From assembly GCA_013519935.1 (NCBI GenBank), contig JACDUA010000005.1, positions 1 to 64,000 of the forward strand: a DNA stretch of 64,000 bases, in the 5' to 3' direction. The translations under genes and the position numbers were made by a program. The notes under the pieces are model-generated. The model saw only the letters and a program-made list of their open reading frames with translations. It made no database searches and was not told where the DNA came from. Source of the stretch: Ectothiorhodospiraceae bacterium WFHF3C12 (GTDB taxonomy: Bacteria; Pseudomonadota; Gammaproteobacteria; Nitrococcales; Nitrococcaceae). Positions 1 through 64,000 of this stretch are shown here, piece after piece. Every line of letters begins with the position of its first letter. Positions within the stretch are counted from its first letter, which is position 1.

Positions 1-242
1 GCGCCAGCGCCGAGCAGGCCCTGTATCGCCGGGGCGTACCAGGGCAGGGGTACGCCGAACTGGCCGATCACGGCCAGGGCGGTCAGATAGGTGCCAACCA
101 CCGCGGTGGCGGCAAGCCAGCCCGGGGTACCGGCCGGGCGCGACAGCGCCAGCGCCGCGATGAGGGTCAGGGGCAGTACCAACTGAAGCCCCAGGATCGA
201 GGCAAGGATCTGGGTCTCGATGGATAGCGAGCTCAGTGCCAT
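1..242 (-). CDS. Membrane protein, N-terminal fragment (gene runs off the left edge)
   Basis: An open frame starts with ATG at 242 on the minus strand and continues past base 1, so only about 80 residues are visible. The translation is strongly hydrophobic, with two to three likely membrane helices (around residues 10-33, 40-60 and 65-80) joined by short loops. Nothing in the visible part identifies a family. It is divergent from the diguanylate cyclase gene to its right. The start is plausible but has no strong ribosome binding site. Confidence 0.5.
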   Translation of the reverse strand, partial: MALSSLSIETQILASILGLQLVLPLTLIAALALSRPAGTPGWLAATAVVGTYLTALAVIGQFGVPLPWYAPAIQGLLGAG

Positions 243-383
243 CGTGCCGGTTGTCCGTCTATGGTTTGTGCAATGGGCGCCAGCGTATATGCTTGACGGC
301 GGGGCCCGCGATGGAGGCGCGGACGCAGCGCCCGGGCCCCATGGACGCCGGGCGCCGACCGGCACGTGATGGAGTACGACGGG

Positions 384-1547
384 ATGCGGAAAATCTGGGT
401 CCGGACGGAAGCCGGCAGCCGCGTGTTCAGGGAACGCCGGCAAATGGGGGACCGCCGCGCGCCTGCGCCGCGTCCGCCGACGCGGTCCGCCACCGTTCCC
501 CTGCGGGTGCCGACGGTTACCGAGCAGGCGATACAGTTTCTCACGCGTTACCTCTTCTGCGGCCTGGGTCTGGCCTTTTTCAATGTTGCCTTCCCTGAAT
601 CACCGCGACTGCTGCCCGTCGAGTTCATAAACGCGGCGTTCGCCCTGTACCTGATCGCCAATACCGGGTTCTTCCTGCATGCCTGGCAGCACCCCGAATC
701 CCTGTCGCGGTACCGCGTCGCCATGTGGCTGGATATCGTCATGGTATCCATGTGCCTGGTCGCCGATCCCAACGAAGTCCCGCCCTCGGCAATCGTCTAC
801 ATCATGGTGGTGCTGGGCAACGGCATGCGTTACGGCCTGCGGCTGTTCGGCGAGGCCGTGGTCGGCAGCTTCGCCGGCGCCATGCTGGCGGTAAGCCTTC
901 GTTTCGCGCCTTCCGCGGAGTTCCATCCGGGCCTGCTGTTCGTCAATCTCTTCGGCGGCATCATTCTTGTCTACGCCTACATCCTGATGAGCCGCGTGGA
1001 GGCCAGCCGCCGGGCGCTGGAGCAGAAAAGCCAGGTGGACGCGCTGACCGGCATCGTCAACCGAAGGGGGCTGGAGTTCATGGCCCAGCGGCTGTTCGCG
1101 GAGGCCGAACGCACCGGCCGTGGTTTCACGGTGATGTTCGCCGACATGGACAACTTCAAACAGGTCAACGACCGTTACGGCCATGCCGAGGGTGACCGCG
1201 TGCTGCGACAGCTCGCGCATATCCTCCAGTCGAGCATACGCGAGTCCGACGTGGCTGGCCGCCACGGGGGCGACGAGTTCGTGATCATCCTGCCCCATAC
1301 CCGGCCCGGCCACGCCGAGGACGTTGCCCGCCGGATACAGGACAAGGTGCGCCACTGGGCGCGGGACAATGCACTCGACTGCAGCATCTCGGTGGGCATC
1401 GGCGAGGCGCCCGCTCTGGGGGGCGATCTGGAGACCGTGCTGCGCCGGGTCGACGAGGCCATGTACGCGGTCAAACGCGAGGGCGGCGGCGTGCAGGTGG
1501 TTCCGCGGTTGGGCGACACCCTCGGCGTCCCGGCGCCGGCACGCTGA
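384..1547 (+). CDS. Membrane-anchored diguanylate cyclase (GGDEF)
   Basis: This 387-residue protein should make cyclic di-GMP from two GTP. The N-terminal half (about residues 40-200) holds five or six hydrophobic segments, an integral-membrane sensor region. A short linker leads to a complete GGDEF domain with the catalytic GGDEF at residues 295-299. An RxxD product-inhibition site (RESD) lies five residues before it. The ATG at 384 is chosen because GGAG lies about 8 bases upstream; GTG 366 and ATG 369 are in-frame alternatives without a good ribosome binding site. No EAL domain is present. The input signal is unknown. Confidence 0.9.
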   Translation: MRKIWVRTEAGSRVFRERRQMGDRRAPAPRPPTRSATVPLRVPTVTEQAIQFLTRYLFCGLGLAFFNVAFPESPRLLPVEFINAAFALYLIANTGFFLHAWQHPESLSRYRVAMWLDIVMVSMCLVADPNEVPPSAIVYIMVVLGNGMRYGLRLFGEAVVGSFAGAMLAVSLRFAPSAEFHPGLLFVNLFGGIILVYAYILMSRVEASRRALEQKSQVDALTGIVNRRGLEFMAQRLFAEAERTGRGFTVMFADMDNFKQVNDRYGHAEGDRVLRQLAHILQSSIRESDVAGRHGGDEFVIILPHTRPGHAEDVARRIQDKVRHWARDNALDCSISVGIGEAPALGGDLETVLRRVDEAMYAVKREGGGVQVVPRLGDTLGVPAPAR

Positions 1548-1550
1548 ACG

Positions 1551-2402
1551 CTAGCGCCTGCGCTTGCGCACCAGCCCCTCCTGGGCAACGGACGCCACCA
1601 GCGTGCCCTCGCGGTCGTAGATCCGTCCGAAGTTCAGCCCCCGGGAGTTGCAGGCGTTGGGGCTCTCCATTTCGTAGAGCAGCCAGTCGTCCATGCGGAA
1701 GGGCCGGTGCAGCCACAGGGCATGATCCAGACTGGCGGCGAACACATCGCCATTCATGATGGATGCGCCGTGGGGCAGCAGCGCCGTGGACAGCAGCTCG
1801 AAATCGGACGCGTAGGCCAGCAGTGCCTGGTGCATGCGGTGGTCGTCGGGCATGGGCTCCGTGGCGCGCAGCCAGTTGCAGCGGCTGGCCGGGCGCTTCT
1901 CGGGCACGCGTTTGTCCATGGGGTCGACAGGGCGGATCTCCACCGGCCGGGCAATGGTGAGGGGTTCCGGCAGGCGTCCGTCCTCGTCGGCATAAAGCTC
2001 CTGCTGGGTCTTGAGGGTTTCGGGCTCCGGCACGTTAGGGGGCGCCGGCTCCTGGTGCTCGAAACCGTCCTCGGGAAGCTGGAAGGAGGCGGACATGTCG
2101 AAAATGGGCCGTCCGTGCTGGATGGCGACGATGTGCCGCGTGTTGAAGGTGCCGCCGTCGCGAATCCGGTTGACCTGGTAGACGATGGGGGCCTTGGCGT
2201 CGCCCGCCCGCAGGAAATAGGCGTGGCAGGAGTGGGCGATTCGCTCGGGGTCCACCGTCTGGGTGGCCGCCATCAGGGCCTGCCCGAGGACCTGGCCGCC
2301 GAACAGGTTCGGGAACCCGAGATCGTAGCTGACCCCCCGGAAGATGTTCTGTTCGATGGTCTCGAGATGGAAGATCTCCAGCAGTGTGTTCAGGCCGCTC
2401 AC
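1551..2402 (-). CDS. tesB: Acyl-CoA thioesterase II
   Basis: TesB hydrolyses medium- and long-chain acyl-CoA to free fatty acid and CoA in the cytoplasm. The 283-residue protein has the usual TesB length and double-hotdog layout, with the N-terminal motif FGGQVLGQAL near residue 34 and a C-terminal hotdog ending in a basic tail. The start is GTG with AGGAG about 8 bases upstream. It converges with the diguanylate cyclase gene, with only a few bases between the stops. The following flavodoxin-like gene lies upstream on the same strand. Confidence 0.93.
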   Translation of the reverse strand: MSGLNTLLEIFHLETIEQNIFRGVSYDLGFPNLFGGQVLGQALMAATQTVDPERIAHSCHAYFLRAGDAKAPIVYQVNRIRDGGTFNTRHIVAIQHGRPIFDMSASFQLPEDGFEHQEPAPPNVPEPETLKTQQELYADEDGRLPEPLTIARPVEIRPVDPMDKRVPEKRPASRCNWLRATEPMPDDHRMHQALLAYASDFELLSTALLPHGASIMNGDVFAASLDHALWLHRPFRMDDWLLYEMESPNACNSRGLNFGRIYDREGTLVASVAQEGLVRKRRR

Positions 2403-2506
2403 GGTGCGTCTCCTTTTTGTGATCCTGCCGGGCAGCCGTACACGGCGGCCGCCAAACCGGCTATTTCACCATACTTCGCCGCGTGCCGCTTGGGGTGTCC
2501 GCCCGC

Positions 2507-2977
2507 TCAGAGGATGCCTGCGTCCAGCCCCGCGGCCATGTACAGGCCCAGCTCCTCGCACTGTCCGATGAAGGCCTCGTCGAATTCGCCGCGGCAGAGC
2601 AGCGGTTCCTGGGCGGGGCGCCAGCGCAGTCCGGTGGTGATGCTGTCCACCGCGCGCAAGGTGCCGGTGCCGTCGCGTCCGGCACGCACGTAAAGCGCAT
2701 AGGGCAGCCCCTCCGTCTTTTCCAGGCAGGGGTAATAGGTGCGGTCGAAGAAGTCCTTGAGCGCACCGCTCATGTAGCCCAGGTTCTCCGTGGTGCCGAG
2801 GATAATGGCGTCGGCCTCCAGCACGTCGTCCGGCCCGGCCTCCAGTGGTGGCAGGTAACGTGTCTCCACCGCTTCGATGTCCTCGTGGCGGGCGCCGGTC
2901 AGCACGGCGTCTTTCATGCGCCGCGTATTGGGCGAGGGGGCGTGGGCCACTACCAGCAATCGTTTCGTTTCGCTCAT
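2507..2977 (-). CDS. Flavodoxin-like NAD(P)H-dependent oxidoreductase
   Basis: A 156-residue protein with a flavodoxin fold: an N-terminal beta strand (RLLVVAHAPSPNT) leads into the FMN phosphate loop. Later segments ADAIILGTTENLGYMSG and the FFDRTYYP region match flavodoxin and WrbA/NADPH-FMN reductase-like proteins. It probably binds FMN and acts as a small flavin reductase or electron carrier; the partner is not evident. ATG with GAGGAG upstream. It lies close to the omega-amidase gene on the same strand, so the two may be cotranscribed. Confidence 0.75.
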   Translation of the reverse strand: MSETKRLLVVAHAPSPNTRRMKDAVLTGARHEDIEAVETRYLPPLEAGPDDVLEADAIILGTTENLGYMSGALKDFFDRTYYPCLEKTEGLPYALYVRAGRDGTGTLRAVDSITTGLRWRPAQEPLLCRGEFDEAFIGQCEELGLYMAAGLDAGIL

Positions 2978-2995
2978 CGGGCCTTCTCCTCGGGC

Positions 2996-3772
2996 TCACG
3001 GACCCAGGGTGAACCGATCGGCGTCAAGATGGGCCGGAAAGCGTTCCCGGTAAGCCACCAGCGCCGCGTGGTCGAGGGTCACGGTGGTCACGCCCTCGGC
3101 ATCGCCGCAGTCCGCCAGGGTATCGCCGAGGGTGTCCAGGGCAACGCTGCCACCACTGTATTCCACGCCGTTGCCGTCGATACCGACGCGGTTGACCCCC
3201 ACGACATAGCACAGATTCTCGATGGCGCGGGCCTGCAGCAGCCGGCGCCAGCGCTCCCGCCGCGCGGCCGGCCAGTTGGCCACGTAGATGAGCAGGTCAT
3301 AGTCCTGCTGGTTGCGGCTCCAGACCGGGAAGCGCAGGTCGTAGCAGACCAGGGGGCAGATCCGCCAGTCGCCGATGGCGGCCACCAGGCGCCGTGTCCC
3401 GGCCTGGTAGTGATGTTGCTCGCCGGCCATGCGGAACAGATGGCGCTTGTCGTAGGTCAGCAGCTCGCCCCCGGGGGTAGCCCAGTGAAGGCGGTTGAAA
3501 TGCCCCGATCCCTCCGTGACCGCCAGGCTGCCCGTGATCACCGCCCCCAGGCGCCGCGCCATTGCCTGCATCCAGAGCACGGAGGCGCCATCGTGGGGCT
3601 CGGCATGAGCCTCCGGCGCCATGGTGAAGCCGGTATTGAACATTTCCGGCAGAACCACGAGGTCCACGTCCGCCGCCACGGCCCCGAGACGCTGTTCCAG
3701 CAGGTCGCGATTGGCCGCCGGGTCGTGCCAGTGCAGTGGCGTCTGGACCAGCGCGAGTTTCAGATCCGGCAT
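2996..3772 (-). CDS. yafV: Omega-amidase, carbon-nitrogen hydrolase family (YafV/Nit2-like)
   Basis: A 258-residue nitrilase-superfamily enzyme. The Glu-Lys-Cys catalytic set is visible: Glu in LPEMFNTGFTM, Lys in DKRHLF and Cys in CYDLRFP. The C-terminal half (NWPAARRERW) is typical of YafV/Nit2 omega-amidases, which hydrolyse alpha-ketoglutaramate to alpha-ketoglutarate and ammonia. The gene overlaps the upstream aminotransferase by 13 bases. That fits the known pairing in which a glutamine-dependent transaminase releases alpha-ketoglutaramate and the omega-amidase clears it, making the transamination irreversible. Confidence 0.9.
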   Translation of the reverse strand: MPDLKLALVQTPLHWHDPAANRDLLEQRLGAVAADVDLVVLPEMFNTGFTMAPEAHAEPHDGASVLWMQAMARRLGAVITGSLAVTEGSGHFNRLHWATPGGELLTYDKRHLFRMAGEQHHYQAGTRRLVAAIGDWRICPLVCYDLRFPVWSRNQQDYDLLIYVANWPAARRERWRRLLQARAIENLCYVVGVNRVGIDGNGVEYSGGSVALDTLGDTLADCGDAEGVTTVTLDHAALVAYRERFPAHLDADRFTLGP

Positions 3773-4908
3773 AGTCTCTCTCCCGCGGCGTCCAGTGTCT
3801 CGTCGCGTTTGGCGAAGCAGAAGCGCAGCAGCCGCTGCCCCGCCGGCGGCCGCTCGTAGAACGGCGACAGCGGGATGGCGGCGACCCCCGTTTGCTCGAT
3901 GAGATGGTCGGCAAAGTCGACGTCGTCAAGATCGGACAGTGCACTGTAGTCCGCCAGCTGAAAATAGGTGCCCGGCGTCGGTACCAGCTTGAAGCCCGCA
4001 CGCTCCAGATGGGCAGTGAACCTATCCCGTTTGGACTGGTACATGACGGCCAGCGCGGCCGGGTGATCCGGTTCCTCCGCCATGAAGCCCGCCAGGGCCA
4101 CCTGGGCCGGGGTCATGGTGGCAAAGGTGACGTACTGGTGGATCTTCCTCAGCTCCGCGGTCAGCGCCGGCGGGGCAACGCAGTAGCCGACCTTCCAGCC
4201 GGTGCAGTGGAAGGTCTTGCCGAAGGAACCGACCACGAAGCTGCGCTCGCGCAGCTGCGGGTGAGCATGCACGCTGTGGTGCGGGCGGGCGTCGAAGACG
4301 ATGTGCTCGTAGACTTCGTCGGCGAGTATCAGGATGCCCGTGTCGTGGACCAGGGCCGCCAGCTCGTCGAGGTCCGTCCGCGAGAACACCGCACCCGATG
4401 GATTGTGGGGGTTGTTGACGATGATCAGGCGGGTTCGCGCCGTGATCCGCTCAGCCAGCTGCCGCCAGTCGACGCGAAAGCTCCCGGCCTCCAGCGGCAT
4501 CCGCACGACGCTGCCGCCGGCCAGTTGAACCGCGGGGCCGTAGGCGTCGTAGGCAGGGTCCAGGATGACGACCTCGTCGCCGGGCGCGACACTGGCCTGA
4601 ATGGCGTCGAACAGGGCCTCGGTGGCCCCGGACGTCACGGTGATCTCCCGTTCGGCGTCGGGACGATGGCCGTCACGCCCATCCAGCAGACGGGCAATCG
4701 CTTCGCGCAGCGCCTCCACGCCGTGCAGGGGCGCGTACTGGTTATGGCCGGCCGCCACCGCTTCGTCCAGCAGAGAGCGAAGGCGCGAAGGCACGGGAAT
4801 GTCGGGGAAGCCCTGGGAGAGATTGATGGCGTCGCGTTCCAGGGCCTTGCGGGTCATCACCGAGAATATGGTGGTGCCCACGTCGGGTAGCTTGCTGGGG
4901 ATCTGCAA
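3760..4908 (-). CDS. ybdL: PLP-dependent methionine/glutamine aminotransferase (YbdL-like)
   Basis: A class I/II fold-type I aminotransferase of about 382 residues, close to the length of E. coli YbdL. The PLP lysine lies in SFGKTFHCTGWK, and NLSQGFPD near the N terminus and NNPHNPSG in the middle are typical. YbdL-type enzymes prefer methionine and glutamine with keto-acid acceptors such as the keto acid of methionine. No ATG precedes the conserved N-terminal region; TTG at 4908 has GGAG 7 bases upstream and is preferred over TTG 4932. The end overlaps the omega-amidase start, indicating translational coupling. Confidence 0.88.
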   Translation of the reverse strand: MQIPSKLPDVGTTIFSVMTRKALERDAINLSQGFPDIPVPSRLRSLLDEAVAAGHNQYAPLHGVEALREAIARLLDGRDGHRPDAEREITVTSGATEALFDAIQASVAPGDEVVILDPAYDAYGPAVQLAGGSVVRMPLEAGSFRVDWRQLAERITARTRLIIVNNPHNPSGAVFSRTDLDELAALVHDTGILILADEVYEHIVFDARPHHSVHAHPQLRERSFVVGSFGKTFHCTGWKVGYCVAPPALTAELRKIHQYVTFATMTPAQVALAGFMAEEPDHPAALAVMYQSKRDRFTAHLERAGFKLVPTPGTYFQLADYSALSDLDDVDFADHLIEQTGVAAIPLSPFYERPPAGQRLLRFCFAKRDETLDAAGERLCRI

Positions 4909-5010
4909 CGGCTTGCTCCGGTGACCACGCAAATTACCAGATTCGCAGAGCGCGGCGGTGATCGCAATTGCCGAGGCCGCTCAGCCGGAGCGCGGCGCGG
5001 TGGCGGTCTG

Positions 5011-5120
5011 CTACGGCGATCCGCCGGGCGGGCAGAAGACGACCTGATTGCGGCCCCTGCGCTTGGCCTCGTAGAGCGCGCGGTCGGCACTGTCGATGAG
5101 CGCATCCGCCGCGTGCGCGG
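5011..5120 (-). pseudogene. Remnant of a GGDEF domain (C-terminal end only)
   Basis: On the minus strand, reading towards a TAG at 5013-5011, is a peptide ending in LIDSADRALYEAKRRGRNQ plus a short tail. This matches the last helix and strand of diguanylate cyclase domains almost perfectly. Before it the frame quickly loses resemblance: no RxxD, GGDEF or SxGxA segment is found within the roughly 230 bases up to the next gene. There is no credible start. I read it as the surviving 3' end of a deleted diguanylate cyclase gene. It sits between the aminotransferase and an intact GGDEF gene on the other strand. Confidence 0.7.
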
Positions 5121-5349
5121 GTTGTGATCCCCTGCGCACCGGCCAGCCAGGGCCCGGACGCTTGAGTGGTGTCGGCGGGGGTTACACGTGATAGTGTTGG
5201 TGCCATGGTCGTCCCGGCAGTCTTTGTCAGCACGGAACCTTGCCGTGAGCGTGCCGGGATGCACCGCGTCACCGGCCGGACAAAATCCACAACTAGCCGG
5301 CCGTTCTCCCCGATACGCCTCGCCGGTTTTTGAGGGAGCGGGACTATCG

Positions 5350-6918
5350 ATGAAAGGCTTGCGTCGGGTGCGTTCGCCAAGCTGGCGGGCCGGGCAAGTC
5401 GCGTTGGTGTACGCGAGCATTGCCGCGCTCTGGATCGGGTTTTCGGATGCGCTGGTGGAGGCCTGGGTGGACGACCCGCAGGCCCTCACGCGCGTGCAGA
5501 TGGTCAAGGGTTGGCTGTTCGTGGCGGTAACCGCCGGGGTGCTGTTCGTGTCCCTGCAACGGCTCCTTGCTGCCGATTCCCGGCTGCTCGCCCGGTTCGA
5601 GAGTCAGCGCCGGGAGCTCCGCGAGCTGAGCCAGTTCCGTGAAGGCATCATCGACAACGCCAGCATCTGGATCAACGTCATCGACCCGCATGCCCGGGTG
5701 GTGGTCTGGAACAAGGCCGCCGAGCAGATAAGCGGTTACCGGCGGGAGGACGTGCTCGGCACCACCCGGATCTGGGAACTGCTCTATCCGGATCCCGATT
5801 ACCGCGATTTCATCACGCGCACTGCGGCGGAGATCATCGCCGACGGGGTCGAGGTCACCGAGTTCGAGACGTTTATCCGCACCAAGGGTGGCGAAAGTCG
5901 CAGCATTGCCTGGAATTCGCGCCGGTTCTTCGGGGACGACGGCGAGATCGTCGGATCCGTGGCGATCGGTCGCGATATCACCGACCGCAAGCAGGCCGAG
6001 GCAGCGCTCCGCGCCCGTGAGCAGCAGCTCGCCAATCTCATGGCCAACATGCCCGGCATGGCCTACCGCTGCGTCAACGACCCCGAGTGGACCATGGAGT
6101 TCGTCTCCAGCGGCTGCCTGGAGCTCACCGGTTATCCACCAGAGGCGCTGGTGAACAACCGCGAGATTGGCTACGCAAGTCTGGTTCATCCGGACGATCG
6201 CGAGCGGCTCTGGGATCAGACCCAGGCCGCCGTCCGCGAGGGTCGGCCGTATGCGCACGAATACCGGCTGCGAACGCGCAGTGAGGAAGAGATCTGGGTC
6301 TGGGAGCAGGGTCGGGCGGTCGCGGATTCCGGTGGGAGGGTCCTGGAAGGGATCATCATGAACATCACCGATCGCAAGAACCTGGAACAGGAACTGTCCA
6401 GCCTCGCCCGCTGCGATCCCCTGACAGGTCTGGCCAATCGCCGCGAGTTCTACAAGCTGCTGGTGGACGAGCTGGAACGGGCCCAGCGCTACGATCGTCC
6501 ACTGGCGCTGCTGTGGCTGGATCTGGATGACTTCAAACAGGTCAACGACCGGCTCGGGCACCTGGCCGGCGACGAGGTGCTGCGTCGCCTTGCTCACCTG
6601 CTCGCGGACAGTGTCCGCACCGCCGACCGCGTCGCCCGCATCGGTGGGGAGGAATTCGTGGTTCTGCTGCCGGAGATGGGGCTGGAGGAGGCTTCCGAGA
6701 CCGCGGAACGGCTGCGCCGGCTGGTCGGGGAGACCCGTTTCGAGTTGGACGGCGGGGACGCGGTGAGCACCACGGTCAGCGTCGGCGTTGCCGTCTACCC
6801 CGTTCACGGCGCCAGCGTCGACGATCTGGCGGGGGCCGCCGACCAGGCGATGTACGACGCCAAACGCGCCGGGCGCGATCGGGTGCGACAGTCCGGCGAG
6901 GCGCTGCAGGGCGCCTAG
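5350..6918 (+). CDS. PAS-PAS-GGDEF diguanylate cyclase
   Basis: A 522-residue protein: two N-terminal membrane segments (about 15-35 and 50-72) flanking a short periplasmic stretch, two PAS/PAC domains (about 98-220 and 225-345), then a GGDEF domain. The active-site motif is GGEEF at residues 432-436, and the RxxD inhibition site (RTAD) lies five residues before it, so the enzyme should be active and feedback controlled. Start ATG 5350 has GAGGGAG about 10 bases upstream; an in-frame extension to 5188 lacks such a site. The PAS domains could sense a ligand, redox state or light, but no cofactor-binding residue can be assigned by eye. Confidence 0.93.
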   Translation: MKGLRRVRSPSWRAGQVALVYASIAALWIGFSDALVEAWVDDPQALTRVQMVKGWLFVAVTAGVLFVSLQRLLAADSRLLARFESQRRELRELSQFREGIIDNASIWINVIDPHARVVVWNKAAEQISGYRREDVLGTTRIWELLYPDPDYRDFITRTAAEIIADGVEVTEFETFIRTKGGESRSIAWNSRRFFGDDGEIVGSVAIGRDITDRKQAEAALRAREQQLANLMANMPGMAYRCVNDPEWTMEFVSSGCLELTGYPPEALVNNREIGYASLVHPDDRERLWDQTQAAVREGRPYAHEYRLRTRSEEEIWVWEQGRAVADSGGRVLEGIIMNITDRKNLEQELSSLARCDPLTGLANRREFYKLLVDELERAQRYDRPLALLWLDLDDFKQVNDRLGHLAGDEVLRRLAHLLADSVRTADRVARIGGEEFVVLLPEMGLEEASETAERLRRLVGETRFELDGGDAVSTTVSVGVAVYPVHGASVDDLAGAADQAMYDAKRAGRDRVRQSGEALQGA

Positions 6919-7081
6919 CCTGACGGCGCAGTGGTCTGCCGCCTGTCTGCCGGGCGTACGGGGCGCTGGCAAGGCGGCGGTGCGCCGGCGTGGCACCGTC
7001 ACGCCGGGCGACACCGTCAGCGCGTCGCGCCGGGGGAGGTAGACATGGCGACAGCCAGCAGGACTCAGGGAGAGGGGGATT

Positions 7082-8173
7082 ATGGAGGATTGGAGTCAGG
7101 AACTGCCCGCCGCGCATGACGACCAGGTTCGTTTCGAGCTCTCGCGTGGCGCGGTAACGGACAACGGCGCCACGCCCTGGACAGCCGTGCTTGGTCTTGG
7201 CACGCCGCCGCAGCGTCTGCGCTTCATGCTGGACACGGGGACGGTGAATACCTGGATTACCTCCACGGCCTGTGGCACCGATGCCTGCCTCGCCCACGGC
7301 CGGTTCGACCCGAATCGCTCTTCAAGTTTCCGGGCGAGCGCCGAGCCGCCCAAGCGTGTTTCCTTCGGGCCATGGGGCACCATGGACGTGTCGCTGGGCG
7401 GGGACGTGATGGTACTCGACGCCATCGCGGAACGGACAAGTGCCACGCTCACCACCCGCGAGCGTCTCTGGCTTTACCTCGCCACGCATTATGCCGGTGC
7501 CCAGTTCGCCGCGCTGGACTGCGATGGCGGACTGGCCATACCCGCCGTGGACTGCGACCGCCCGACCGCGCTGCTGCAACAGCTCTACCGGGAGGGGCAC
7601 CTCGCCGCGCCATTGGCGTCCTTTTACTTCGACGCCCCGCGCGGCAACGGCGAGTGCCTGATGGGCGCGGCGGACCCGCGGCGCTACGATCCCGCGACGC
7701 TGAATCCGTTGCCCCTCCAGCCGCTGGCCGGCGCGTTCGATTACCTCTGGAACGTACCCATGCAGTCGCTGCGCTGCGGCGGCACAACGGTCGTGAAGGA
7801 CTCGGCGCTGGTGCTGGATACCGGTTCGTCCCGCTTCAAGGGCGGCAAGTCCGTCATACAGCGTTTCCTGGACGCGGTCACCGACGACGGGCGGTTGCCG
7901 ATCAGCGTGTCGGACCCGCTGGAACTGAACGAGTACCCCGACATCATCCTCGAGCTCGGAGGGCAGGCGTACGTGCTCACGCCCGCGGACTATTTCCTCC
8001 ACGTCGCGTCGTCCCGGTGGGAAGTGGGCATTCACCATCTGGAGGGGCTGCCCGACGAGATGCTTCTGGTGGGGTCTGTGTTTCTGGATACCGTCTACAG
8101 TGTCTTCGTCGTCTCGCCGGAAAATGGCACGGGGCAGGGGGTGATCCTGGCGCGCCCGACTCGCCGGAACTGA
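7082..8173 (+). CDS. Pepsin-like aspartic protease (family A1)
   Basis: A 363-residue protein with the two-lobed pepsin layout. The first catalytic motif is DTGTVNTW (Asp51), followed by a Cys-rich segment and FDPNRSSSF, typical of pepsins. The second is DTGSSRFKG (Asp246). There is no signal peptide and no pro-segment, which matches the cytosolic bacterial pepsin homologues called shewasins. The flap tyrosine region reads FGPWGTM, so the usual Tyr75 may be replaced. GGGAGAGGGGG precedes the ATG. Pepsin-family enzymes are common in eukaryotes but sparse in bacteria. The substrate is unknown. Confidence 0.85.
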   Translation: MEDWSQELPAAHDDQVRFELSRGAVTDNGATPWTAVLGLGTPPQRLRFMLDTGTVNTWITSTACGTDACLAHGRFDPNRSSSFRASAEPPKRVSFGPWGTMDVSLGGDVMVLDAIAERTSATLTTRERLWLYLATHYAGAQFAALDCDGGLAIPAVDCDRPTALLQQLYREGHLAAPLASFYFDAPRGNGECLMGAADPRRYDPATLNPLPLQPLAGAFDYLWNVPMQSLRCGGTTVVKDSALVLDTGSSRFKGGKSVIQRFLDAVTDDGRLPISVSDPLELNEYPDIILELGGQAYVLTPADYFLHVASSRWEVGIHHLEGLPDEMLLVGSVFLDTVYSVFVVSPENGTGQGVILARPTRRN

Positions 8174-8364
8174 GCGACAGCGGTATTCGGCGGAACGAGC
8201 GCGGCGGGTCACCGACGCCATCCCGGCGCGGACGGCAAGGGCTGTCTGACCCTGGGGCTTCGGGCGGGCGCGGGGGACTGGTGTCAGTGCCGCACAGCCC
8301 TCACCATAAGAGCACGGGCGGTCCTACAGCGAGCGCAAGACCCGGGCAAAGTGGAGAACGAGCC

Positions 8365-8796
8365 ATGGAAACGACACTGGGAACCATCATCAAGGAAAAG
8401 CCGGGCGTGCTGTACAGCGTGGCGCCGGAGGCCTCGGTACAGGAGGCGGTGAACGTCATGGTCGAAGGCGGCGTGGGCTGCGTCATGGTCATGAAGCAGG
8501 GACGGCTCGAAGGGTTGTTCACCGAGCGCGATCTGATGCATCGGGTCGTGGGCCGCGAGATTGATCCGAGCCAGATCACCACCAGCGAGGTCATGACCCG
8601 GGAGATCGCCACGGTTTCCCCGAAGCTGACGGTCGGCGAGGCCATGGCGCTGTGCACGGAGAAGCGGCTTCGCCACCTGCCCGTCTACGAGGGCGAGACC
8701 CTTATCGGCATGGTCTCTTCGGGCGATCTGACGAAATACGCGGTCAGCGAACAGCAGCACACCATCGAGGACCTGATCAAATACATCTCCGGGTAG
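8365..8796 (+). CDS. CBS-domain protein
   Basis: A 143-residue protein made of a tandem pair of CBS motifs (about 8-65 and 72-135), the Bateman module that binds adenine nucleotides or related ligands. Motifs GCVMVMKQGRLEGLFTERDL and RHLPVYEGETLIGMVSSGDL are visible. No catalytic domain is attached, so it is a stand-alone sensor or regulator of an unknown partner. ATG 8365 follows GTGGAG. The next gene, arfB, begins one base after the stop, so the two are likely cotranscribed. Confidence 0.88.
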   Translation: METTLGTIIKEKPGVLYSVAPEASVQEAVNVMVEGGVGCVMVMKQGRLEGLFTERDLMHRVVGREIDPSQITTSEVMTREIATVSPKLTVGEAMALCTEKRLRHLPVYEGETLIGMVSSGDLTKYAVSEQQHTIEDLIKYISG

Positions 8797-8797
8797 C

Positions 8798-9214
8798 ATG
8801 GTGAGGCTTCTGCACAACGTCGAGATTCCGGACGCGGAGATCGAGATGCACGCCGTGCGCTCGCAGGGGGCTGGGGGTCAGAACGTCAACAAGGTGGCCT
8901 CCGCCATTCATCTGCGTTTCGACATCCGCGGATCGTCACTGCCGGAAGGCATCAAGGACCGAATGCTGCGGTTGCGCGACCAGCGCATCACCAGGGACGG
9001 TGTGGTGATCATCAAGGCTCAGCGATACCGTGATCAGGAGAAGAATCGCCAGGATGCCCTGGAACGGTTGCGGCAACTGGTGCGAGGCGCTGCACAGCCG
9101 CGCAAGCGCCGCCGGCCGACACGGCCGGGCAGGGCCGCGATCGAGCGGCGCCTTCAGGCGAAGAAACATCGCGGCCGCAAGAAGTCCCTGCGCGGACCGG
9201 TGTCCGGAGACTAA
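8798..9214 (+). CDS. arfB: Alternative ribosome-rescue factor B, peptidyl-tRNA hydrolase
   Basis: A 138-residue ArfB (YaeJ) homologue. It releases peptides from ribosomes stalled on non-stop mRNA. The catalytic GGQ lies in RSQGAGGQNVNK (about residues 26-28 of the protein), inside a class-I release-factor-like domain. A lysine- and arginine-rich C-terminal tail (about 100-135) is the part known to enter the empty mRNA channel. Length agrees with the family. It follows the CBS gene by one base. Confidence 0.94.
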   Translation: MVRLLHNVEIPDAEIEMHAVRSQGAGGQNVNKVASAIHLRFDIRGSSLPEGIKDRMLRLRDQRITRDGVVIIKAQRYRDQEKNRQDALERLRQLVRGAAQPRKRRRPTRPGRAAIERRLQAKKHRGRKKSLRGPVSGD

Positions 9215-9253
9215 CGATCGCCGGCGCCGCCGATCCGCACCGCGCCCGCCCGC

Positions 9254-10168
9254 TCAGTCTCCACCCGCGAGCCCCATGAAGCTCAGCACCGTGCGGGCGA
9301 GCTCCGGTCCCACGTCCTCCTGCAGAAAGTGCCCGGCCCCGTTCATGGTGACGTGGTTCTGTCCCTGGGCACCCGGGATGAGTTTCTGGAACGGCTTTTC
9401 GCCCCCGCGGGTTACCGGGTCCCGGTCACTGAAGGCGGTGAGCCACGGCCGGTCGAAATCTCTCAGGGTTGCCCATGCCGCCCGGTTGGCCCGGGCCTCG
9501 GGATCCTGGGAGTCGATGGGCACGAGGGCCGGAAAGCGGCGGGCGCCGGCCTTGAAACGGTCGTCCGGGAAGGGCGCGTCGTAGGCGGCACGCTCCGCGA
9601 TGGTGAGCTCGCGCTGAGTGCCCGAGTCGACGATGGCCGAGACACTGAAATCCGGCACCTTCTGGGAATAGTGACGCCATTTCATGAAGCCCTCGGTCGG
9701 CTGATGATCACCCGTTGGCAGCCCCGTGTTTGCTGTGACGACCCGGGAGAAGCGCTCCGGTTGGGCGGCCACCAGCCGCAGGCCCAGTAACCCGCCCCAG
9801 TCCTGGCAGACCAGGGTGATGGCCTCGAGACCGGTTTCGTCGAGCCAGCGGCGCATCCAGTCGACGTGGCGGGCATAGGTATAGTCCTCCAGGTCCGCCG
9901 GCTTGTCGCTGCGGCCGAAGCCCACCAGGTCCGGGCAAATAGCCCGACAGCCAGCCTGTTCAAACAACGGGATCATGTGCCTGTAGAGATAGGACCACGT
10001 AGGCTCACCGTGCATCAGCAGGACGACCGGGCCATCCGCCGGGCCGGTCTCGATACTGGCAATGCGCAGCATGTTGCCCTCGGCGTCGGTGACGTGCCGG
10101 TAGGTGGGCGACCATGGGAAGCCGTCGATCCCGTCGAAGCACGCTTTGGGTGTTCGCAATATTTCCAT
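9254..10168 (-). CDS. Haloalkane dehalogenase, HLD-I type
   Basis: A 304-residue alpha/beta hydrolase that should hydrolyse haloalkanes to alcohol, halide and proton. The oxyanion loop is HGEPTWSY (residues 53-60), as in DhlA/DhmA-type enzymes. The nucleophile is Asp123 in CQDWGG, with halide-binding Trp124 next to it; the general base is His280 in GAGHFLQED. The Glu after HG, instead of Asn, and an Asp acid in SDRDP place it in subfamily I. GGAG precedes the ATG. It converges with arfB. Epoxide hydrolases are the nearest alternative, but the DW pair favours a dehalogenase. Confidence 0.85.
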   Translation of the reverse strand: MEILRTPKACFDGIDGFPWSPTYRHVTDAEGNMLRIASIETGPADGPVVLLMHGEPTWSYLYRHMIPLFEQAGCRAICPDLVGFGRSDKPADLEDYTYARHVDWMRRWLDETGLEAITLVCQDWGGLLGLRLVAAQPERFSRVVTANTGLPTGDHQPTEGFMKWRHYSQKVPDFSVSAIVDSGTQRELTIAERAAYDAPFPDDRFKAGARRFPALVPIDSQDPEARANRAAWATLRDFDRPWLTAFSDRDPVTRGGEKPFQKLIPGAQGQNHVTMNGAGHFLQEDVGPELARTVLSFMGLAGGD

Positions 10169-10253
10169 GCTGGCACTCCGGCGACCTGGGCTGGAGCCGG
10201 ATTCTGTTGGGTCCGGGCAGGCGCGTCAACGCATCACCGCTCCGGCCTGAACC

Positions 10254-11129
10254 TCACTGCGCGTAATCCGGCTGGTTGCCGGGGGCGTTGAGGGACCAGT
10301 CGTAGCGGTGGTCATCGTAGCCCGAGCGATCGGCAAGACGGGAACGCAGTTGATCGCCCGCGTACCGGCGCAGGTGCCTTATTACCCCCGCCTCGCTGTC
10401 GCCGAAATCGGCCCTGAACCAGTGGTAAATGCTGGAGACAATCAGCTCGCCATCATTGAAGCCCACGCCGCGTGGATGGTTGACGTAGGCACGCGCGGCG
10501 GCCGTTAGCTGTTGGTCGACGCGGTCGGCGGTGAACGGATCGGCGAGCAGGTTGGGGCAACCCAGGGAGGCACAGTTGACGCCGTAGTGGATGCGCGGGT
10601 CCTGCCAGACAGGGCGTAGAATGCGGTGCTCGATGTCGTTGAGGGTCAGTGCCTCGCCCTCCACCTCCACCAGCTCGGCGCCCCACGGTCCGTCGCTGAA
10701 CCATCCCGGTGAGATGTCGATGTCGCGGATGCTGTCCACGGGCGGATGCGCCAGCACGACTTCCACGGTCACCGCGTTGTAGAGGTTGAGCCAGTAGGCC
10801 AGCTGTTCGTCGCGGTCATACTCCGAGATGGCGACCCTTTCGAGCTCCTCGATATAGCCCTGGAGCCGGCGCCGGTGGGCTTCGCTGACGCCCGCGTAGT
10901 CGAGGCGAGCAATCCCGTCCGGACCCGGCTCGCGGTACCGGGCCAGGAACGCACCCCAGGCGGAATGGTCCACGGTGCGGGTGGCATCGGGGTCGTGGGC
11001 CTGCCAGCGCGGCCAGAGCTCTGCGGAGGGTGCCGCGGCGGCCGGGCCCGTAACGAGGAGGAACAAGGCGATCACTGCAGCCCGGATGAAAACGCGTTGC
11101 ACGGACCGGGTTTTCGGAGATTGGCTCAT
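10254..11129 (-). CDS. Secreted DUF547 protein
   Basis: A 291-residue protein with a clear signal peptide (positive N terminus, hydrophobic run about 15-32 ending AAA). It carries the DUF547 core: LAYWLNLYNAVTVEVVL, then LNDIEHRILRP and the conserved HYGVNCASLGCPNL. DUF547 proteins are common in marine and halophilic bacteria; no biochemical function is established. The paired cysteines in NCASLGCP suggest a disulfide or metal site in the periplasm. It shares its strand with the dehalogenase gene downstream but has its own intergenic gap. Confidence 0.85.
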   Translation of the reverse strand: MSQSPKTRSVQRVFIRAAVIALFLLVTGPAAAAPSAELWPRWQAHDPDATRTVDHSAWGAFLARYREPGPDGIARLDYAGVSEAHRRRLQGYIEELERVAISEYDRDEQLAYWLNLYNAVTVEVVLAHPPVDSIRDIDISPGWFSDGPWGAELVEVEGEALTLNDIEHRILRPVWQDPRIHYGVNCASLGCPNLLADPFTADRVDQQLTAAARAYVNHPRGVGFNDGELIVSSIYHWFRADFGDSEAGVIRHLRRYAGDQLRSRLADRSGYDDHRYDWSLNAPGNQPDYAQ

Positions 11130-11250
11130 GGAGGCAAATATAGTCCCGGTCCCGCGGCTCGTGAATCCGCGTCAATACGTATCCTGGACGGCATGACCCG
11201 AAGGGGTGCCGTCGGCTAACATCGATGGATTCGCCACGCAGGGGGGCAGC

Positions 11251-12471
11251 ATGCCCGGTCCGCTCAACGGTTACCGTATCGTCGACCTCACCGCCATGGT
11301 CTCCGGCCCGTCCGCCACCATGTTGCTGGCCGATCAGGGCGCCGACGTCATCAAGGTGGAGCCGGCGGGCGGGGATCATACCCGCGCCGCCGCGAACCGT
11401 CGCGGCGGCTACGCTGCCGCCTTTCTCAACAACAATCGCGGCAAGCGCTCCGTGGTGCTGGATCTCAAAAGCCCGGCCGGAGTCGAGGCCCTCAAGCGGA
11501 TTGCAGCCGGCGCGGATGTCTTCGTGCAGAATTTCCGCCCGGGCGTCGTGGATCGCATGGGCATCGGCGAGGCCGACATTCGCGCCGTGCGGGAGGACAT
11601 CATTTACGTCTCCATCTGCGGATTCGGTCACTCCGGGCCCTACGCCGCGAAGCCAGTCTATGATCCGCTGATACAGGCGCTTTCCGGGCTGGCCAGCGTC
11701 CAGGGCGGATCCGACCATGCCCGGCCACGGCTGGTGCGCACCATTCTGCCGGACAAGCTCACCGGCGTGGTCGCGGCCCAGGCCATCTCGGCGGCGCTGC
11801 TCGCCCGCCACAACACCGGCCGCGGCGATCACATCCGCCTGTCCATGCTGGACGCGGTGGTTGCCTTTCTGTGGGGCTCGGACATGGGCAGCCAGACCTT
11901 CGTTGGCGACGAGCTGCCGCAGCAGGACGCCGCCAGCTTCATTGATCTGATCTACGAGACCACCGACGGGCATATCAGCGTCGCCGTGCAGACGGATCGG
12001 GAATGGGAGGCGCTTTGCGGCGCGCTGCAACGCCCGGACTGGCTGGAGGACGAGCGTTTCCGCACCCCGGAGCTGCGCCAGCGCAACATAGACGAGCGCC
12101 TGGCGCTGACCCAGTCCGTGCTGGCCTCGGACAGCGCCGCGAACTGGCTGGAGCGGCTGGAAAAGGCCAGCGTACCCTGTGCGCCGGTGCTCACCCGCGC
12201 GCAGATGATCGAGCATCCGCAGGTGCGGGAGAACGCCATCGTCATGGAGAGCGACCACCCGCAGGCCGGCCGGCTGCGCCAGGCGCGGCCCGCCGCCCGC
12301 TTCAGTGAGCACCACCCCGACGGTCAGCGCGGCGCGCCGGGGCTGGGGGCGCATACCCGGGAAGTGCTCGCCGAGGCCGGCTACGACTACGAGGCCGTCG
12401 AGGATCTGCTGGCGAGCGGTACGGCCAGGGATGGGCAGAACGAGCCCCCGGGGAGGAACGAACGTGATTGA
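11251..12471 (+). CDS. CaiB/BaiF family CoA-transferase (class III)
   Basis: A 406-residue class III CoA-transferase. These enzymes move CoA between acyl-CoA and a free acid through an aspartyl-CoA anhydride. The N terminus (GYRIVDLTAMVSGP), KVEPAGGDHTR, the NNNRGKRSVVLDLKS segment and YDPLIQALSGLASVQG with the expected catalytic Asp are family hallmarks. ATG 11251 is chosen since AGGGGGG lies upstream; an in-frame extension to 11206 has no good site. The stop overlaps the start of the GST gene by 8 bases. The acid substrate cannot be read from sequence. Confidence 0.9.
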   Translation: MPGPLNGYRIVDLTAMVSGPSATMLLADQGADVIKVEPAGGDHTRAAANRRGGYAAAFLNNNRGKRSVVLDLKSPAGVEALKRIAAGADVFVQNFRPGVVDRMGIGEADIRAVREDIIYVSICGFGHSGPYAAKPVYDPLIQALSGLASVQGGSDHARPRLVRTILPDKLTGVVAAQAISAALLARHNTGRGDHIRLSMLDAVVAFLWGSDMGSQTFVGDELPQQDAASFIDLIYETTDGHISVAVQTDREWEALCGALQRPDWLEDERFRTPELRQRNIDERLALTQSVLASDSAANWLERLEKASVPCAPVLTRAQMIEHPQVRENAIVMESDHPQAGRLRQARPAARFSEHHPDGQRGAPGLGAHTREVLAEAGYDYEAVEDLLASGTARDGQNEPPGRNERD

Positions 12472-13192
12472 TCTCTATTACTGGCCCACCCCCAATGGCT
12501 GGAAGGTCAGCCTCATGCTGGAGGAGTGTGGTCTGGATTACCGCCTCAAGCCCGTGAACATCGGCAAGGGCGAGCAGTTCGAGCCGGCCTTTCTGCGCAT
12601 CAGTCCCAACAACCGTATGCCGGCCATCGTCGATCACGATCCCGACGGCGAATACGCCGGACAGGGCAGCGTCCCGGTCTTCGAGTCCGCCGCGATCCTG
12701 CTGTACCTGGCGGAGAAGACCGGCCGTTTAATGCCTACCGACCCGATGGGCCGGAAGGAGACCATGGAGTGGCTGTTCTGGCAGATGGCCAACCTCGGGC
12801 CCATGGCCGGCCAGCTCAGCCACTTCGTGAACTACGCGCCCGGGGGCAACGAATACGCCCACGAGCGCTATCTCAACGAGTACAACCGTTGCCTGGGCGT
12901 GCTGGAGCGCCGGCTTGAGGGCCGGGAGTACATCCTCGGTACGTATTCCATCGCCGATATCTGTGCCTGGCCCTGGGTGTTCATCGCCAAGCCGCTGGGA
13001 CAGCCCCTGGACGACTTCCCCAACGTCAGCCGTTGGCGCGCGGCGATCAAGGCGCGTCCGGCGGTGCAGCGGGGCGTGGATCTGGGCAAGGAATACCGTC
13101 GCGCGGCGCCGCCGAGCGAGGAAGAGCGCCGCATCCTGTTCGGTCAGACCGCCGCCACGACCAAGGGGGGAGGGGCCGATGACCGAACGTAG
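12464..13192 (+). CDS. yfcG: Glutathione S-transferase, YfcG/YghU-like disulfide reductase
   Basis: A 242-residue GST. The N terminus LYYWPTPNGWKVSLMLEE and the thioredoxin-fold segment NNRMPAIVD...SVPVFESAAIL match YfcG/YghU (Nu-class) enzymes, which bind glutathione and act as disulfide reductases or peroxidases. The C-terminal all-helical domain contains EYILGTYSIADICAWPW. Start is GTG 12464 preceded by GGGGAGGA; it overlaps the CoA-transferase stop. Its own stop overlaps the nudC start, so three genes are translationally chained. Confidence 0.9.
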   Translation: MIDLYYWPTPNGWKVSLMLEECGLDYRLKPVNIGKGEQFEPAFLRISPNNRMPAIVDHDPDGEYAGQGSVPVFESAAILLYLAEKTGRLMPTDPMGRKETMEWLFWQMANLGPMAGQLSHFVNYAPGGNEYAHERYLNEYNRCLGVLERRLEGREYILGTYSIADICAWPWVFIAKPLGQPLDDFPNVSRWRAAIKARPAVQRGVDLGKEYRRAAPPSEEERRILFGQTAATTKGGGADDRT

Positions 13193-14144
13193 CGGCGACG
13201 CCCCCGCACAGCACTACGGTGGCGCTTTCCTGGACCGGGCCTCGGATCGGCGGTTCGATCCGGCGTGGCTGGCGTCCGCCATGGCTCATGACGAGGCGAG
13301 GTATCTACCCCTCTGGCGCAGCCGTAACCGGTTCCACCCCGGCGGGCATGGCGCGACGGCATTGCCGGGGCGGACGGGCGGCGACCTCCAGGCCATTGCC
13401 GACGAGGTGGTTTTCCTGGGGGTGGCGGAGGGCCGGCCGCTGTTTGCCATCGACCTGTCGAGTCGGGAATCCGAGGAACTGCAAGGCTGGTTGCCGGCCG
13501 GCGAGTGGCAGGATCTGCGCCGGTTCGGGCCGCTGCTCGACCGCCGCGAAGCGGCGTGGTGTGCCTACGCCCGGGGCATGCTGCACTGGCACCGGGCCCA
13601 TCGCTACTGCGGCCACTGCGGCGCGCCCACCGAAAGCTGGCGCGGCGGGCACGTGCGTGTCTGTACCCGCGAGGCGTGCCGCCGGCAGATACACCCGCGC
13701 ACCGATCCGGCCGTGATCATGCTCGTGGAACGCCCCGCCACGGCGCACTCGCCCGCCCAGTGCCTGCTGGCGAGCCACCAGCGCCTGCCTGAGGCGGTCT
13801 ACACCACGCTGGCCGGTTTCGTGGAGCCCGGCGAGCAGCTGGAGGATACCGTGGCCCGGGAGGTGGCCGAGGAGACCGGGGTTCGGGTGGAGCGGGTGCG
13901 CTATTTCGCCTCCCAGCCCTGGCCCTTCCCGGCGCAGCTCATGGTGGGCTTCCGGGCCGTTGCGGCCTCGGTCGGGATCCGTGTCGACCCCGAGGAAATC
14001 CGGGATGCGCGCTGGTTTACTGCCTCGGAGATCCGCGCCGCGGGTGAATGGGGCGACGACGCCAGTCTGCAGTTGCCGCGGGCGGACTCCATCGCGCGTC
14101 AGCTGATTGCCGACTGGTTGCAGCGTAGCGACGCGCAGCGCTGA
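13179..14144 (+). CDS. nudC: NADH pyrophosphatase / NAD-RNA decapping enzyme
   Basis: A 321-residue NudC. It hydrolyses NAD(H) to NMN(H) and AMP and removes NAD caps from RNA. An N-terminal NUDIX-like domain is followed by a zinc ribbon with Cys pairs in YCGHCG and CTREACRR. The Nudix box GFVEPGEQLEDTVAREVAEE and the NudC signature SQPWPFP come after it. The ATG at 13179 overlaps the GST gene by 14 bases. The gene ends inside an inverted repeat that may serve as a terminator. Confidence 0.95.
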   Translation: MTERSGDAPAQHYGGAFLDRASDRRFDPAWLASAMAHDEARYLPLWRSRNRFHPGGHGATALPGRTGGDLQAIADEVVFLGVAEGRPLFAIDLSSRESEELQGWLPAGEWQDLRRFGPLLDRREAAWCAYARGMLHWHRAHRYCGHCGAPTESWRGGHVRVCTREACRRQIHPRTDPAVIMLVERPATAHSPAQCLLASHQRLPEAVYTTLAGFVEPGEQLEDTVAREVAEETGVRVERVRYFASQPWPFPAQLMVGFRAVAASVGIRVDPEEIRDARWFTASEIRAAGEWGDDASLQLPRADSIARQLIADWLQRSDAQR

Positions 14145-14153
14145 GCGCTGCGC
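14133..14153. terminator. Hairpin with the nudC stop codon in its loop
   Basis: GCGCAGCGC (14133-14141), then TGA, then GCGCTGCGC (14145-14153): a perfect 9-bp stem whose 3-base loop is the nudC stop codon, followed by CGGTTTA. It lies between the convergent nudC and thioesterase genes. The T-tract is short, so efficiency as an intrinsic terminator is uncertain. Confidence 0.4.
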
Positions 14154-14196
14154 CGGTTTACCGTCCGCGAGGGACCGGGACGGGCGCGGGTGCCGT

Positions 14197-14634
14197 CTAC
14201 GCGCCCGCGGGCGGGGTGGCCTCGTAGCCGACGATGCGCTCGCGCAGGGGCTGCGGTATGGGCTTGCTGGTGACGTCATGGAGATCGGTGTTCACGTAGA
14301 CCAGCTCCCCGCTGATCAGGTGATCGTCGCCGCGATGGATCTCCGCCAGCAATTGCAGGCTGGTCCGGCCCAGCCGGCCGGTGCGCACCATGACGTCGAG
14401 CTCGTCGTCGTAAGCCGCGGGCCGGTGATAGTCGATGACGGAACGCACGACATAGAGGTCGGACTCGAACGGAGCCAGCCCGTCCGGATAGGGGAAGCCG
14501 AGCTCGCGGAAGTACTCGGTCATGCCCACGTCGAAGTAGGTCAGGTAGTTGCCGTTGAACACGACACCCTGTGGGTCGACTTCGGCCCAGCGTACCCGCA
14601 GGGGCATGGAAAAGCGGAAGTCCTGTCGCGGCAT
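14197..14634 (-). CDS. Acyl-CoA thioesterase, 4HBT hotdog fold (YbgC-like)
   Basis: A 145-residue single-hotdog thioesterase. The motif VRWAEVDPQGVVFNGNYLTYFD carries the family Asp (DPQGVVFNGNY), which takes part in thioester hydrolysis in 4-hydroxybenzoyl-CoA-thioesterase-type enzymes. The rest (RTSLQLLAEI, GELVYVNTD) fits. The acyl-CoA substrate is unknown. It ends near the nudC hairpin and is read towards it. Confidence 0.88.
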   Translation of the reverse strand: MPRQDFRFSMPLRVRWAEVDPQGVVFNGNYLTYFDVGMTEYFRELGFPYPDGLAPFESDLYVVRSVIDYHRPAAYDDELDVMVRTGRLGRTSLQLLAEIHRGDDHLISGELVYVNTDLHDVTSKPIPQPLRERIVGYEATPPAGA

Positions 14635-14714
14635 ACTCGCGTACCTCCGGGTCCGGTGCTGACAAGGTCGCGCGTAGTATGCCGCAGCAGGACGTCTCTT
14701 TCAGCGTCCGCGGG

Positions 14715-14924
14715 CTAGTCGTCGAGCCGGAAACCGATCTTCAGCACCACCTGGTAATGACCCACCTTGCCGTCGACGATGTGGCCGCGCGTCTCGACCA
14801 CCTCGAACCACTCCAGATTGCTGACCGTCTTGGCCGTGCGCTCCACGGCCTTCGAGATGGCGTCGTCGATGCTCTTGCTGGAGGAGCCGACGACTTCCGT
14901 GGTCTTGTAGATGTGATCGCTCAT
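14715..14924 (-). CDS. Dodecin, flavin-binding storage protein
   Basis: A 69-residue dodecin. These proteins form hollow dodecamers that bind and protect riboflavin, FMN or related flavins. The sequence has the full family pattern: VVGSSSKSIDDAI, KTVSNLEWFEVVE (the Trp stacks on the flavin) and GHYQVVLKIGF. ATG 14924 has AAGGAG upstream. It is divergent from the amidase gene. The riboflavin biosynthesis genes lie at the right end of the window but are not linked to it. Confidence 0.95.
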   Translation of the reverse strand: MSDHIYKTTEVVGSSSKSIDDAISKAVERTAKTVSNLEWFEVVETRGHIVDGKVGHYQVVLKIGFRLDD

Positions 14925-15127
14925 GGTTGCTCCTTGGTCCTTCGGGGTCGCAAACGTGGCCATGAGTTAACCTCTGGCGGCGGCGCCGCGCCAGTTCAAC
15001 CGGGCTTCGGGCTGACCGGGCCCCGGTGGCGCTATAGGATGTCACGGGCGGGCCCGACCCGGGTGCCCCGTCTGCCACGCCGGTTGTCCGCGCAGTGCGC
15101 AAGAACAACGATCACGAGGAGACCGTA

Positions 15128-16585
15128 ATGGATATTGCTTTCAGGCCCGTCCACGAGCTGATGCGGCTGATGGCCGATGGCGAGTTGACCAGCGAGGCCT
15201 TGCTGGAGTCGCTCATCGAGCGCCTGGATCGTTTCAACCCCGACCTCAACGCGGTGGTGTACACGGATCTGGATCGGGCCCGGGAACGAGCGCGGGCCGC
15301 CGATGCGGCGCGGGCCCGCGGCGAGACGTGGGGGCCGCTGCACGGACTGCCCATGACCATCAAGGAGACCTACGAAGTCGAAGGCATGCCGACCACGGCT
15401 GGTGCGCCGGAATGGCGCGACCACCGCTCCACGATGAACGCCGTTGTGGCGCAGCGCCTGCTGGACGCCGGCGCCGTGCTCTTCGGCAAGACCAACGTGC
15501 CGCTCTACGCCGGCGATCTGCAGAGCTATAACGAGATTTACGGCACGACCAACAACCCCTGGGACACGGCCCGAACCCCCGGTGGGTCCTCCGGGGGCGC
15601 GGCGGCCGCGCTGGCCGCGGGCATCACGCCCTTGGAGTACGGCAGCGACATCGGCGGCTCGATCCGCACGCCGTCCAGTTTCTGCGGTGTCTGCGGGCAC
15701 AAGCCGAGCTACGGGATCGTGCCGGGTCGCGGGCACGTGCCGGGACCGCCCGGCTCCCTGACCGACGCGGATATCGGCGTGATGGGGCCGCTGGCGCGCA
15801 GTGTGGACGACCTGGAGACGGCTCTGGACATCACGGCCGGGCCGGACCGGGACGACGCCCCGGCCTGGCGGCTGGAGCTGCCGCCCGCTCGTGGCGGGAG
15901 CCTGAAGGATTTCCGTGTCGCGGCATGGCTGGACGATGCCGCCTGCCCCGTCGACCAGTCGGTGCTGAGTGTGCTGGAACGGACGGTGGTGGCCATCGAG
16001 GGCGAAGGCGTGGCGGTCGATCGCGCGGCCCGGCCGGAGGGCATCGAGCTGGATCGCTCCCACGACACCTTCTACGATCTGCTGACCGCGGCCATGAGCG
16101 CCGGCTTGCCCGGGAAGGTCTTCGACAACATGATCGAGACCGCCGGGAACGCCGACCCCGGCGACCGGGACTACGGCGTGCGATTCGCCCGGGGCGCGAC
16201 CCAGCGCCACGCCCAATGGCTGCGCACCAACGAGCGTCGCCTGCACATGCGCCGGGCCTGGGCGGACTTCTTCGAGCGCTTCGACGTGCTGCTGTGCCCG
16301 GTTACCTTCGTGCCCGCCTTCGAGCACGATCAATCCAACCCGGTCTACGAACGGCGGCTCACGGTCAACGGCGAGGTCCGCCCCTACATGGATGTCGTCA
16401 CCTGGGTGGGGCTGACCGGTGTGGTCTATCTGCCGGTCACGGTGGTGCCGGTGGGGCGCACGAACGAGGGGCTGCCCGTGGGCATCCAGATCGCGGGGCC
16501 GTACCTGGGCGACCGCACCACGCTGCAGTTCGCCCGTGGCCTGGAATCCCTGCTCGGAGGGTTCAGCGCCCCGCCGGGTTACTGA
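15128..16585 (+). CDS. Amidase (amidase signature family)
   Basis: A 485-residue amidase-signature hydrolase. The Ser-cisSer-Lys triad is in place: Lys79 in TIKETYEV, Ser154 in PGGSSGGAAA and nucleophile Ser178 in DIGGSIRTP, with the expected 24-residue spacing. The cytoplasmic enzyme hydrolyses a carboxamide or related bond; the substrate is not predictable, and GatA is unlikely because gatB and gatC are absent. ATG 15128 has GAGGAG upstream. The 3' end overlaps that of the convergent MFS gene by 7 bases. Confidence 0.92.
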   Translation: MDIAFRPVHELMRLMADGELTSEALLESLIERLDRFNPDLNAVVYTDLDRARERARAADAARARGETWGPLHGLPMTIKETYEVEGMPTTAGAPEWRDHRSTMNAVVAQRLLDAGAVLFGKTNVPLYAGDLQSYNEIYGTTNNPWDTARTPGGSSGGAAAALAAGITPLEYGSDIGGSIRTPSSFCGVCGHKPSYGIVPGRGHVPGPPGSLTDADIGVMGPLARSVDDLETALDITAGPDRDDAPAWRLELPPARGGSLKDFRVAAWLDDAACPVDQSVLSVLERTVVAIEGEGVAVDRAARPEGIELDRSHDTFYDLLTAAMSAGLPGKVFDNMIETAGNADPGDRDYGVRFARGATQRHAQWLRTNERRLHMRRAWADFFERFDVLLCPVTFVPAFEHDQSNPVYERRLTVNGEVRPYMDVVTWVGLTGVVYLPVTVVPVGRTNEGLPVGIQIAGPYLGDRTTLQFARGLESLLGGFSAPPGY

Positions 16586-17730
16586 CCCGGAGGGCCGTGG
16601 GCGGGCCGGTCGCGGTAGCTCGTGGTCAGGCCCAGCCCCACCAGGCCGACCAGGCCAAGCACCGCAATAGTCGCGGTCCAGCCGCCGCCCTCGTAGACCA
16701 GGCCCGGCAGGTAAGAGCCCAGCACGCCCCCGGTATAGTAGGCGGAGACATACAGGCCGTTCACCATGCCCCGCTGCTCGCCGGCGGTCTCGTTGACCGT
16801 GGCCGAGGCGATGGCGTGGACGAGGAACATGCCCAGGCAGAACAGGAACACGCTGGCGAAGAGCGTCGGCAGGTGCGGGATCAGCGCCGGGACCAACGCG
16901 GCCACGTAAAGCACGTAGCCGCTGGCGAGGGCGCGGCGGGTGCTGCCTAGCACGGCGATAACCCGGTTGGCCGCCAGTGCCGCGACGATGCCCATGACGT
17001 AGCCCGAATAGACCAGACCGATGAGAAACTCCGAGGCCCCCGGGTGGAGCGTGCGGACCCGGAACGGCAGAAAGTTCAGCAGGCCCACGAAGACGAAGAA
17101 CAGACAGAAGATGCCCGCGTAGATGCGCCAGTTGCCGTGGCGCAACCACACCGCCACGATGCTGGCGGCGGAGATGTCGCGCGCCGCGCCCGCGGGCGCC
17201 GCCGGCACCCGCCATAGAAAGGGCAGTGTGAGCAGCAGGGCGGCCCCGGTGGCGATGAAGAATGCGGTCCAGTCCAGATAGGTGGCGAAGGCGCCCGAGA
17301 GCAGGCGTCCGCCCAGCCCGCCGAGAATGGTGGAGGCAATGTAGGCCGACATGACTCGTTGCATGCGCCGCGGCTGGGTGCGTTCGGAAAGGGCGGTCAT
17401 CATCGCCGTGAGGACGGCGGGCAGGACCAGGCCCTGGGCGAGACGCAGCGCGAGCAGCACGGTGAACGCCTCCGCCAGGGCGAACAGGATCGTGGCGAGA
17501 CCCAGCGCGCCGACTCCGACGATCAGCACCTGCCGGCTGCTTACCCGGGCGAGCACCGCCCCGTAGGCTATCGGGGCGACGCCCAGGGGCAGCAGCGTGG
17601 CAGTCATCAGCAGCGCCGTCTGCGACTCGGTGACGCCGAAGGCGTCCGCGAGCCGCGGCAGCAGGGGCTGCGGCCCGTAGAGGACGAAGTAGGCGAGTAC
17701 GGTTATCGCCAGCGTCAGCGGCGCGGGCAC
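16579..17730 (-). CDS. MFS transporter (YnfM-like)
   Basis: A 383-residue major facilitator protein with about twelve hydrophobic helices. The helix 2-3 loop (YGAVLARVSSRQVLIVG), the long central loop after helix 6 and overall length resemble YnfM/arabinose-efflux-type drug:proton antiporters. The substrate is unknown. It is downstream of the HLD-II dehalogenase on the same strand with about 30 bases between, so coexpression is likely. Its 3' end overlaps the amidase gene. Confidence 0.88.
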   Translation of the reverse strand: MPAPLTLAITVLAYFVLYGPQPLLPRLADAFGVTESQTALLMTATLLPLGVAPIAYGAVLARVSSRQVLIVGVGALGLATILFALAEAFTVLLALRLAQGLVLPAVLTAMMTALSERTQPRRMQRVMSAYIASTILGGLGGRLLSGAFATYLDWTAFFIATGAALLLTLPFLWRVPAAPAGAARDISAASIVAVWLRHGNWRIYAGIFCLFFVFVGLLNFLPFRVRTLHPGASEFLIGLVYSGYVMGIVAALAANRVIAVLGSTRRALASGYVLYVAALVPALIPHLPTLFASVFLFCLGMFLVHAIASATVNETAGEQRGMVNGLYVSAYYTGGVLGSYLPGLVYEGGGWTATIAVLGLVGLVGLGLTTSYRDRPAHGPPGQ

Positions 17731-17763
17731 GGACCGTTTCTCATCGCGGCGGCGCGGCGGGGA

Positions 17764-18660
17764 TCAGTCGAGCCCGCCCAGCCACCGGGCAATGGCCTCG
17801 CCGATGGCGTCCGGTGAATCTTCCTGGATGAAGTGACTGCCCGGCACGGTCACCTCGGTCTGGTTTTTCCAGTCGCGGCAGAACTCGCGCATGGGCCCGG
17901 TGAGGATCGCGCCCGGATCGGCGTTGATGAACAGTTTGGGCAGCTCGTTGGCCGCCATCCAGTCGGCGTAGTCCTGGGCGATCTCGGCCACGTCGGCGGG
18001 TTCGCCGTCCAGGGGGATCTCCCGGGGCCAGGTCAGGGTGGGGCGGCGCGCCTCGCCCGGCTCGGCGAAGGGCCGGCGGTACTCGGCCATCTCGGCATGG
18101 TTGAGCTCACGCAGAATCGAGCCGGGCAGCACCCGTTCCACGAAGATGTTCTTCTCCAGCACCATCTCCTCGCCGGCCTCCGAGCGGAATCCGGCGAAGA
18201 TCGGCTTGACCGGCTCCGGCCACTCCGCCCAGGTCATGGGCCGGACGATGGCCTCCATGTAGGCGATGCCGCGGACGCGTTCGCGGTTGCGGTTCGCCCA
18301 GTCGAAGCCCAGGGCCGAGCCCCAGTCGTGGATCACCAGCGTGACCCGGTCCCCCAGGTCCAGCTGCTCCAGCAGCGCGTCCAGGTACTGGCGGTGCTCC
18401 ACGAACCGGTAGCTGCCGGGTCCGGACTCATCCAGTTTGTCGGAGTCGCCCATGCCGATCAGATCCGGCGCGACGCAGCGTCCGATCGAAGCGAGATGGG
18501 GCATGATATTGCGCCACAGGTAGGACGAGGTGGGATTTCCGTGCAGGAACAGGATGGTGTCTCCCGCTCCACGGTCGACATAAGCCATGCGCTTGCCCAG
18601 GACGGTGGTGTATTGCTTCTCGGGAACCTCGGTGCTCAGCATGGGCTGCTCCTCGCTCAT
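17764..18660 (-). CDS. dhaA: Haloalkane dehalogenase, HLD-II type (DhaA/LinB-like)
   Basis: A 298-residue alpha/beta hydrolase with the full HLD-II catalytic pentad. Nucleophile Asp112 and halide-binding Trp113 are in HDWGS, the second halide-binding residue Asn42 is in HGNPTSS, the acid Glu136 is in YMEAI, and base His276 is in GSHFIQED. It should convert haloalkanes to alcohols. The set differs from that of the dehalogenase at 9254-10168, so the two belong to different subfamilies. An MFS gene follows on the same strand. The native substrate is unknown. Confidence 0.92.
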
Positions 18661-18794
18661 TCATTCTCGCGCGCGGCGCTCCCGGCGTGGCGGAAGTCCG
18701 CGGGCGAAACAGATTATCCCGCATTCACGGTAGACCGCGACGATGCTTTGCGTACACCCTGGCGTCAACCGCCATGACATCCCGGAGCGCCCCG

Positions 18795-19715
18795 ATGACC
18801 GAACTCGTGCTACATCACTACGACCGCTCGCCGTACGCGGAGAAGGCCCGGGCCATGCTGGGCTTCAAGGGAGCGGAGTGGTTCTCGGTGAAGCAGCCGA
18901 GCATCATGCCCAAGCCGGACCTGGTGGCGCTCACCGGCGGCTACCGGCGGATTCCGGTGCTGCAGATCGGCGCGGACGTGTTCTGCGACACCGGCCTGAT
19001 CGCCCTGGAGCTGGAGCGGGCGCAGCCGACGCCGGCGCTGTTTCCACCGGACCTGCCCCCACTGGCGCCGTTTCTATCCGACTGGGTGGACAATTACCTG
19101 TTCTGGCAGGTGGCCCCGTTCGTCACCGGATGCTGGGCGGACGACCTGCCGGACGCATTCATCGAGGATCGTGCCGCCATGACCGGGGGGCGGGGCATGA
19201 CCCGCGAGCGGATGAAAGCGGCCCTGCCCCATCAGCTCGCGCAGATACGGGCCGTGCTGCCCTGGGTGGTCGAGGTGCTTGCCGCATCGGAATACGTGGC
19301 AGGCACGGAGCCGAGCTACCACGACTTTGCCCTCTACCACTGCCTGTGGTTCCTCGGCGCCACCGACCCCGGCCGGGCGCTTCTGGCGGAAGAGCGTTTC
19401 CAGCCGCTGCAACGCTGGGTCGCCCGCATCGGCGCGCATGGCCACGGCCACCCGGCGCCGATGGTCGCGGACGCCGCCCTGGAAGTGGCCCGCACGGCGG
19501 AACCGCGCCCCGTGGAACCCTTTACCGACGACCCGTCGGGACTACAGCCCGGCGCCACGGTCTCGGTCAAGCCGGAGCGATTCGGCACCGAGCGGGTGAC
19601 CGGTGAGCTGCGCCGGGTCGACGCTGCGGGAATCGTCCTCGCCGTCGACACGGAACGGGCCGGCCGGGTGCACGTGCACCTGCCCCGTCAGGGACAGGTG
19701 CTCATGCCCGCCTGA
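18795..19715 (+). CDS. Glutathione S-transferase family protein with C-terminal extension
   Basis: A 306-residue protein. Residues 1-80 form a GST thioredoxin-like domain (LVLHHYDRSPYAEKARAMLG; RRIPVLQIG; CDTGLIALELE). Residues 90-225 are the helical GST domain (SEYVAGTEPSYHDFALYHCL). About 70 further residues form a beta-rich tail (LQPGATVSVKPERFGTERVTG, then VHVHLPRQG) not seen in ordinary GSTs. ATG 18795 is preferred over 18774. Glutathione binding is likely; the reaction is unknown. It is divergent from the dehalogenase gene. Confidence 0.82.
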   Translation: MTELVLHHYDRSPYAEKARAMLGFKGAEWFSVKQPSIMPKPDLVALTGGYRRIPVLQIGADVFCDTGLIALELERAQPTPALFPPDLPPLAPFLSDWVDNYLFWQVAPFVTGCWADDLPDAFIEDRAAMTGGRGMTRERMKAALPHQLAQIRAVLPWVVEVLAASEYVAGTEPSYHDFALYHCLWFLGATDPGRALLAEERFQPLQRWVARIGAHGHGHPAPMVADAALEVARTAEPRPVEPFTDDPSGLQPGATVSVKPERFGTERVTGELRRVDAAGIVLAVDTERAGRVHVHLPRQGQVLMPA

Positions 19716-19748
19716 CGCGCAGCCCCCGATGCCGTCACCGGCCGACGG

Positions 19749-21203
19749 TCAACGCATGTAGAGCTTGCGGACCAGCTTGTGACTCCAGCGCCCGTAGGGC
19801 GGGAAGACCAGATTGGCGAAGCTCAGCTTGCCGCGCTCGAACACGCTCTTGGCGTGGGAGAAGGTGAGGAACCCTTCCCGGGCGTGGTAGTGGCCGATGC
19901 CGGAGGCCCCGACGCCGCCGAATGGCAGGTCGTCCTGGGCCACCTGCATCACCGAATCGTTGATGCACATGCCGCCGGCATGGGTGTTGCGGATGAAGAA
20001 CTCCTGGACGTCCTTGTTGAGGCTCATTACGTACAGGGCCAACGGCCGCGTGCCGCGGCGGATGATCGACGCCGCGTCCTCCAGATCGCGGTAAGTGATG
20101 ATGGGCAGTAGAGGGCCGAATATCTCCTCCTGCGCCACTTTGGTATCGGCGGGTGGATTCACCACCGCCGTTAACGGAAAGCGCCGTTTTTCCGGGTCCG
20201 GCCGCAGGTCGCTGCCGCCCAGCGGCTCCACCCGGGCGTCGGTGTTCCGAACCTCGTCCAGCCAGCCGCTGAGGCGCTCGAACTGGCGTTCGTTGATGAT
20301 CGAGGCGAAGTCCGGATTGCTCATCTCGTCGGGATAGAGCCGTTTCTGGAGCTTTCTGGCGCTGGCGAGGAGCTCGTCGACGCGGGACTCCGGGCAGAGG
20401 ATGTAATCGGTGGCCACGCAGGTCTGGCCGGCGTTGATGTCCTTGCCCCAGAGGAAGCGCTCCACCGCCATGTCCATGGGGATCTCGTCGTCGATGATGG
20501 TCGGCGACTTGCCGCCGAGCTCCAGCGTCACGGGCGTCAGGTGCTCCGCGGCGGCCTTCATGACCAGCCGGCCCACGGCCGTGGAGCCGGTGAAGAGCAG
20601 ATGATCGAAGGGCAGGGCGGTGAAGGCCTGGGCCACCTCGGCGTCGCCTTCAATAACGGCGACCTTGTCCTCGTCAAAGCACTCGTCGAGCACTTGCCGT
20701 ACCGCCTTGCCGGTCTCGGGCGCGAATTCGGAGACCTTGATCATGGCCCGGTTGCCGGCGGCAAGCGCCGCGATCAACGGCCCCATGGCCAGGTAGACGG
20801 GGTAGTTCCAGGGCACCACGATACCCACCACGCCCAGCGGCTGGTAAACGACACGGGCCTTGGCGGGCTGGTGCAGCGGGCTGACATGGCGCCGCTCCGG
20901 CTTCATCCACTTGCGCACTTTGCCCGCGGCGTACCGGGCGCCCATGACGCTCGGCAGGACGTCCCCGAGGAGAGACTCATCGCGGGCACGGCAGCCGAAG
21001 TCGCTGTTCATGGCCTCGGCCAGCATCTTCTCGTGTTTTATCAGGGCGTCCTTGAGCCGCGTGATGTCTTCGATGCGCTGCTCCGCGGACGGATAGGGGT
21101 CGGCCTCGAAAGCTTCGCGCTGACGATTGAGAAGCGCGGTCAGCGCTTCCCGTGACGAGCGCTGCTCACCGCTGTCGACCGCTGCGATGTGACTCCGGGT
21201 CAT
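19749..21203 (-). CDS. Coniferyl-aldehyde-type dehydrogenase
   Basis: A 484-residue NAD(P)-dependent aldehyde dehydrogenase. Glu in LELGGKSP and catalytic Cys in NAGQTCVA are visible, with the cofactor loop FTGSTAVGR. The C-terminal part resembles the class 3-like coniferyl aldehyde dehydrogenase group, which oxidises aromatic or long-chain aldehydes to acids. ATG 21203 has GGAGG upstream. The gene lies downstream of, and on the same strand as, an AraC regulator. Confidence 0.88.
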   Translation of the reverse strand: MTRSHIAAVDSGEQRSSREALTALLNRQREAFEADPYPSAEQRIEDITRLKDALIKHEKMLAEAMNSDFGCRARDESLLGDVLPSVMGARYAAGKVRKWMKPERRHVSPLHQPAKARVVYQPLGVVGIVVPWNYPVYLAMGPLIAALAAGNRAMIKVSEFAPETGKAVRQVLDECFDEDKVAVIEGDAEVAQAFTALPFDHLLFTGSTAVGRLVMKAAAEHLTPVTLELGGKSPTIIDDEIPMDMAVERFLWGKDINAGQTCVATDYILCPESRVDELLASARKLQKRLYPDEMSNPDFASIINERQFERLSGWLDEVRNTDARVEPLGGSDLRPDPEKRRFPLTAVVNPPADTKVAQEEIFGPLLPIITYRDLEDAASIIRRGTRPLALYVMSLNKDVQEFFIRNTHAGGMCINDSVMQVAQDDLPFGGVGASGIGHYHAREGFLTFSHAKSVFERGKLSFANLVFPPYGRWSHKLVRKLYMR

Positions 21204-21312
21204 GACTGTATCCTCCGTACGCTTATTCCGCGCTGTCTCATCCCAGTATAGGAACGTGGCGGGCCGGCGCGAATGCCCGGCCGTCCGCCGGTCGCGCCAA
21301 CGGCCTATCCAC

Positions 21313-22347
21313 TCAGGCCACTTTGTGGTTGCCGCGCTGGCGGTAGAGCCCGGGCGGTAGCCCCATCCAACGCTGAAATGCCCGCGAGAAGTTGTTGACG
21401 CTGGAGAAGCCCAGCATGTAGCTGATTTCGCCGAGGGAGAGCTGGCCTTCCTGGAGATGCTGCAGCGCCAGGCTCCTGCGTGTTTCATCCAGCAGTGTCT
21501 TGTAGCTGGTTCCCTGATTGCCGAGCTTGCGTTGCAGGTGGCGCCGGCTCAAGTGCAGGCGGCGGGCGAGCTCCGCCTGGGTGGGCGGTCCCATCGGCAG
21601 CGAGTCCATGATCTGGCTTCGCACCGCGCTGACCATGTCCTCGCGATCCAGGCGGGCGATGGACTGTACCAGCAGCCGCTCGTGCAGGCGCGTGATCTGC
21701 GGGTTCGCCGTGGGCAGGGGGGCCTCCAGCAAGGCGCGGTCGAAGACCAGGTGATTGGCCGTGGCGCCGAAGCTGATGCGGCAGTCCAGGTCGTCTGCCA
21801 GTGCGTCCGCGAAGCGCGGCGGCTTGCCCGTGAGGCCGGCGCTGCGCGGCGCGAACTCCGGATCGTGTAGATGGCGCATGAAACGCAGCACCACCGAGAA
21901 GAATCCGCAGATCGAGTGCTGCGACAGAACCGGACGGCCCTCCGAATCACAGGCGAGCCGCATCTGCAGGGCGACGGTATCCGGTGTCTCGCGGAGCTCC
22001 AGGCGGCAGGTGTCCGACACGATGCGCTTGTAGCGGGCGAGACGCTCCAGCATGTCGCGCAGCGACTCCGAGGCCATCATCGAATAGCCGAGTATCGAGA
22101 AGGTGCTCGGATGCGCGTAGGAGGCCAGGCGAAGCGGGAAAGCGGGATCACCGGTAGCCTCGCAGGCGACCTCCAGCAGGCTGTTGACCCGCTGGATGGG
22201 CACCCTGAGGTCGGGGTCCCGCAGGACCGCGGGGTCCAGGCCGCAGGCCGACATGACCTCGGTGGCTTCCACGCCGCGTGCGTTCATGGCGCGGGCCGCG
22301 GTGACGACCCATCCCGCGACGGCGGTGTAGTCTTCCTGATGCGTCAT
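21313..22347 (-). CDS. AraC family transcriptional regulator (OruR-like)
   Basis: A 344-residue protein. An N-terminal arabinose-binding-like domain of the OruR/ArgR type (about 15-210) precedes a C-terminal AraC DNA-binding domain with two helix-turn-helix motifs (TQAELARRLHLSRRHLQRKL and SLGEISYMLGFSSVNNFSRA). It is transcribed in the same direction as the aldehyde dehydrogenase 110 bases downstream and divergently from metY; either could be the target. The effector is unknown. In-frame extensions upstream of ATG 22347 show no resemblance to the family. Confidence 0.9.
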   Translation of the reverse strand: MTHQEDYTAVAGWVVTAARAMNARGVEATEVMSACGLDPAVLRDPDLRVPIQRVNSLLEVACEATGDPAFPLRLASYAHPSTFSILGYSMMASESLRDMLERLARYKRIVSDTCRLELRETPDTVALQMRLACDSEGRPVLSQHSICGFFSVVLRFMRHLHDPEFAPRSAGLTGKPPRFADALADDLDCRISFGATANHLVFDRALLEAPLPTANPQITRLHERLLVQSIARLDREDMVSAVRSQIMDSLPMGPPTQAELARRLHLSRRHLQRKLGNQGTSYKTLLDETRRSLALQHLQEGQLSLGEISYMLGFSSVNNFSRAFQRWMGLPPGLYRQRGNHKVA

Positions 22348-22543
22348 CTTTGACGCCCCCTCCGTGCGACCCTTGTTCCGGATCATTATGATTCTGAAAC
22401 GCCAGTCTACGGTGCAAGGTCGCCGGGTTCCAGCCGCCTGAAATCCCTCGGCAAAGGGGCGCGGACAAGCCGCCCGCGCGCTGCTACCATCGCAGCACGC
22501 GGTGGCACGCGCCGATGATTGACGATTCAGGGGAGAAACCGCT

Positions 22544-23821
22544 TTGAAACTGGAAACCATTGCCATCCACGGCGGCTATGAGCCGGAGCCCACCACCAAG
22601 GCGGTGGCGGTGCCCATCTACCAGACCACGTCCTACGCCTTCGACGACACCCAGCATGGCGCGGACCTGTTCGATCTGAAGGTGGAAGGCAACATCTACA
22701 GCCGCATCATGAACCCGACCTGCGGCGTGCTGGAGCAGCGCGTGGCGGCCATGGAGGGCGGCATCGGCGGGCTTGCCGTGGCCTCGGGGATGTCGGCCAT
22801 CACCTATGCCATCCAGTGCATCACCCGGGCCGGCGACAACATCGTCACCACCAGCCAGCTCTATGGCGGCACCTACAACCTGTTCGCCCACGGCCTGCCG
22901 AACATGGGCATCGAAGTGCGTTTCGCCGACGCCGATGACTTCGACAGGCTCGACAGCCTCATCGACGACCGGACCAAAGCCGTGTTCTGCGAGAGCGTGG
23001 GCAATCCCAACGGCAACGTGGTGGACATCGAGAAGCTCGCCGGGATCGCCCATCACCACGGGGTGCCTCTGATCGTCGACAATACCGTGCCGACGCCCTA
23101 CCTGTGGCGGCCCATCGACAGCGGTGCCGATATCGTGGTCCATTCCCTGACCAAGTACATGGGGGGGCACGGCACCACGGTCGGCGGCATCATTGTCGAC
23201 TCGGGGAAGTTCCCCTGGGCCGATCACGGTGAGCGGTACCCGATGATGGTGGAGCCGGATCCTTCCTACCACGGCGTGGTTTACACGGAGGCCCTGGGCG
23301 AGGCTGCCTACATCGGCCGCTGCCGGGTGGCGCCGCTGCGCAACATGGGCGCCGCGCTGTCGCCGTTCAACGCCTTCCAGCTCATGCAGGGTATCGAGAC
23401 GTTGCCGCTGCGCATGGACCGCCATTGCGACAACGCGGTCAAGGTCGCGAAACACCTGGAGGACCACCGCCAGGTCAAGTGGGTGAAGTACGCCGGGCTC
23501 GAAAGCAGCCGGTATTACCCACTGACGCAGAAATACATGGGCGGGCGTGCGGCGGGCATCCTGAGCTTCGGCATTGAGGGCGGCGCGGAGGCGGGGGCGA
23601 AGTTCATCGACGCCCTGAACCTCATCGTCCGGCTGGTCAACATCGGCGACGCCAAGTCCCTGGCCTGTCACCCGGCTACCACGACCCACCGCCAGCTCAA
23701 TGACGAGGAGTTGGAAACCGCGGGCGTGACCCGGGACATGGTGCGCCTGTCCATCGGTATCGAACACCCGGACGACATCCTGGCGGACATCGACCAGGCC
23801 CTGGCGGCCGCCAGGGCCTGA
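22544..23821 (+). CDS. metY: O-acetylhomoserine sulfhydrylase (PLP enzyme)
   Basis: A 425-residue Cys/Met-metabolism PLP enzyme. The N terminus (TIAIHGGYEPEPTTKAVAVP) and the PLP lysine in VVHSLTKYMGGHGT are as in MetY, and NLVRL-type segments and the ALNLIVRLVNIGDAKSLACHP region are typical. It makes homocysteine directly from O-acetylhomoserine and sulfide. The conserved N terminus begins at a TTG (22544) with AGGGGAGAAA upstream, so TTG is the likely start. It is divergent from the AraC gene. Confidence 0.93.
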   Translation: MKLETIAIHGGYEPEPTTKAVAVPIYQTTSYAFDDTQHGADLFDLKVEGNIYSRIMNPTCGVLEQRVAAMEGGIGGLAVASGMSAITYAIQCITRAGDNIVTTSQLYGGTYNLFAHGLPNMGIEVRFADADDFDRLDSLIDDRTKAVFCESVGNPNGNVVDIEKLAGIAHHHGVPLIVDNTVPTPYLWRPIDSGADIVVHSLTKYMGGHGTTVGGIIVDSGKFPWADHGERYPMMVEPDPSYHGVVYTEALGEAAYIGRCRVAPLRNMGAALSPFNAFQLMQGIETLPLRMDRHCDNAVKVAKHLEDHRQVKWVKYAGLESSRYYPLTQKYMGGRAAGILSFGIEGGAEAGAKFIDALNLIVRLVNIGDAKSLACHPATTTHRQLNDEELETAGVTRDMVRLSIGIEHPDDILADIDQALAAARA

Positions 23822-23877
23822 CTCGTGTCTCGCTGAGCGGTTCGCGGCCAGGGGCCGCTCCTGCGTCGGGAACCCGC

Positions 23878-23945
23878 GTGGGAGCGGCGGCCCAGCCGCA
23901 AGGCCCTCAGCCGCCGAGCCTTTGCCGCGGGGACGCGCTTCCCGC
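23878..23945. repeat. Inverted pair of REP-like elements, family B
   Basis: GTGGGAGCGGCGGCCCAGCC begins at 23878, and a reverse-orientation partner ending GGACGCGCTTCCCGC lies at 23922-23945. The same pair, in better-conserved form, occurs at 28887-28952. It follows metY and precedes the DUF5666 locus. The surrounding gap 23822-24203 otherwise holds only the palindrome at 24144 and the ribosome binding site of the next gene. Confidence 0.65.
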
Positions 23946-24143
23946 ATGCGGTGCGATGGCGCCTCGGTCTCCGACCGTCCGTTAGCGCGGCGTGGTCGCC
24001 GCGAATGGGGCCAGATCCGCAGGCAGGCTGGGCGCAGCGAAACGCCGCCCCCCAGGGAGGCTGTTCCCTGGATCACGCAGCGCCACCCGTTCAGCCGCCC
24101 GTCTGCCGCCGCGGCGCCTGTTTCTGCTTGCCAAAGCCAAAAA

Positions 24144-24161
24144 TTGGGAATATATTCCCAA
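24144..24161. promoter_or_regulatory. Perfect 18-bp palindrome upstream of the first DUF5666 gene
   Basis: TTGGGAATATATTCCCAA is perfectly self-complementary and lies in an AT-rich island 43 bases before the ATG at 24204, in otherwise very GC-rich DNA. That position suits an operator overlapping the promoter. A half-site AATTCCCAA recurs at 25933-25941, directly before the DUF6502 start. The regulator is unknown. Confidence 0.55.
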
Positions 24162-24203
24162 AAAATGGGTGACGGCCAGTCAACGGCGCAAGGAGATCGA
24201 GCC

Positions 24204-25859
<1,656 letters not shown>

Positions 25860-25876
25860 CCGGTAGCCTCATCGCC

Positions 25877-25925
25877 GGCCCCGTAACCCGCCGGCACCGG
25901 TCCGGTGGGCTACGGGGGCGTTTTC
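25877..25925 (+). terminator. Intrinsic terminator after the first DUF5666 gene
   Basis: CCCCGTA (25879-25885) pairs with TACGGGG (25911-25917), and the inner CCGCCGG/CCGGTGGG segments extend the stem. It is followed by GCGTTTT. This separates transcription of the first DUF5666 gene from the DUF6502 gene. Confidence 0.6.
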
Positions 25926-25943
25926 GGGCGACAATTCCCAACC

Positions 25944-26765
25944 ATGACGGGGCGAATCCAAGAAGCACTCACGCGGGCCGTACGGCGCATCCTCCGGCCG
26001 CTGGTCCGGATCCTGCTGCGCAACGGAGTCGCCTTTGGGGATTTCGCCGAACAGGTCAGGCGCGTCTACGTGGAGATCGCCATGGCGGAATTCCAGGTGC
26101 CCGGGCGCAAGCCTTCCGTGTCCCGCACGGCAACCATCACCGGGCTGACCCGCAAAGAGGTGAGCCGGCAACTCGAGATCCTGGAGGCCAGCGAGGAACC
26201 CGGCCTGGAACCCCAGAACCGGGCCGCACAGGTCGTGGCCGGCTGGGTACGGGATGCCGACTTCCAGGACGGGCGCGGCGAGCCCCGGCCACTGAGCATG
26301 GAGGATATGGGCGGTGGCTTTCCGGCGCTGGTCAAGCGCTACTCCGGCGACATGACGGCACGGGCGGTCCTCGACGAGCTGCAACGCGTCGGTGCCGTCG
26401 ACCGCCTGGACGACGGCCGCGTGGTGTTGCTCTCCCGCTCCTACGTGCCGACCCGGGACGACGCCGCCAAGATCGACATTCTGGGCTCCGACGTCTCCCT
26501 GTTGATGGACACCATCCATCACAACCTCGACCACGCCGACCGCCAGGCCCGGTATCAGCGCAAGGTCCTGTACGACAACCTCCCGGCGGAATACGTCGAG
26601 CGTTTCCGCGAGGAGGCGGCGCGCCGCTGCCAGTCGCTGCTGGAGGAGCTCGACCACGAGCTCGCCGCCAACGACCGCGACATGAATCCCACCGTGCACG
26701 GCGCCGGCCGCTACCAGGCCGGCGTGGGCATTTTCTATTTCGAGGACGATCTCGATGAGCAGTGA
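25944..26765 (+). CDS. DUF6502 family protein, helix-turn-helix-like
   Basis: A 273-residue soluble protein of the DUF6502 type. Residues about 45-75 (SVSRTATITGLTRKEVSRQL) look like a helix-turn-helix, and about 125-160 (ARAVLDELQRVGAV, then RVVLLSRSYVP) like a second winged helix, so DNA binding is likely by inference. The C terminus (QRKVLYDNLPAEYVERFREE...) is helical. ATG 25944 is used; a half-copy of the 24144 palindrome lies immediately before it. The 3' end overlaps the next DUF5666 gene by 11 bases, so the two are translationally coupled. Confidence 0.8.
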   Translation: MTGRIQEALTRAVRRILRPLVRILLRNGVAFGDFAEQVRRVYVEIAMAEFQVPGRKPSVSRTATITGLTRKEVSRQLEILEASEEPGLEPQNRAAQVVAGWVRDADFQDGRGEPRPLSMEDMGGGFPALVKRYSGDMTARAVLDELQRVGAVDRLDDGRVVLLSRSYVPTRDDAAKIDILGSDVSLLMDTIHHNLDHADRQARYQRKVLYDNLPAEYVERFREEAARRCQSLLEELDHELAANDRDMNPTVHGAGRYQAGVGIFYFEDDLDEQ

Positions 26766-28275
26766 TTCCAAGCCCATGACCACCGGCCTGATTCTGCGGC
26801 GCCTCCTGGCCGCGGCGACACTCATCTCGGCCGCCGCGCTCAGTGGCTGCGGGGGCGGCGGCACCACGCTGGCCGGTGGCGGCACCAGCGGTACGGGCAT
26901 CACCCAGGGATCCGTGACCGGGTTCGGCAGCGTGATCGTCAATGGAACACGGTTCGAGACCACCGGTGCCGATGTCACCGTAAACGGTGTTCCGGGGACC
27001 GAGGGCGATCTGGCCGTGGGAATGGTGGTCACCCTTCGCGGCGAATGGGACCGTGAAACCGGGGAGGGTACGGCCGAAACGGTGGTCTACGACGATGCCC
27101 TGCGCGGTCCGGTGTCCGACGTGGACCCCTCGGCCGGGCGCTTCCGGGTTCTGGGACAGTCCGTAGAGGTCACGGGCAGCACGGTATTCGACCTGGGTGT
27201 GGCCACCGATTTGCCGCTCTCCGAATTGGCGCCGGATGACCGGGTCGCGGTGAGCGGCCATTTCGACGCCGCCGGCGTACTGCGGGCCACGCGTGTGGAG
27301 CGGCCGGCACCGGCTGATGGGGTACGCCTGAGGGGCCATGTGGCCGACGGCAGCCTGAACAGCGAGACCAACCGTTTCGAGCTCGACGGCGGGCAGGTGG
27401 TTGACTATACCGCCGTCCTTGCCACCGGCCCGTACGAAGAAGAGGAACTGGAGGACCGGCTGGAGCAGGCGCCGGTGGTTGTCGTTGAAGGCGCGGGTGT
27501 GGGCATGGACGGTGTCCTCAATGCCATGTCCCTCAGTCTCCCCGAGGGTGTCCTGGTCGGTGATGATATCGACGACGTCCAGCTCGAGGGGCTAACCACG
27601 TCCGGCAGCGGCTGGAGCGACTTTTCCGTCGCCGGGCAGCGCGTTCTCACCAGCGGGTTGACGGACTTTGAGCCGGATAACCTGCCGGATAGCGCCTTCG
27701 AGGTCGGCCTGCGGGTCGAAGTGGAGGGCTGGCTCAATGACGCCGGTGAGCTGGTCGCGGAGGAGGTGGAGCTGCGGCCCGAAGGCGACGCCGAGGTGGA
27801 GGATTTCATTGCCGAGATCGTCGACGCCCAGCAGCGGATAATGCGAACGCGGCTGGGGGTGCGGGTCAAAGTCACCGAAACGACCGTGTTCGAGGACGAT
27901 GACGACCGGGATATTGCATTCGACGATCTGCGCGGCGAGGCCGACGCGAATGGCCCCGACTACCTGGAAGTGGACGGCTACTGGGACGCGGGCAATGCTT
28001 ACCTGGTGGCCACGCGTCTGGAACGTGAGGACGAGGACGCCGACGAGAGCTGTTCGCTGGAGGGCCGCATCCAGTCGATAGTCGGCAATACAGTCGGATT
28101 GCTCGGCGTGGACGTCGACGTCGTGGAGCCTTCGGATCTGACCGCGTTCGCGGATGATCAGTTTGTGGTGGCCGAGCCGCGGGACGATGAACCCGCGGAC
28201 TGCGAGGACGGCATGCGTAATGCCGTTCTAGAGGCCGGGGACGGCGATGACGATGACGATGACGACGATGACTGA
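26755..28275 (+). CDS. DUF5666 lipoprotein (second copy)
   Basis: A 506-residue acidic lipoprotein paralogous to the one at 24204. The signal peptide ends at lipobox LSGC, followed by Gly-rich linker. DUF5666-type modules are recognised by VTGFGSVIVNGTRFETTGADV, LAVGMVVTLRGEW, DDALRGPVSDVDP and FRVLGQSVEVTGSTVF, then further weaker repeats including VKVTETTVFEDDDD. It ends in a short GDGD-plus-Asp tail. It overlaps the DUF6502 gene. ATG 26776 (MTTGL) is an alternative start. Function unknown. Confidence 0.85.
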   Translation: MSSDSKPMTTGLILRRLLAAATLISAAALSGCGGGGTTLAGGGTSGTGITQGSVTGFGSVIVNGTRFETTGADVTVNGVPGTEGDLAVGMVVTLRGEWDRETGEGTAETVVYDDALRGPVSDVDPSAGRFRVLGQSVEVTGSTVFDLGVATDLPLSELAPDDRVAVSGHFDAAGVLRATRVERPAPADGVRLRGHVADGSLNSETNRFELDGGQVVDYTAVLATGPYEEEELEDRLEQAPVVVVEGAGVGMDGVLNAMSLSLPEGVLVGDDIDDVQLEGLTTSGSGWSDFSVAGQRVLTSGLTDFEPDNLPDSAFEVGLRVEVEGWLNDAGELVAEEVELRPEGDAEVEDFIAEIVDAQQRIMRTRLGVRVKVTETTVFEDDDDRDIAFDDLRGEADANGPDYLEVDGYWDAGNAYLVATRLEREDEDADESCSLEGRIQSIVGNTVGLLGVDVDVVEPSDLTAFADDQFVVAEPRDDEPADCEDGMRNAVLEAGDGDDDDDDDDD

Positions 28276-28330
28276 ACCCGGTGGCCTTTCACCGTCCCCC
28301 ATAGGTCCGCGGGAGCGTCAGTAGCGGTAG

Positions 28331-28394
28331 CTCGGTTGGACTTGTCATCCGACGTTTTCGGGTAATTGTCGGCGCCGGCTTCGCCGGTGCCGAC
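28331..28394 (+). repeat. Composite REP-like element, family A (copy 1)
   Basis: Two adjacent hairpins: a degenerate GTCGGATGG/CCATCCGAC stem at 28331-28353, then GTCGGCGCCGGC (28368-28379), loop TTC, GCCGGTGCCGAC (28383-28394). The same two-hairpin order occurs reversed at 57169-57233. Confidence 0.7.
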
Positions 28395-28602
28395 CTACTG
28401 CGGCAACTGCTGCGGCAACGCTGGGCTCGTTTCGTCCGGAACCTGCGGCGGGGCGCTGATTCAGAGGTCCACCGGAGCCGGTTCGCGGCCGTGGGCCGTT
28501 CCTACATCTGCGGGCCCGCGGGGTGGAAAGCGGCGGGGCGAACCTTGAGGGTGAAAGGGCCGCCGCATTGTCGCCGCGAGGACGCGCCTCCCACAGCCGT
28601 AG

Positions 28603-28664
28603 GTCGGATGGGCTTGCCATCCGACGATTTCCAGTAATCTTCCGCCAGCTTCGCCGGTGCCGAC
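28603..28664 (+). repeat. Composite REP-like element, family A (copy 2)
   Basis: A perfect 9-bp stem GTCGGATGG/CCATCCGAC with loop GCTTG at 28603-28625, followed by the second hairpin, whose left arm has decayed while the right arm GCCGGTGCCGAC (28653-28664) is intact. Confidence 0.7.
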
Positions 28665-28886
28665 CTGCTGCGGCAACGCTGGGCTCGTTTCGTCCGGAAC
28701 CTGCGGCGGGGCGCTGATTCAGAGGTCCACCGGAGCCGGTTTGCGGCCGTGGGCCATTCCTACATCTGCGGGCCCGCGGGGTGGGAAGCGGCGGGACGAA
28801 CCCGGCTGGTGAAGGGATCGCCGCATTGTCGCCGCGAGGACGCGCCTCCCACGCTCAAGCCTTGGCTCCCTGGTCTCCCGCCGGTT

Positions 28887-28952
28887 GTGGGAGCGGCGTC
28901 CTCGCCGCGATATCGCCCCGGCTGGCCTTCGCCGCGAGGACGCGCCTCCCAC
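28887..28952. repeat. Inverted pair of REP-like elements, family B
   Basis: A 24-base element beginning GTGGGAGCGGCGTCCTCG (28887-28910) is followed 18 bases later by its reverse complement with three mismatches (28929-28952). Together they form a large potential cruciform or BIME-like unit. Confidence 0.75.
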
Positions 28953-28964
28953 AGCCAGCTGTTG

Positions 28965-28987
28965 GTCGGATGGGCTTGCCATCCGAC
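28965..28987 (+). repeat. Solo family A hairpin
   Basis: A further exact GTCGGATGG-GCTTG-CCATCCGAC hairpin, without the second hairpin of the composite element. Confidence 0.65.
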
Positions 28988-29102
28988 ACCGCCGCGCCGG
29001 CGCACGCCGCCAAGGACGTCTCCGGGGCGTCCGGTTTCCCGTGCGGGACGACCGTGTTTATCCCTCGCTGAAAGCGCATTTCCTTGCCAGACCGGGCGCC
29101 GC

Positions 29103-30227
29103 TCACCGCGCCGGCGAGATTCGCACCAGGGGCGCGTCGTCGGAGTCCACCAGCACGTAAATGTGGCCTTCCGGTCCCTGGTCCACGGCACGGATGCGCC
29201 AGCCCTGCTCTTCCAGCAGCTTTTCCTCTTCCACCACGGTTTCGCCGTCGAGGACCAATCGGGACAGATGCGCGTGAGCCAGAGCGCCAACGAAGATGTT
29301 GCCCCGCCACTGCGGGAAGGCGTCGCCGTCGTAATAGAGCATGCCGGAGGGCGCGATGGACGGCGTCCAGTGGTGGATGGGCGGCTCGATGCCCTCCATG
29401 GTGCCCGGACCGATGTAGCCGCCGCCGTACTCCTCGCCGTAGGTGGTCAGCGGCCAGCCATAGTTGGCGCCGGGCTTGACGATGTTCACCTCGTCACCGC
29501 CCTGGGGGCCGTGTTCGTTGACCCACAACTGCCCGGTGGGCGGATGAAAGATCGCGCCCTGCGGGTTGCGATGCCCGTAGCTGTAGATGCCGGGATGCGC
29601 GCCCTGCCGGGACAGGAAGGGGTTGTCCTCGGGCACCCGGCCGTCGTCGTGCAGCCGGATGATCTTGCCGTGGTGCGATTCCAGTCGTTGGGCATTGTCC
29701 CGGGCGCCGCGTTCGCCGGAGGTGATGAACAGGTAGCCCTGATCGTCGAAGATCAGCCGGGAGCCGAAATGCTTCGCCCGGTCCGTCGGCGGTGTCGCCC
29801 GGAAGATGACCTCGAAGCTCTCCAGCCGGTCGTCCCGCAGGACGCCGCGGCCGACCGCCGTCAGGCTGCCGTCATTGCCGGGCTCGGAATAGCTGAGGTA
29901 GACCCGGCCGTTGTCGGCGAACCGCGGATGCAGCGCCACGTCCAGCATCCCGCCCTGGCCGCGGGCCGCCACCGCCGGTACACCCTGAATGACCGTGCGC
30001 TGCCCGGTCGCCATGTTCACGCGGCTGAGACGGCCGGGCCGCTCGGTTACCAGGGCATCACCGTCCGGCAGGAAGGCTAGCCCCCAGGGGTGCTCCAGGC
30101 CTTCGGTCACCGTCGTGAGCTGGACACTCTCTGCCGTGGTGGTTTGCGTTGACGCCCCGTCGCCGGCACAGGCAGGCAGGCCGACCATTAAAACTGCGCC
30201 CGTCAGAACGGCCGAAAATGCCCTCAT
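29103..30227 (-). CDS. yliI: PQQ-dependent aldose sugar dehydrogenase (YliI-like)
   Basis: A 374-residue secreted beta-propeller dehydrogenase of the soluble glucose/sorbosone dehydrogenase family. A signal peptide with a lipobox-like GLPAC near residue 20 precedes the propeller. Conserved segments are HPWGLAFLPDG, GGMLDVALHPRF, HFGSRLIFDDQGYLFIT, YGHRNPQG (active-site His region) and ANYGWP. It should oxidise aldoses in the periplasm with PQQ as cofactor. ATG 30227 follows GAGGAGG. PQQ synthesis genes are not in the window. Confidence 0.9.
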   Translation of the reverse strand: MRAFSAVLTGAVLMVGLPACAGDGASTQTTTAESVQLTTVTEGLEHPWGLAFLPDGDALVTERPGRLSRVNMATGQRTVIQGVPAVAARGQGGMLDVALHPRFADNGRVYLSYSEPGNDGSLTAVGRGVLRDDRLESFEVIFRATPPTDRAKHFGSRLIFDDQGYLFITSGERGARDNAQRLESHHGKIIRLHDDGRVPEDNPFLSRQGAHPGIYSYGHRNPQGAIFHPPTGQLWVNEHGPQGGDEVNIVKPGANYGWPLTTYGEEYGGGYIGPGTMEGIEPPIHHWTPSIAPSGMLYYDGDAFPQWRGNIFVGALAHAHLSRLVLDGETVVEEEKLLEEQGWRIRAVDQGPEGHIYVLVDSDDAPLVRISPAR

Positions 30228-30427
30228 TGCCACCTCCTCAGTTTATGCCCCACCCGCCCAGGCGGCGCGGAATGGCCGCCGCCGCGGGGCGGCGGATTGG
30301 AGATCCGTCGCCGGCTGATGCGCAACGCCGTCCTTACCGACTATTATGGGCGGTTATCGGCGGTTTCCAGTCCCCGTGGCCTGGGAGAGGCGCGCTGGAC
30401 CATGGCCGGCAACTGGTATGCTGCGGG

Positions 30428-32656
30428 ATGGCGACAACAACAAGTGCGATGGAAGAGCCGCTCTACTTTACGATCACCCACGCCGAGTCATGGGCCATGG
30501 AGACCACGGTCCGCAACCGCTTGCTGGCCCTGGCGGGCGTGCGGGAAGTGCGCGTCCGGCTGGGTGACGGACGCGTTACCGTGCTTGGTGAAGGGCTGGA
30601 CTCGGCGCGAGTGATCGCGGCGGCGCGCCAGGCCGGATGCGAGCTGACGCGTGATCCCCCGGGTGATCCCGTCCAGGTGGGCGCGGCCTGGCCGAGCCTG
30701 AATCGGCAGGCCGGCGGCGGGCCGCTCGGCGGGGCCGGGCTGGCCTGTCTCGCGGGCCTGATTCTGGCGGTCGCCGAGAGCTTCAATGTCCTGCCGGCCA
30801 TGTCCGGGGCGGGTGCCGAGGCGTTCTGGCTGGCGGTTTCAGGGGCGGTGCTGCTGATCGGGGCCGCCCTGGTGCGCGCCTGTCTGGCCGGTGCCGGGAG
30901 CTATCCGGGAACGGCGGTCCTGTCCGCGGCGGCCGTGCTGTGTTGCGGCGCGCTGCTGAACTGGGCACAGACCCTGGTTGGCTGTCTCTATCTTTCCGCC
31001 GGCTGCGGGCCGTCCTATGGCTACCTGGACAGCGCGCTGGTGGGGGTGGGGGCCGCCGGCCTGATCGTGGCAATGGGGCGAAACAGCTGGGCCCGCGTCA
31101 ACACGCCGTTGCTCGAACAGATGCCGCAACCGCCCAAGACCGTGCGCGTGCTGCGCGACGGGCTGGCCCAGTCACTGGATCTGGACCGCCTGCGGGTGGG
31201 CGAAATGGTCCACGCCGTCATGGGTGATGCCATCGCGGCGGACGGTATCCTGACGCGCGGTTACGGCACGGTGGACGAGGTCGCCATAACCGGCCGGGGT
31301 GAGGGTCAGACCAAGCGCGAGGGCGACGAGGTGCTCGCCGGCAGCCGTGTCCGCGATGGGGACTTCGTGTACTGCGTCAATCGCACCGGCAGCCGCACGG
31401 TGCTGGCCGCGCTGGTCAATGCCGCCGCTGCGCGGATGAGCGGGCGCGCGCGGGCTGCAAGCATGGCCCGGCTCATCGGGCTGTGCGCCGCCCTCGCCGC
31501 GTGCTCTGCCGTGGTCTGGCAGGCACTTCGCGCGGCGGAAGCGGGCGCGACGCTGCAAGTGGCCATAACCGTGTTCATGGTGGCCGCGCCCATGGGATTC
31601 CTCTGGGGGCGGGCCCGCGTGCTGTCCGGCGTTACGTCCCGCCTGGTCCAGGCGGGCGTGGTGGCCCGCTCCCACGAAGCCCTCTCCAGGGCGGCGCGAT
31701 TGCGCGCCGTGTTCTTCGATCAGGGGCTTAGCCTGACGGTGGGCGAGCCCCAGGTCATGGGCGTGGAGCCGGCGACTGGCGTGCGCGTTCGGGATCTGTT
31801 CACGCTCGCCGCCAGCGTCGAGGCTGACAGCCGTCATCCCCTGGCGGAGGCGGTCATCAGCGCCGCTCTGGAACGCGATCTGCCCATACTGCCGACCACG
31901 GACTTCGAATCCTGGCCCCAGGAGGGGGTGGCCGCGGTTATTGACGGGCGTCGCGTGCTGGTGGGCAACACCCGCCTGATGCATCGCTTCGCGGTGCCGC
32001 CGTCGCTGGAACAGCGGTGCGAAGAAATGGCGGACGATGGCCGGGCGGTAATCCATGTGGCCGTGGACGGCCGTCATATCGGCCTGTTGGCGGTTGAGGA
32101 TGCCCCGGCCACCGGGGCCGCGGAGACCATTGCGGGCCTGGCGGCGCGGGATATTGAACCGGTCATGCTCACCGGGGCCTCTCGGCGATCGGCCGTGGGC
32201 TTTGCCCGATCTCTCGGCATCGAGAACGTCCGCGCGGAACTCTCCCCGCAACGCAAGGCCGAGATCGCCACGACGGACAATGGGGGCGCGGCGGCCACCG
32301 TGGTCCGCGCCGGTGTTGTCGACCCGCCGCCGGGGGCGGATCTCTCTATAGTGGTCCGAGGACCGGGGGAGGGCGTGCCGGGCGATGGCGACGTGGTGCT
32401 GTTCAGCGGCCTGACGGGGCTGTTGCGGCTTATCGACGAGGCGCGGGAGGCGCGGGCCGTAATGGGCCGGATGCGGTGGATGTGCCTGCTGTATCTCCTG
32501 GTGGTCGTGCCCATGGCCGCCGGCGCATCCGTGGTCCTGTTCGACTGGTTGATACCGTCGATTCTCGCCCCCATCGCAGCGGCGGTAGCGGTAATCGTGC
32601 TCGACTCCATGGCGGCGAACAGCGTGGCCTCGCGGTGGTCTATGGAAGGGGAATAG
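30428..32656 (+). CDS. P1B-type ATPase homologue lacking catalytic motifs (pseudoenzyme)
   Basis: A 742-residue protein that aligns end to end with heavy-metal P1B ATPases: N-terminal ferredoxin-like domain, membrane helices, actuator, nucleotide and phosphorylation domains, and final helix pair. The key motifs have decayed. The N-terminal CxxC is absent; TGES reads TGRGEG (288-293) and membrane CPC reads APMGF (387-391). DKTGTLT reads DQGLSLT (431-437), TGD reads TGAS (582-585) and GDGxNDxP reads RAGVVDPP (627-634). Only the phosphorylated Asp431 and His470-Pro471 remain. The frame is open throughout, so it is unlikely to be a recent pseudogene. It probably cannot pump metal; a structural or regulatory role is inference. 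Confidence 0.85.
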   Translation: MATTTSAMEEPLYFTITHAESWAMETTVRNRLLALAGVREVRVRLGDGRVTVLGEGLDSARVIAAARQAGCELTRDPPGDPVQVGAAWPSLNRQAGGGPLGGAGLACLAGLILAVAESFNVLPAMSGAGAEAFWLAVSGAVLLIGAALVRACLAGAGSYPGTAVLSAAAVLCCGALLNWAQTLVGCLYLSAGCGPSYGYLDSALVGVGAAGLIVAMGRNSWARVNTPLLEQMPQPPKTVRVLRDGLAQSLDLDRLRVGEMVHAVMGDAIAADGILTRGYGTVDEVAITGRGEGQTKREGDEVLAGSRVRDGDFVYCVNRTGSRTVLAALVNAAAARMSGRARAASMARLIGLCAALAACSAVVWQALRAAEAGATLQVAITVFMVAAPMGFLWGRARVLSGVTSRLVQAGVVARSHEALSRAARLRAVFFDQGLSLTVGEPQVMGVEPATGVRVRDLFTLAASVEADSRHPLAEAVISAALERDLPILPTTDFESWPQEGVAAVIDGRRVLVGNTRLMHRFAVPPSLEQRCEEMADDGRAVIHVAVDGRHIGLLAVEDAPATGAAETIAGLAARDIEPVMLTGASRRSAVGFARSLGIENVRAELSPQRKAEIATTDNGGAAATVVRAGVVDPPPGADLSIVVRGPGEGVPGDGDVVLFSGLTGLLRLIDEAREARAVMGRMRWMCLLYLLVVVPMAAGASVVLFDWLIPSILAPIAAAVAVIVLDSMAANSVASRWSMEGE

Positions 32657-32730
32657 GCGCGGGCGGGGTGGGCGGCGTTCCAACGATCGACCCCTGTGGC
32701 CCGCGGCGTTCCCGATGCGGAGGTCAATGA

Positions 32731-33582
32731 ATGAATTCCATGTGGAAATCCCTGCGTGTTCCGGGCATTGCCATTGCGCTTTTCGCGATGGTGGCCGGCT
32801 GCACCACCTCGCCGACCGGGCGTCAGCAGCTGCAGCTTTTCCCGGAGAAACAGATGGCTCAGATGGGCTCGGAGGCCTATGAGAACATCAAGAAGGAAAC
32901 CCCGGTCTCGGAGGATCCGGCGGTAAACGGCTACGTATCCTGCGTCGCCGACGCCATAATTCGCGTGCTCCCCGAGGGACGGGAGGTGCCGCCGAGCTGG
33001 GAGGTCACCGTATTCCGCAGCGATCAGGTCAACGCCTTTGCGCTACCCGGTGGCAAGATCGGCGTCTACACCGGGCTGTTGCGCGTGGCTGAGAATCAGC
33101 ACCAGTTGGCCGCCATAGTGGGCCATGAGATCGGGCACGTGCTGGCGAATCATTCCAACGCCCGGTTATCGGCAAACTACGCCACGATGGCGGGGTTGAC
33201 GGTGATCAGCGTCCTCGCCGGGGCCAGCGGCGCCGTAGATGACCAGCGAACGATGATGGCGCTGCTCGGGCTGGGTGCCCAGGTCGGGGTTCTGTTGCCG
33301 TTCAGCCGCTCTCACGAGAGCGAGGCCGACGAAATCGGCCTGGAGCTAATGGCGGAGGCGGGATTTAGCCCCGCCGAGAGCGTCGAGTTATGGAAGCGCA
33401 TGGCCGAAGCCAGCGACGGTCAGCCGCCGGAGTTCCTGTCCACCCATCCGTCCCACGGCACCCGCATCCGCGATCTGCAGGACCAGGTGCCGAGGGCGCA
33501 GCGGCTCTACGACGCCTCGCCGTATCGTCCCGACTGCCGGGAGGTGATTCCGGAGGCCGTGAACGCCGAAGACGCGGGTTGA
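32731..33582 (+). CDS. loiP: M48 family metalloprotease lipoprotein (LoiP-like)
   Basis: A 283-residue zinc protease. A signal peptide ends at lipobox VAGC, so it is anchored as a lipoprotein. The zinc motif HEIGH is at residues 132-136, and the third ligand Glu lies in ESEADEIGLELM. NAFALPGGKIGVYTGLL is the usual M48B segment. Such proteases act in envelope protein quality control. GGAGG lies upstream of ATG 32731. It is convergent with pcl. Confidence 0.92.
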   Translation: MNSMWKSLRVPGIAIALFAMVAGCTTSPTGRQQLQLFPEKQMAQMGSEAYENIKKETPVSEDPAVNGYVSCVADAIIRVLPEGREVPPSWEVTVFRSDQVNAFALPGGKIGVYTGLLRVAENQHQLAAIVGHEIGHVLANHSNARLSANYATMAGLTVISVLAGASGAVDDQRTMMALLGLGAQVGVLLPFSRSHESEADEIGLELMAEAGFSPAESVELWKRMAEASDGQPPEFLSTHPSHGTRIRDLQDQVPRAQRLYDASPYRPDCREVIPEAVNAEDAG

Positions 33583-34794
33583 TTACCAGTCCTGGAGCTT
33601 GCCCATGGCGTTGCGCGGCAGGGCAGGCCCCAGCGTGAAGGAGACCGGGCGCTCGGCGGGCCGGAACTGGCGTTCGCACCACTGACGCAGCTCAGCGGGG
33701 AGCGTCATCGGGTCCGCGGTGTCCCGGGGAACGACAAAGGCCTTGAGCCGCGCGTCGGACCCCCCGGGTCCGGTCCGGACGTGGCAATCGTTCACGTCGG
33801 GATGCGCGCACAGGCGCCGGGCCACGTCCGCGGGGTAGACATTGGTGCCGCCGATCTGCACGGCGCCGTCACGCCGGCCCGCGGGGCGGAAGTGGTGTTC
33901 GTCCGTCCATTCCAGGGTGTCGTCGGGCCCTTCGTGGGTCTGCCACTGGCCGTCGGGGCGACGCCGTTGCAACCTGCCGTCCCGACCGCGCCGCCAGTGG
34001 TCCATCAGCCGGAATTCGCCGCCGGAGGTGGCCCGTATCCCCAGGCCCGCCGTTTCGGATGAGCCAAAGACCTCGATCAGTGAGCCGGCGTCGTTGCCCG
34101 CGACGGCTTCTGCCACCGACGCGGGCAGCGGCGCCGTGGAGCTGGTACCGACCGCACTGACGGGCAGCCGCCGGCCGAGACTCACCAGGTACTGCCAGAA
34201 GGTGGGGAAGCCCACCACCAGATCACCTTCCTTGATGCGGTCCGGCCGCCACTGATCCACGCCGGCGGCGTGCACTACCGGGACATCCGCTGCGGCCGGC
34301 AGCAGTACGCCGAAAATGAAACCATAGATGTGATGGGCGGGGGCCACTGTGTAGATACGCTCGAATGGCGGCAGGTTGCCCGCCAGCCAGCGTGCCTCCT
34401 GCCAGAGCGTACCCATTTCGTGGCGGCACGCGCGCGGCTCGCCGGTCGAGCCGGAGGTGGAGAACCGAACTGCCGCGTCCGGCCGCGAAAGCGCGTGCGC
34501 CGCAAGCGCCGCCCATTCCCCCAGCGACCGGCGCCGCAGCAGGTAGTCGTCGATGCCCTCGTCGGCCAGCGCGAACTGGCCACCCACGGCGCTTGCCAGG
34601 CGCAGTAGTGCCAGGGAGTCCGCGGGCAGGCCGGCGCCACCGATTCGAACTCCGGCTTCAAGCGTGCCGAACGTCGGGGCTTCGCGGTCCTCGCCGTGGA
34701 TCGCGGTCCACTCGGACAGAGTGGCCGATGCCACCGCCGGCAGGACGCCGGCGGCGGACAGTGATGGCAGGGATTCACCCACGGTGACGGCCAT
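33583..34794 (-). CDS. pcl: p-Coumarate:CoA ligase for the PYP chromophore
   Basis: A 403-residue AMP-forming ligase, much shorter than plant 4-coumarate ligases but near the size I recall for the PYP-associated enzyme. The P-loop TSGSTGEPR is at 113-121, EVFGSSETAG in the middle binds the adenylate, and the C-terminal catalytic Lys399 lies in NAMGKL. It starts 4 bases after the pyp stop, with GAGG as a weak ribosome binding site inside pyp. Its product, p-coumaroyl-CoA, would be loaded onto Cys69 of PYP. Identification rests on this context as well as on the motifs. No tyrosine ammonia-lyase gene is in the window. Confidence 0.88.
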   Translation of the reverse strand: MAVTVGESLPSLSAAGVLPAVASATLSEWTAIHGEDREAPTFGTLEAGVRIGGAGLPADSLALLRLASAVGGQFALADEGIDDYLLRRRSLGEWAALAAHALSRPDAAVRFSTSGSTGEPRACRHEMGTLWQEARWLAGNLPPFERIYTVAPAHHIYGFIFGVLLPAAADVPVVHAAGVDQWRPDRIKEGDLVVGFPTFWQYLVSLGRRLPVSAVGTSSTAPLPASVAEAVAGNDAGSLIEVFGSSETAGLGIRATSGGEFRLMDHWRRGRDGRLQRRRPDGQWQTHEGPDDTLEWTDEHHFRPAGRRDGAVQIGGTNVYPADVARRLCAHPDVNDCHVRTGPGGSDARLKAFVVPRDTADPMTLPAELRQWCERQFRPAERPVSFTLGPALPRNAMGKLQDW

Positions 34795-34798
34795 GGCC

Positions 34799-35179
34799 TC
34801 AGAGCCGCTTGACGAAGACCCAGTAGCTGTCCCCGTTCAGGGACTGCTTCATGTGGACCTTCACCTTCGTGGGCTGCATCTTGTAGTCGAAGGTGTATTC
34901 GAACATGGTGTTGAGGTTGCCGTTGGCCACGCCATCCCGGAAGCGGCCGGCGAACTCGGGGCTGTTCGTGCAGGGCGCGACCTCGCGGAAGAAGTTCCTG
35001 CCAATCACCTGATCCGGCGAACGGCCGGTGATCTCGCCCTCGGCGGCGTTGTACTTGAGCACCCTGCCGTTGGCGTCCAGCTCTATGGCGCCGAAGGCGA
35101 GCTGGTCGAGCTCGTTGTCCTTCATTTTCGCCAGCGTGTTCTGAATGTCGTCCTGTCCAAACGAGACTAGATCCATCAT
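34799..35179 (-). CDS. pyp: Photoactive yellow protein
   Basis: A PAS-fold blue-light receptor. Counted from the second of two adjacent ATGs (35176), it is 125 residues, exactly like the Halorhodospira halophila protein, and every chromophore-pocket residue keeps its number: Tyr42, Glu46, Thr50, Arg52 and Cys69 ([10 protein letters not shown]), which carries the p-coumaroyl thioester. The stretch [15 protein letters not shown] is nearly identical to the model protein. ATG 35179 has AGGGG 8 bases upstream and may be the true start. In halophiles PYP is linked to blue-light photoresponses; the local signalling partner is unknown. Confidence 0.97.
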
Positions 35180-35235
35180 GGTTTGCACCCCTATCTGTGG
35201 TCGTAAGTACCGGATGGGCCTCCGTGCTCCGCCCG

Positions 35236-35280
35236 GGCAGGGTGCAAGATATTGGGTATACAAACCCTATACAAAGGTTG
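35236..35280 (-). promoter_or_regulatory. Candidate pyp promoter with TATACAAA direct repeats
   Basis: Upstream of pyp is an AT-rich patch. On the minus strand TTGTAT, a 17-base spacer and TATCTT form a weak sigma70-like promoter. Two direct repeats TATACAAA (35257-35264 and 35268-35275 on the plus strand) are 11 bases apart, one helical turn, and could bind a regulator. Both assignments are by eye. Confidence 0.4.
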
Positions 35281-35315
35281 TGCCCCATCCGTGTGATGTA
35301 ATTCTCAAAAAAGCC

Positions 35316-36173
35316 TCAGTCGAAGACGACGGTGCGGTTGCCATAGCTCAGGACCTTGCGCTGCAGGTGGTACCAGACGGCCCGCGCGAGAACGACGCGC
35401 TCCAGATCGCGGCCCTTGCGGATCAAGGCTTCCACCGGGTCGCGGTGGGTAATGGGCGTGACGTCCTGGGCGATGATGGGGCCGGCATCCAGCTCCTCGG
35501 TGACGTAGTGGCTGGTCGCGCCGATGATCTTGACGCCGCGGGCGTGGGCGGAGTGGTAGGGCCGCGCTCCGGGGAATGCGGGCAGGAAGGAATGGTGGAT
35601 GTTGATGATGCGCCCGGGCATCGCGTCGATGAGCACCGGCGAGAGCACCTGCATGTAGCGCGCCAGCACCACGAAGTCGATGCGATGGGACTGCAGCAGC
35701 TCCAGCTCCCGCTGTTCCTGGGCCCGCTTGTTCTCCGGGGTGATCTCGAAGACCCGGAATTCGATGCCGAACTGCTCTGCCACCGGGCGCAGCGACTCGT
35801 GATTGCTCAGGATCAGGGGGATGTCCACGTGCCATTCGCCTGATTGCCAGCGGGCCAGAAGGTCAGTCAGGCAATGGGGCAGCTGCGAGACGAATATCGC
35901 CATCCGCGGCCGTTCATCGGAGAAGTGGAGCTGCCATCGCATGGCGTAGCGCTCCGCGATGGCCTCGCTGAAATGCCGTTCGATGGCGTCCGAGGGAATT
36001 CGAAACTGCTCCAGACTCCATTCCACGCGCATGAAGAAGACGCCGCCCTCATTGTCCACGTGCTGGTCCAGGTCGACGATGTTGCCGCCGTTGTTGGCTA
36101 TGAAATTGGAGATCGCGGCCACGAGGCCCGGCTGGTCCGGACAGTGAATCAGGAGTATGGCGGTGCGCGGCAT
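35316..36173 (-). CDS. purU: Formyltetrahydrofolate deformylase
   Basis: A 285-residue PurU that hydrolyses 10-formyl-THF to formate and THF, balancing one-carbon units. The N-terminal ACT domain (about 5-80; HCPDQPGLVAAISNFI) is the regulatory part. The C-terminal formyltransferase-like domain has the catalytic Asn-His-Asp signature in INIHHSFLPAFPGA and ATSHYVTEELDAGPII. ATG 36173 with GAGGAG upstream. It lies upstream of pyp on the same strand, with about 135 bases between. No functional link to PYP is implied. Confidence 0.96.
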   Translation of the reverse strand: MPRTAILLIHCPDQPGLVAAISNFIANNGGNIVDLDQHVDNEGGVFFMRVEWSLEQFRIPSDAIERHFSEAIAERYAMRWQLHFSDERPRMAIFVSQLPHCLTDLLARWQSGEWHVDIPLILSNHESLRPVAEQFGIEFRVFEITPENKRAQEQRELELLQSHRIDFVVLARYMQVLSPVLIDAMPGRIINIHHSFLPAFPGARPYHSAHARGVKIIGATSHYVTEELDAGPIIAQDVTPITHRDPVEALIRKGRDLERVVLARAVWYHLQRKVLSYGNRTVVFD

Positions 36174-36464
36174 GTTGGGCTCCTCGCTGCGGTTGCGCAT
36201 CGGCGTCGGCGACGCGCGGCCGCCCGGGCTTGCGGCATGCGCCGTATGCCGCATTCAGCGCGGAGGGTATCCTAACCCCGATCCGGGAAGCTATGGCAGG
36301 ATAAATGGGCACCTTCTGACCCGGCGGTCCCACCTGCGATGGTGGGGTGGTGCGTGGCACAATGCCGAGCCTGCCGGAGCAAGAATAAGGGCGGGTCTTC
36401 GGGCCCGGGCGAACGGACGTGCGCTACAGCCGCTTTCAGCATTGCCCGTCGAGGGGGTATTTGC

Positions 36465-37883
36465 GTGCCAAGTGATGGAAACGGGCTGGTTCAGGCCACG
36501 GGCTGGCGGTCCCGGTGGACGTATGCGCTGCTGGTGGCGGCCTGGCTGGCAATAGTCGGCCTGTCCGGCTGGCTGGCGTTGCAGTGGCACCACAGGGAGG
36601 CGGAGCGCGCGTTTTCCGCGCGTTTCCAGGAGTTGACCCGGGAGCTGGACGCCAGCCTCAACGTCAATGCCGCGGTCATGGAAGGCGCGGCTGCCCTGGT
36701 GGGGGCCCATCACCGCCTCAAGCGACCAGCGCTGCGACACCAGTTGCGGGAGTTGCTGCGGCGCTTTCCTCATGTGCAGGCGCTGCGGGTCTACGTGGCC
36801 AACCGCCGGGATGTGGGTCCCAGGCTGCTCGTACACGAATCGGTCCACGTCGAGGCCGCCAATCCGTGGGCGGAGCGAGCCGCGTCCCATCTCAACCTGC
36901 AGATGGCGGTCATCGAGGCCCTGGACGCCGGGGAGGCCACGGCTTCCGGTCCCATTCCGGGCCGTGACGGACGGCAAGGCTATGCACTGGTCCGGCGTGT
37001 CTACGGTGACGGCCTGCGCATGGCGGTGGTGCTGATTGTCGGACTGCCGTCCGTGGTCACCGAACATGAGTCGCCCGGCTGCCATTACCGTGTTCGGCTT
37101 CTTCACGAGAAGGCGCCCCCGGAGGGTGGCGAGCTGAGTCTCTATGAACGCCGGCCGGCCGGCGCCGGCGCGGATCTCGTCACGCTCGCCCTCCAGCGGC
37201 GCCATCGCTTTTCCGCGGCGGGCCAGCCATTCCGGCTCGAGGCCGATTGCCAGGTGGGCTGGGCGACCATGAACGGCGGGCTGATCGCCGGGCTTGGCGC
37301 TGGTGCCGGGGGCGGGCTGCTGCTGGTGTTCGCCGCCGGTTCGGCGCTGGAGCGGCGGAGACGGGACAAGGAACTGGCGCAGGAGCGGCTCTTCTACCTC
37401 GCCAATTTCGACACGGTTACGGGCCTGCCGAATCGCAACCTCCTGCTGGATCGCCTGGGCCAGGCCATCGCACGGGCCCATCGGTCGGAGCGGCCGCTGG
37501 TGTTGCTGTACATGGACATGGACGGCTTCAAGGCAGTGAACGACACCGCGGGTCACGACGCCGGCGACGACGTGCTGCGCCAGATCGCCCGCCGGCTCTC
37601 GGGGCTGGTGCGCGAGCAGGATACGGTGGGCCGGCTGAGCGGCGACGAGTTCGTGGTGCTGCTGGAGGACGTGGAGACCCCGGAGCCGGTGGAGACCGTC
37701 GTGCGCAAGATCCAGGACGCGATGGCGGCGCCCTTCCACTATGACGGGCTGACGTTCCTGCTAGGCGTGAGCGTGGGCACGGCGACCTATCCGGCCGACG
37801 GGACGACGGCTTCCGAGCTCCTGCAGACGGCGGACATGGCCATGTACGCCGCGAAGTACCCCGACACCCCATCGGCGCGTTGA
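36465..37883 (+). CDS. Membrane diguanylate cyclase (SGDEF variant)
   Basis: A 472-residue protein. One N-terminal membrane helix (about 17-38), a periplasmic sensor domain of about 230 residues resembling CHASE-type domains, a second helix (about 265-290), and a GGDEF domain. The signature is SGDEF at 392-396; the first Gly to Ser change is seen in active cyclases. The RxxD inhibition site (REQD) lies five residues earlier. GTG 36465 is chosen for GAGGGGG 7 bases upstream. The periplasmic ligand is unknown. Confidence 0.9.
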   Translation: MPSDGNGLVQATGWRSRWTYALLVAAWLAIVGLSGWLALQWHHREAERAFSARFQELTRELDASLNVNAAVMEGAAALVGAHHRLKRPALRHQLRELLRRFPHVQALRVYVANRRDVGPRLLVHESVHVEAANPWAERAASHLNLQMAVIEALDAGEATASGPIPGRDGRQGYALVRRVYGDGLRMAVVLIVGLPSVVTEHESPGCHYRVRLLHEKAPPEGGELSLYERRPAGAGADLVTLALQRRHRFSAAGQPFRLEADCQVGWATMNGGLIAGLGAGAGGGLLLVFAAGSALERRRRDKELAQERLFYLANFDTVTGLPNRNLLLDRLGQAIARAHRSERPLVLLYMDMDGFKAVNDTAGHDAGDDVLRQIARRLSGLVREQDTVGRLSGDEFVVLLEDVETPEPVETVVRKIQDAMAAPFHYDGLTFLLGVSVGTATYPADGTTASELLQTADMAMYAAKYPDTPSAR

Positions 37884-37993
37884 TCCGAGATCCCCCGAAT
37901 CGGTGCGCCCATGAACGCCCGGCTGACCGGATCGGCGCCACCGCGGCGTGGGCCTGCTGGCGGATGACCGATCGCTCCTGTCAGGGTGGCCTG

Positions 37994-38359
37994 TCACTGC
38001 GTTTCAATCCTGCCGGTCATCCCCGCCTGCTTGTGCCCCGGGACATTGCAGAAGAAGCGAACGTTCCCGTCTTCCGGAACAGTGAATTCGACGGTGTCGG
38101 TGCCGCCGGCCTGAATGGTCTTGGTTTTGATGCCTGTGCCGCGGATGTGGAGGTTGTGACTCAGGGCGCCGTCGTTCACCAGCTTTATGCGGAGAGTCTC
38201 ACCGGCCTCGGCCTTGATGCTGGAGGGCTCGAAGCCGAACTCCTTGGCCGTGACCTTGACGATATCCCCTTCTGCGCTTCCGCCCGCGGCCGGAAAGGTC
38301 ATAGCGACGGCGAATAGGCCGGCCGCGACCATTCCGAACCTTCTGCGAAGTCCCACCAT
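37994..38359 (-). CDS. Cupredoxin (type 1 copper protein)
   Basis: A 121-residue periplasmic protein. A signal peptide (about 1-29) is followed by a plastocyanin/azurin-like barrel. The copper ligands are clear: His68 (SHNLHI), Cys104 (FFCNVPGH), His109 and Met114. It probably carries electrons or copper. It lies upstream of nothing on its strand until far left, so it may be monocistronic. The partner oxidase or reductase is not in the window. Confidence 0.88.
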   Translation of the reverse strand: MVGLRRRFGMVAAGLFAVAMTFPAAGGSAEGDIVKVTAKEFGFEPSSIKAEAGETLRIKLVNDGALSHNLHIRGTGIKTKTIQAGGTDTVEFTVPEDGNVRFFCNVPGHKQAGMTGRIETQ

Positions 38360-38439
38360 TGGATCGTCTCCAAGAGCTTACGAATGAGTCGGCCTGGCTA
38401 ACGGCCCCACCCGGCGGGGCGGGGCCATTGGCGGCGCGC

Positions 38440-39429
38440 CTACAGCCGCTGGAACGTGTCCTGCTCCCACATGATGTGGAGGAACGGCTGCTGCTCGCCG
38501 TTGGGCAGCTCGAAGGCCGTGGGCACCGGAGAAAAGACCGGGCCGTCCTTGGTGCCCTTGATGGGTGGCATCATCAGGTGGGTGTGGGTCTCCTGGTTCT
38601 TGATATGCCGCTCGCCCGGGGCCAGCGGTAAATCCCTGGAGTGAACCAGGTTGTAGTCCTTGTCGCGCACTACCTCGGTGGTCATCAGGTGCATGACCCG
38701 GCCGTCGCCGGCCTTCTCACCGTTGACGTAAAGGGCGCCGACTCCCCAGAGCGCCGCGCGCGTTTCGACCTTGGGCATCAGCGGACTGCCAGTGCCCGTT
38801 GTGCCGTGGTGGACGCTGTCGAGCATGACGCCCCCCTCGGTTCGATAGCCGGGGAACGGGGGTTTGACCACATGGTCCAGTACCACCCGGTACTCGTTGC
38901 CGGCCGGGTCGCTGAACTGCGCCTCGAACCTGGCCGTGTCCGGCGTCTTGCCGGGCTTGCCGGGTGGGTCCGTCTTGACGTGATCGATGAACGTGGCCTC
39001 GAACTCACCCTCGATGATCCGCGCCTTGTTGGAAAAGGGCGTCGGATGCTTGAGCACGTACCGGCCGTCGCCGGTGACCGATCGCGCCTGCTCCGGTACA
39101 CCGACCATGAAGGGTACGTTCTTCAGCAGCTCGGGAACGGTGGGCGGACCGCCGGCCTGCCTGGCCGCTTCGACCTTGGGCGCCAGCAACGCCTTGGGAT
39201 CGTCCGGTGTACCAAAGACCTCTTCCTCGAGTACCCGCGGTCCCGGCAGGACCCAGTAGGTGATCTTGCCGCTTTCCTGACTGGCCCGTGCCTTGCCGAT
39301 GGGTTCACTGTTCATGTCGGCCGTGGTGGTGCAGCCGAACATCAACGCGCCCAGGGCCAGCGTCAGTACCGAGGCGGTCCGGGGGAATCCTGTCTGGTTC
39401 ATGGATTGGCTGACGGGATTGTTTCGCAT
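38440..39429 (-). CDS. Lipoprotein of unknown function
   Basis: A 329-residue protein with a signal peptide ending at lipobox LMFGC (Cys33). I recognise no domain. It has many His and Pro, a conserved-looking stretch VMLDSVHHGTTGTGSP and a C-terminal THTHLMMPPIKGT. AGGGAGG precedes ATG 39429. The 445-base gap upstream (39430-39874) holds only REP-like GC-rich sequence and the ettA hairpin. Probably an envelope protein; nothing more can be said. Confidence 0.65.
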   Translation of the reverse strand: MRNNPVSQSMNQTGFPRTASVLTLALGALMFGCTTTADMNSEPIGKARASQESGKITYWVLPGPRVLEEEVFGTPDDPKALLAPKVEAARQAGGPPTVPELLKNVPFMVGVPEQARSVTGDGRYVLKHPTPFSNKARIIEGEFEATFIDHVKTDPPGKPGKTPDTARFEAQFSDPAGNEYRVVLDHVVKPPFPGYRTEGGVMLDSVHHGTTGTGSPLMPKVETRAALWGVGALYVNGEKAGDGRVMHLMTTEVVRDKDYNLVHSRDLPLAPGERHIKNQETHTHLMMPPIKGTKDGPVFSPVPTAFELPNGEQQPFLHIMWEQDTFQRL

Positions 39430-39835
39430 GACGTACCTCCCTTCAGAGTCGTCGAATGCGTGACGTGCGACCCGGTCGACGGCCCGAACGGCCAGCCGTC
39501 TGCCCGGGGATACCCGTCAGTTTCGGTCTGCCAGGCAGCTTGTTAAATACGGATCATCCCTTACACGCGCAACGCCTTCGCGCCGGCCAGGCGAGCACCG
39601 GCATACCTTCCAGCGCCTGAGGCGGCCCCGCTGGATCCAGGATCGCCTTCGAAGCGATGATCGGATGGACGGGTCGTGGGGGGCGGGGGAAAGCCGCGCA
39701 GGGGCTGCGCGGTAGGGGCGGTGCACCCCATGGCGCTGGGTGGCCCGGTTCGTCAAGCACGTCGTACGCCGGATCGTCGTCGCCGTGGTACCAGCCGGGC
39801 TTACGCGATCTCCGCCCCCCGATAATGAAGTACCC

Positions 39836-39864
39836 GTAGAACCGGCTTCAGGCGCCGGTTCTAC
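39836..39864 (-). terminator. Hairpin just downstream of ettA
   Basis: GTAGAACCGGC, loop TTCAGGC, GCCGGTTCTAC: a perfect 11-bp stem ending 10 bases past the ettA stop. There is no T-run, so it may be a REP-like element or mRNA 3'-end stabiliser more than an intrinsic terminator. The rest of the gap to 39430 shows no gene. Confidence 0.5.
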
Positions 39865-39874
39865 GTCAGGCGAA

Positions 39875-41539
<1,665 letters not shown>

Positions 41540-41614
41540 AGACGTCGAGGGATCCGTTCGCTCAAGAGATAGCCGAGCAGTCTACTAACGTTTCCCCCGT
41601 CTTTGCCATACGCC

Positions 41615-42553
41615 TCAGTAGCCGGCTGCTTCGAGTCGCTTCAGGCTGCGGCGTTTCTCCAGGAAGTCCTCGGCATCTTTCGGCTGGAGCCCGCGCAGAC
41701 GCGCGACGTACTCCCTTATTCGCGCACGGTGTGCCTCGGCATCGATCCGGTGAAGCCCCATGGCCGCCTCGCCGTACCCGACCGCCATGCCGGGGGCCAG
41801 CGCCAGTCCGCGCTCATAGGCGTCCAGGGCATGCTCGGCGCTGGCGCCATAGGTCATTCGGGCCAGCAGCCAGCCCACGCGCTCGATGATCTCCGAATGA
41901 TAGGCGCCGAGGTTGATCCAGGCCTGGGCGTGATCCGGGCGGTGTTCGAGCACCCACTCGAGAACGCGGGAGACCCGGTCAGGGATGTTCCGCTCCCGGG
42001 CCACCGCCGTGGAAACATGACGTGAATACTGGCCCAGGAGCAGGCCCTGGACCCAGTAGGCGTTGAGCCGTACCCGCGAGCGCGGCTGGGGGTTGGCCTT
42101 GACGCGGCGCACGGCGGCCTCGAGCAGAGGCAGGCGCATGTCCTCGGGCGCCAGGGTGCCCGTGTAGGCGACCCAGGCCCGCTCGGCGAGATAGTAACCA
42201 TAGGGACCCTGGGCGCGGGCCAGACGATAGGCATCGTGCAGGCGTCCGGCGTGGTAGGCACGCCAGGCATCCTGCATGGCGCGTGCTGTCGCCAGGGCGT
42301 CGTCGGGGGGTGCCCGGCCCAGGTCGGCGGCCAAGGCGCGTATGCGCTCGGCGTCCGGAAACGGCTCGGCGTCGCGTTGGTGCAGAACGGGCCAGTGCTC
42401 GCGCAGTGCCTCGCGGGTGAGCTCGAAGCGCTGGTGATGGCCGAATTTACGCCAGTTCTCGTCCAGCGCGGTTGCGCGCCTACCGTCGGGCGCGCCGGCC
42501 TGGGCCGTAGCCCAGGTCAGCAGGAGCAGCGCAAACGTGCGTCGCAGTGGCAT
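41615..42553 (-). CDS. Periplasmic TPR-like protein of the TRAP locus
   Basis: A 312-residue protein with a signal peptide (about 1-19). The body is helical with TPR-like repeats: VLEHRPDHAQAWINLGAYHSE, then HALDAYERGLALAPGMAVGYGEAA, and a C-terminal EKRRSLKRLEA. It is the last gene of the run that starts at the metal-dependent hydrolase. Its position after the TRAP permease and its repeats suggest a counterpart of the TRAP-T (TatT) periplasmic TPR component. That is inference; the lipobox of TatT is not seen. Confidence 0.65.
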   Translation of the reverse strand: MPLRRTFALLLLTWATAQAGAPDGRRATALDENWRKFGHHQRFELTREALREHWPVLHQRDAEPFPDAERIRALAADLGRAPPDDALATARAMQDAWRAYHAGRLHDAYRLARAQGPYGYYLAERAWVAYTGTLAPEDMRLPLLEAAVRRVKANPQPRSRVRLNAYWVQGLLLGQYSRHVSTAVARERNIPDRVSRVLEWVLEHRPDHAQAWINLGAYHSEIIERVGWLLARMTYGASAEHALDAYERGLALAPGMAVGYGEAAMGLHRIDAEAHRARIREYVARLRGLQPKDAEDFLEKRRSLKRLEAAGY

Positions 42554-42645
42554 TGCCTCCTCCGGGATATCCTTTGTCGCCGGCCCGGCACCGCGGGCGC
42601 GCCACGTTTCGGTCCCGGGCCCCGGTCGTACAGATCGTCGGCCGA

Positions 42646-44730
42646 TTACCCGCCGTAGAAAAGCAGCGGCATGAACGCCACAAGCAGCAGCGACGACGCC
42701 ATGACCGTTATGGGCAGCAGCAGCCGCTCATGGCGGCCCCAGAATGAATTTCGCTGGCGCGCCTCGTCGTGAGCGAGCACCAGCTCCCGTTCGCCCACCA
42801 CCTGTCGTGTCAGGAGCTGGTTGAGGGCCACGGGCGGGGTCAGATAGCCCAGCTCGAAGGCCACCAGCACCACCATCCAGAAATGCACCGGGTGGATGCC
42901 GTTGTCGTAGGCGACGCTGGCGACAGTGGCGCTGACCAGGATGATGGCGCCGTAGGGGTCCAGGAACATGCCGACGATGACCAGGACGACCACCAGGGCC
43001 CCCATGGCCATCCAGATAGAGCCGAAGTCGGCCGGGAAGGCCGCCATGATGCCGGAGCGCTCCACCACACCGCCCAGGGCAATGGACAGCGCCATGAGCA
43101 TGAGCAGCGCCCCGATATGCATGGTGGACTCCGAAGTGGACTCGCGTACCCGGTACCAGAAGCCGTCCTCGCGGCGCGGGGGCTCGCCGCCGTTTTGCCG
43201 GCGCACCGCCGAACGGTCGTAGAGCAGCATGATCAGCAGGGTCAGCGGCAGGATGATGGGCGCCGAGAACTCGTTGAAGGGCTGATCCAGCGCCACGGCG
43301 AAGAAGACCACGACCGCCAGGGCAATCACGACATAGGGGAGTAGAGGCCGCAATGCCTTTAGCGAGCCCGGGATAGCTTCCCGGGGACTGGCGAACGTCA
43401 GGGGGCTGCGCCGGGTCAACAGCGTGACGATGGCGAAGGCCGCCGAGGTGAGCAGAAACACGTACCCGCCCCAGCCGTAGAGCTGGCTGGTGGTGACCTG
43501 CCTGTTCAGCGCGGCCACCACCACGACCATAAGGCAGGGGTTGAGCACCACGCCCATGCTGCCGGACATGGCCGTGGCGGCGAATGCGAGCGGTCGGCGG
43601 GCCCCGCTCAGGCGTATCTCGTCGTAGATCACCGCGCCCACGGCCACCAGCAGAATGCCCGAGGCGCCGGTGAGTGCGGTGGGCACCGCCGCGACGAAGA
43701 CCACCACGATGGTGATCAGCTCCGGGGCCAGTTTCCAGGGGCGGGCGATGTCGAACAGCAGCGTTGCCAGACGCGTCTGCTTGATCAGCATGCCGGCCCA
43801 GACGTAGAGAGCGACGTGCAGGTACAGGTCGGCCTGCTTCACCATCTTTATGAGCTGCACGGCCAGGCCGGAGGGATAGGCCTCGGCCAGGAAGAAATAA
43901 CCGGCGGCAACCAGCGTCATCCAGGTGTACAGCGGCACCGTCAGCAGCGCATGGCCCGGCGCGCCCCCGTGGCCCGCCTGCCTGGGCACGTTGATGAGCT
44001 GATAGACGCTGATCAGCGTCAGCACCGCGAAGCCGGCGATCCAGACCGGATGCAGGGCGCTGGCCTCAGCGCCGGCCGCGCCCGCGACCTCCCGCCAGCT
44101 CACCGCGCTCCAGAGCAGGGCGGCGTTGGCGATGAGCTGCAGGGCGCTGCCGACCCGGCAGTCCAGCCGGGTCAGCGGTGAGCGGATGGCGACCTGGCCG
44201 TAAACCGTGGTGGCCATCCAGGCGCACGTGAGCACGATGAGCACCAGCAGGTACTGCTGGGCATCCAGGCCGGCAACGCTGACGGCGCCAACGGCGCCCT
44301 CCACCGCGGCATAGGCCTGCAGCGCCGGGGACTCGCGCAGCTCGCGGCTGCGCTCGAACGCGGCGTGGTCGTCGCGGCATTGCTCCCGCTGGGCGATCAG
44401 CGATTCGCGGATCCTTTCCGGGTCGGGCGGCGTTGGCGCGAGCAGGCTGTCGGCCTGACGCTCCCGGGCCTGACGCAGCTGCTGCCGCACCCGGATGTCG
44501 ATGTCCGGATCCGGGTTGCAGGCCGGCTCCTGCACGTCGTGGCGTACCAGCCCGTAGCTGTCCCAGATGGATTGCCCAACGGCCAGCATCTGCGAGTGGA
44601 CGTAGGCGCTCATGCTGAAGGCGATCGTTGCCAGCAGCAGGGTTGCCACCGGAACGGTGATGATCAGCCGTGCGTAGCCGCGCCGCGGGGCGTGGACCAG
44701 GTCGGCTCTGTCGCTCAGTATCGTGTTCAT
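42646..44730 (-). CDS. TRAP transporter large permease with fused N-terminal membrane region
   Basis: A 694-residue membrane protein. The C-terminal part (about 260-694) matches TRAP large permease (DctM) subunits: PTALTGASGILLVAVGAVIYDE, GSMGVVLNPCLMVVVVAALN, FLDPYGAIILVSATV and the final helices. DctM alone is about 430 residues; the extra N-terminal 260 hold four to five helices and an extracytoplasmic loop (about 35-140) with two Cys. That looks like a fused small subunit (DctQ). ATG 44730 is used; GTG 44742 is in frame. It follows the solute-binding protein gene. Confidence 0.85.
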   Translation of the reverse strand: MNTILSDRADLVHAPRRGYARLIITVPVATLLLATIAFSMSAYVHSQMLAVGQSIWDSYGLVRHDVQEPACNPDPDIDIRVRQQLRQARERQADSLLAPTPPDPERIRESLIAQREQCRDDHAAFERSRELRESPALQAYAAVEGAVGAVSVAGLDAQQYLLVLIVLTCAWMATTVYGQVAIRSPLTRLDCRVGSALQLIANAALLWSAVSWREVAGAAGAEASALHPVWIAGFAVLTLISVYQLINVPRQAGHGGAPGHALLTVPLYTWMTLVAAGYFFLAEAYPSGLAVQLIKMVKQADLYLHVALYVWAGMLIKQTRLATLLFDIARPWKLAPELITIVVVFVAAVPTALTGASGILLVAVGAVIYDEIRLSGARRPLAFAATAMSGSMGVVLNPCLMVVVVAALNRQVTTSQLYGWGGYVFLLTSAAFAIVTLLTRRSPLTFASPREAIPGSLKALRPLLPYVVIALAVVVFFAVALDQPFNEFSAPIILPLTLLIMLLYDRSAVRRQNGGEPPRREDGFWYRVRESTSESTMHIGALLMLMALSIALGGVVERSGIMAAFPADFGSIWMAMGALVVVLVIVGMFLDPYGAIILVSATVASVAYDNGIHPVHFWMVVLVAFELGYLTPPVALNQLLTRQVVGERELVLAHDEARQRNSFWGRHERLLLPITVMASSLLLVAFMPLLFYGG

Positions 44731-44787
44731 GGCGCGCTTCACGGGGCCGCCGGCCGTGCCGGCAGCCCGCGGCGGACTGGTGGCCGG

Positions 44788-45822
44788 TCAGCCGCCGGCC
44801 GGACCGCCCTCGGTGTCCCTGGTGCATTCGGGGTTGCCCGGGTTCTCGCGGCAGCGGATCTTCTTGAGCATGTATTGCATCTTTCGCGAGTAGACGTTGT
44901 TCTCGTATAGCGTTTGCCGGACGTCTGCGAACATGCGGTTGTACTCCCGGGTCTCCCCGGCCTCCGGTTCGTACCAGTAGTCGTCGGGAATCTGGGCCTC
45001 GGACTTCTCGATCACCCGCATGGCGTCGTCCCACAGGTGCCCGGCCACCCACTGCCGCGATTTCACGCCGAAGTCCTCGGGGAACCGTTCGTGGCGGATG
45101 TCGATCTGTGCGGAGAGAATGCCCAGGTTGTAGTCGAGGATGCCGCCGCCGTCGCCCAGGCCCTTGTAGAGCTCAAGGGCCGTGAAGGCGTAGGCGGGGG
45201 CGTAGGCCACATCCACGTTGCCGTTGTTGAACATGGCGGCGAAGGTGGAGATGCTCGCCGGCACGACGGTTGCGCCCACGTGCTGGACCATCTGCCGGGC
45301 CTGATCGTCGTAGGAGATGGTGGCGACTTTTTTGCCGGCCAGGTTCTTCCAGGAATCCAGCCAGTCGTCGTCTCGGGCGAACAGGTACACCTTGCCCATG
45401 TTGACCACGCCCGCGGTCTCGTAAGGGCCCTCGCGCATGTACCGGGCTGCCCCGGGCGAGGAAATGGCGACGATGGCGGTGCGCTGCGCCTCGTAGCTGG
45501 GGGTGGCCGCCATCATGTCGAGGCTGCCGGCGAACTTGACGATCCCGCGGTTGCGGATGCCGGTGATAACCACGGCATCGCATTCACCGGCCTGGAAATC
45601 CGCCTTGGCGGTGGACTCGTCGGTATAGGGCCGCAGCTCGAAGTCCACCCCCCATTTCCGGGCGGCGACGGCGTAATCCTTCATCATCTGGTAGACGTCG
45701 CCGTTGGAGCCGATGATGTCGAACACGCACAGGCTGCGCTGCACCGTCCCGGCAACGCTCGACAGCGCCGGCGAGAGCAGGCTCGCCGCGATCAGCGTAT
45801 TGCGAAGCAGTCTTCCTCTCAT
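44788..45822 (-). CDS. TRAP-associated solute-binding protein (DUF6091-like)
   Basis: A 344-residue periplasmic binding protein with a signal peptide (about 1-24). The fold is that of TRAP/DctP-type proteins: SLCVFDIIGSNGDVYQMMKDY, DFQAGECDAVVITGIRNRG, NLAGKKVATISYDD, and FAAMFNNGNVDVAYAPAYAF. The C-terminal 60 residues (EYNRMFADVRQTLYENNVYS) form a helical extension with two late Cys. It should deliver a ligand to the permease encoded next. GGAGG lies upstream of ATG 45822. Confidence 0.82.
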   Translation of the reverse strand: MRGRLLRNTLIAASLLSPALSSVAGTVQRSLCVFDIIGSNGDVYQMMKDYAVAARKWGVDFELRPYTDESTAKADFQAGECDAVVITGIRNRGIVKFAGSLDMMAATPSYEAQRTAIVAISSPGAARYMREGPYETAGVVNMGKVYLFARDDDWLDSWKNLAGKKVATISYDDQARQMVQHVGATVVPASISTFAAMFNNGNVDVAYAPAYAFTALELYKGLGDGGGILDYNLGILSAQIDIRHERFPEDFGVKSRQWVAGHLWDDAMRVIEKSEAQIPDDYWYEPEAGETREYNRMFADVRQTLYENNVYSRKMQYMLKKIRCRENPGNPECTRDTEGGPAGG

Positions 45823-45883
45823 GACCTGAAGCCTCCGTGTACGGGCGGACGGGCCCAGTCCCGTCCCATCGTGGTCGCGTCGA

Positions 45884-46897
45884 TCAAAGCAGCCCTTCGG
45901 TATCCGGCTGTGCCGGCGTCTCGCCGGGGAAACGACCGAGCGCGCCCACCGGAGTGCGTTTGCCGGACTCGCGGGTCCATAGCTGGTCGGAGAAGTGCCG
46001 CACCTCCATGGTCGCCAGCCGGTCCACCAGGACGTAGCGTTCCGGTGCACGGTCGCCGCCGATTCTTGCCGTGTGTCGAACGGCGTTCTTCAGTTCCGGC
46101 GTATTACCGGCGTTGTCGGCGCCATTGACGTAGAGCGCCAGGGCCAGGCGCATACCCGCGTCATCGGCCAGACGGACGCTGCGCCGGTAGGTGGCCCATA
46201 TGTCCCGGTCGTCGGGCCGGGAACCGGGAACCAGTGTCCAGACCGTCGCCCGGACCGCCCCGGGCGCGCCCCACCAGCGTTCATTGTCCAGGCAGCGTGA
46301 GGCGTCGGCGGCCCTGGGGGCGATATCCCGCGGTATGCCCACCTGAAGACCGGACCGGGCATCGCTCTGCATGGCCTGAAGGCCCACCACCAGGCCGATG
46401 AGGTAGGTCATCTGATCGGCTTCGGCGTCCAGATCGGGGCAGTCGCCGTCCAGCGGCCCGTAGGCGCTCGTCAGATGGCGGAAGGCCGAGTAGCGCCGCT
46501 CGGCGGCGATGGCGTGCCAGCGCTTCTCGGCGATGCGGGCGTCGGCGGCCTCGTTGACGTCGCCGGCGTTGCTGGCGCGCAGATACCGCAGGTTCTCGTC
46601 GGCTGCCCGGAATGCCGCGCAGTAACCGGCCAGCAGGTCGGTGTAGAACATGACGTAGTCGGGTGTGTGCATGACCCGGCCGAACGAGGCCAGGAACTGG
46701 TTCATGCCGGTGCCCGTGCCGCAGGTGGCCATATCCGTGTCGCGGGTGCTCTGGACATGAGGCACGACGTTGTCCTCGGCGTAGTCGGCGAGCAGGGTGC
46801 CCGTGGTGGAATAGACCGGTGCGCAGCCGCCGAGCAGCAGCGCCGCCGCGGCCAGCAGAACCGGACCGAGCTGACGTACCGGCGAGTGGCTGACCAT
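45884..46897 (-). CDS. Lipoprotein of unknown function in the TRAP locus
   Basis: A 337-residue protein with lipobox LLGGC (about Cys25). It is mostly helical with several Cys, including DMATCGTGTGMNQFLASF and GDCPDLDAEADQMTYLIGLV. No family is recognised. Its place between the Ig-like lipoprotein and the solute-binding protein, with short gaps on both sides, suggests it belongs to the same envelope machine. ATG 46897 has GGAGG about 11 bases upstream; ATG 46918 is an alternative. Confidence 0.7.
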   Translation of the reverse strand: MVSHSPVRQLGPVLLAAAALLLGGCAPVYSTTGTLLADYAEDNVVPHVQSTRDTDMATCGTGTGMNQFLASFGRVMHTPDYVMFYTDLLAGYCAAFRAADENLRYLRASNAGDVNEAADARIAEKRWHAIAAERRYSAFRHLTSAYGPLDGDCPDLDAEADQMTYLIGLVVGLQAMQSDARSGLQVGIPRDIAPRAADASRCLDNERWWGAPGAVRATVWTLVPGSRPDDRDIWATYRRSVRLADDAGMRLALALYVNGADNAGNTPELKNAVRHTARIGGDRAPERYVLVDRLATMEVRHFSDQLWTRESGKRTPVGALGRFPGETPAQPDTEGLL

Positions 46898-47049
46898 GTC
46901 CACGCTGTCCTCCTGCATGTGTTGTTGTCGGTTCCGCGCCGCGGTGTTCGTGCCGGGGCGGGTAAAGACAGGGCCGTCCCTGGCCCGACCCGTCATGAGC
47001 GTTCACGGCCGTGCCCCGTGGCACCGCTATTCGGTGCCGCTGCGCCCGG

Positions 47050-50000
47050 TCACTGCTTGATTGCGGGCTGGGTGAATACCAGCGAGGTACCGCCCGCCGG
47101 GATCTGCAGGTCGATCTCGATGTCATCGTTGGCGCCGAGCGAGACATCGATGGGCACGTCCGCGTCATTGCGCAGGCGCACCTGCATGCGACCGTCCCGG
47201 GTGAATGTCACCGGGCCGCGCAGCGTCATGCTGAGCTCGTAGCTGTGGAGGTTGTGCGGCAGCGACAACAGCGGCTCGAGATAGGGCGCGTCCAGATACA
47301 GCTCGGCCTGCACCTCGAACGTGGGTACGCCGTCGTCGTTCTCGTATATCCAGCCGGCCATGGGTTGCGGCCGCCCTTCGGGGCCTTCCGCGTAGCGCAC
47401 GCGCATGATCTGTGGTCCCGAGGGCGTGAGCACGGGGTCGGGCAGGATGGACACGTCCGCGTAGACGTCCAGGTTGCTGGTGTAGATGATATTCGGATGC
47501 ACGGCGACGCGGACCGCCTCCCGCCCCGTCCCTGGGTGGGTGCCCGTGCCGAGAACCTCGGAGTTGAGCCCCGCGGTCAGCCAGACGAACTGCCGGGCGG
47601 GGCAGCTGGCGGGCGATCCGTCATCGTTGAATCCACAGCCCGTGTTGGCCCCTTCTGCCAGCCCACCGGCGCCAGTGGCGATGATGTTGCTGGCATTTTC
47701 CTCCACCACGTATTCCCCCGCTTCCATCGCCGGCAGAGCCTCGCAGGATTCGCGCGTGCAGGTGCTCTCGTCATCGGAGACCGTGCGGCCGTCATGGACG
47801 AAGTTGGCATTGACATCCACCGTGGGCAGGTTGCGGAAGGTCTGCAGCACGCTGTCCGTGGACGGGGCGCCATGGAAATAGAGGGTCATGTCCGGCCCGC
47901 CGTGGGTCGGCTCCGGCGCAAAATCCGCGGACTGGGCCAGCATACGGGTCTGCAGCGGGTGACCGGCCGCGGAGCAGATGGCGTCGGAACCGCCGCAGTC
48001 GCCGGCCGCCGCGGAGCCACCGCCATTGGAGCCCAGCACGTAGCGGTACAGACGCCCCTCGGCCCATGCCGTTTCCGGGTGGAAGCGCAGCACGCGCTTG
48101 CCCACCTCCAGACGGCCCGGCACCTCGGACCAGGTGCCGCTGCCATCGGGTTGAGTGTTCGCCTCCACCACGAAGCTGCCACCCAGCTCGATGCTGGCGG
48201 GGTCCATGGTCTGGGAAAACTGCACTTCGATGGCGCGGTTGGCGGGAAGCGTTGTCACGGGCAGGTGATCGTCGCTGTTCTGTCCGCCGGCGCAGCGGCC
48301 GTGATCGCCGTTGGCGATGTCCCGGCCGATGGTCACGCAGGGGTATCCCGGATAGGTCGTCGTTGCCAGCGGTGCGCGGGCCGGGCCGTCCACGTGGTGG
48401 GGTATCCTGAAGCTCAGCGCGTAGCTCTGATCCAGGGGGTTGCCGGCCAGGTCGGTAACGTCCGCCGTGAGATTCACCGTGTAGGTCTGGCCGAACTCCA
48501 GGTCGGGCTGAGGATCCAGCACCAGCGTGGCGCCGTTCACGCGCACCGCGAAATCGCCGCCGCCGTTGAGCAGCACCGACTCCCCGGCGACCACGCTTTG
48601 AGGCTCCACCGGCTCGCTGAGATTGACGATGATCGGGTCGCCCGGCCGCATTTCACCCGCGCGGGAGTGGCCAGCGCCGTCCTCTCCGGGCAGCCAGGAC
48701 TGGACCGAGGGCAGCCTGGTGTCCGGGGCTGGCGCCGGCGCCGCCTCCTGGTCCGGGAAGGAGGCCATCTGGAAGGAGATCAGCCCCCGGCCGTATTCCT
48801 GGCCCAGAATTCTGGGCTCCACCATGCCCACGGCGTCGATCACCAGTCGTCCGTCCCGGACAATGCCGCTGCCGACCAGCTCCACGTGGAGGAGGTCCTG
48901 GCTGAGGCCGCCATTGGCCCTGGGGTTGCTGGTGGTCATGGCGATGTCCATGAACAGCCGCACCTGCTTCGGGGCGGTCTTGTCGTCCGAATAGGGATTG
49001 GGCAGGAGATAGCCCACGGCGTCGCTGAGGAACGTGACGCTCACCTCCCCGGAGTCGTAGCCCGTCGGGGCCGCGCCGGCGATGAGCACTTCCACGGAAG
49101 CCGCGTTGAGTAGCGTGCCCCTGGGGACCCGAAAGGGCGTGACTTCCGGGTAGTTGGGCGGGAAGGCCAGCTCCGCGGCCAGCACGCCCTGTTGTTGAAC
49201 GCTGGTGGATTGCCCCAGCAGCATGGCCTGAAGCGGCACGCAGTTCACCGGCATGCCGGTCAGCGGCGAGAGGGTGTCCCCCGTGGTATCCGGCCCGCAG
49301 CGCCGGCCGGGCCGGGGGTTGGAGACATCCGCCTGCTGTATCAGGACCTCCCGTGGCCGGGAGTCCCCGGGCGTGAAGGTGAAGCCATCGTAGCCGGCGG
49401 GCTCCAGGTTGTTGCCGAGCGTGCTCCGCAGGCTGTCGTCCAGCTGCAGGGTGTACTCGTCACCGGGGCTCAGTGGCTGTTCGGGGTCCAGGGTCAGGTA
49501 CGGGCCGCTCGCCAGCACGTGGGCGGCGACCAGCTCCCCGGCGTCATCGACCAGGGCGATGCTGCCGCCGTCAGGCACGTCGTTGACCACGGCGTAGCGC
49601 AGACTGGTCCTGTCGATGGGCTGGGTGAACTGAAGCCGCAGCGAGGAGAAGTCCATCAGCGGCAGCAAGCTGCCGTCCGGAATCAACCGCGCCACCTGAA
49701 AGGCCGGGGCGCTGGTCAGGGTGTCCGTGGCGCCTTCCTTCCCCGCGCGCGTGGTGAACTGCAGTCCGCCTTCGGGCGTCTGAACCGCGCCGTACTCGGT
49801 GCTCTGCCGGCCGATATCCACGACGTAGCGGGTGTTCGGTGCCAGCGGCGCGTCCGGTGAGATCAGTATGCCGCGACCGCCATCGAAGGTTTTCGGCGTG
49901 AAGGCCACGGCCTGTCCGCTCGCGGTCTCCAGTGTCACTTCGGAGACCGGATCGGGCGTGGTCAGGGCGTGGGAGAAGCGCAGGGCCACGGGTGCGGAGG

Positions 50001-50154
50001 CCGGTACCTCGGTCTGACCATCGCGGGGATAGGTGCTGACCAGGGCGGAGTCCTTCCAGCTGGAGAAGTCGACGCCGTCCGCGCCGTCCGAGTTGCCGCC
50101 GCCGCAGCCGATCAGCAGCAGCGTGGCCGCCAGTGTTGCCGCAATCTGACGCAT
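47050..50154 (-). CDS. Large Ig-like lipoprotein (SbsA/Big_5-type repeats)
   Basis: A 1034-residue lipoprotein (lipobox LLIGC, Cys17). It contains several Ig-like repeats of the SbsA/Big_5 type, recognised by VSTYPRDGQTEVPASAPVAL, TRYVVDIG, VNLSEPVEPQSV, YTVNLTADVTDLAGNPL and LPANRAIEVQFSQTMDPASI. A C-terminal beta-rich portion ends at 1034. It follows the FadL-like gene by 10 bases. Likely surface or periplasmic; it may support the outer-membrane channel or bind substrate. Confidence 0.85.
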   Translation of the reverse strand: MRQIAATLAATLLLIGCGGGNSDGADGVDFSSWKDSALVSTYPRDGQTEVPASAPVALRFSHALTTPDPVSEVTLETASGQAVAFTPKTFDGGRGILISPDAPLAPNTRYVVDIGRQSTEYGAVQTPEGGLQFTTRAGKEGATDTLTSAPAFQVARLIPDGSLLPLMDFSSLRLQFTQPIDRTSLRYAVVNDVPDGGSIALVDDAGELVAAHVLASGPYLTLDPEQPLSPGDEYTLQLDDSLRSTLGNNLEPAGYDGFTFTPGDSRPREVLIQQADVSNPRPGRRCGPDTTGDTLSPLTGMPVNCVPLQAMLLGQSTSVQQQGVLAAELAFPPNYPEVTPFRVPRGTLLNAASVEVLIAGAAPTGYDSGEVSVTFLSDAVGYLLPNPYSDDKTAPKQVRLFMDIAMTTSNPRANGGLSQDLLHVELVGSGIVRDGRLVIDAVGMVEPRILGQEYGRGLISFQMASFPDQEAAPAPAPDTRLPSVQSWLPGEDGAGHSRAGEMRPGDPIIVNLSEPVEPQSVVAGESVLLNGGGDFAVRVNGATLVLDPQPDLEFGQTYTVNLTADVTDLAGNPLDQSYALSFRIPHHVDGPARAPLATTTYPGYPCVTIGRDIANGDHGRCAGGQNSDDHLPVTTLPANRAIEVQFSQTMDPASIELGGSFVVEANTQPDGSGTWSEVPGRLEVGKRVLRFHPETAWAEGRLYRYVLGSNGGGSAAAGDCGGSDAICSAAGHPLQTRMLAQSADFAPEPTHGGPDMTLYFHGAPSTDSVLQTFRNLPTVDVNANFVHDGRTVSDDESTCTRESCEALPAMEAGEYVVEENASNIIATGAGGLAEGANTGCGFNDDGSPASCPARQFVWLTAGLNSEVLGTGTHPGTGREAVRVAVHPNIIYTSNLDVYADVSILPDPVLTPSGPQIMRVRYAEGPEGRPQPMAGWIYENDDGVPTFEVQAELYLDAPYLEPLLSLPHNLHSYELSMTLRGPVTFTRDGRMQVRLRNDADVPIDVSLGANDDIEIDLQIPAGGTSLVFTQPAIKQ

Positions 50155-50164
50155 GTCCGACCTC

Positions 50165-51505
50165 TTAGAATTTCAGGGTGATCGAGCCGGTCAGGACGTG
50201 CACGTCCCCCGACGCGGTCACCGTTTCGTAGGGGTTGGCGGGCGCGTCTTCCGAGGCCATCTGGAAGTCCCGCTCCTGGAGCTTGTGGTACTGGTAGGCC
50301 AGGTCCACGCGCAGCGGGTGCGCCAGAATCCAGAAATCCGGGAACTCCGACGACAGACCGAGACCGGCGACCCAGCGGTCGGTATCCAGGTAGTTGACGT
50401 CGGGTGACTGGGTGGTTTCCAGGGGCGATTCCCGGTAGGACAGCCCGCCGCGCAGGGACAGGTAACTGCCGATGCGGTACTCGATGCCGAGGCGGGGGAT
50501 GACGATGTCCTTGAACTCCCACGCCACCTGGTCCTTGATCGTGTCGTCCTCGAAGTCGTTCTCCAGGTCGCTCCAGTTCTGCTGCTCAAGGGTCAGTCCG
50601 ACACCGAGACTGCGGCCGCGCCAGGCAATGCCGGCCGTGTAGATGGACGGCTGGTACTGGTCCAGCGTCGAAATGGAGAACGTGAGCCCTGGCGGGGGAA
50701 TGGTGCCGGGAATGGTGGCGTTCGCGTCGACGTTGGTCTCGTAGCTGGATTTCTGGCGGTAGGCCAGGGCGGTCTGCAGGCCCTGGGCCCAGCAGCGTTC
50801 GCCGGGGCACAGCGTCGCGCCCCAGTCCACATTGACGCTGGCGATACCCTTGATGTCCGGCTCGGTCTCCACCGTCAGGGATTCCTGCTCCGTGTTTCCG
50901 GCGAGGTCGGACTCCGTCTCCAGCTCCGCGTTGTTCTTCAGGGTGATCAAAGTGCCGGCACCCAGACTGATCCCGCGCCAGACGTAGGTGCCCAGGCCGA
51001 TGTTCAGGAACAGCGACTTGCGGCCGTACTCGAAGTACTGCCCCGTCTGCGAGGTCTCGGAGTTGAAGGACAGCACCTCCTGGCTGTATTCCTCGATGCC
51101 CACCGTGACGCCCAGGTTGATGGGGTGTTCCATGGTGGTCAGGCCGGCGAGATCGGTCTTGAAGCCGAGCACCGTGTGCTCGGAGTTACCCTCCTGTAGG
51201 ACGTCGTCGCTGCGATCGGGTGGATTGCTGCCGCCCTGGCTCTGCGCTTTGAGGTTGTAGTCCGCGTTCAGCAGGCCGGCGCTGAACTCCCCGCGTGGGT
51301 CGTGTACCAGATAGGCGGGGTTGTAGTACGCCGCCGATGCCTGGTCGCTGAACATCGACAGTCCCTGAGTCGTGGCCATGTCCGCTGGCAGTAGCCCGTA
51401 AGTGGTTGCAATGTTGCCCATGGCCGCCGAGGCGGTCGCTGCCGGGGCGAGCAACGCGCCGGCCAGGGCGAGACGGTTCATGACGGGTAGGGGTCCGGTC
51501 TTCAT
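50165..51505 (-). CDS. FadL/OmpP1/TodX family outer-membrane transport protein
   Basis: A 446-residue beta-barrel protein. A signal peptide ends near ATASA, and the mature N terminus carries the FadL hatch-like segment GLSMFSDQASAAYYNPAYL. Alternating strands follow and the last residue is Phe, as in barrels handled by BAM. FadL-family channels take up long-chain fatty acids, aromatic hydrocarbons or other hydrophobic compounds. It is followed by the Ig-like lipoprotein and TRAP genes. Confidence 0.9.
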   Translation of the reverse strand: MKTGPLPVMNRLALAGALLAPAATASAAMGNIATTYGLLPADMATTQGLSMFSDQASAAYYNPAYLVHDPRGEFSAGLLNADYNLKAQSQGGSNPPDRSDDVLQEGNSEHTVLGFKTDLAGLTTMEHPINLGVTVGIEEYSQEVLSFNSETSQTGQYFEYGRKSLFLNIGLGTYVWRGISLGAGTLITLKNNAELETESDLAGNTEQESLTVETEPDIKGIASVNVDWGATLCPGERCWAQGLQTALAYRQKSSYETNVDANATIPGTIPPPGLTFSISTLDQYQPSIYTAGIAWRGRSLGVGLTLEQQNWSDLENDFEDDTIKDQVAWEFKDIVIPRLGIEYRIGSYLSLRGGLSYRESPLETTQSPDVNYLDTDRWVAGLGLSSEFPDFWILAHPLRVDLAYQYHKLQERDFQMASEDAPANPYETVTASGDVHVLTGSITLKF

Positions 51506-51640
51506 TATCGGTCTCCTCCTGTGCAGGGCTTACGGCGAGGGCCGGGGATCGGAGCCGCACGCCGCGCCTGCGTTTCTTATGGTTGGAACGGGCCTTGACG
51601 CCCCAGTGTTGCTGATGCGGGCGCGCTGGTGCTTGTCGCG

Positions 51641-52486
51641 TCAGGCTGGCGGTTGCCCCGTCGAGGCGTAATGGGATTTCCATTGCTCGACGAAGTCGCG
51701 GTTGTCGCGCTCCCAGGGGTGGAAACCCGGCCGGTAATAGGCCAGGTACTGGCCGAGAACCCTTCGCAACGGCCCCGGGCTGACGAACAGGTATCGCGGC
51801 ACGCTGAGCCAGCCCTTAAGGTCGCCAGCCACCCCCGCGCCGCGGGCCAGGTGGACGTGATTGCGGATGACCTCGAACCAGAAATGGATGGAGACGTGCA
51901 GCATCAGGAGTACCCGGCGCACGTACGCGCCCGCCCCGGTGCCGACCTGTTCCCGGTACACGTCGAAGGCCACGGCCTTGTGCTCGGTCTCCTCGATGGC
52001 ATGCCAGCGCCATAGCGACGACATCTTCGGGTCGCTGCCTTCGAGGGTGCGACGATCAGAGAGTAACGAGTCGGCCATGATGGCCGTGAAGTGCTCAAGG
52101 GCGATGGTGATGGCCAGCTGGCTCTCGGGCGAGAACAGCTTGCGGCCCAGCCGCAGTCGCTGCTTCACACCCGCTTCCAGTTTCTCCACCGGCAGGCCGG
52201 CGTCCCGCAAGGCCTTGTTATAGGCAATGTGCTCGCGGCTGTGCATCGCCTCCTGGCCGATGAAGCCCCGGACCTGCTCCTGTAGCCCCGGTGAGCTGAT
52301 GCGATCCCGGAAGTGGCGCACGCTGTCCATGAAGAACTTCTCGCCTTCGGGGAAGAGAATGGACAGGGCGTTGTAGAACTGCGTGACATGGGGCCCGGCC
52401 CCGTGCCAGCGGTTCATGTCGCAGTCGTCCAGATCGAAATGCAGATCCCGGCGCTCGATGGCGTCGGCGGTGCCGCTCGCGGACAT
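51641..52486 (-). CDS. Metal-dependent hydrolase family protein (PF10118-like, ferritin-like)
   Basis: A 281-residue helical protein of the family annotated 'metal-dependent hydrolase'. ExxH motifs are visible (EAMHSREH and EETEHK), with further Glu/His in GEKFFMDSVRHF and ALEHFTAIMAD, the pattern of ferritin-like di-metal carboxylate sites. The true reaction of this family is unclear; an oxidase or oxygenase role is equally possible. GGAGGAG precedes ATG 52486. It heads the seven-gene minus-strand run and has a strong promoter upstream. Confidence 0.8.
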   Translation of the reverse strand: MSASGTADAIERRDLHFDLDDCDMNRWHGAGPHVTQFYNALSILFPEGEKFFMDSVRHFRDRISSPGLQEQVRGFIGQEAMHSREHIAYNKALRDAGLPVEKLEAGVKQRLRLGRKLFSPESQLAITIALEHFTAIMADSLLSDRRTLEGSDPKMSSLWRWHAIEETEHKAVAFDVYREQVGTGAGAYVRRVLLMLHVSIHFWFEVIRNHVHLARGAGVAGDLKGWLSVPRYLFVSPGPLRRVLGQYLAYYRPGFHPWERDNRDFVEQWKSHYASTGQPPA

Positions 52487-52620
52487 GACGCTCCTCCGTA
52501 TCCGACGTCCGGGCCGGTAAGTCGTCCACTCACCAGCGCCTTGTTCCATGGCCTGCGGCTCTGCCGGCCGCTTGATCATTATGCGGAAAGATGAATTTTC
52601 CGAAAAGATCGATTGTCGAA

Positions 52621-52658
52621 ATTTAGAATCTGGTCTATAGGTTGTCAAGTGACAGCCA
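52621..52658 (-). promoter_or_regulatory. Sigma70-like promoter with overlapping inverted repeat, metal-hydrolase/FadL-TRAP run
   Basis: On the minus strand: perfect -35 TTGACA (52649-52644), a 17-base spacer, and -10 TAAATT (52626-52621). The -35 lies inside GGTTGTCA-AG-TGACAGCC (52641-52658), an inverted repeat with one mismatch, well placed for a TetR-type repressor. The gap 52490-52936 also holds AAATAC-CT-GTATTT at 52857-52870. Confidence 0.6.
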
Positions 52659-52856
52659 ATACGGTCTTTTCCGGCGACCGGAGTGGGCGTCGGCGAGGTT
52701 GAATCGGGCCGCTGGCGGCATCCCGGCTGAAATAGGGGGGCGGGCTAGCCGGCGGCGGGATCGCCGGCTGCCGGGACTGGAGCTGCCGGGCAGCTGTGGT
52801 GGCGTTGGCTGGCGGGCGCCGCTCTCCCCCTTGATCGGGTGGTACCCAATGACGGC

Positions 52857-52870
52857 AAATACCTGTATTT
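52857..52870. promoter_or_regulatory. Inverted repeat upstream of the TetR gene
   Basis: AAATAC, two bases, GTATTT: a perfect 6-bp dyad about 67 bases before the GTG at 52937. A candidate operator for autoregulation or for another regulator; no promoter elements are obvious around it. Confidence 0.35.
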
Positions 52871-52936
52871 TTCCTCGGCGTTACATGGCCCAGCGCTCTA
52901 TCGGGCGCGGACCTGAGCAACGGGAAAGGGCAGCTC

Positions 52937-53632
52937 GTGAGTGAGAAGGCAACGACCACGCGACGATATAGGGGCATGACGCCGGAACAGCTTCGTGCGG
53001 AACGCCGCGAGCGTCTCCTCGAGGCGGCCCTGACGCTCTTTACGGAGCGGGGCTACGCCAACACGACCATCGAGGCGCTGTGTTCCAGCGCCCGGGTGAC
53101 CACGCGTCATTTCTACGAACAGTTCGATGGTCGCGAGGCCCTGCTCCGCGACCTGCTGGAGACCATAGTCGACGGGACTCTCGCCGCCGCCTGGGAAGCG
53201 CTGATGAACGAGGACCGGGACATGACGGGGCGGGTGGGGGATGCCATCCGGGCGGTCATGATGTTTCTGTTGTCCGATTCGCGGCGCGGCCAGGTCGTCT
53301 GTGTCGAGTCGGTCGGCGTCAGCCGGGAGCTGGAGGCCCGCCGGCGGGTCATGATCCACGCCTTCGCGGAGCTCATCGAGCAGTTCGGTGGTTATCTGGC
53401 CGGCACCGGTCTGCTGCCCCTGCGCAACTACCACCTGCCGGCGGTGGCTCTGGTGGGCGCGACCCTGGAGCTCATCCAGGAGTGGCTCACTGGCGGCACG
53501 GAGATGGACGCCGAAGGCATGGCGCAGGAGGCCGTGCTGTTCTTCCGTGCGCTGATCATCGGCGCCCGGCGCTACGACGAGGAACTGGGCGGCCATGCCG
53601 CGGAGGCCGCTCAGGACGGGGAGGGGGAGTAG
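52937..53632 (+). CDS. TetR family regulator, divergent from the FadL-TRAP run
   Basis: A 231-residue TetR protein. The N-terminal helix-turn-helix (LLEAALTLFTERGYANTTIEALCSSARVTTRHFYEQF, residues about 28-64, quoted by its ends LLEAAL and HFYEQF) is typical; the C-terminal domain would bind a ligand. GTG start at 52937 with AAAGGG upstream. Its divergent position makes it the likely repressor of the minus-strand genes starting at 52486. Confidence 0.88.
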   Translation: MSEKATTTRRYRGMTPEQLRAERRERLLEAALTLFTERGYANTTIEALCSSARVTTRHFYEQFDGREALLRDLLETIVDGTLAAAWEALMNEDRDMTGRVGDAIRAVMMFLLSDSRRGQVVCVESVGVSRELEARRRVMIHAFAELIEQFGGYLAGTGLLPLRNYHLPAVALVGATLELIQEWLTGGTEMDAEGMAQEAVLFFRALIIGARRYDEELGGHAAEAAQDGEGE

Positions 53633-53712
53633 GCCGAAGCGGGTGTCCCCGCGCGGCCGCGCCGCGTGAGCAGGCGGCGCACATGCGCCGTCACCGCACG
53701 AGCGTGTTCTTG

Positions 53713-54465
53713 TCAGCCGGCTTCTGCGTCCGCGGCGATCGGCGGCTCGCCGCCGTCCCAAAAAGCTTCTTCCTCGCGCCGTGGCTGCCACCCCAGATGC
53801 GTGAGCGTTGCAGCCCCCACCAGCATCATCAGTACCTGCCCGTGCAGGCGCCGGCATATGGTCTCGCGCAATGCCGGCTGCTCGATGTAGTCCAGGGAAA
53901 CGTGAAAGGTCTGGCGAATCACGAACCGGGCGATCTCCCGGAGCGAACGCGGCTCCAACGTGCGCTGCATTGCCGGAATCTGCGCCATATCCTCCGCCAG
54001 GTCGTCGGCGAGTAGCCCCATGGCCTGTCGAATGGCGCCGCGCAAAGTCGCGGAAGGACCGTTGAGCTCGCGTCCACCGATGACGAATGCCTCCGGGTGT
54101 TGGCAGGCAAACTCGAAGTAACGCCGCAGCGACAGGTCAATCACCCGGCTCGCCAGGCCGATCCGTTCCTCGACGCCTTCCGGAATCCGGGCCGGGTCCG
54201 CGCCAAGCGCCTCCTCGGTGGCCTCGGCCCGCAGCCTCCGAAGCGGCTCGCGCAGCGTGTCCTGCACCTGATCCAGCACGGCCAGGCCCAGCTCGTCATG
54301 GTCGCGGAAATGCCGGTAGAAGGTATTGGGGTTGAGCCCCGCCTCCCGGGCCAGCTCGCGGATGCCGACAGCGTGGAGACTGCGCGTTCGCCCTGACAGG
54401 CGCAGAGCGGCTCTCATGAGCCGATCCCGGCCGGACACCCGGGTCGCGGTGTTGGCGATTGCCAT
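53713..54465 (-). CDS. TetR family regulator, divergent from the monooxygenase
   Basis: A 250-residue TetR-type repressor. The DNA-binding segment is GIRELAREAGLNPNTFYRHF (about 34-53). The long C-terminal domain resembles FabR-type regulators, which respond to acyl chains, but that is only suggestive. It is convergent with the other TetR gene and divergent from the monooxygenase, with a dyad-rich gap of 176 bases between. Confidence 0.88.
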   Translation of the reverse strand: MAIANTATRVSGRDRLMRAALRLSGRTRSLHAVGIRELAREAGLNPNTFYRHFRDHDELGLAVLDQVQDTLREPLRRLRAEATEEALGADPARIPEGVEERIGLASRVIDLSLRRYFEFACQHPEAFVIGGRELNGPSATLRGAIRQAMGLLADDLAEDMAQIPAMQRTLEPRSLREIARFVIRQTFHVSLDYIEQPALRETICRRLHGQVLMMLVGAATLTHLGWQPRREEEAFWDGGEPPIAADAEAG

Positions 54466-54523
54466 CGATCCGACTCCCTCTCTGGTGGGAATCCCGACAG
54501 TCTACCGTGCGTTGACGTGGATG

Positions 54524-54561
54524 TGTACACTCGTCTACATTCGCGTAGACAAACGTATACA
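54524..54561. promoter_or_regulatory. Candidate TetR operator between regulator and monooxygenase
   Basis: TGTACA (54524-54529), GTCTAC (54533-54538), GTAGAC (54545-54550) and TATACA (54556-54561) form a nested near-palindrome: inner arms perfect, outer arms with one mismatch. It lies centrally between the divergent genes, as expected for an operator controlling both. Confidence 0.6.
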
Positions 54562-54641
54562 AACATGACCGCGAGTGGGCCCGGACGTGTCTCGGCGGCA
54601 CGGCGTTGCGGCCCGCAACTCTCGCAGGAGGGCGGGAAGAA

Positions 54642-56189
54642 ATGGCAGCAGCGGCGGAAACTGTGAACGGCGATGTCATGCATCATGATGTGGCCATAAT
54701 CGGCACGGGCTTCGCCGGTCTGGGGGCGGCGATCAGGCTCAAGCGACGCGGCGAAGACGATTTCCTGGTTTTCGACCGTGAGGCGGGTGTCGGCGGTACC
54801 TGGCGGGTCAACCACTACCCGGGCTGCGCCTGTGACGTGCAGTCCCATCTCTACTCGTTTTCCTTCGAGCCCAATCCCGACTGGACGCGGATGTTCGCCC
54901 CGCAGCAGGAGATCCTGGACTATCTCCGGCATTGCGCCGGGAAATACGCGCTGGCGCCGCATCTTCGGCTGAGCACCGAAATCACCCGGATGCGCTGGGA
55001 CGAGCAGAAAGGCCTATGGCTATTCGAGGATGACCGCGGTCAGCGCTACAGCGCGCGGGTGGTCATTGCCGGCATGGGCGGGTTGTCCCGGCCCCACTAC
55101 CCGGACATACCGGGCCTGGAGCGTTTTACCGGTCACATGTTCCATTCCCAGCAGTGGGACCACGACTATGAGCTGTCTGGTAAACGCGTCGCGGTAGTGG
55201 GGACGGGGGCGTCGGCCATCCAGTTCATACCGCAGATACAGCCCCGGGTCGCCCGGCTGGACGTCTTTCAACGCACGCCGCAATGGATCCTGCCGCGGCC
55301 CGATGGCCCGATCCCGGAAGCGCGGCGCCGCCGGTTCCGGCGATTTCCCCTGCTGCGGTGGCTCGAGCGCAAGCGCATCTACTGGATGCTGGAGACACGC
55401 GTGCTGGGATTCGCGTACAAGCCCCGGTTGATGCGCCTGGTCGCACGCCTGGCCCTCAGGCACATGAAGCGCCAGGTGCACGACCCGTCACTGCGGCGCA
55501 AGCTGACGCCCGATTACACCATCGGCTGCAAGCGGGTGCTGATGTCCAACGATTTCTATCCGGCGCTGACCCGGCCCAATGTGGAACTCATTACGGACGG
55601 TATCGAGCGGATCACGCCCCGGGGCATCGTCACGCATGCCGGCCAGGAGCGCGAAGTGGATGCCATCATCTTCGCCACCGGCTTTCACGCCACGGACCCG
55701 GTGCCGGCCGGCATGATCGAAGGCCGCCGGGGCGACGATCTCGCCACGCTCTGGCGCGACGGACCGCAGGCCTACAAGGGCACCACCGTCGCCGGCTTTC
55801 CCAACCTGTTCATCATGACCGGGCCGAACACCGGTCTTGGTCACTCCTCCATGGTTTACATGATCGAATCCCAGCTGGACTACGTCATGGATGCCCTGGA
55901 TTACATGCGCCGGGAAGACATCCCGGCGCTGGATGTCGACCCGGGCGCCCAGCTTCGCTATAACGAGCGGCTGCATCGGCGCCTTGGCGGTACCGTGTGG
56001 AACTCCGGCGGCTGCTCCAGCTGGTATCTGCATCCCGTGACCGGTCGTAATCCGGTCATCTGGCCGGGTTTCACGTGGCAGTTCCGGCGCATGACGCGGC
56101 ACTTCGATCCCGCGGCGTATCGATTGGCTGGCCCCGCCGCCGGCCAGTCCGTCACGGCAACCGCGGACGCGGCCGGCAGTGCCGCCTGA
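54642..56189 (+). CDS. Flavin-containing Baeyer-Villiger-type monooxygenase
   Basis: A 515-residue NADPH-dependent FAD monooxygenase. FAD motif GTGFAGLG (about 20-27), the Baeyer-Villiger fingerprint FTGHMFHSQQWD (162-173) and NADP motif GTGASAIQ are in order, with ATGFHATDP near the C terminus. It should insert oxygen next to a carbonyl of a ketone, giving an ester or lactone. ATG 54642 has AGGAGGG upstream; ATG 54678 is an alternative. The short-chain dehydrogenase follows by 25 bases, a common pairing of alcohol oxidation with Baeyer-Villiger oxidation. Confidence 0.92.
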   Translation: MAAAAETVNGDVMHHDVAIIGTGFAGLGAAIRLKRRGEDDFLVFDREAGVGGTWRVNHYPGCACDVQSHLYSFSFEPNPDWTRMFAPQQEILDYLRHCAGKYALAPHLRLSTEITRMRWDEQKGLWLFEDDRGQRYSARVVIAGMGGLSRPHYPDIPGLERFTGHMFHSQQWDHDYELSGKRVAVVGTGASAIQFIPQIQPRVARLDVFQRTPQWILPRPDGPIPEARRRRFRRFPLLRWLERKRIYWMLETRVLGFAYKPRLMRLVARLALRHMKRQVHDPSLRRKLTPDYTIGCKRVLMSNDFYPALTRPNVELITDGIERITPRGIVTHAGQEREVDAIIFATGFHATDPVPAGMIEGRRGDDLATLWRDGPQAYKGTTVAGFPNLFIMTGPNTGLGHSSMVYMIESQLDYVMDALDYMRREDIPALDVDPGAQLRYNERLHRRLGGTVWNSGGCSSWYLHPVTGRNPVIWPGFTWQFRRMTRHFDPAAYRLAGPAAGQSVTATADAAGSAA

Positions 56190-56214
56190 CCGCGACCGGA
56201 ACAGGGGGCGAACG

Positions 56215-57090
56215 ATGAATGACAAGGACAACCGCGTGGCGGCCGTCACCGGCGCGGCATCGGGCATCGGGCGCGCCCTGGCCCTGGAGCTTGCCGGCCG
56301 GGGCGTTGGCCTGGCAGTGGCGGACATCAACGAGCGCGGCGTGGAGGAAACCGCCGCCCTGGCGCGCCAGCAGGGCGTGACGGCTACCGCGACGGTTCTG
56401 GACGTCAGCGAGCGCGCGGCCGTGATCGACTGGGCGGAGGGCGTCATGACTGAGTTCGGCGCCGTGGACCTGTTGTTCAACAACGCCGGCGTGGCCCAGA
56501 GCGGCAGCGTCGCCGGGAACGGGTTCGACGACTACGAATGGGTCATGGGCATCAACTTCTGGGGCGTGGTCAACGGCACCAAGGCTTTTCTCCCCCTGAT
56601 GCGAGAAGCCGGCCGCGGGCACATCGTCAACATCGCCAGCATCTTCGGCGTTTTCGCGCAGCCGGGGATGAGCACCTACAACGCTTCCAAGTTCGCCGTG
56701 CGGGGTTTCACGGAGTCGTTGCGCCAGGAACTGGACATATTGGGCGGCGCCATTTCCGCCACCTGTGTCATTCCAGGTGGCATCAGGACAGGCATCGCGC
56801 ATTCCGCGCGTATGTCGCCGAGCCTGGCGGAGATCCATGGCGGGCCGGTGGACACGGACCAGATCCGGGATGACTTTCTGAACAGGCTCGCACGGACCAC
56901 GCCGGAGCAGGCGGTGCGGACCATCCTCTCCGGCGTCGAGCGCAACGCGCGCCGGGTGCTGGTCGGGGCGGACGCGAAGCTCTTGGACCTGATGCAGCGG
57001 CTGATGCCCAGCGCCTATCAGCGGCTGGTCACCGCCGCCATGCGCCGGGAGGCCGCGCGGGCCCGTCGGGCGCGGCAGGCGCCGGGGTGA
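56215..57090 (+). CDS. Short-chain dehydrogenase/reductase
   Basis: A 291-residue classical SDR. The cofactor motif TGAASGIG is at 12-19, NNAG at 89-92, and the catalytic Ser142, Tyr155 and Lys159 (YNASK) are in place. The Asp in VADIN after the second strand suggests NAD preference. Cotranscribed with the monooxygenase; it could oxidise a secondary alcohol to the ketone used by that enzyme. AGGGGG lies upstream of ATG 56215. Confidence 0.9.
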   Translation: MNDKDNRVAAVTGAASGIGRALALELAGRGVGLAVADINERGVEETAALARQQGVTATATVLDVSERAAVIDWAEGVMTEFGAVDLLFNNAGVAQSGSVAGNGFDDYEWVMGINFWGVVNGTKAFLPLMREAGRGHIVNIASIFGVFAQPGMSTYNASKFAVRGFTESLRQELDILGGAISATCVIPGGIRTGIAHSARMSPSLAEIHGGPVDTDQIRDDFLNRLARTTPEQAVRTILSGVERNARRVLVGADAKLLDLMQRLMPSAYQRLVTAAMRREAARARRARQAPG

Positions 57091-57168
57091 GCGCAGCCCG
57101 GTACGGGTGCCATGATTTCCGTCGGTTCGTTTAGGGGGCGCGGGGCGGGCAGCGGCCCGAATGCGCAG

Positions 57169-57233
57169 GTCGGCACCGGCGCAGCCGGCGCCGACGATCC
57201 GCGTTGGGCCGTCGGTTTGCAGGCCCATCCGAC
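57169..57233 (-). repeat. Composite REP-like element, family A (inverted copy)
   Basis: Read on the minus strand, a GTCGGATGG-type hairpin (57233-57211) is followed after 15 bases by GTCGGCGCCGGC, loop TGC, GCCGGTGCCGAC (57195-57169). This is the same two-hairpin order as at 28331-28394, 29 kb away. It is the only notable content of the gap between the SDR and rimK. Confidence 0.75.
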
Positions 57234-57331
57234 CGGCTAGCCGTGCCGGTGCCGGACTCGGTGGAGGGGCGCCCGGCCGGGTGCGGCCGACACAACCATC
57301 AGGCGCCACATCGATGCCCGGGCCGGCGGCG

Positions 57332-58249
57332 TCAGCCCCTGCCCTTGGTCCGCGTCTTCCCCTGCTTGGCGCTCTTCTCGATGAACTGGATCATCGAGCC
57401 GGCGATGTCCTTGTTCGTCGCCCCCTCGATGCCCTCCAGGCCGGGAGAGGAATTGACCTCCAGGACCACGGGCCCGTGGTTCGAGCGCATGATGTCCACG
57501 CCCGCGACATTCAGGCCCATGATCTTGGCGGCGCGCACTGCAGTGGAGCGCTCCTCCGGCGTGATGCGGATGGCGCGGGCGCTGCCGCCGCGATGGACGT
57601 TGGAGCGGAACTCTCCTTCCTTGGCCTGCCGGATCATGGATGCGACCACGCGCTCGCCGACGACGAAGCAGCGAATGTCGGAGCCGCCGGCTTCCTTGAT
57701 GAACTCCTGGGTCAGGAAATAGGCCTTGAGGCCGTGAAAGGCATCGATGACGCTCTCGGCGGCCTTGTTGGTCTCCGCGAGCACGACGCCGCGGCCCTGG
57801 GTGCCTTCCAGCAGCTTGATTACCAGGGGCGCGCCGCCCACCAGGTTGATCATGTCCTCGTTGTCGTCCGGCGAATAGGCGAAGCCGGTGACCGGCAAAC
57901 CGATGCCCTTGCGGGCCAGCAGCTGCATGGACCGCAGCTTGTCGCGGGAGCGGCTGATGGCGACGGATTCGTTGAGGGGGAAGACACCCATCATCTCGAA
58001 CTGGCGCAACACGGCCGTGCCGTAGAAGGTGACCGACGCCCCGATCCGGGGGATGATCGCGTGTGGCGATTCAATGATCTGGCCCTTGTAATGCACCTCC
58101 GGCCGGTGGGCGCTGATCTTGACGTAGCAGCGCAGCGGGTCCACCACCCGCATGGTGTGTCCGCGCTCCCGGCCTGCCTCGACGATGCGCGAGGTTGAAT
58201 AGAGCTTTGAGTTGCGGGAGAGCACGATGATGTTCATCGGATCGGCCAT
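57332..58249 (-). CDS. rimK: Ribosomal protein S6--L-glutamate ligase
   Basis: A 305-residue ATP-grasp ligase that adds glutamates to the C terminus of ribosomal protein S6. ATP-grasp segments [20 protein letters not shown] and the metal-binding [15 protein letters not shown] are clear. It starts 197 bases downstream of rimB on the same strand, the usual genetic partner. ATG 58249 has GGAG upstream; ATG 58237 (MNIIVL) is an alternative. The C terminus is lysine-rich. Confidence 0.94.
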
Positions 58250-58446
58250 GGAGACGCTCCGCCATTGACGCTAAATGCTGCTGACTCGCCTGCCGCAAGC
58301 CAATGGCGTTGCGGCGATCGCCCTGTCGCTCGTAGCTTCCGCGCATCCGGCATGCCGCAGGAGCCACGAACGAATTGTTCACCGTTTTGCCGGGATCCGT
58401 CCAACGTTGCCGGTTCGGCGGACTCTCGGACGCGCCCCGGGGGAGG

Positions 58447-58938
58447 CTAACCCCGTCTGCGCGCGCGGCCGTCTGCCGCCTTGCCCCCGCTGTCGGCCGC
58501 TCCGGCCAGATAGGAAGCGCTTGGGTCCACCAGTACGTGGCCGTGCATGGCGCGACGGCCCAGAAGCATGCGGAAACCCATGGTATCGCGGTTGGTTAGC
58601 GTCAGATCTATGGGCCACTGCTGGTTGGCGATCCGCACTGGGGTGCGGATGACGATACGCTTCTCCCTGTGACCTGTCGAGCTGGTCACATAACGCTCGT
58701 CATGGATGTCCGCCTGGCACGCGATGGTCACCGCCGTGCTCCGCTGCTCGGGGTGGATTTCGAACGCCACCCGCCGGCGGCCGTCCTCCGTGAATCGCCG
58801 GATATGGATGGCATGGATTGCCGAGGTTGCCGCACCGGTATCGATCTTGGCCTTGATGCCCGCGATCTCCAGGGCCGGCAGGTCCACCCATTCCCGCCAT
58901 CCGATCCAGACCCGGGGCAGGGTCTTGCGCTTGCTCAT
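58447..58938 (-). CDS. rimB: RimB/ATP-dependent zinc protease family (retropepsin-like)
   Basis: A 163-residue protein of PF05618. The motif [12 protein letters not shown] places Asp33-Thr34-Gly35-Ala36 as in retropepsins, and [14 protein letters not shown] is the conserved C-terminal hairpin. Members are encoded beside RimK and have been linked to the trimming of S6 glutamate tails, despite the old name 'zinc protease'. ATG 58938 is chosen; upstream in-frame extension is not conserved-looking. Confidence 0.88.
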
Positions 58939-59322
58939 GCATGCACCCGCGTTGACCAACAGAGGCGACGGCGCGCCGTCGGCCCGTCTACCATCGCTTT
59001 TGCTCGCCGGCAGTTCAAGCATGCTCCCAGGTGGTTGCCGCGGCGTTCGGGCGGCGGCGGGATCCGGCATGCAAGAAAGCGCCAAATCCGCTATCCTAGG
59101 GCGCTTCTCGATTCCGGCGCACCCGGCGCCACCTTAGCAGCGCGGTGTGTCTGTCAAACGCTACCCGGCCCCGCGGGGTCGGCGGTACTGCTCCGGATTC
59201 CAGCGCAGGGCGGTCGGGTCGCTGCTCGGCAGAACGGCGCCCCGCCGCGGCGCGAGCGCTATTGCGCGGCGCCCGTCCCCCTGCGGGCCAGTCGAATTCA
59301 TCGAAACCTAAGAGGCAGCTAC

Positions 59323-60582
59323 ATGTTCTCCAGCAATATGAATATTGCCGATTTCGATCCCGATCTCATGGATGCCATCCGCAAGGAGGAGCGACGGCAG
59401 GAAGAGCACATCGAGCTGATCGCCTCCGAGAACTATGCCAGCCCGCGGGTCATGGAGGCCCAGGGCAGCGCGCTGACGAACAAGTACGCCGAGGGCTACC
59501 CCGGCAAGCGTTACTACGGCGGCTGCGAGTTCGTGGACATCGCCGAGGAGCTGGCCATCGAGCGGGCCAAGCAGCTTTTCGGTGCCGATTATGCCAACGT
59601 CCAGCCGCATTCCGGCTCCCAGGCCAACGCGGCGGTCTACCTGGCGCTGGCGAAGCCGGGTGACACGCTGCTGGGCATGAGCCTGGACCATGGCGGTCAT
59701 CTCACCCACGGCGCCAAGCCGAACTTCTCCGGCAAGATCTTTAACGCCGTGCAGTACGGCATCCACGCCGACACGGGCGAGATCGACTACGAACAGGTGG
59801 AGCGGCTGGCCGATGAGCACAAGCCCAAGCTGATCATCGCCGGCTTTTCCGCGTACTCCCGCGTGGTGGACTGGGCGCGGTTCCGGGAGATTGCCGACAA
59901 GGTGGGTGCCTATCTGATCGTGGACATGGCCCATATCGCCGGCCTGGTGGCGGCGGGGGTCTACCCGAGCCCCATTCCTTACGCCGATGTGGTCACCACC
60001 ACCACGCACAAGACCCTGCGAGGCCCGCGCGGCGGCCTGATCCTGGCGCGCTCGAATCCGGAGATCGAGAAGAAGCTGCAGTCGCTGGTCTTCCCGGGCA
60101 CCCAGGGCGGACCGCTTATGCATGTCATCGCCGCCAAGGCGGTGGCCTTCAAGGAAGCGCTGGCGCCGGAGTTCAAGGACTACCAGCAGCAGGTCGTAGA
60201 CAACGCCCGGGCCATGGCGCAGACGGTGATGGATCGCGGCTACAACGTGGTCTCGAAGGGTACGGACGATCATCTGTTTCTCATCGACCTGATCGACAAG
60301 GGCATCACCGGCAAGGACGCGGATGCGGCCCTGGGGCGTGCCAACATCACGGTGAACAAGAACACCGTGCCCAACGATCCCCAGTCGCCCTTCGTGACCA
60401 GCGGGCTGCGCATCGGTACGCCGGCCATCACCACCCGCGGATTCGGGGAGGCCGAATCCCGTGAGCTGGCCAACTGGATCTGCGACGTGCTGGACGACAT
60501 CGGCAACGAGCAGGCCGTGGCCGCGGTGAAGGAAAAGGTCCTGGATATCTGCGGCCGCTTCCCGGTCTACGAGAACAAGTAG
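59323..60582 (+). CDS. glyA: Serine hydroxymethyltransferase
   Basis: A 419-residue PLP enzyme that converts serine and THF to glycine and methylene-THF. Conserved segments: [21 protein letters not shown], the PLP lysine in [14 protein letters not shown], and [25 protein letters not shown] precedes ATG 59323. The upstream region (58939-59322) is GC-rich with no gene or riboswitch that I could recognise. nrdR follows after about 90 bases. Confidence 0.97.
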
Positions 60583-60671
60583 GCAGCCGTTTCCCCCCGT
60601 TCCGCGGCCGTCCATGGCCCGCGGGGCGGGGTGCATCAAAGCTGGGCGGTGCGCCGCCGGAGTGAATCGCT

Positions 60672-61196
60672 ATGCGCTGTCCGTTCTGTCAGGTGCAGGA
60701 CACCCGCGTCATTGACTCACGCCTCGCCAACGACGGCGATCAGGTGCGGCGCCGGCGTGAGTGTGGCGGTTGCGGCGAGCGCTTCACGACCTACGAGACC
60801 GCCGAGCTGATTATGCCGCGGGTGGTCAAGCGCGATGGGACCCGCGAGCCGTTCGACGAGGCGAAGCTGCGCAGCGGCATGGTGCGCGCGCTGGAGAAGC
60901 GCCCGGTGGCCACGGAGGACGTGGAGGCGGCCCTGAGCCGCATCCGCAAGCGCATCCAGTCCCGTGGCGAGCGGGAAGTCGACGCCGGTGAGGTGGGCGA
61001 GCTGGTCATGGGCGAGTTGCGCGACCTGGACCAGGTCGCTTATGTGCGCTTTGCCTCGGTTTACCGCAGCTTCCAGGACGTCAGCGCCTTCCGCGAGGTC
61101 ATCGAGGGACTGGAGAGCCTGCCCTCGCCGGAGCTGCGCAAGCAGCAGCTCGGCCTGTTGCCGGACGAGGATGAGTCCGGCAACGGCGGATCCTGA
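60672..61196 (+). CDS. nrdR: Ribonucleotide reductase transcriptional repressor NrdR
   Basis: A 174-residue NrdR. The N-terminal zinc ribbon is MRCPFC...[12 protein letters not shown], and the ATP-cone domain follows ([20 protein letters not shown]). It represses ribonucleotide reductase genes according to ATP/dATP levels. Position between glyA and ribD is the standard gammaproteobacterial order. Confidence 0.97.
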
Positions 61197-61221
61197 CTGC
61201 CGGCCGGATCGCGGCGAGAGC

Positions 61222-62337
61222 ATGAGCGAGTTCACCCCCAACGACCACCGGTACATGGCCCGCGCGCTGCGGCTGGCCGAGCGCGGCCTTGCCACGACGG
61301 ATCCCAATCCCCGGGTCGGCTGCGTGCTCGTCCGCGATGAGCGGGTCGTGGGCGAAGGGTGGCATCGCCGCGCGGGCGAGGCTCACGCCGAAATCCACGC
61401 CCTGCGGGAAGCGGGTGGTGATGCCCGCGGCGCCACCGCCTACGTCACGCTGGAGCCCTGCGCCCATCACGGGCGGACGCCCCCTTGCGCGGAGGCGCTG
61501 CGGGACGCGGGTGTCGTCCGCGTCGTCGTGGCCAGCGAGGACCCGAATCCGCAGGTTGCCGGACAGGGCCTGCAACTGCTCGGCGCGGCGGGCGTCGCGA
61601 CCGCCAGCGGGCTGATGGAGGCGGAGGCCGAGGCGCTGAATCCCGGATTCATGAAACGCATGCGTACGGGCATGCCTTACGTGCGCTGCAAGCTCGCCAT
61701 GAGCCTGGATGGCCGAACCGCCATGGCCTCAGGGGAGAGCCGCTGGATCACGGGCGCCGCGGCGCGTCGCGACGTCCATCAGTGGCGGGCGCGCAGCAGC
61801 GCCATGCTCACCGGAGTCGAGACGGTCCTGGCCGATGATCCGGCGCTGACCGTGCGTGATGCGCCGGAACCGGAGGGTGGGCATCGTCAGCCGTTGCGGG
61901 TGATCTTCGACTCCTGGCTGCGCACGCCGCCCTCGGCGGCGATCCTGCGGCAGCCTGGGCGAACGGTGGTGCTGTACACCCATCCGGACGTCCACCGAGA
62001 GATGGCCCTGGAAGAGGCGGGGGCCGATCTCTGGCAGGCCGTGCCGGGGCCGACACGGCGTGTGGACCCGGCCCTGGCTCTGGGAACACTGGCAGGACAG
62101 CAGGTCAACGAGGTCATGGTGGAGGCCGGCCCGACCTTGAGCGGGACACTGCTGCAGGCCGACCTGGTCGATGAGCTCATCGTCTACATGGCGCCGCATC
62201 TGTTGGGCCACGAGGGCAACCCCCTGCTGCGGCTACCCGGATTGTCCCGTATGAGTGACCGGGTTGGCGTGACCATCAGCGAAGTCCGACAATTCGGTGA
62301 CGATCTGCGTATCATTGCACGGCCTCGGGATTGGTGA
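61222..62337 (+). CDS. ribD: Bifunctional riboflavin deaminase/reductase RibD
   Basis: A 371-residue enzyme for the second and third steps of riboflavin synthesis. The deaminase domain (1-145) has the zinc motifs HAEIHAL and PCAHHGRTPPC; the reductase domain (146-371) begins VRCKLAMSLDGRTA. ATG 61222 is used. It follows nrdR by 25 bases and precedes riboflavin synthase by 26, so the rib genes form an operon. Confidence 0.96.
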   Translation: MSEFTPNDHRYMARALRLAERGLATTDPNPRVGCVLVRDERVVGEGWHRRAGEAHAEIHALREAGGDARGATAYVTLEPCAHHGRTPPCAEALRDAGVVRVVVASEDPNPQVAGQGLQLLGAAGVATASGLMEAEAEALNPGFMKRMRTGMPYVRCKLAMSLDGRTAMASGESRWITGAAARRDVHQWRARSSAMLTGVETVLADDPALTVRDAPEPEGGHRQPLRVIFDSWLRTPPSAAILRQPGRTVVLYTHPDVHREMALEEAGADLWQAVPGPTRRVDPALALGTLAGQQVNEVMVEAGPTLSGTLLQADLVDELIVYMAPHLLGHEGNPLLRLPGLSRMSDRVGVTISEVRQFGDDLRIIARPRDW

Positions 62338-62363
62338 GGGCATAGCGCGAGGGGACCGGCGGC

Positions 62364-63026
62364 ATGTTCACTGGCATCGTACAGAGTCTGGGCACCATCG
62401 AGTCCATGCAGGGTTACGGGGGCGACAGCCGGCTGCGCATCACCGCGCCGGACCTGCCCGTTGCCGAGATGGGCATCGGCGAGAGCGTCGCGGTGAACGG
62501 TGTCTGCCTGACCGCGGTGAGCTACACCGACAGGGGGTTCGAGGCGGATGTCTCCGGCGAGACCCTCTCCCGGACGAGCCTGGGCGATCTCGCAAGGGGC
62601 TCGGCCGTGAACCTGGAGCGGGCCCTGTTGCCGCAGACACCCCTGGGCGGCCACCTGGTCTCCGGCCACGTGGACGGCCTTGGCGAGCTGGTATTGCGCG
62701 AGCCGGCGGGGCGCTCCGAGCGCTTCCGGTTCCGCGTGCCGGGGCGGCTCGCCCGTTACGTCGCCGAGAAGGGATCCATCTGCATCGACGGCGTGAGCCT
62801 GACCGTCAATGGCGTGGATGGCGCCGAGTTCGAGGTCAATCTGGTGCCCCACACCCTGGAGGTTACCACCCTGGGCGGACTGCGTGCCGGGATGAAGGTC
62901 AACATCGAAGTGGATATCATCGCCCGTTACCTGGAGCGTCTGGCATTCGGCGGCGAAGCCGACGGCGCCGATACGGGCATCACCCGCGGGATGCTGCAGC
63001 GATTCGGTTTCGATCGCGGGCAGTGA
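62364..63026 (+). CDS. ribE: Riboflavin synthase, alpha subunit
   Basis: A 220-residue protein with two lumazine-binding halves: MFTGIVQSLGTI...VAVNGVCLTAV and LVSGHVDGLGEL...ISIDGVSLTVN-like (here CIDGVSLTVNGV). It joins two lumazine molecules to make riboflavin. The gene is called ribC in E. coli. GAGGGGA precedes ATG 62364. Confidence 0.96.
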   Translation: MFTGIVQSLGTIESMQGYGGDSRLRITAPDLPVAEMGIGESVAVNGVCLTAVSYTDRGFEADVSGETLSRTSLGDLARGSAVNLERALLPQTPLGGHLVSGHVDGLGELVLREPAGRSERFRFRVPGRLARYVAEKGSICIDGVSLTVNGVDGAEFEVNLVPHTLEVTTLGGLRAGMKVNIEVDIIARYLERLAFGGEADGADTGITRGMLQRFGFDRGQ

Positions 63027-63053
63027 AACAGGCCGTAGAGGATTGGTAAGGCC

Positions 63054-64000
63054 GTGAACAGTATCGACGAGATCATCGAGGACATGCGCCAGGGGCGCAT
63101 GGTCGTCATCCTCGACGACGAGGACCGTGAGAACGAGGGCGACCTGATGATGGCCGCCTCCATGGTGCGTCCGGACGACATCAACTTCATGGCGCGTTAT
63201 GGCCGGGGACTGGTCTGCCTGACCCTGACCAAGCAGCGCTGCGAGCAGCTGCGCCTGCCGCTGATGGTGGACGAGACCAACGATCAGCACTCGACGAATT
63301 TCACCGTCTCCATCGAGGCTGCGGAAGGGGTGACCACGGGCATATCGGCGGCGGACCGGGCCCGGACCATCCAGGCGGCGGTGGCGCCCCAGGCCCGACC
63401 AGAGGACCTCGTTCAGCCCGGGCACATCTTCCCGGTGATGGCGCAGCCCGGCGGCGTGTTGACCCGTGCCGGGCACACCGAGGCCGGCTGCGACCTGGCC
63501 CGGCTGGCGGGCTTCGAGCCGTCCTCGGTCATCGTCGAGATCCTCAACGAGGACGGCACCATGGCCCGGCGGGACGATCTCATCGAGTTCGCCCACGAAC
63601 ACGGTCTGAAAATCGGCACGGTGGCGGATCTCATCGCTTACCGCGTGCGCAATGAACGCACCGTGGAGCGCGTGGGCGAATGCGATCTGCCCACCGAGTT
63701 CGGCACCTTTCACCTGTATGCCTATCAGGACACCGTCAACGGCGCGCTGCACTTCGCGCTGGTCTGCGGCGGCGTCGACGGCGAGAGCCCGACGCTGGTG
63801 CGGGTGCATATCCAGAACACGCTCTCGGACGTATTCGCCAGTGTCGGCCCCTACTGCGGCTGGCCCCTGCGCTCGGCGCTGCAGCAGATCAGCGAGCACG
63901 GCAGCGGCGTGGTCGTCGTGCTGCGCCGGCCCGACGACAGCACCGACATCCTGCAGCGGATGCGCCTGTACCAGAAGCAGCCGGAGGGTGAGACCGACGA
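63054..64000 (+). CDS. ribBA: RibBA: dihydroxybutanone-phosphate synthase with degenerate GTP cyclohydrolase II domain (partial, runs off right edge)
   Basis: GTG 63054 begins a frame open to the window end (315 codons). Residues 1-205 are a complete DHBP synthase (VVILDDEDRENEGDLMMAA; DQHSTNFTVSI; RAGHTEAGCDLARLAG). The second half resembles GTP cyclohydrolase II, but the usual zinc cysteines are gone: the HSECLTGD-type motif reads HIQNTLSD and the RCDCG motif reads GPYCG. It is therefore likely a RibBX-type protein with only DHBP synthase activity. GTP cyclohydrolase II would have to be encoded elsewhere. Confidence 0.92.
   Translation, partial: MNSIDEIIEDMRQGRMVVILDDEDRENEGDLMMAASMVRPDDINFMARYGRGLVCLTLTKQRCEQLRLPLMVDETNDQHSTNFTVSIEAAEGVTTGISAADRARTIQAAVAPQARPEDLVQPGHIFPVMAQPGGVLTRAGHTEAGCDLARLAGFEPSSVIVEILNEDGTMARRDDLIEFAHEHGLKIGTVADLIAYRVRNERTVERVGECDLPTEFGTFHLYAYQDTVNGALHFALVCGGVDGESPTLVRVHIQNTLSDVFASVGPYCGWPLRSALQQISEHGSGVVVVLRRPDDSTDILQRMRLYQKQPEGETD

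Follow-up and report, generated by a model that had tools for sequence, protein, structure and literature searches.

A degenerate P1B-type ATPase gene upstream of an M48 metalloprotease gene and its counterpart in a second genus

In a 64,000-nucleotide stretch of the Ectothiorhodospiraceae bacterium WFHF3C12 genome (hereafter the window), the gene at 30428-32656 (+) encodes a degenerate P1B-ATPase-like protein of 742 amino acids (P0001), which is derived from the P1B-type ATPases but should not be classed among the P1B transporters. The residues it has lost strongly support, on sequence grounds, the original prediction that the protein does not pump, and a second degenerate P1B gene stands in the same place in another genus of the family. 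We give about an even chance to the reading that P0001 is retained as a non-catalytic membrane scaffold or adaptor, acting without turnover.

Frame, fold and lost motifs

The gene, recognized from its ORF, profile matches, alignment and a structural model, begins with ATG at 30428 and runs through 742 codons to a stop that ends at 32656. Its codon-position GC (0.743/0.537/0.828) is similar to that of adjacent genes, and third-position GC stays between 0.75 and 0.88 throughout. A local frameshift behind the motif changes was discounted, the frame being open throughout and the altered codons reading cleanly. A scan for promoters and terminators gave no signal above chance. An antisense ORF of 503 aa (31172-32683 (-)) overlaps the gene, and its codon-position GC of 0.827, 0.526 and 0.748 suggests a GC-rich shadow rather than a gene.

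Pfam matched E1-E2_ATPase (PF00122) and HAD hydrolase (PF00702) above cut-off and HMA below it. Among NCBIfam models, the general P-type TIGR01494 scored 105.2 against a cut-off of 62.3, while the heavy-metal P-type TIGR01525 reached 246.7 bits, below its cut-off of 346.25. The solved structures nearest to P0001 in sequence are CopA pumps. An AlphaFold2 model reached a pLDDT of 84.3 and a pTM of 0.79, with 95-98 in the N-domain and 64-78 across residues 611-660, which surround the lost GDGxND; its input of 54 P1B homologues, being P1B only, biases it toward the P1B fold. The top VIA-align match of the model was the CopA E1 state 7r0g (Z 30.2, 4.2 A, 625 residues). According to Pfam, model and fold match, A, P and N domains and eight TM helices are all present in P1B order, and the predicted full-length frame, with a fold traceable from end to end, is thus borne out.

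Along the plus strand, the HMA-like N-terminal domain (residues 8-78, 30449-30661; Pfam below cut-off, model and alignment) keeps its ferredoxin-like secondary structure and has lost its Cys site, the MxCxxC positions being S21 and M24 (about 30482-30499). Helices MA, MB, TM1 and TM2 follow (97-222, 30716-31093; model and hydropathy), and then the actuator domain (236-330, 31133-31417; Pfam, alignment and a fit to 2hc8 of 1.4 A over 112 residues), where TGE has become TGR (290; 31289-31297). In TM3-TM4 (340-410, 31445-31657; alignment and model), CPC is replaced by APM (387-389; 31586-31594). The first part of the P-domain (412-440, 31661-31747; alignment) reads DQGLSLT for DKTGTLT (431-437; 31718-31738), and of DKTGT only the acceptor Asp, D431, is kept. 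The N-domain (441-550, 31748-32077; alignment, identity and a fit to 2voy_J of 1.0 A over 116 residues) retains HP (470-471) and G513-N514; the HP context is SRHP (31829-31840), with Arg for the preceding Glu, and the first Gly of GxG is Gln. In the second part of the P-domain (551-662, 32078-32413; alignment), TGD is TGA (582-584; 32171-32179) with T582 retained, motif-III K610 is kept, and GDGxND is RAGVVD (627-632; 32306-32323), which retains D632, the second Asp, and is immediately followed by a 2-residue deletion. TM5-TM6 and the C-terminus (663-742, 32414-32653; alignment and model) have LL for YN and no MxxSS. The neighbouring gene, 74 bp downstream at 32731-33582 (+), encodes an M48 metalloprotease, likely a lipoprotein, and the two genes probably form an operon.

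These losses were confirmed by alignment with P1B relatives. The alignment had 114 rows (P0001, P0004 described below, and 112 other P1B proteins), obtained from 126 by dropping 14, namely two copies of P0004 (L062 and L071), eight duplicates from within a genome and four truncated sequences (L004, L010, L024 and L156), before P0001 and P0004 were added. Near-invariant columns, in which a single residue occupies 95% or more of the 112 P1B rows, numbered 74. P0001 keeps 34 of them, fewer than any of the 112 rows, all of which retain at least 61; P0004 keeps 50, the next lowest row (L005) 61, and the median row 74. L005 is a divergent paralogue, CcoI-like by eye. The claim that CxxC, TGE, CPC, most of DKTGTLT, TGD and GDGxND are replaced stands in that all six are altered, and needs correction in that D431, T582, K610, D632, HP and G513-N514 are kept and no overall degradation of the N-domain is seen.

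Passages of PMC9433437 assign the (T/S)GE loop to dephosphorylation and describe YN in M5 and MxxSS in M6 as P1B-1 motifs; motif roles in P1B-ATPases were taken from such passages there and in PMC5089723. With no Glu in the (T/S)GE loop, no first Asp in GDGxND and no Cu ligands, a normal transport cycle would not be expected from what is known of the family. It seems hardly credible that P0001 is still an active transporter working through unconventional residues: D431, K610, T582, D632 and HP would be at its disposal, but it has lost K, T, G and T from DKTGT, Glu from TGE, the first Asp from GDGxND and the canonical ligands for Cu. A search for an intact paralogue, as the original prediction had proposed, found four further P1B matches in the genome (4.6 Mb, 168 contigs), all with DKTGT, CPC and GDGxND, one of them (L004) being cut by a contig end.

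A counterpart before the M48 gene in a second genus

No match to P0001 at E<=1e-100 was found in the 22 other genomes of the family. At lower thresholds, matches appeared in 12 of 53 other genomes of the order (1e-52), 11 of 368 others of the class (1e-58) and one of 397 others in the phylum sample (1e-60). These matches (L006-L028 and L060) were rejected as orthologues and are ordinary pumps, since L006-L028 all keep DKTGT and L060 missed no core motif. Among L006-L028, the motif scan missed TGE in L011, GDGxND in L024, which a contig end truncates, and in several cases the strict HMA pattern; the Glu column of TGE is fully conserved in the alignment despite the miss in L011. Such regex misses at single loci mostly reflect pattern strictness, and alignment counts were used instead. 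The N-terminal 236 residues of P0001 had no other match in the order at 1e-5, peptide-pattern scans of genome contigs and viral contigs found no relative of P0001, a genome-contig scan with P0004 found distant P1B proteins only, and all tblastn matches in plasmids were below 60% identity.

Synteny alone identified the counterpart. G001, a genome of the same family and another genus, carries a P1B-like gene of 728 aa (P0004, L062:7404-9590 (-)) directly before an M48 homologue, and M48, PurU and an ABC-F-like gene (the latter two named by eye) have the same order and relative orientation as in the window. At 116 bits by BLAST, P0004 would be missed by the similarity thresholds, and further degenerate relatives may exist unseen. 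In P0004, CxxC is lost, TGE is TGT, CPC is ASP, HP is RP, YN is YA, GxG/GN of the N-domain is lost and MxxSS is broken, while DKTGTLT, TGD and GDGVND are kept. Common to both proteins are thus the loss of CxxC, TGE, CPC and YN and a broken MxxSS. P1B pumps with standard motifs are encoded elsewhere in G001 as well (L201 is one), and paralogues of this kind could cover pumping in both genomes.

At 26% identity in the pair comparison, P0001 and P0004 resemble each other no more closely than either resembles active pumps; BLAST gives 33% identity over 469 aa. Rare residues common to the two number 25, a modest excess over the 19 for L005, and the median is 4. No clear excess of pairwise conservation was found in any domain, and no conserved new interface is visible. 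The tree joins them on long branches, that of P0001 being the longest, and gives P0001 no firm placement. Because both are degenerate P1B proteins encoded in the same slot and on the same strand within one family, they are best read as orthologues, a reading that falls short of proof from sequence alone; the comparison has one sequence per genus. P0001 and P0004 retain opposite catalytic halves, and nucleotide binding is therefore not a function common to both.

None of the roles that had been suggested for P0001 gained specific support. The metal sensor or chaperone is disfavoured, with MxCxxC, CPC and YN lost and MxxSS broken in both proteins; the inhibitor of a paralogue is possible, paralogues with standard motifs being present. 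A copper sensor or store could instead use altered Met-based ligands (M24 at the HMA site, M389 at the CPC site and a Met-rich TM5), and both second Cys positions are indeed Met in P0001, which has several Cys in TM1 as well (e.g. C172, C173, C186 and C193). Neither Met is found in P0004, however, and a single TM1 Cys is common to both (C172/C151), so that we rate this sensor as quite improbable. Hardly better placed, and also improbable, is a regulator without catalysis of its own, acting on an intact CopA paralogue through mixed complexes or competition for the CopZ chaperone. The same genome does offer P1B paralogues with standard motifs, and the model predicts that the HMA-like fold and membrane architecture are kept, but divergence in P0001, strong also in the second P segment, is greatest in TM1-2 and TM5-6, the metal ligands that would face the chaperone have been lost, and the analysis gave no sign of P1B hetero-oligomers.

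Among 57 M48 loci, comprising 30 of the 35 M48-bearing genomes of the order and 27 from the class sample, a P1B gene upstream of M48, within the flanking sequence available, was found only in the window genome and G001; two loci, L180 and L032, have just 170 and 563 bp upstream. A CopA gene before M48 in G027 was judged unrelated as a third member, the CopA being intact and the M48 different and larger. Seven genomes of the order (G023-G026, G035, G036 and G038) have a small HMA (CopZ-like) gene upstream of M48 on the same strand; Pfam confirmed HMA in all four submitted (G023, G024, G026 and G038) and DUF411 between HMA and M48 in all three submitted (G023, G026 and G038). DUF411 is only loosely linked to copper response in passages of PMC6444534. 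This context suggests that the M48 slot is an old locus for copper handling, next to an envelope protease, and HMA-DUF411-M48 is possibly a copper and envelope-protease unit.

Several other features were seen at or near these loci. The HMA (CopZ-like)-DUF411-M48 order occurs at L053, L042 and L047, in other families of the order, and in G026 a frame that is CsoR-like by eye lies nearby, as does a second HMA gene. The P-type ATPase at L210 (G024) has a TPCPL motif, GDGINA for GDGxND and a C-terminal extension that is hemerythrin-like by eye. In G003, a member of the family, a transposase-like ORF (by eye; L061 5518-6495) lies directly upstream of M48, and the slot has therefore been open to insertion. 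Between M48 and PurU, the window has a photoactive yellow protein gene (TIGR02373, 209.7 bits versus 143.05) and an adjoining 4-coumarate-CoA ligase-like gene (TIGR02372, below cut-off), both within 33583-35263 (-); the pair is missing from that place in G001. About 4.4 kb beyond M48, a cupredoxin-like small protein is encoded at 37994-38359 (-), with Pfam Cupredoxin_1 and Copper-bind above cut-off.

Selection or decay

Loss of so many motifs without stops had been taken as an argument for selection. At the GC content of the window (67%), where an antisense frame extends for 503 aa, an open frame is weak evidence taken alone, and the support for past selection comes from simulations. Two CopA genes of this genome were evolved neutrally, by substitution only, until their loss of invariant residues matched that of P0001, assuming zero selection since function was lost and leaving indels uncounted. 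The mean number of stops was 3.1-12.2, and the frame remained stop-free in 0-3.5% of 200 runs per setting, compared with 0 stops in P0001. Over eight family-defined TM windows, P0001 has a hydropathy of 1.82, against a pump average of 1.80 (sd 0.11); simulations dropped to 0.79-1.31, and none of 500 in each of four settings reached the P0001 level. The same windows contain 4 charges in P0001, a median of 3 in pumps and 9.5-14.8 in simulations. Windows taken from the model gave hydropathy in agreement with these eight, which replaced an earlier set of 11 that included three non-TM stretches (13 charges in P0001 versus a median of 10). N-domain identity to pumps is 0.35 for P0001, 0.36 between pumps and 0.20-0.28 in simulations, again with 0 of 500 at the P0001 level in each setting. 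These values argue that P0001 stayed folded and membrane-inserted after losing the transport cycle, and long neutral decay of the gene is unlikely.

It is a real, if doubtful, possibility that a redundant copper-pump gene, with CopA paralogues at hand, came under strongly relaxed selection and is becoming a pseudogene in both genera, held open partly by GC-rich DNA in which stops are rare. This would fit motif losses that differ between P0001 and P0004, very long branches, the want of a conserved patch common to the two, a slot where no P1B gene was found in other relatives, and spurious long ORFs such as the antisense one, which are common here. It is at odds with the zero stops where zero-selection simulations expect 3-12, with TM hydrophobicity and N-domain identity at the levels of active pumps, and with normal codon-position GC. 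The simulations bear on zero selection, and selection relaxed only in part is a serious rival. Past selection on P0001 is favoured by the simulations and by the syntenic degenerate counterpart in G001, although these do not establish a new function.

Proposed role and comparison with known systems

If P0001 is the retained scaffold or adaptor that we prefer, its ancestor would have been a Cu(I)-exporting P1B-ATPase of the CopA type in an old copper locus directly before the M48 gene. Metal binding and transport (CxxC, CPC, YN and MxxSS) and the dephosphorylation Glu would have been lost first, probably before the genera split, because the G001 counterpart has lost the same sets. Later, the window copy would have lost its phosphorylation and Mg sites and the G001 copy, instead, its nucleotide-binding residues, so that the common remainder would be a polytopic membrane protein encoded beside a protease. 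The N-domain of P0001 may have kept the ability to bind nucleotide. The partner of P0001 could be the M48 protease encoded next to it or an intact copper pump, and the process served could be control of the envelope or of copper stress. Within the scaffold reading, this choice of partner is a guess, possible and clearly less probable than the scaffold itself. We propose, tentatively, that two genera share a pseudo-P-type-ATPase lineage, non-transporting and under selection at a copper-protease locus; its two orthologues, lacking opposite catalytic halves (P-domain versus nucleotide site), would act as scaffold or adaptor for the M48 protease.

Pseudokinases and other dead enzymes are familiar. 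A search of the open-access literature found no paper that pairs P-type ATPase with pseudoenzyme or pseudo-ATPase, and no matching report by title or abstract. If selected, P0001 would indicate that the P-type scaffold, large as it is, can persist once the pump cycle has been lost; the half-dead orthologue pair would then be a natural dissection of the parts that matter. If it is merely decaying, it would show in what sequence the parts of a pump disappear, metal ligands and actuator Glu first.

Among known systems, the CopA-type P1B-ATPases (A. fulgidus CopA, 7r0g, and the copper efflux ATPase 3rfu) are the best sequence and fold matches of P0001, which has their domain order (HMA-MA-MB-TM1/2-A-TM3/4-P-N-P-TM5/6) and keeps their N-domain, but differs from them in the altered MxCxxC, TGE, CPC, DKTGT, TGD, GDGxND, YN and MxxSS. 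P0004 resembles P0001 in its slot before M48, its losses of CxxC, TGE, CPC and YN and its similar length; unlike P0001, it keeps DKTGT, TGD and GDGVND and is without HP and the N-domain GxG/GN. KdpB of KdpFABC, a P-type ATPase, has its ion path in a partner subunit, and the resemblance to P0001 is that of a P-type core without the complete transport path; KdpB is, however, catalytically active, and no gene for a KdpA-like partner adjoins that of P0001. The FUPA families are uncharacterised P-type ATPases, and P0001 may be likened to them, by their description, as another uncharacterised P-type relative.

Follow-up and report, generated by a model that had tools for sequence, protein, structure and literature searches.

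An ORF check of the 64-kb window (the whole stretch of DNA that was analysed) placed a row of seven genes at 41615-52558, all on the - strand and separated by 10-135 nt, which bears out the same-strand layout with short gaps described in an earlier note on this DNA. The row opens with Metal_hydrol, a ferritin-like putative enzyme (51641..52558; PF10118, 287 bits). After 135 nt comes an aupA-like gene for an outer-membrane channel of the FadL family (50165..51505; 531 bits to NF041571 AupA and 49 bits to PF03349 FadL/Toluene_X), and 10 nt further on an aupB-like gene for a lipoprotein of 1034 aa (47050..50154) that carries Big_5 Ig-like repeats (139 bits) and the lipobox LIGC. A gap of 131 nt leads to T, an all-helical lipoprotein that is TatT-like by predicted fold (45884..46918, with an alternative start near 46897); 61 nt separate T from P, a TRAP solute-binding protein of the AdeT1_2 family (44788..45822; PF19582, 192 bits), and 45 nt separate P from QM, a DctM-like TRAP permease of 698 aa (42646..44742; PF06808, 66 bits) whose GTG start is uncertain. 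The last gene, after 92 nt, encodes an exported TPR-like protein (41615..42553). The family labels given earlier to the metal hydrolase, FadL, Ig-like, TRAP binding and permease proteins agreed with Pfam matches (PF10118, PF03349, Big_5, AdeT1_2 and DctM), while the TPR-like label held for close homologues, which contain the repeats, but not for the protein itself, which had no Pfam match above the cut-off. As an ettA-like gene for an ABC-F ATPase lies only 75 nt past the TPR-like gene, the unit has no clear 3' boundary.

Upstream of the row is a divergent gene for a TetR regulator (52937..53632, + strand; TetR_N, 47.5 bits), whose best NCBIfam relative is FasR with a score far under the FasR cut-off. 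A promoter-like site reading into the row (52620..52654, - strand) consists of TTGACA (52648), 17 nt and TAAATT (52620), is sigma-70-like with 10/12 consensus bases, and is compatible with a Metal_hydrol start at either 52558 or 52576. It overlaps a dyad, TGTCA-2 nt-TGACA at about 52643-52654, which is a possible TetR operator; the dyad was read by eye and is absent from the list of the repeat finder, which needs longer seeds. The divergent TetR gene and the perfect -35 within a dyad, both pointed out previously, were thus found again. Promoter-like sites numbered 3 in 13.5 kb against 1.4 +/- 1.2 expected, and because this barely exceeds chance the match is weak evidence taken alone and depends on its position. 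TetR likely regulates the row, and would probably repress it until an inducer arrives. Beyond the TetR gene, also on the + strand, are an FMO/BVMO-like monooxygenase (54606-56189; PF00743) and a short-chain dehydrogenase (SDR; 56179-57090; PF00106), which are possibly a linked catabolic arm.

The aupA-aupB pair

Sequence comparison identifies the FadL-like porin and the Ig-like lipoprotein of 1034 residues as the products of an aupA-aupB pair, an identity that the earlier note missed. The lipoprotein gene starts 10 nt after a FadL-family aupA, and its product is a full-length AupB homologue. Compared with the proteins encoded right behind aupA in Marinobacter, Mangrovitalea, Halospina, Thalassolituus and one Alcanivoracaceae genome, it was 31-43% identical over almost the full length (401-768 bits), and every AupB relative examined has a lipobox-like signal at its start. 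The aupA product is 37-52% identical to its counterparts from Marinobacter, Alcanivoracaceae, Mangrovitalea and other loci. Its 531 bits fall short of the curated equivalog cut-off of NF041571 (840), and aupA-aupB pairs under 840 bits also occur in Marinobacter, Mangrovitalea and Alcanivoracaceae (several).

In Marinobacter, the only genus for which such properties are known, AupA is located in the outer and AupB in the inner membrane, the two proteins bind each other, the aup genes are required for growth on micellar hexadecane, and aup mutants have alkane phenotypes (PMC5989066). In Marinobacter TT1 grown on hexadecane, the AupA and AupB homologues were increased 4.9- and 4.6-fold (PMC7822026). 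A terminator was predicted after aupB in Marinobacter (PMC5989066), and the aupB-T gap of the window contains a weak terminator-like stem (46986-46971; sites of this kind numbered 7 against 5.2 +/- 2.6 expected); together these count against a route that joins the genes on either side of that gap.

AupA is present in 10/24 QM-bearing genomes but in 1/274 genomes of the class sample (a QM-bearing one), a difference that speaks for a joint route with QM. It was absent from G277, G284 and G060 at E 1e-20, where the aupB homologue is followed by a gene of the OmpW family, the Pfam family of AlkL, in place of aupA. An order-wide search around G210, covering 4 genomes only, likewise found no AupA.

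A TPAT-like set of T, P and permease

A TatT-like identity for T was guessed from the gene layout before its structure was modelled, and the model then matched Tp0956 best. Compared with solved structures via Z scores, the AlphaFold (AF2) model of T (pLDDT 92) scored 17.3 with Tp0956 3u64, 17.2 with 4di3, 15.4 with TPAT 8g52 and 12.5 with BstC 7t1s, the best unrelated chain reaching 10.7; Z below ~13 is common among helical proteins, and it is the matches to Tp0956 and 8g52 that carry weight. 4di3 shows Tp0956 with Tp0957, the only pair for which a T-P complex is demonstrated. Foldseek also ranked Tp0956 at the top, but with an E of 0.1, and a Pfam search of T up to E 10 found no family, not even the TatT profile PF16811, which is why we use the label "TatT-like". 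Membership of the TatT Pfam family by sequence was rejected on the same profile search, and searching solved structures by sequence with the T alignment returned nothing useful. T is predicted by fold to be TatT-like, like the T component of TPR-protein-associated TRAP transporters (TPATs). The description of T as an unknown lipoprotein was right in that no Pfam match lies above the cut-off, but it missed this likeness.

P is a TRAP solute-binding protein by its predicted fold: the AF2 model (pLDDT 92.5) matched TRAP binding proteins at up to Z 26.8 (IseP 8t9t). By sequence, the P alignment gave only a weak TRAP match among solved structures (4n91, E 0.16), which is the source of the arginine column discussed here. 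Aligned to 4n91, P has Ala167 at the position of Arg-147, although the aligned segment around this site is short and of low similarity. The conserved TRAP arginine is missing from all 30 relatives considered (Ala 28, Thr 1, Gly 1). Ordinary DctP proteins bind the carboxylate through Arg-147, and Tp0957 is an exception with Ala and a hydrophobic pocket (PMC4646407). Given Ala at this position, a carboxylate TRAP importer is less likely.

The DctM domain of QM scored 65.9 bits with PF06808 (cut-off 23.8), while its 76.5 bits with TIGR00786 are below the cut-off of 268. In the alignment, QM belongs to a distinct DctM-like subfamily with ~260 extra N-terminal residues; 13 membrane segments were predicted, three of them in this extension, and there was no Pfam DctQ match. 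The subfamily occurs in 5/274 class genomes (counted at E 1e-100 or better, the remaining matches being ordinary DctM proteins), and the same five carry an AdeT1_2 binding protein. Of the 84 QM loci in the first-searched set, most of them on genome contigs, 70 have both T and P on the same strand as QM and no more than 4 kb away. T-P-permease is thus a conserved core of general occurrence, and its link to aupAB is special.

These 84 loci come mainly from Marinobacter, Salinisphaera, Thalassolituus, Oleiphilus and Oleispira, several of which are known oil or lipid users. Their neighbours are mostly housekeeping genes, such as pyrimidine genes and pckA in Marinobacter or a lytic transglycosylase in Salinisphaera. 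TRAP proteins go unmentioned in the alkane proteomes published for Thalassolituus and Oleispira. Most T-P-QM loci are not near aupAB or other hydrocarbon genes, which counts against a joint route and implies a wider role for the TRAP half. Such a role is also indicated because QM is present in Acinetobacter and AupA was not found in 14/24 QM-bearing genomes (it was found in 10/24).

Linkage of the two modules and its explanation

We are highly confident in the identity of the two modules, aupAB and a TPAT-like T, P and permease. The explanation we favour, as a probable though far from certain one, is that they act together as a single import route across the envelope for alkanes or hydrophobic compounds of a similar kind. 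AupA would let a hydrophobic molecule cross the outer membrane, AupB, its binding partner in Marinobacter, would receive it, and the TatT-like T with the arginine-less P would carry it over the periplasm. QM would then move it into the inner membrane or cytoplasm using a proton or sodium gradient, and oxidation could follow by AlkB, encoded elsewhere in the genome, or by the neighbouring FMO/BVMO and dehydrogenase. For this route we infer co-transcription, physical hand-over, substrate, direction and energy coupling. In its strictest form, a single machine passing unmodified alkane from AupA to AupB, to T and P and on to the TRAP permease, the route is doubtful, and we are similarly tentative about the idea that the TRAP half carries unmodified alkane. 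Alkanes partition into membranes unaided, so the permease step need not be required. The outer-to-inner-membrane import machine proposed in the earlier note is therefore kept in part: the aupAB identity, the TatT-like T and the arginine-less P fit a hydrophobic route, but T-P-permease sets are mostly found apart from aupAB.

The full block of seven genes was seen in the window only. Partial blocks were found elsewhere, and a widely conserved seven-gene cassette was discarded on this ground. Besides the window, aupB adjoins T-P-QM in G277, a genome of the same order but another family, in the order aupB-ompW-T-T-P-QM-GMC oxidoreductase, read across two contigs whose ends share exactly 141 nt; AlkB was not found there at E 1e-20. 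In the Pseudomonadales locus L150 (same genome as L108), aupA-aupB-alpha/beta hydrolase-FMO-SDR-Metal_hydrol-P runs to the contig end, with homologues of the window's Metal_hydrol (136 bits), FMO (26%, 157 bits) and SDR (42%, 238 bits); FMO and SDR lie between aupAB and Metal_hydrol in L150, and adjoin the row in the window. The 187-kb plasmid pHP-187 of Marinobacter adhaerens carries relatives of all seven genes, with aupA, aupB, Metal_hydrol (186 bits) and the TPR homologue (27%, 59 bits) within 13 kb and T-P-QM ~37 kb off.

Further links involve AlkB. In the Alcanivoracaceae locus L036, T-P-QM has genes for an AlkB-type monooxygenase and its 2Fe-2S reductase as neighbours, in a genome with three AupA genes. 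In G284, of the same order as the window genome, genes for a TPR homologue (36%, 142 bits) and for an AlkB-type enzyme with a fused reductase adjoin ompW-aupB and an aldehyde dehydrogenase gene. The AlkB portion of this fusion and the AlkB-type enzyme of L036 share 51% identity, and TPR motifs are present in the TPR-like homologues of both G284 and pHP-187. AlkB relatives occur in 2/54 genomes of the order, namely G284 and the window genome (499 bits to the solved enzyme).

The alternative that survives best, though we consider it unlikely, is that AupAB imports alkane while the cargo of T-P-QM is a different hydrophobic compound (a fatty acid, an alcohol, a ketone, a wax ester or a membrane lipid), such as a periplasmic oxidation product, so that the two halves share regulation and not a path. 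The widespread, core-located T-P-QM sets of Marinobacter, Salinisphaera and Acinetobacter, which have no adjoining aupAB, fit this, as does BstC, a T-fold protein that binds sterols (PMC10942540), and the adjoining FMO/BVMO and SDR could yield ketones and esters. The lost carboxylate-binding arginine disfavours a simple fatty acid as ligand, however, and aupB or AlkB-type genes are linked to T-P-QM in other genomes.

It is improbable that aupAB and T-P-QM are separate units made neighbours by a chance rearrangement. No aupAB was found in the flanks of the first-searched QM loci (0/84), and an Alcanivoracaceae genome has aupAB alone at this chromosomal site, with other genes on one side and ettA-glyA-nrdR-ribD on the other, as such an accident would allow. 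Separate linkages in the order-mate G277, in L150 (for the P gene) and on one plasmid argue against it. So does the order itself, where both QM-bearing genomes of 54 carry aupB, which occurs in three genomes in total; the chance of this is about 0.002 on the assumption of independent genomes, which does not hold for relatives, and with small linkage counts the odds are rough. Export or detoxification of solvents or drugs, as suggested by the AdeT name (an annotated efflux-pump part in Acinetobacter) and by the AdeT1_2 membership of P, is very improbable, as P has a predicted TRAP solute-binding fold, all five class genomes with P have a DctM-type permease, and the TRAP transporters published so far that use a binding protein are importers (PMC4646407).

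Comparison with known systems

TPAT structures were solved in 2012, and the parts found in the window are known; the joined cassette is the new element. No report tying aupAB to TPAT was found in a literature search that left most subscription journals outside its coverage. The earlier remark that the set was not known to be described as a unit thus stands for the joined cassette but not for its parts, nor for the idea of a FadL-TRAP route, which was already proposed for Treponema (PMC8407342). If the strictest form of the route, with unmodified alkane handed on by a single machine, is true, this would be the first TRAP transporter with a carboxylate-free hydrocarbon as its substrate and would give TPATs a defined cargo. 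The genetic link between aupAB and TPAT-like genes makes both the periplasmic crossing of alkanes and the cargo of TPATs testable in marine bacteria that are culturable and harmless.

Marinobacter hydrocarbonoclasticus SP17 is the closest parallel for the aupAB half that we compared: a FadL-type AupA is followed after ~10 nt by an Ig-like lipoprotein of ~1000 residues, and AlkB is encoded in the genome, as in the window genome. In SP17, however, aupAB is a two-gene operon (PMC5989066), whereas the window pair has Metal_hydrol before it and T-P-QM-TPR behind it, and the window AupA scores under the curated cut-off. For the other half, the TPAT Tp0956/Tp0957 likewise combines a TatT-like helical lipoprotein, a TRAP-fold P with Ala for Arg-147 and a permease. 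The window set differs in that P belongs to AdeT1_2, T has no TatT Pfam match, and the set is linked to aupAB.

AdeT1 and AdeT2 of Acinetobacter share the Pfam family of P (PF19582), and in A. baumannii the QM subfamily and a T homologue are encoded close together. AdeT1 was published as an efflux membrane fusion protein (PMC7687900), whereas the predicted fold of P and the permease that accompanies it indicate a TRAP importer. This suggests that AdeT proteins, classed as efflux parts, are TRAP binding proteins. The sterol-binding BstC of Methylococcus resembles T in its T-type fold with a hydrophobic cavity (PMC10942540), but its partners BstA and BstB are other transport proteins (BstB a phosphonate-type binding protein) and not a TRAP P and QM. 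The nearest precedent for the whole route is in T. pallidum, where a path from FadL to TP0956/57/58 was proposed for hydrophobic nutrients (PMC8407342), likewise with a FadL channel, TRAP T and P and a dedicated permease. That proposal is a hypothesis over separate loci, whereas in the window the genes are lined up in a single row together with aupB and a TetR gene.

Genes beside the row and the chromosomal site

The region containing the row is bordered on one side by an ettA-like gene (39875-41539) and on the other by glyA-nrdR-ribD (58669-63026). In an Alcanivoracaceae genome (L146), aupAB, the pair encoding a FadL-family channel and an Ig-like lipoprotein, adjoins the same ettA-glyA-nrdR-ribD set, there without the genes for the TatT-like lipoprotein (T), TRAP binding protein (P) and TRAP permease (QM). 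Beside the row, overlapping genes for an FMO/BVMO-like monooxygenase and a short-chain dehydrogenase occupy 54606-57090 (+ strand), and a second TetR gene (53713-54465, - strand) is divergent from the former; its closest relative is FabR (84 bits against a cut-off of 151). Viewed alongside the Pseudomonadales locus L150, the monooxygenase and dehydrogenase appear to form an aupAB-linked arm for subterminal oxidation, from ketone to ester.

Putative oxidation genes around aupB elsewhere

A compact alkane cluster in G284, a genome of the same order (L135, 1986-13269), encodes an AraC regulator, a TPR protein, an AlkB-type enzyme fused to ferredoxin reductase, an OmpW channel, an aupB homologue and an aldehyde dehydrogenase. 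In Marinobacter, aupB is followed by a conserved 764-residue gene (start MENGTHYRTCHLCEAMCGVAIE; L139-L142, L144), whose product looks like a molybdopterin oxidoreductase.

Comparison with AdeT and AupB

In Acinetobacter baumannii (L176, 6867-10979), a rhombosortase gene sits between the QM permease gene and that of a T homologue (37%, annotated as hypothetical protein). The AdeT1/2 proteins, which have been filed under efflux, probably serve this QM/T system as TRAP binding proteins.

At the N-terminus of the AupB relatives (L139-L150, L136) is a lipobox-like signal, in which Gly usually follows the Cys. In E. coli, lipoproteins with Gly after Cys are sorted to the outer membrane, a rule that predicts this location for AupB relatives; however, Marinobacter AupB was observed mainly in the inner membrane (PMC5989066).
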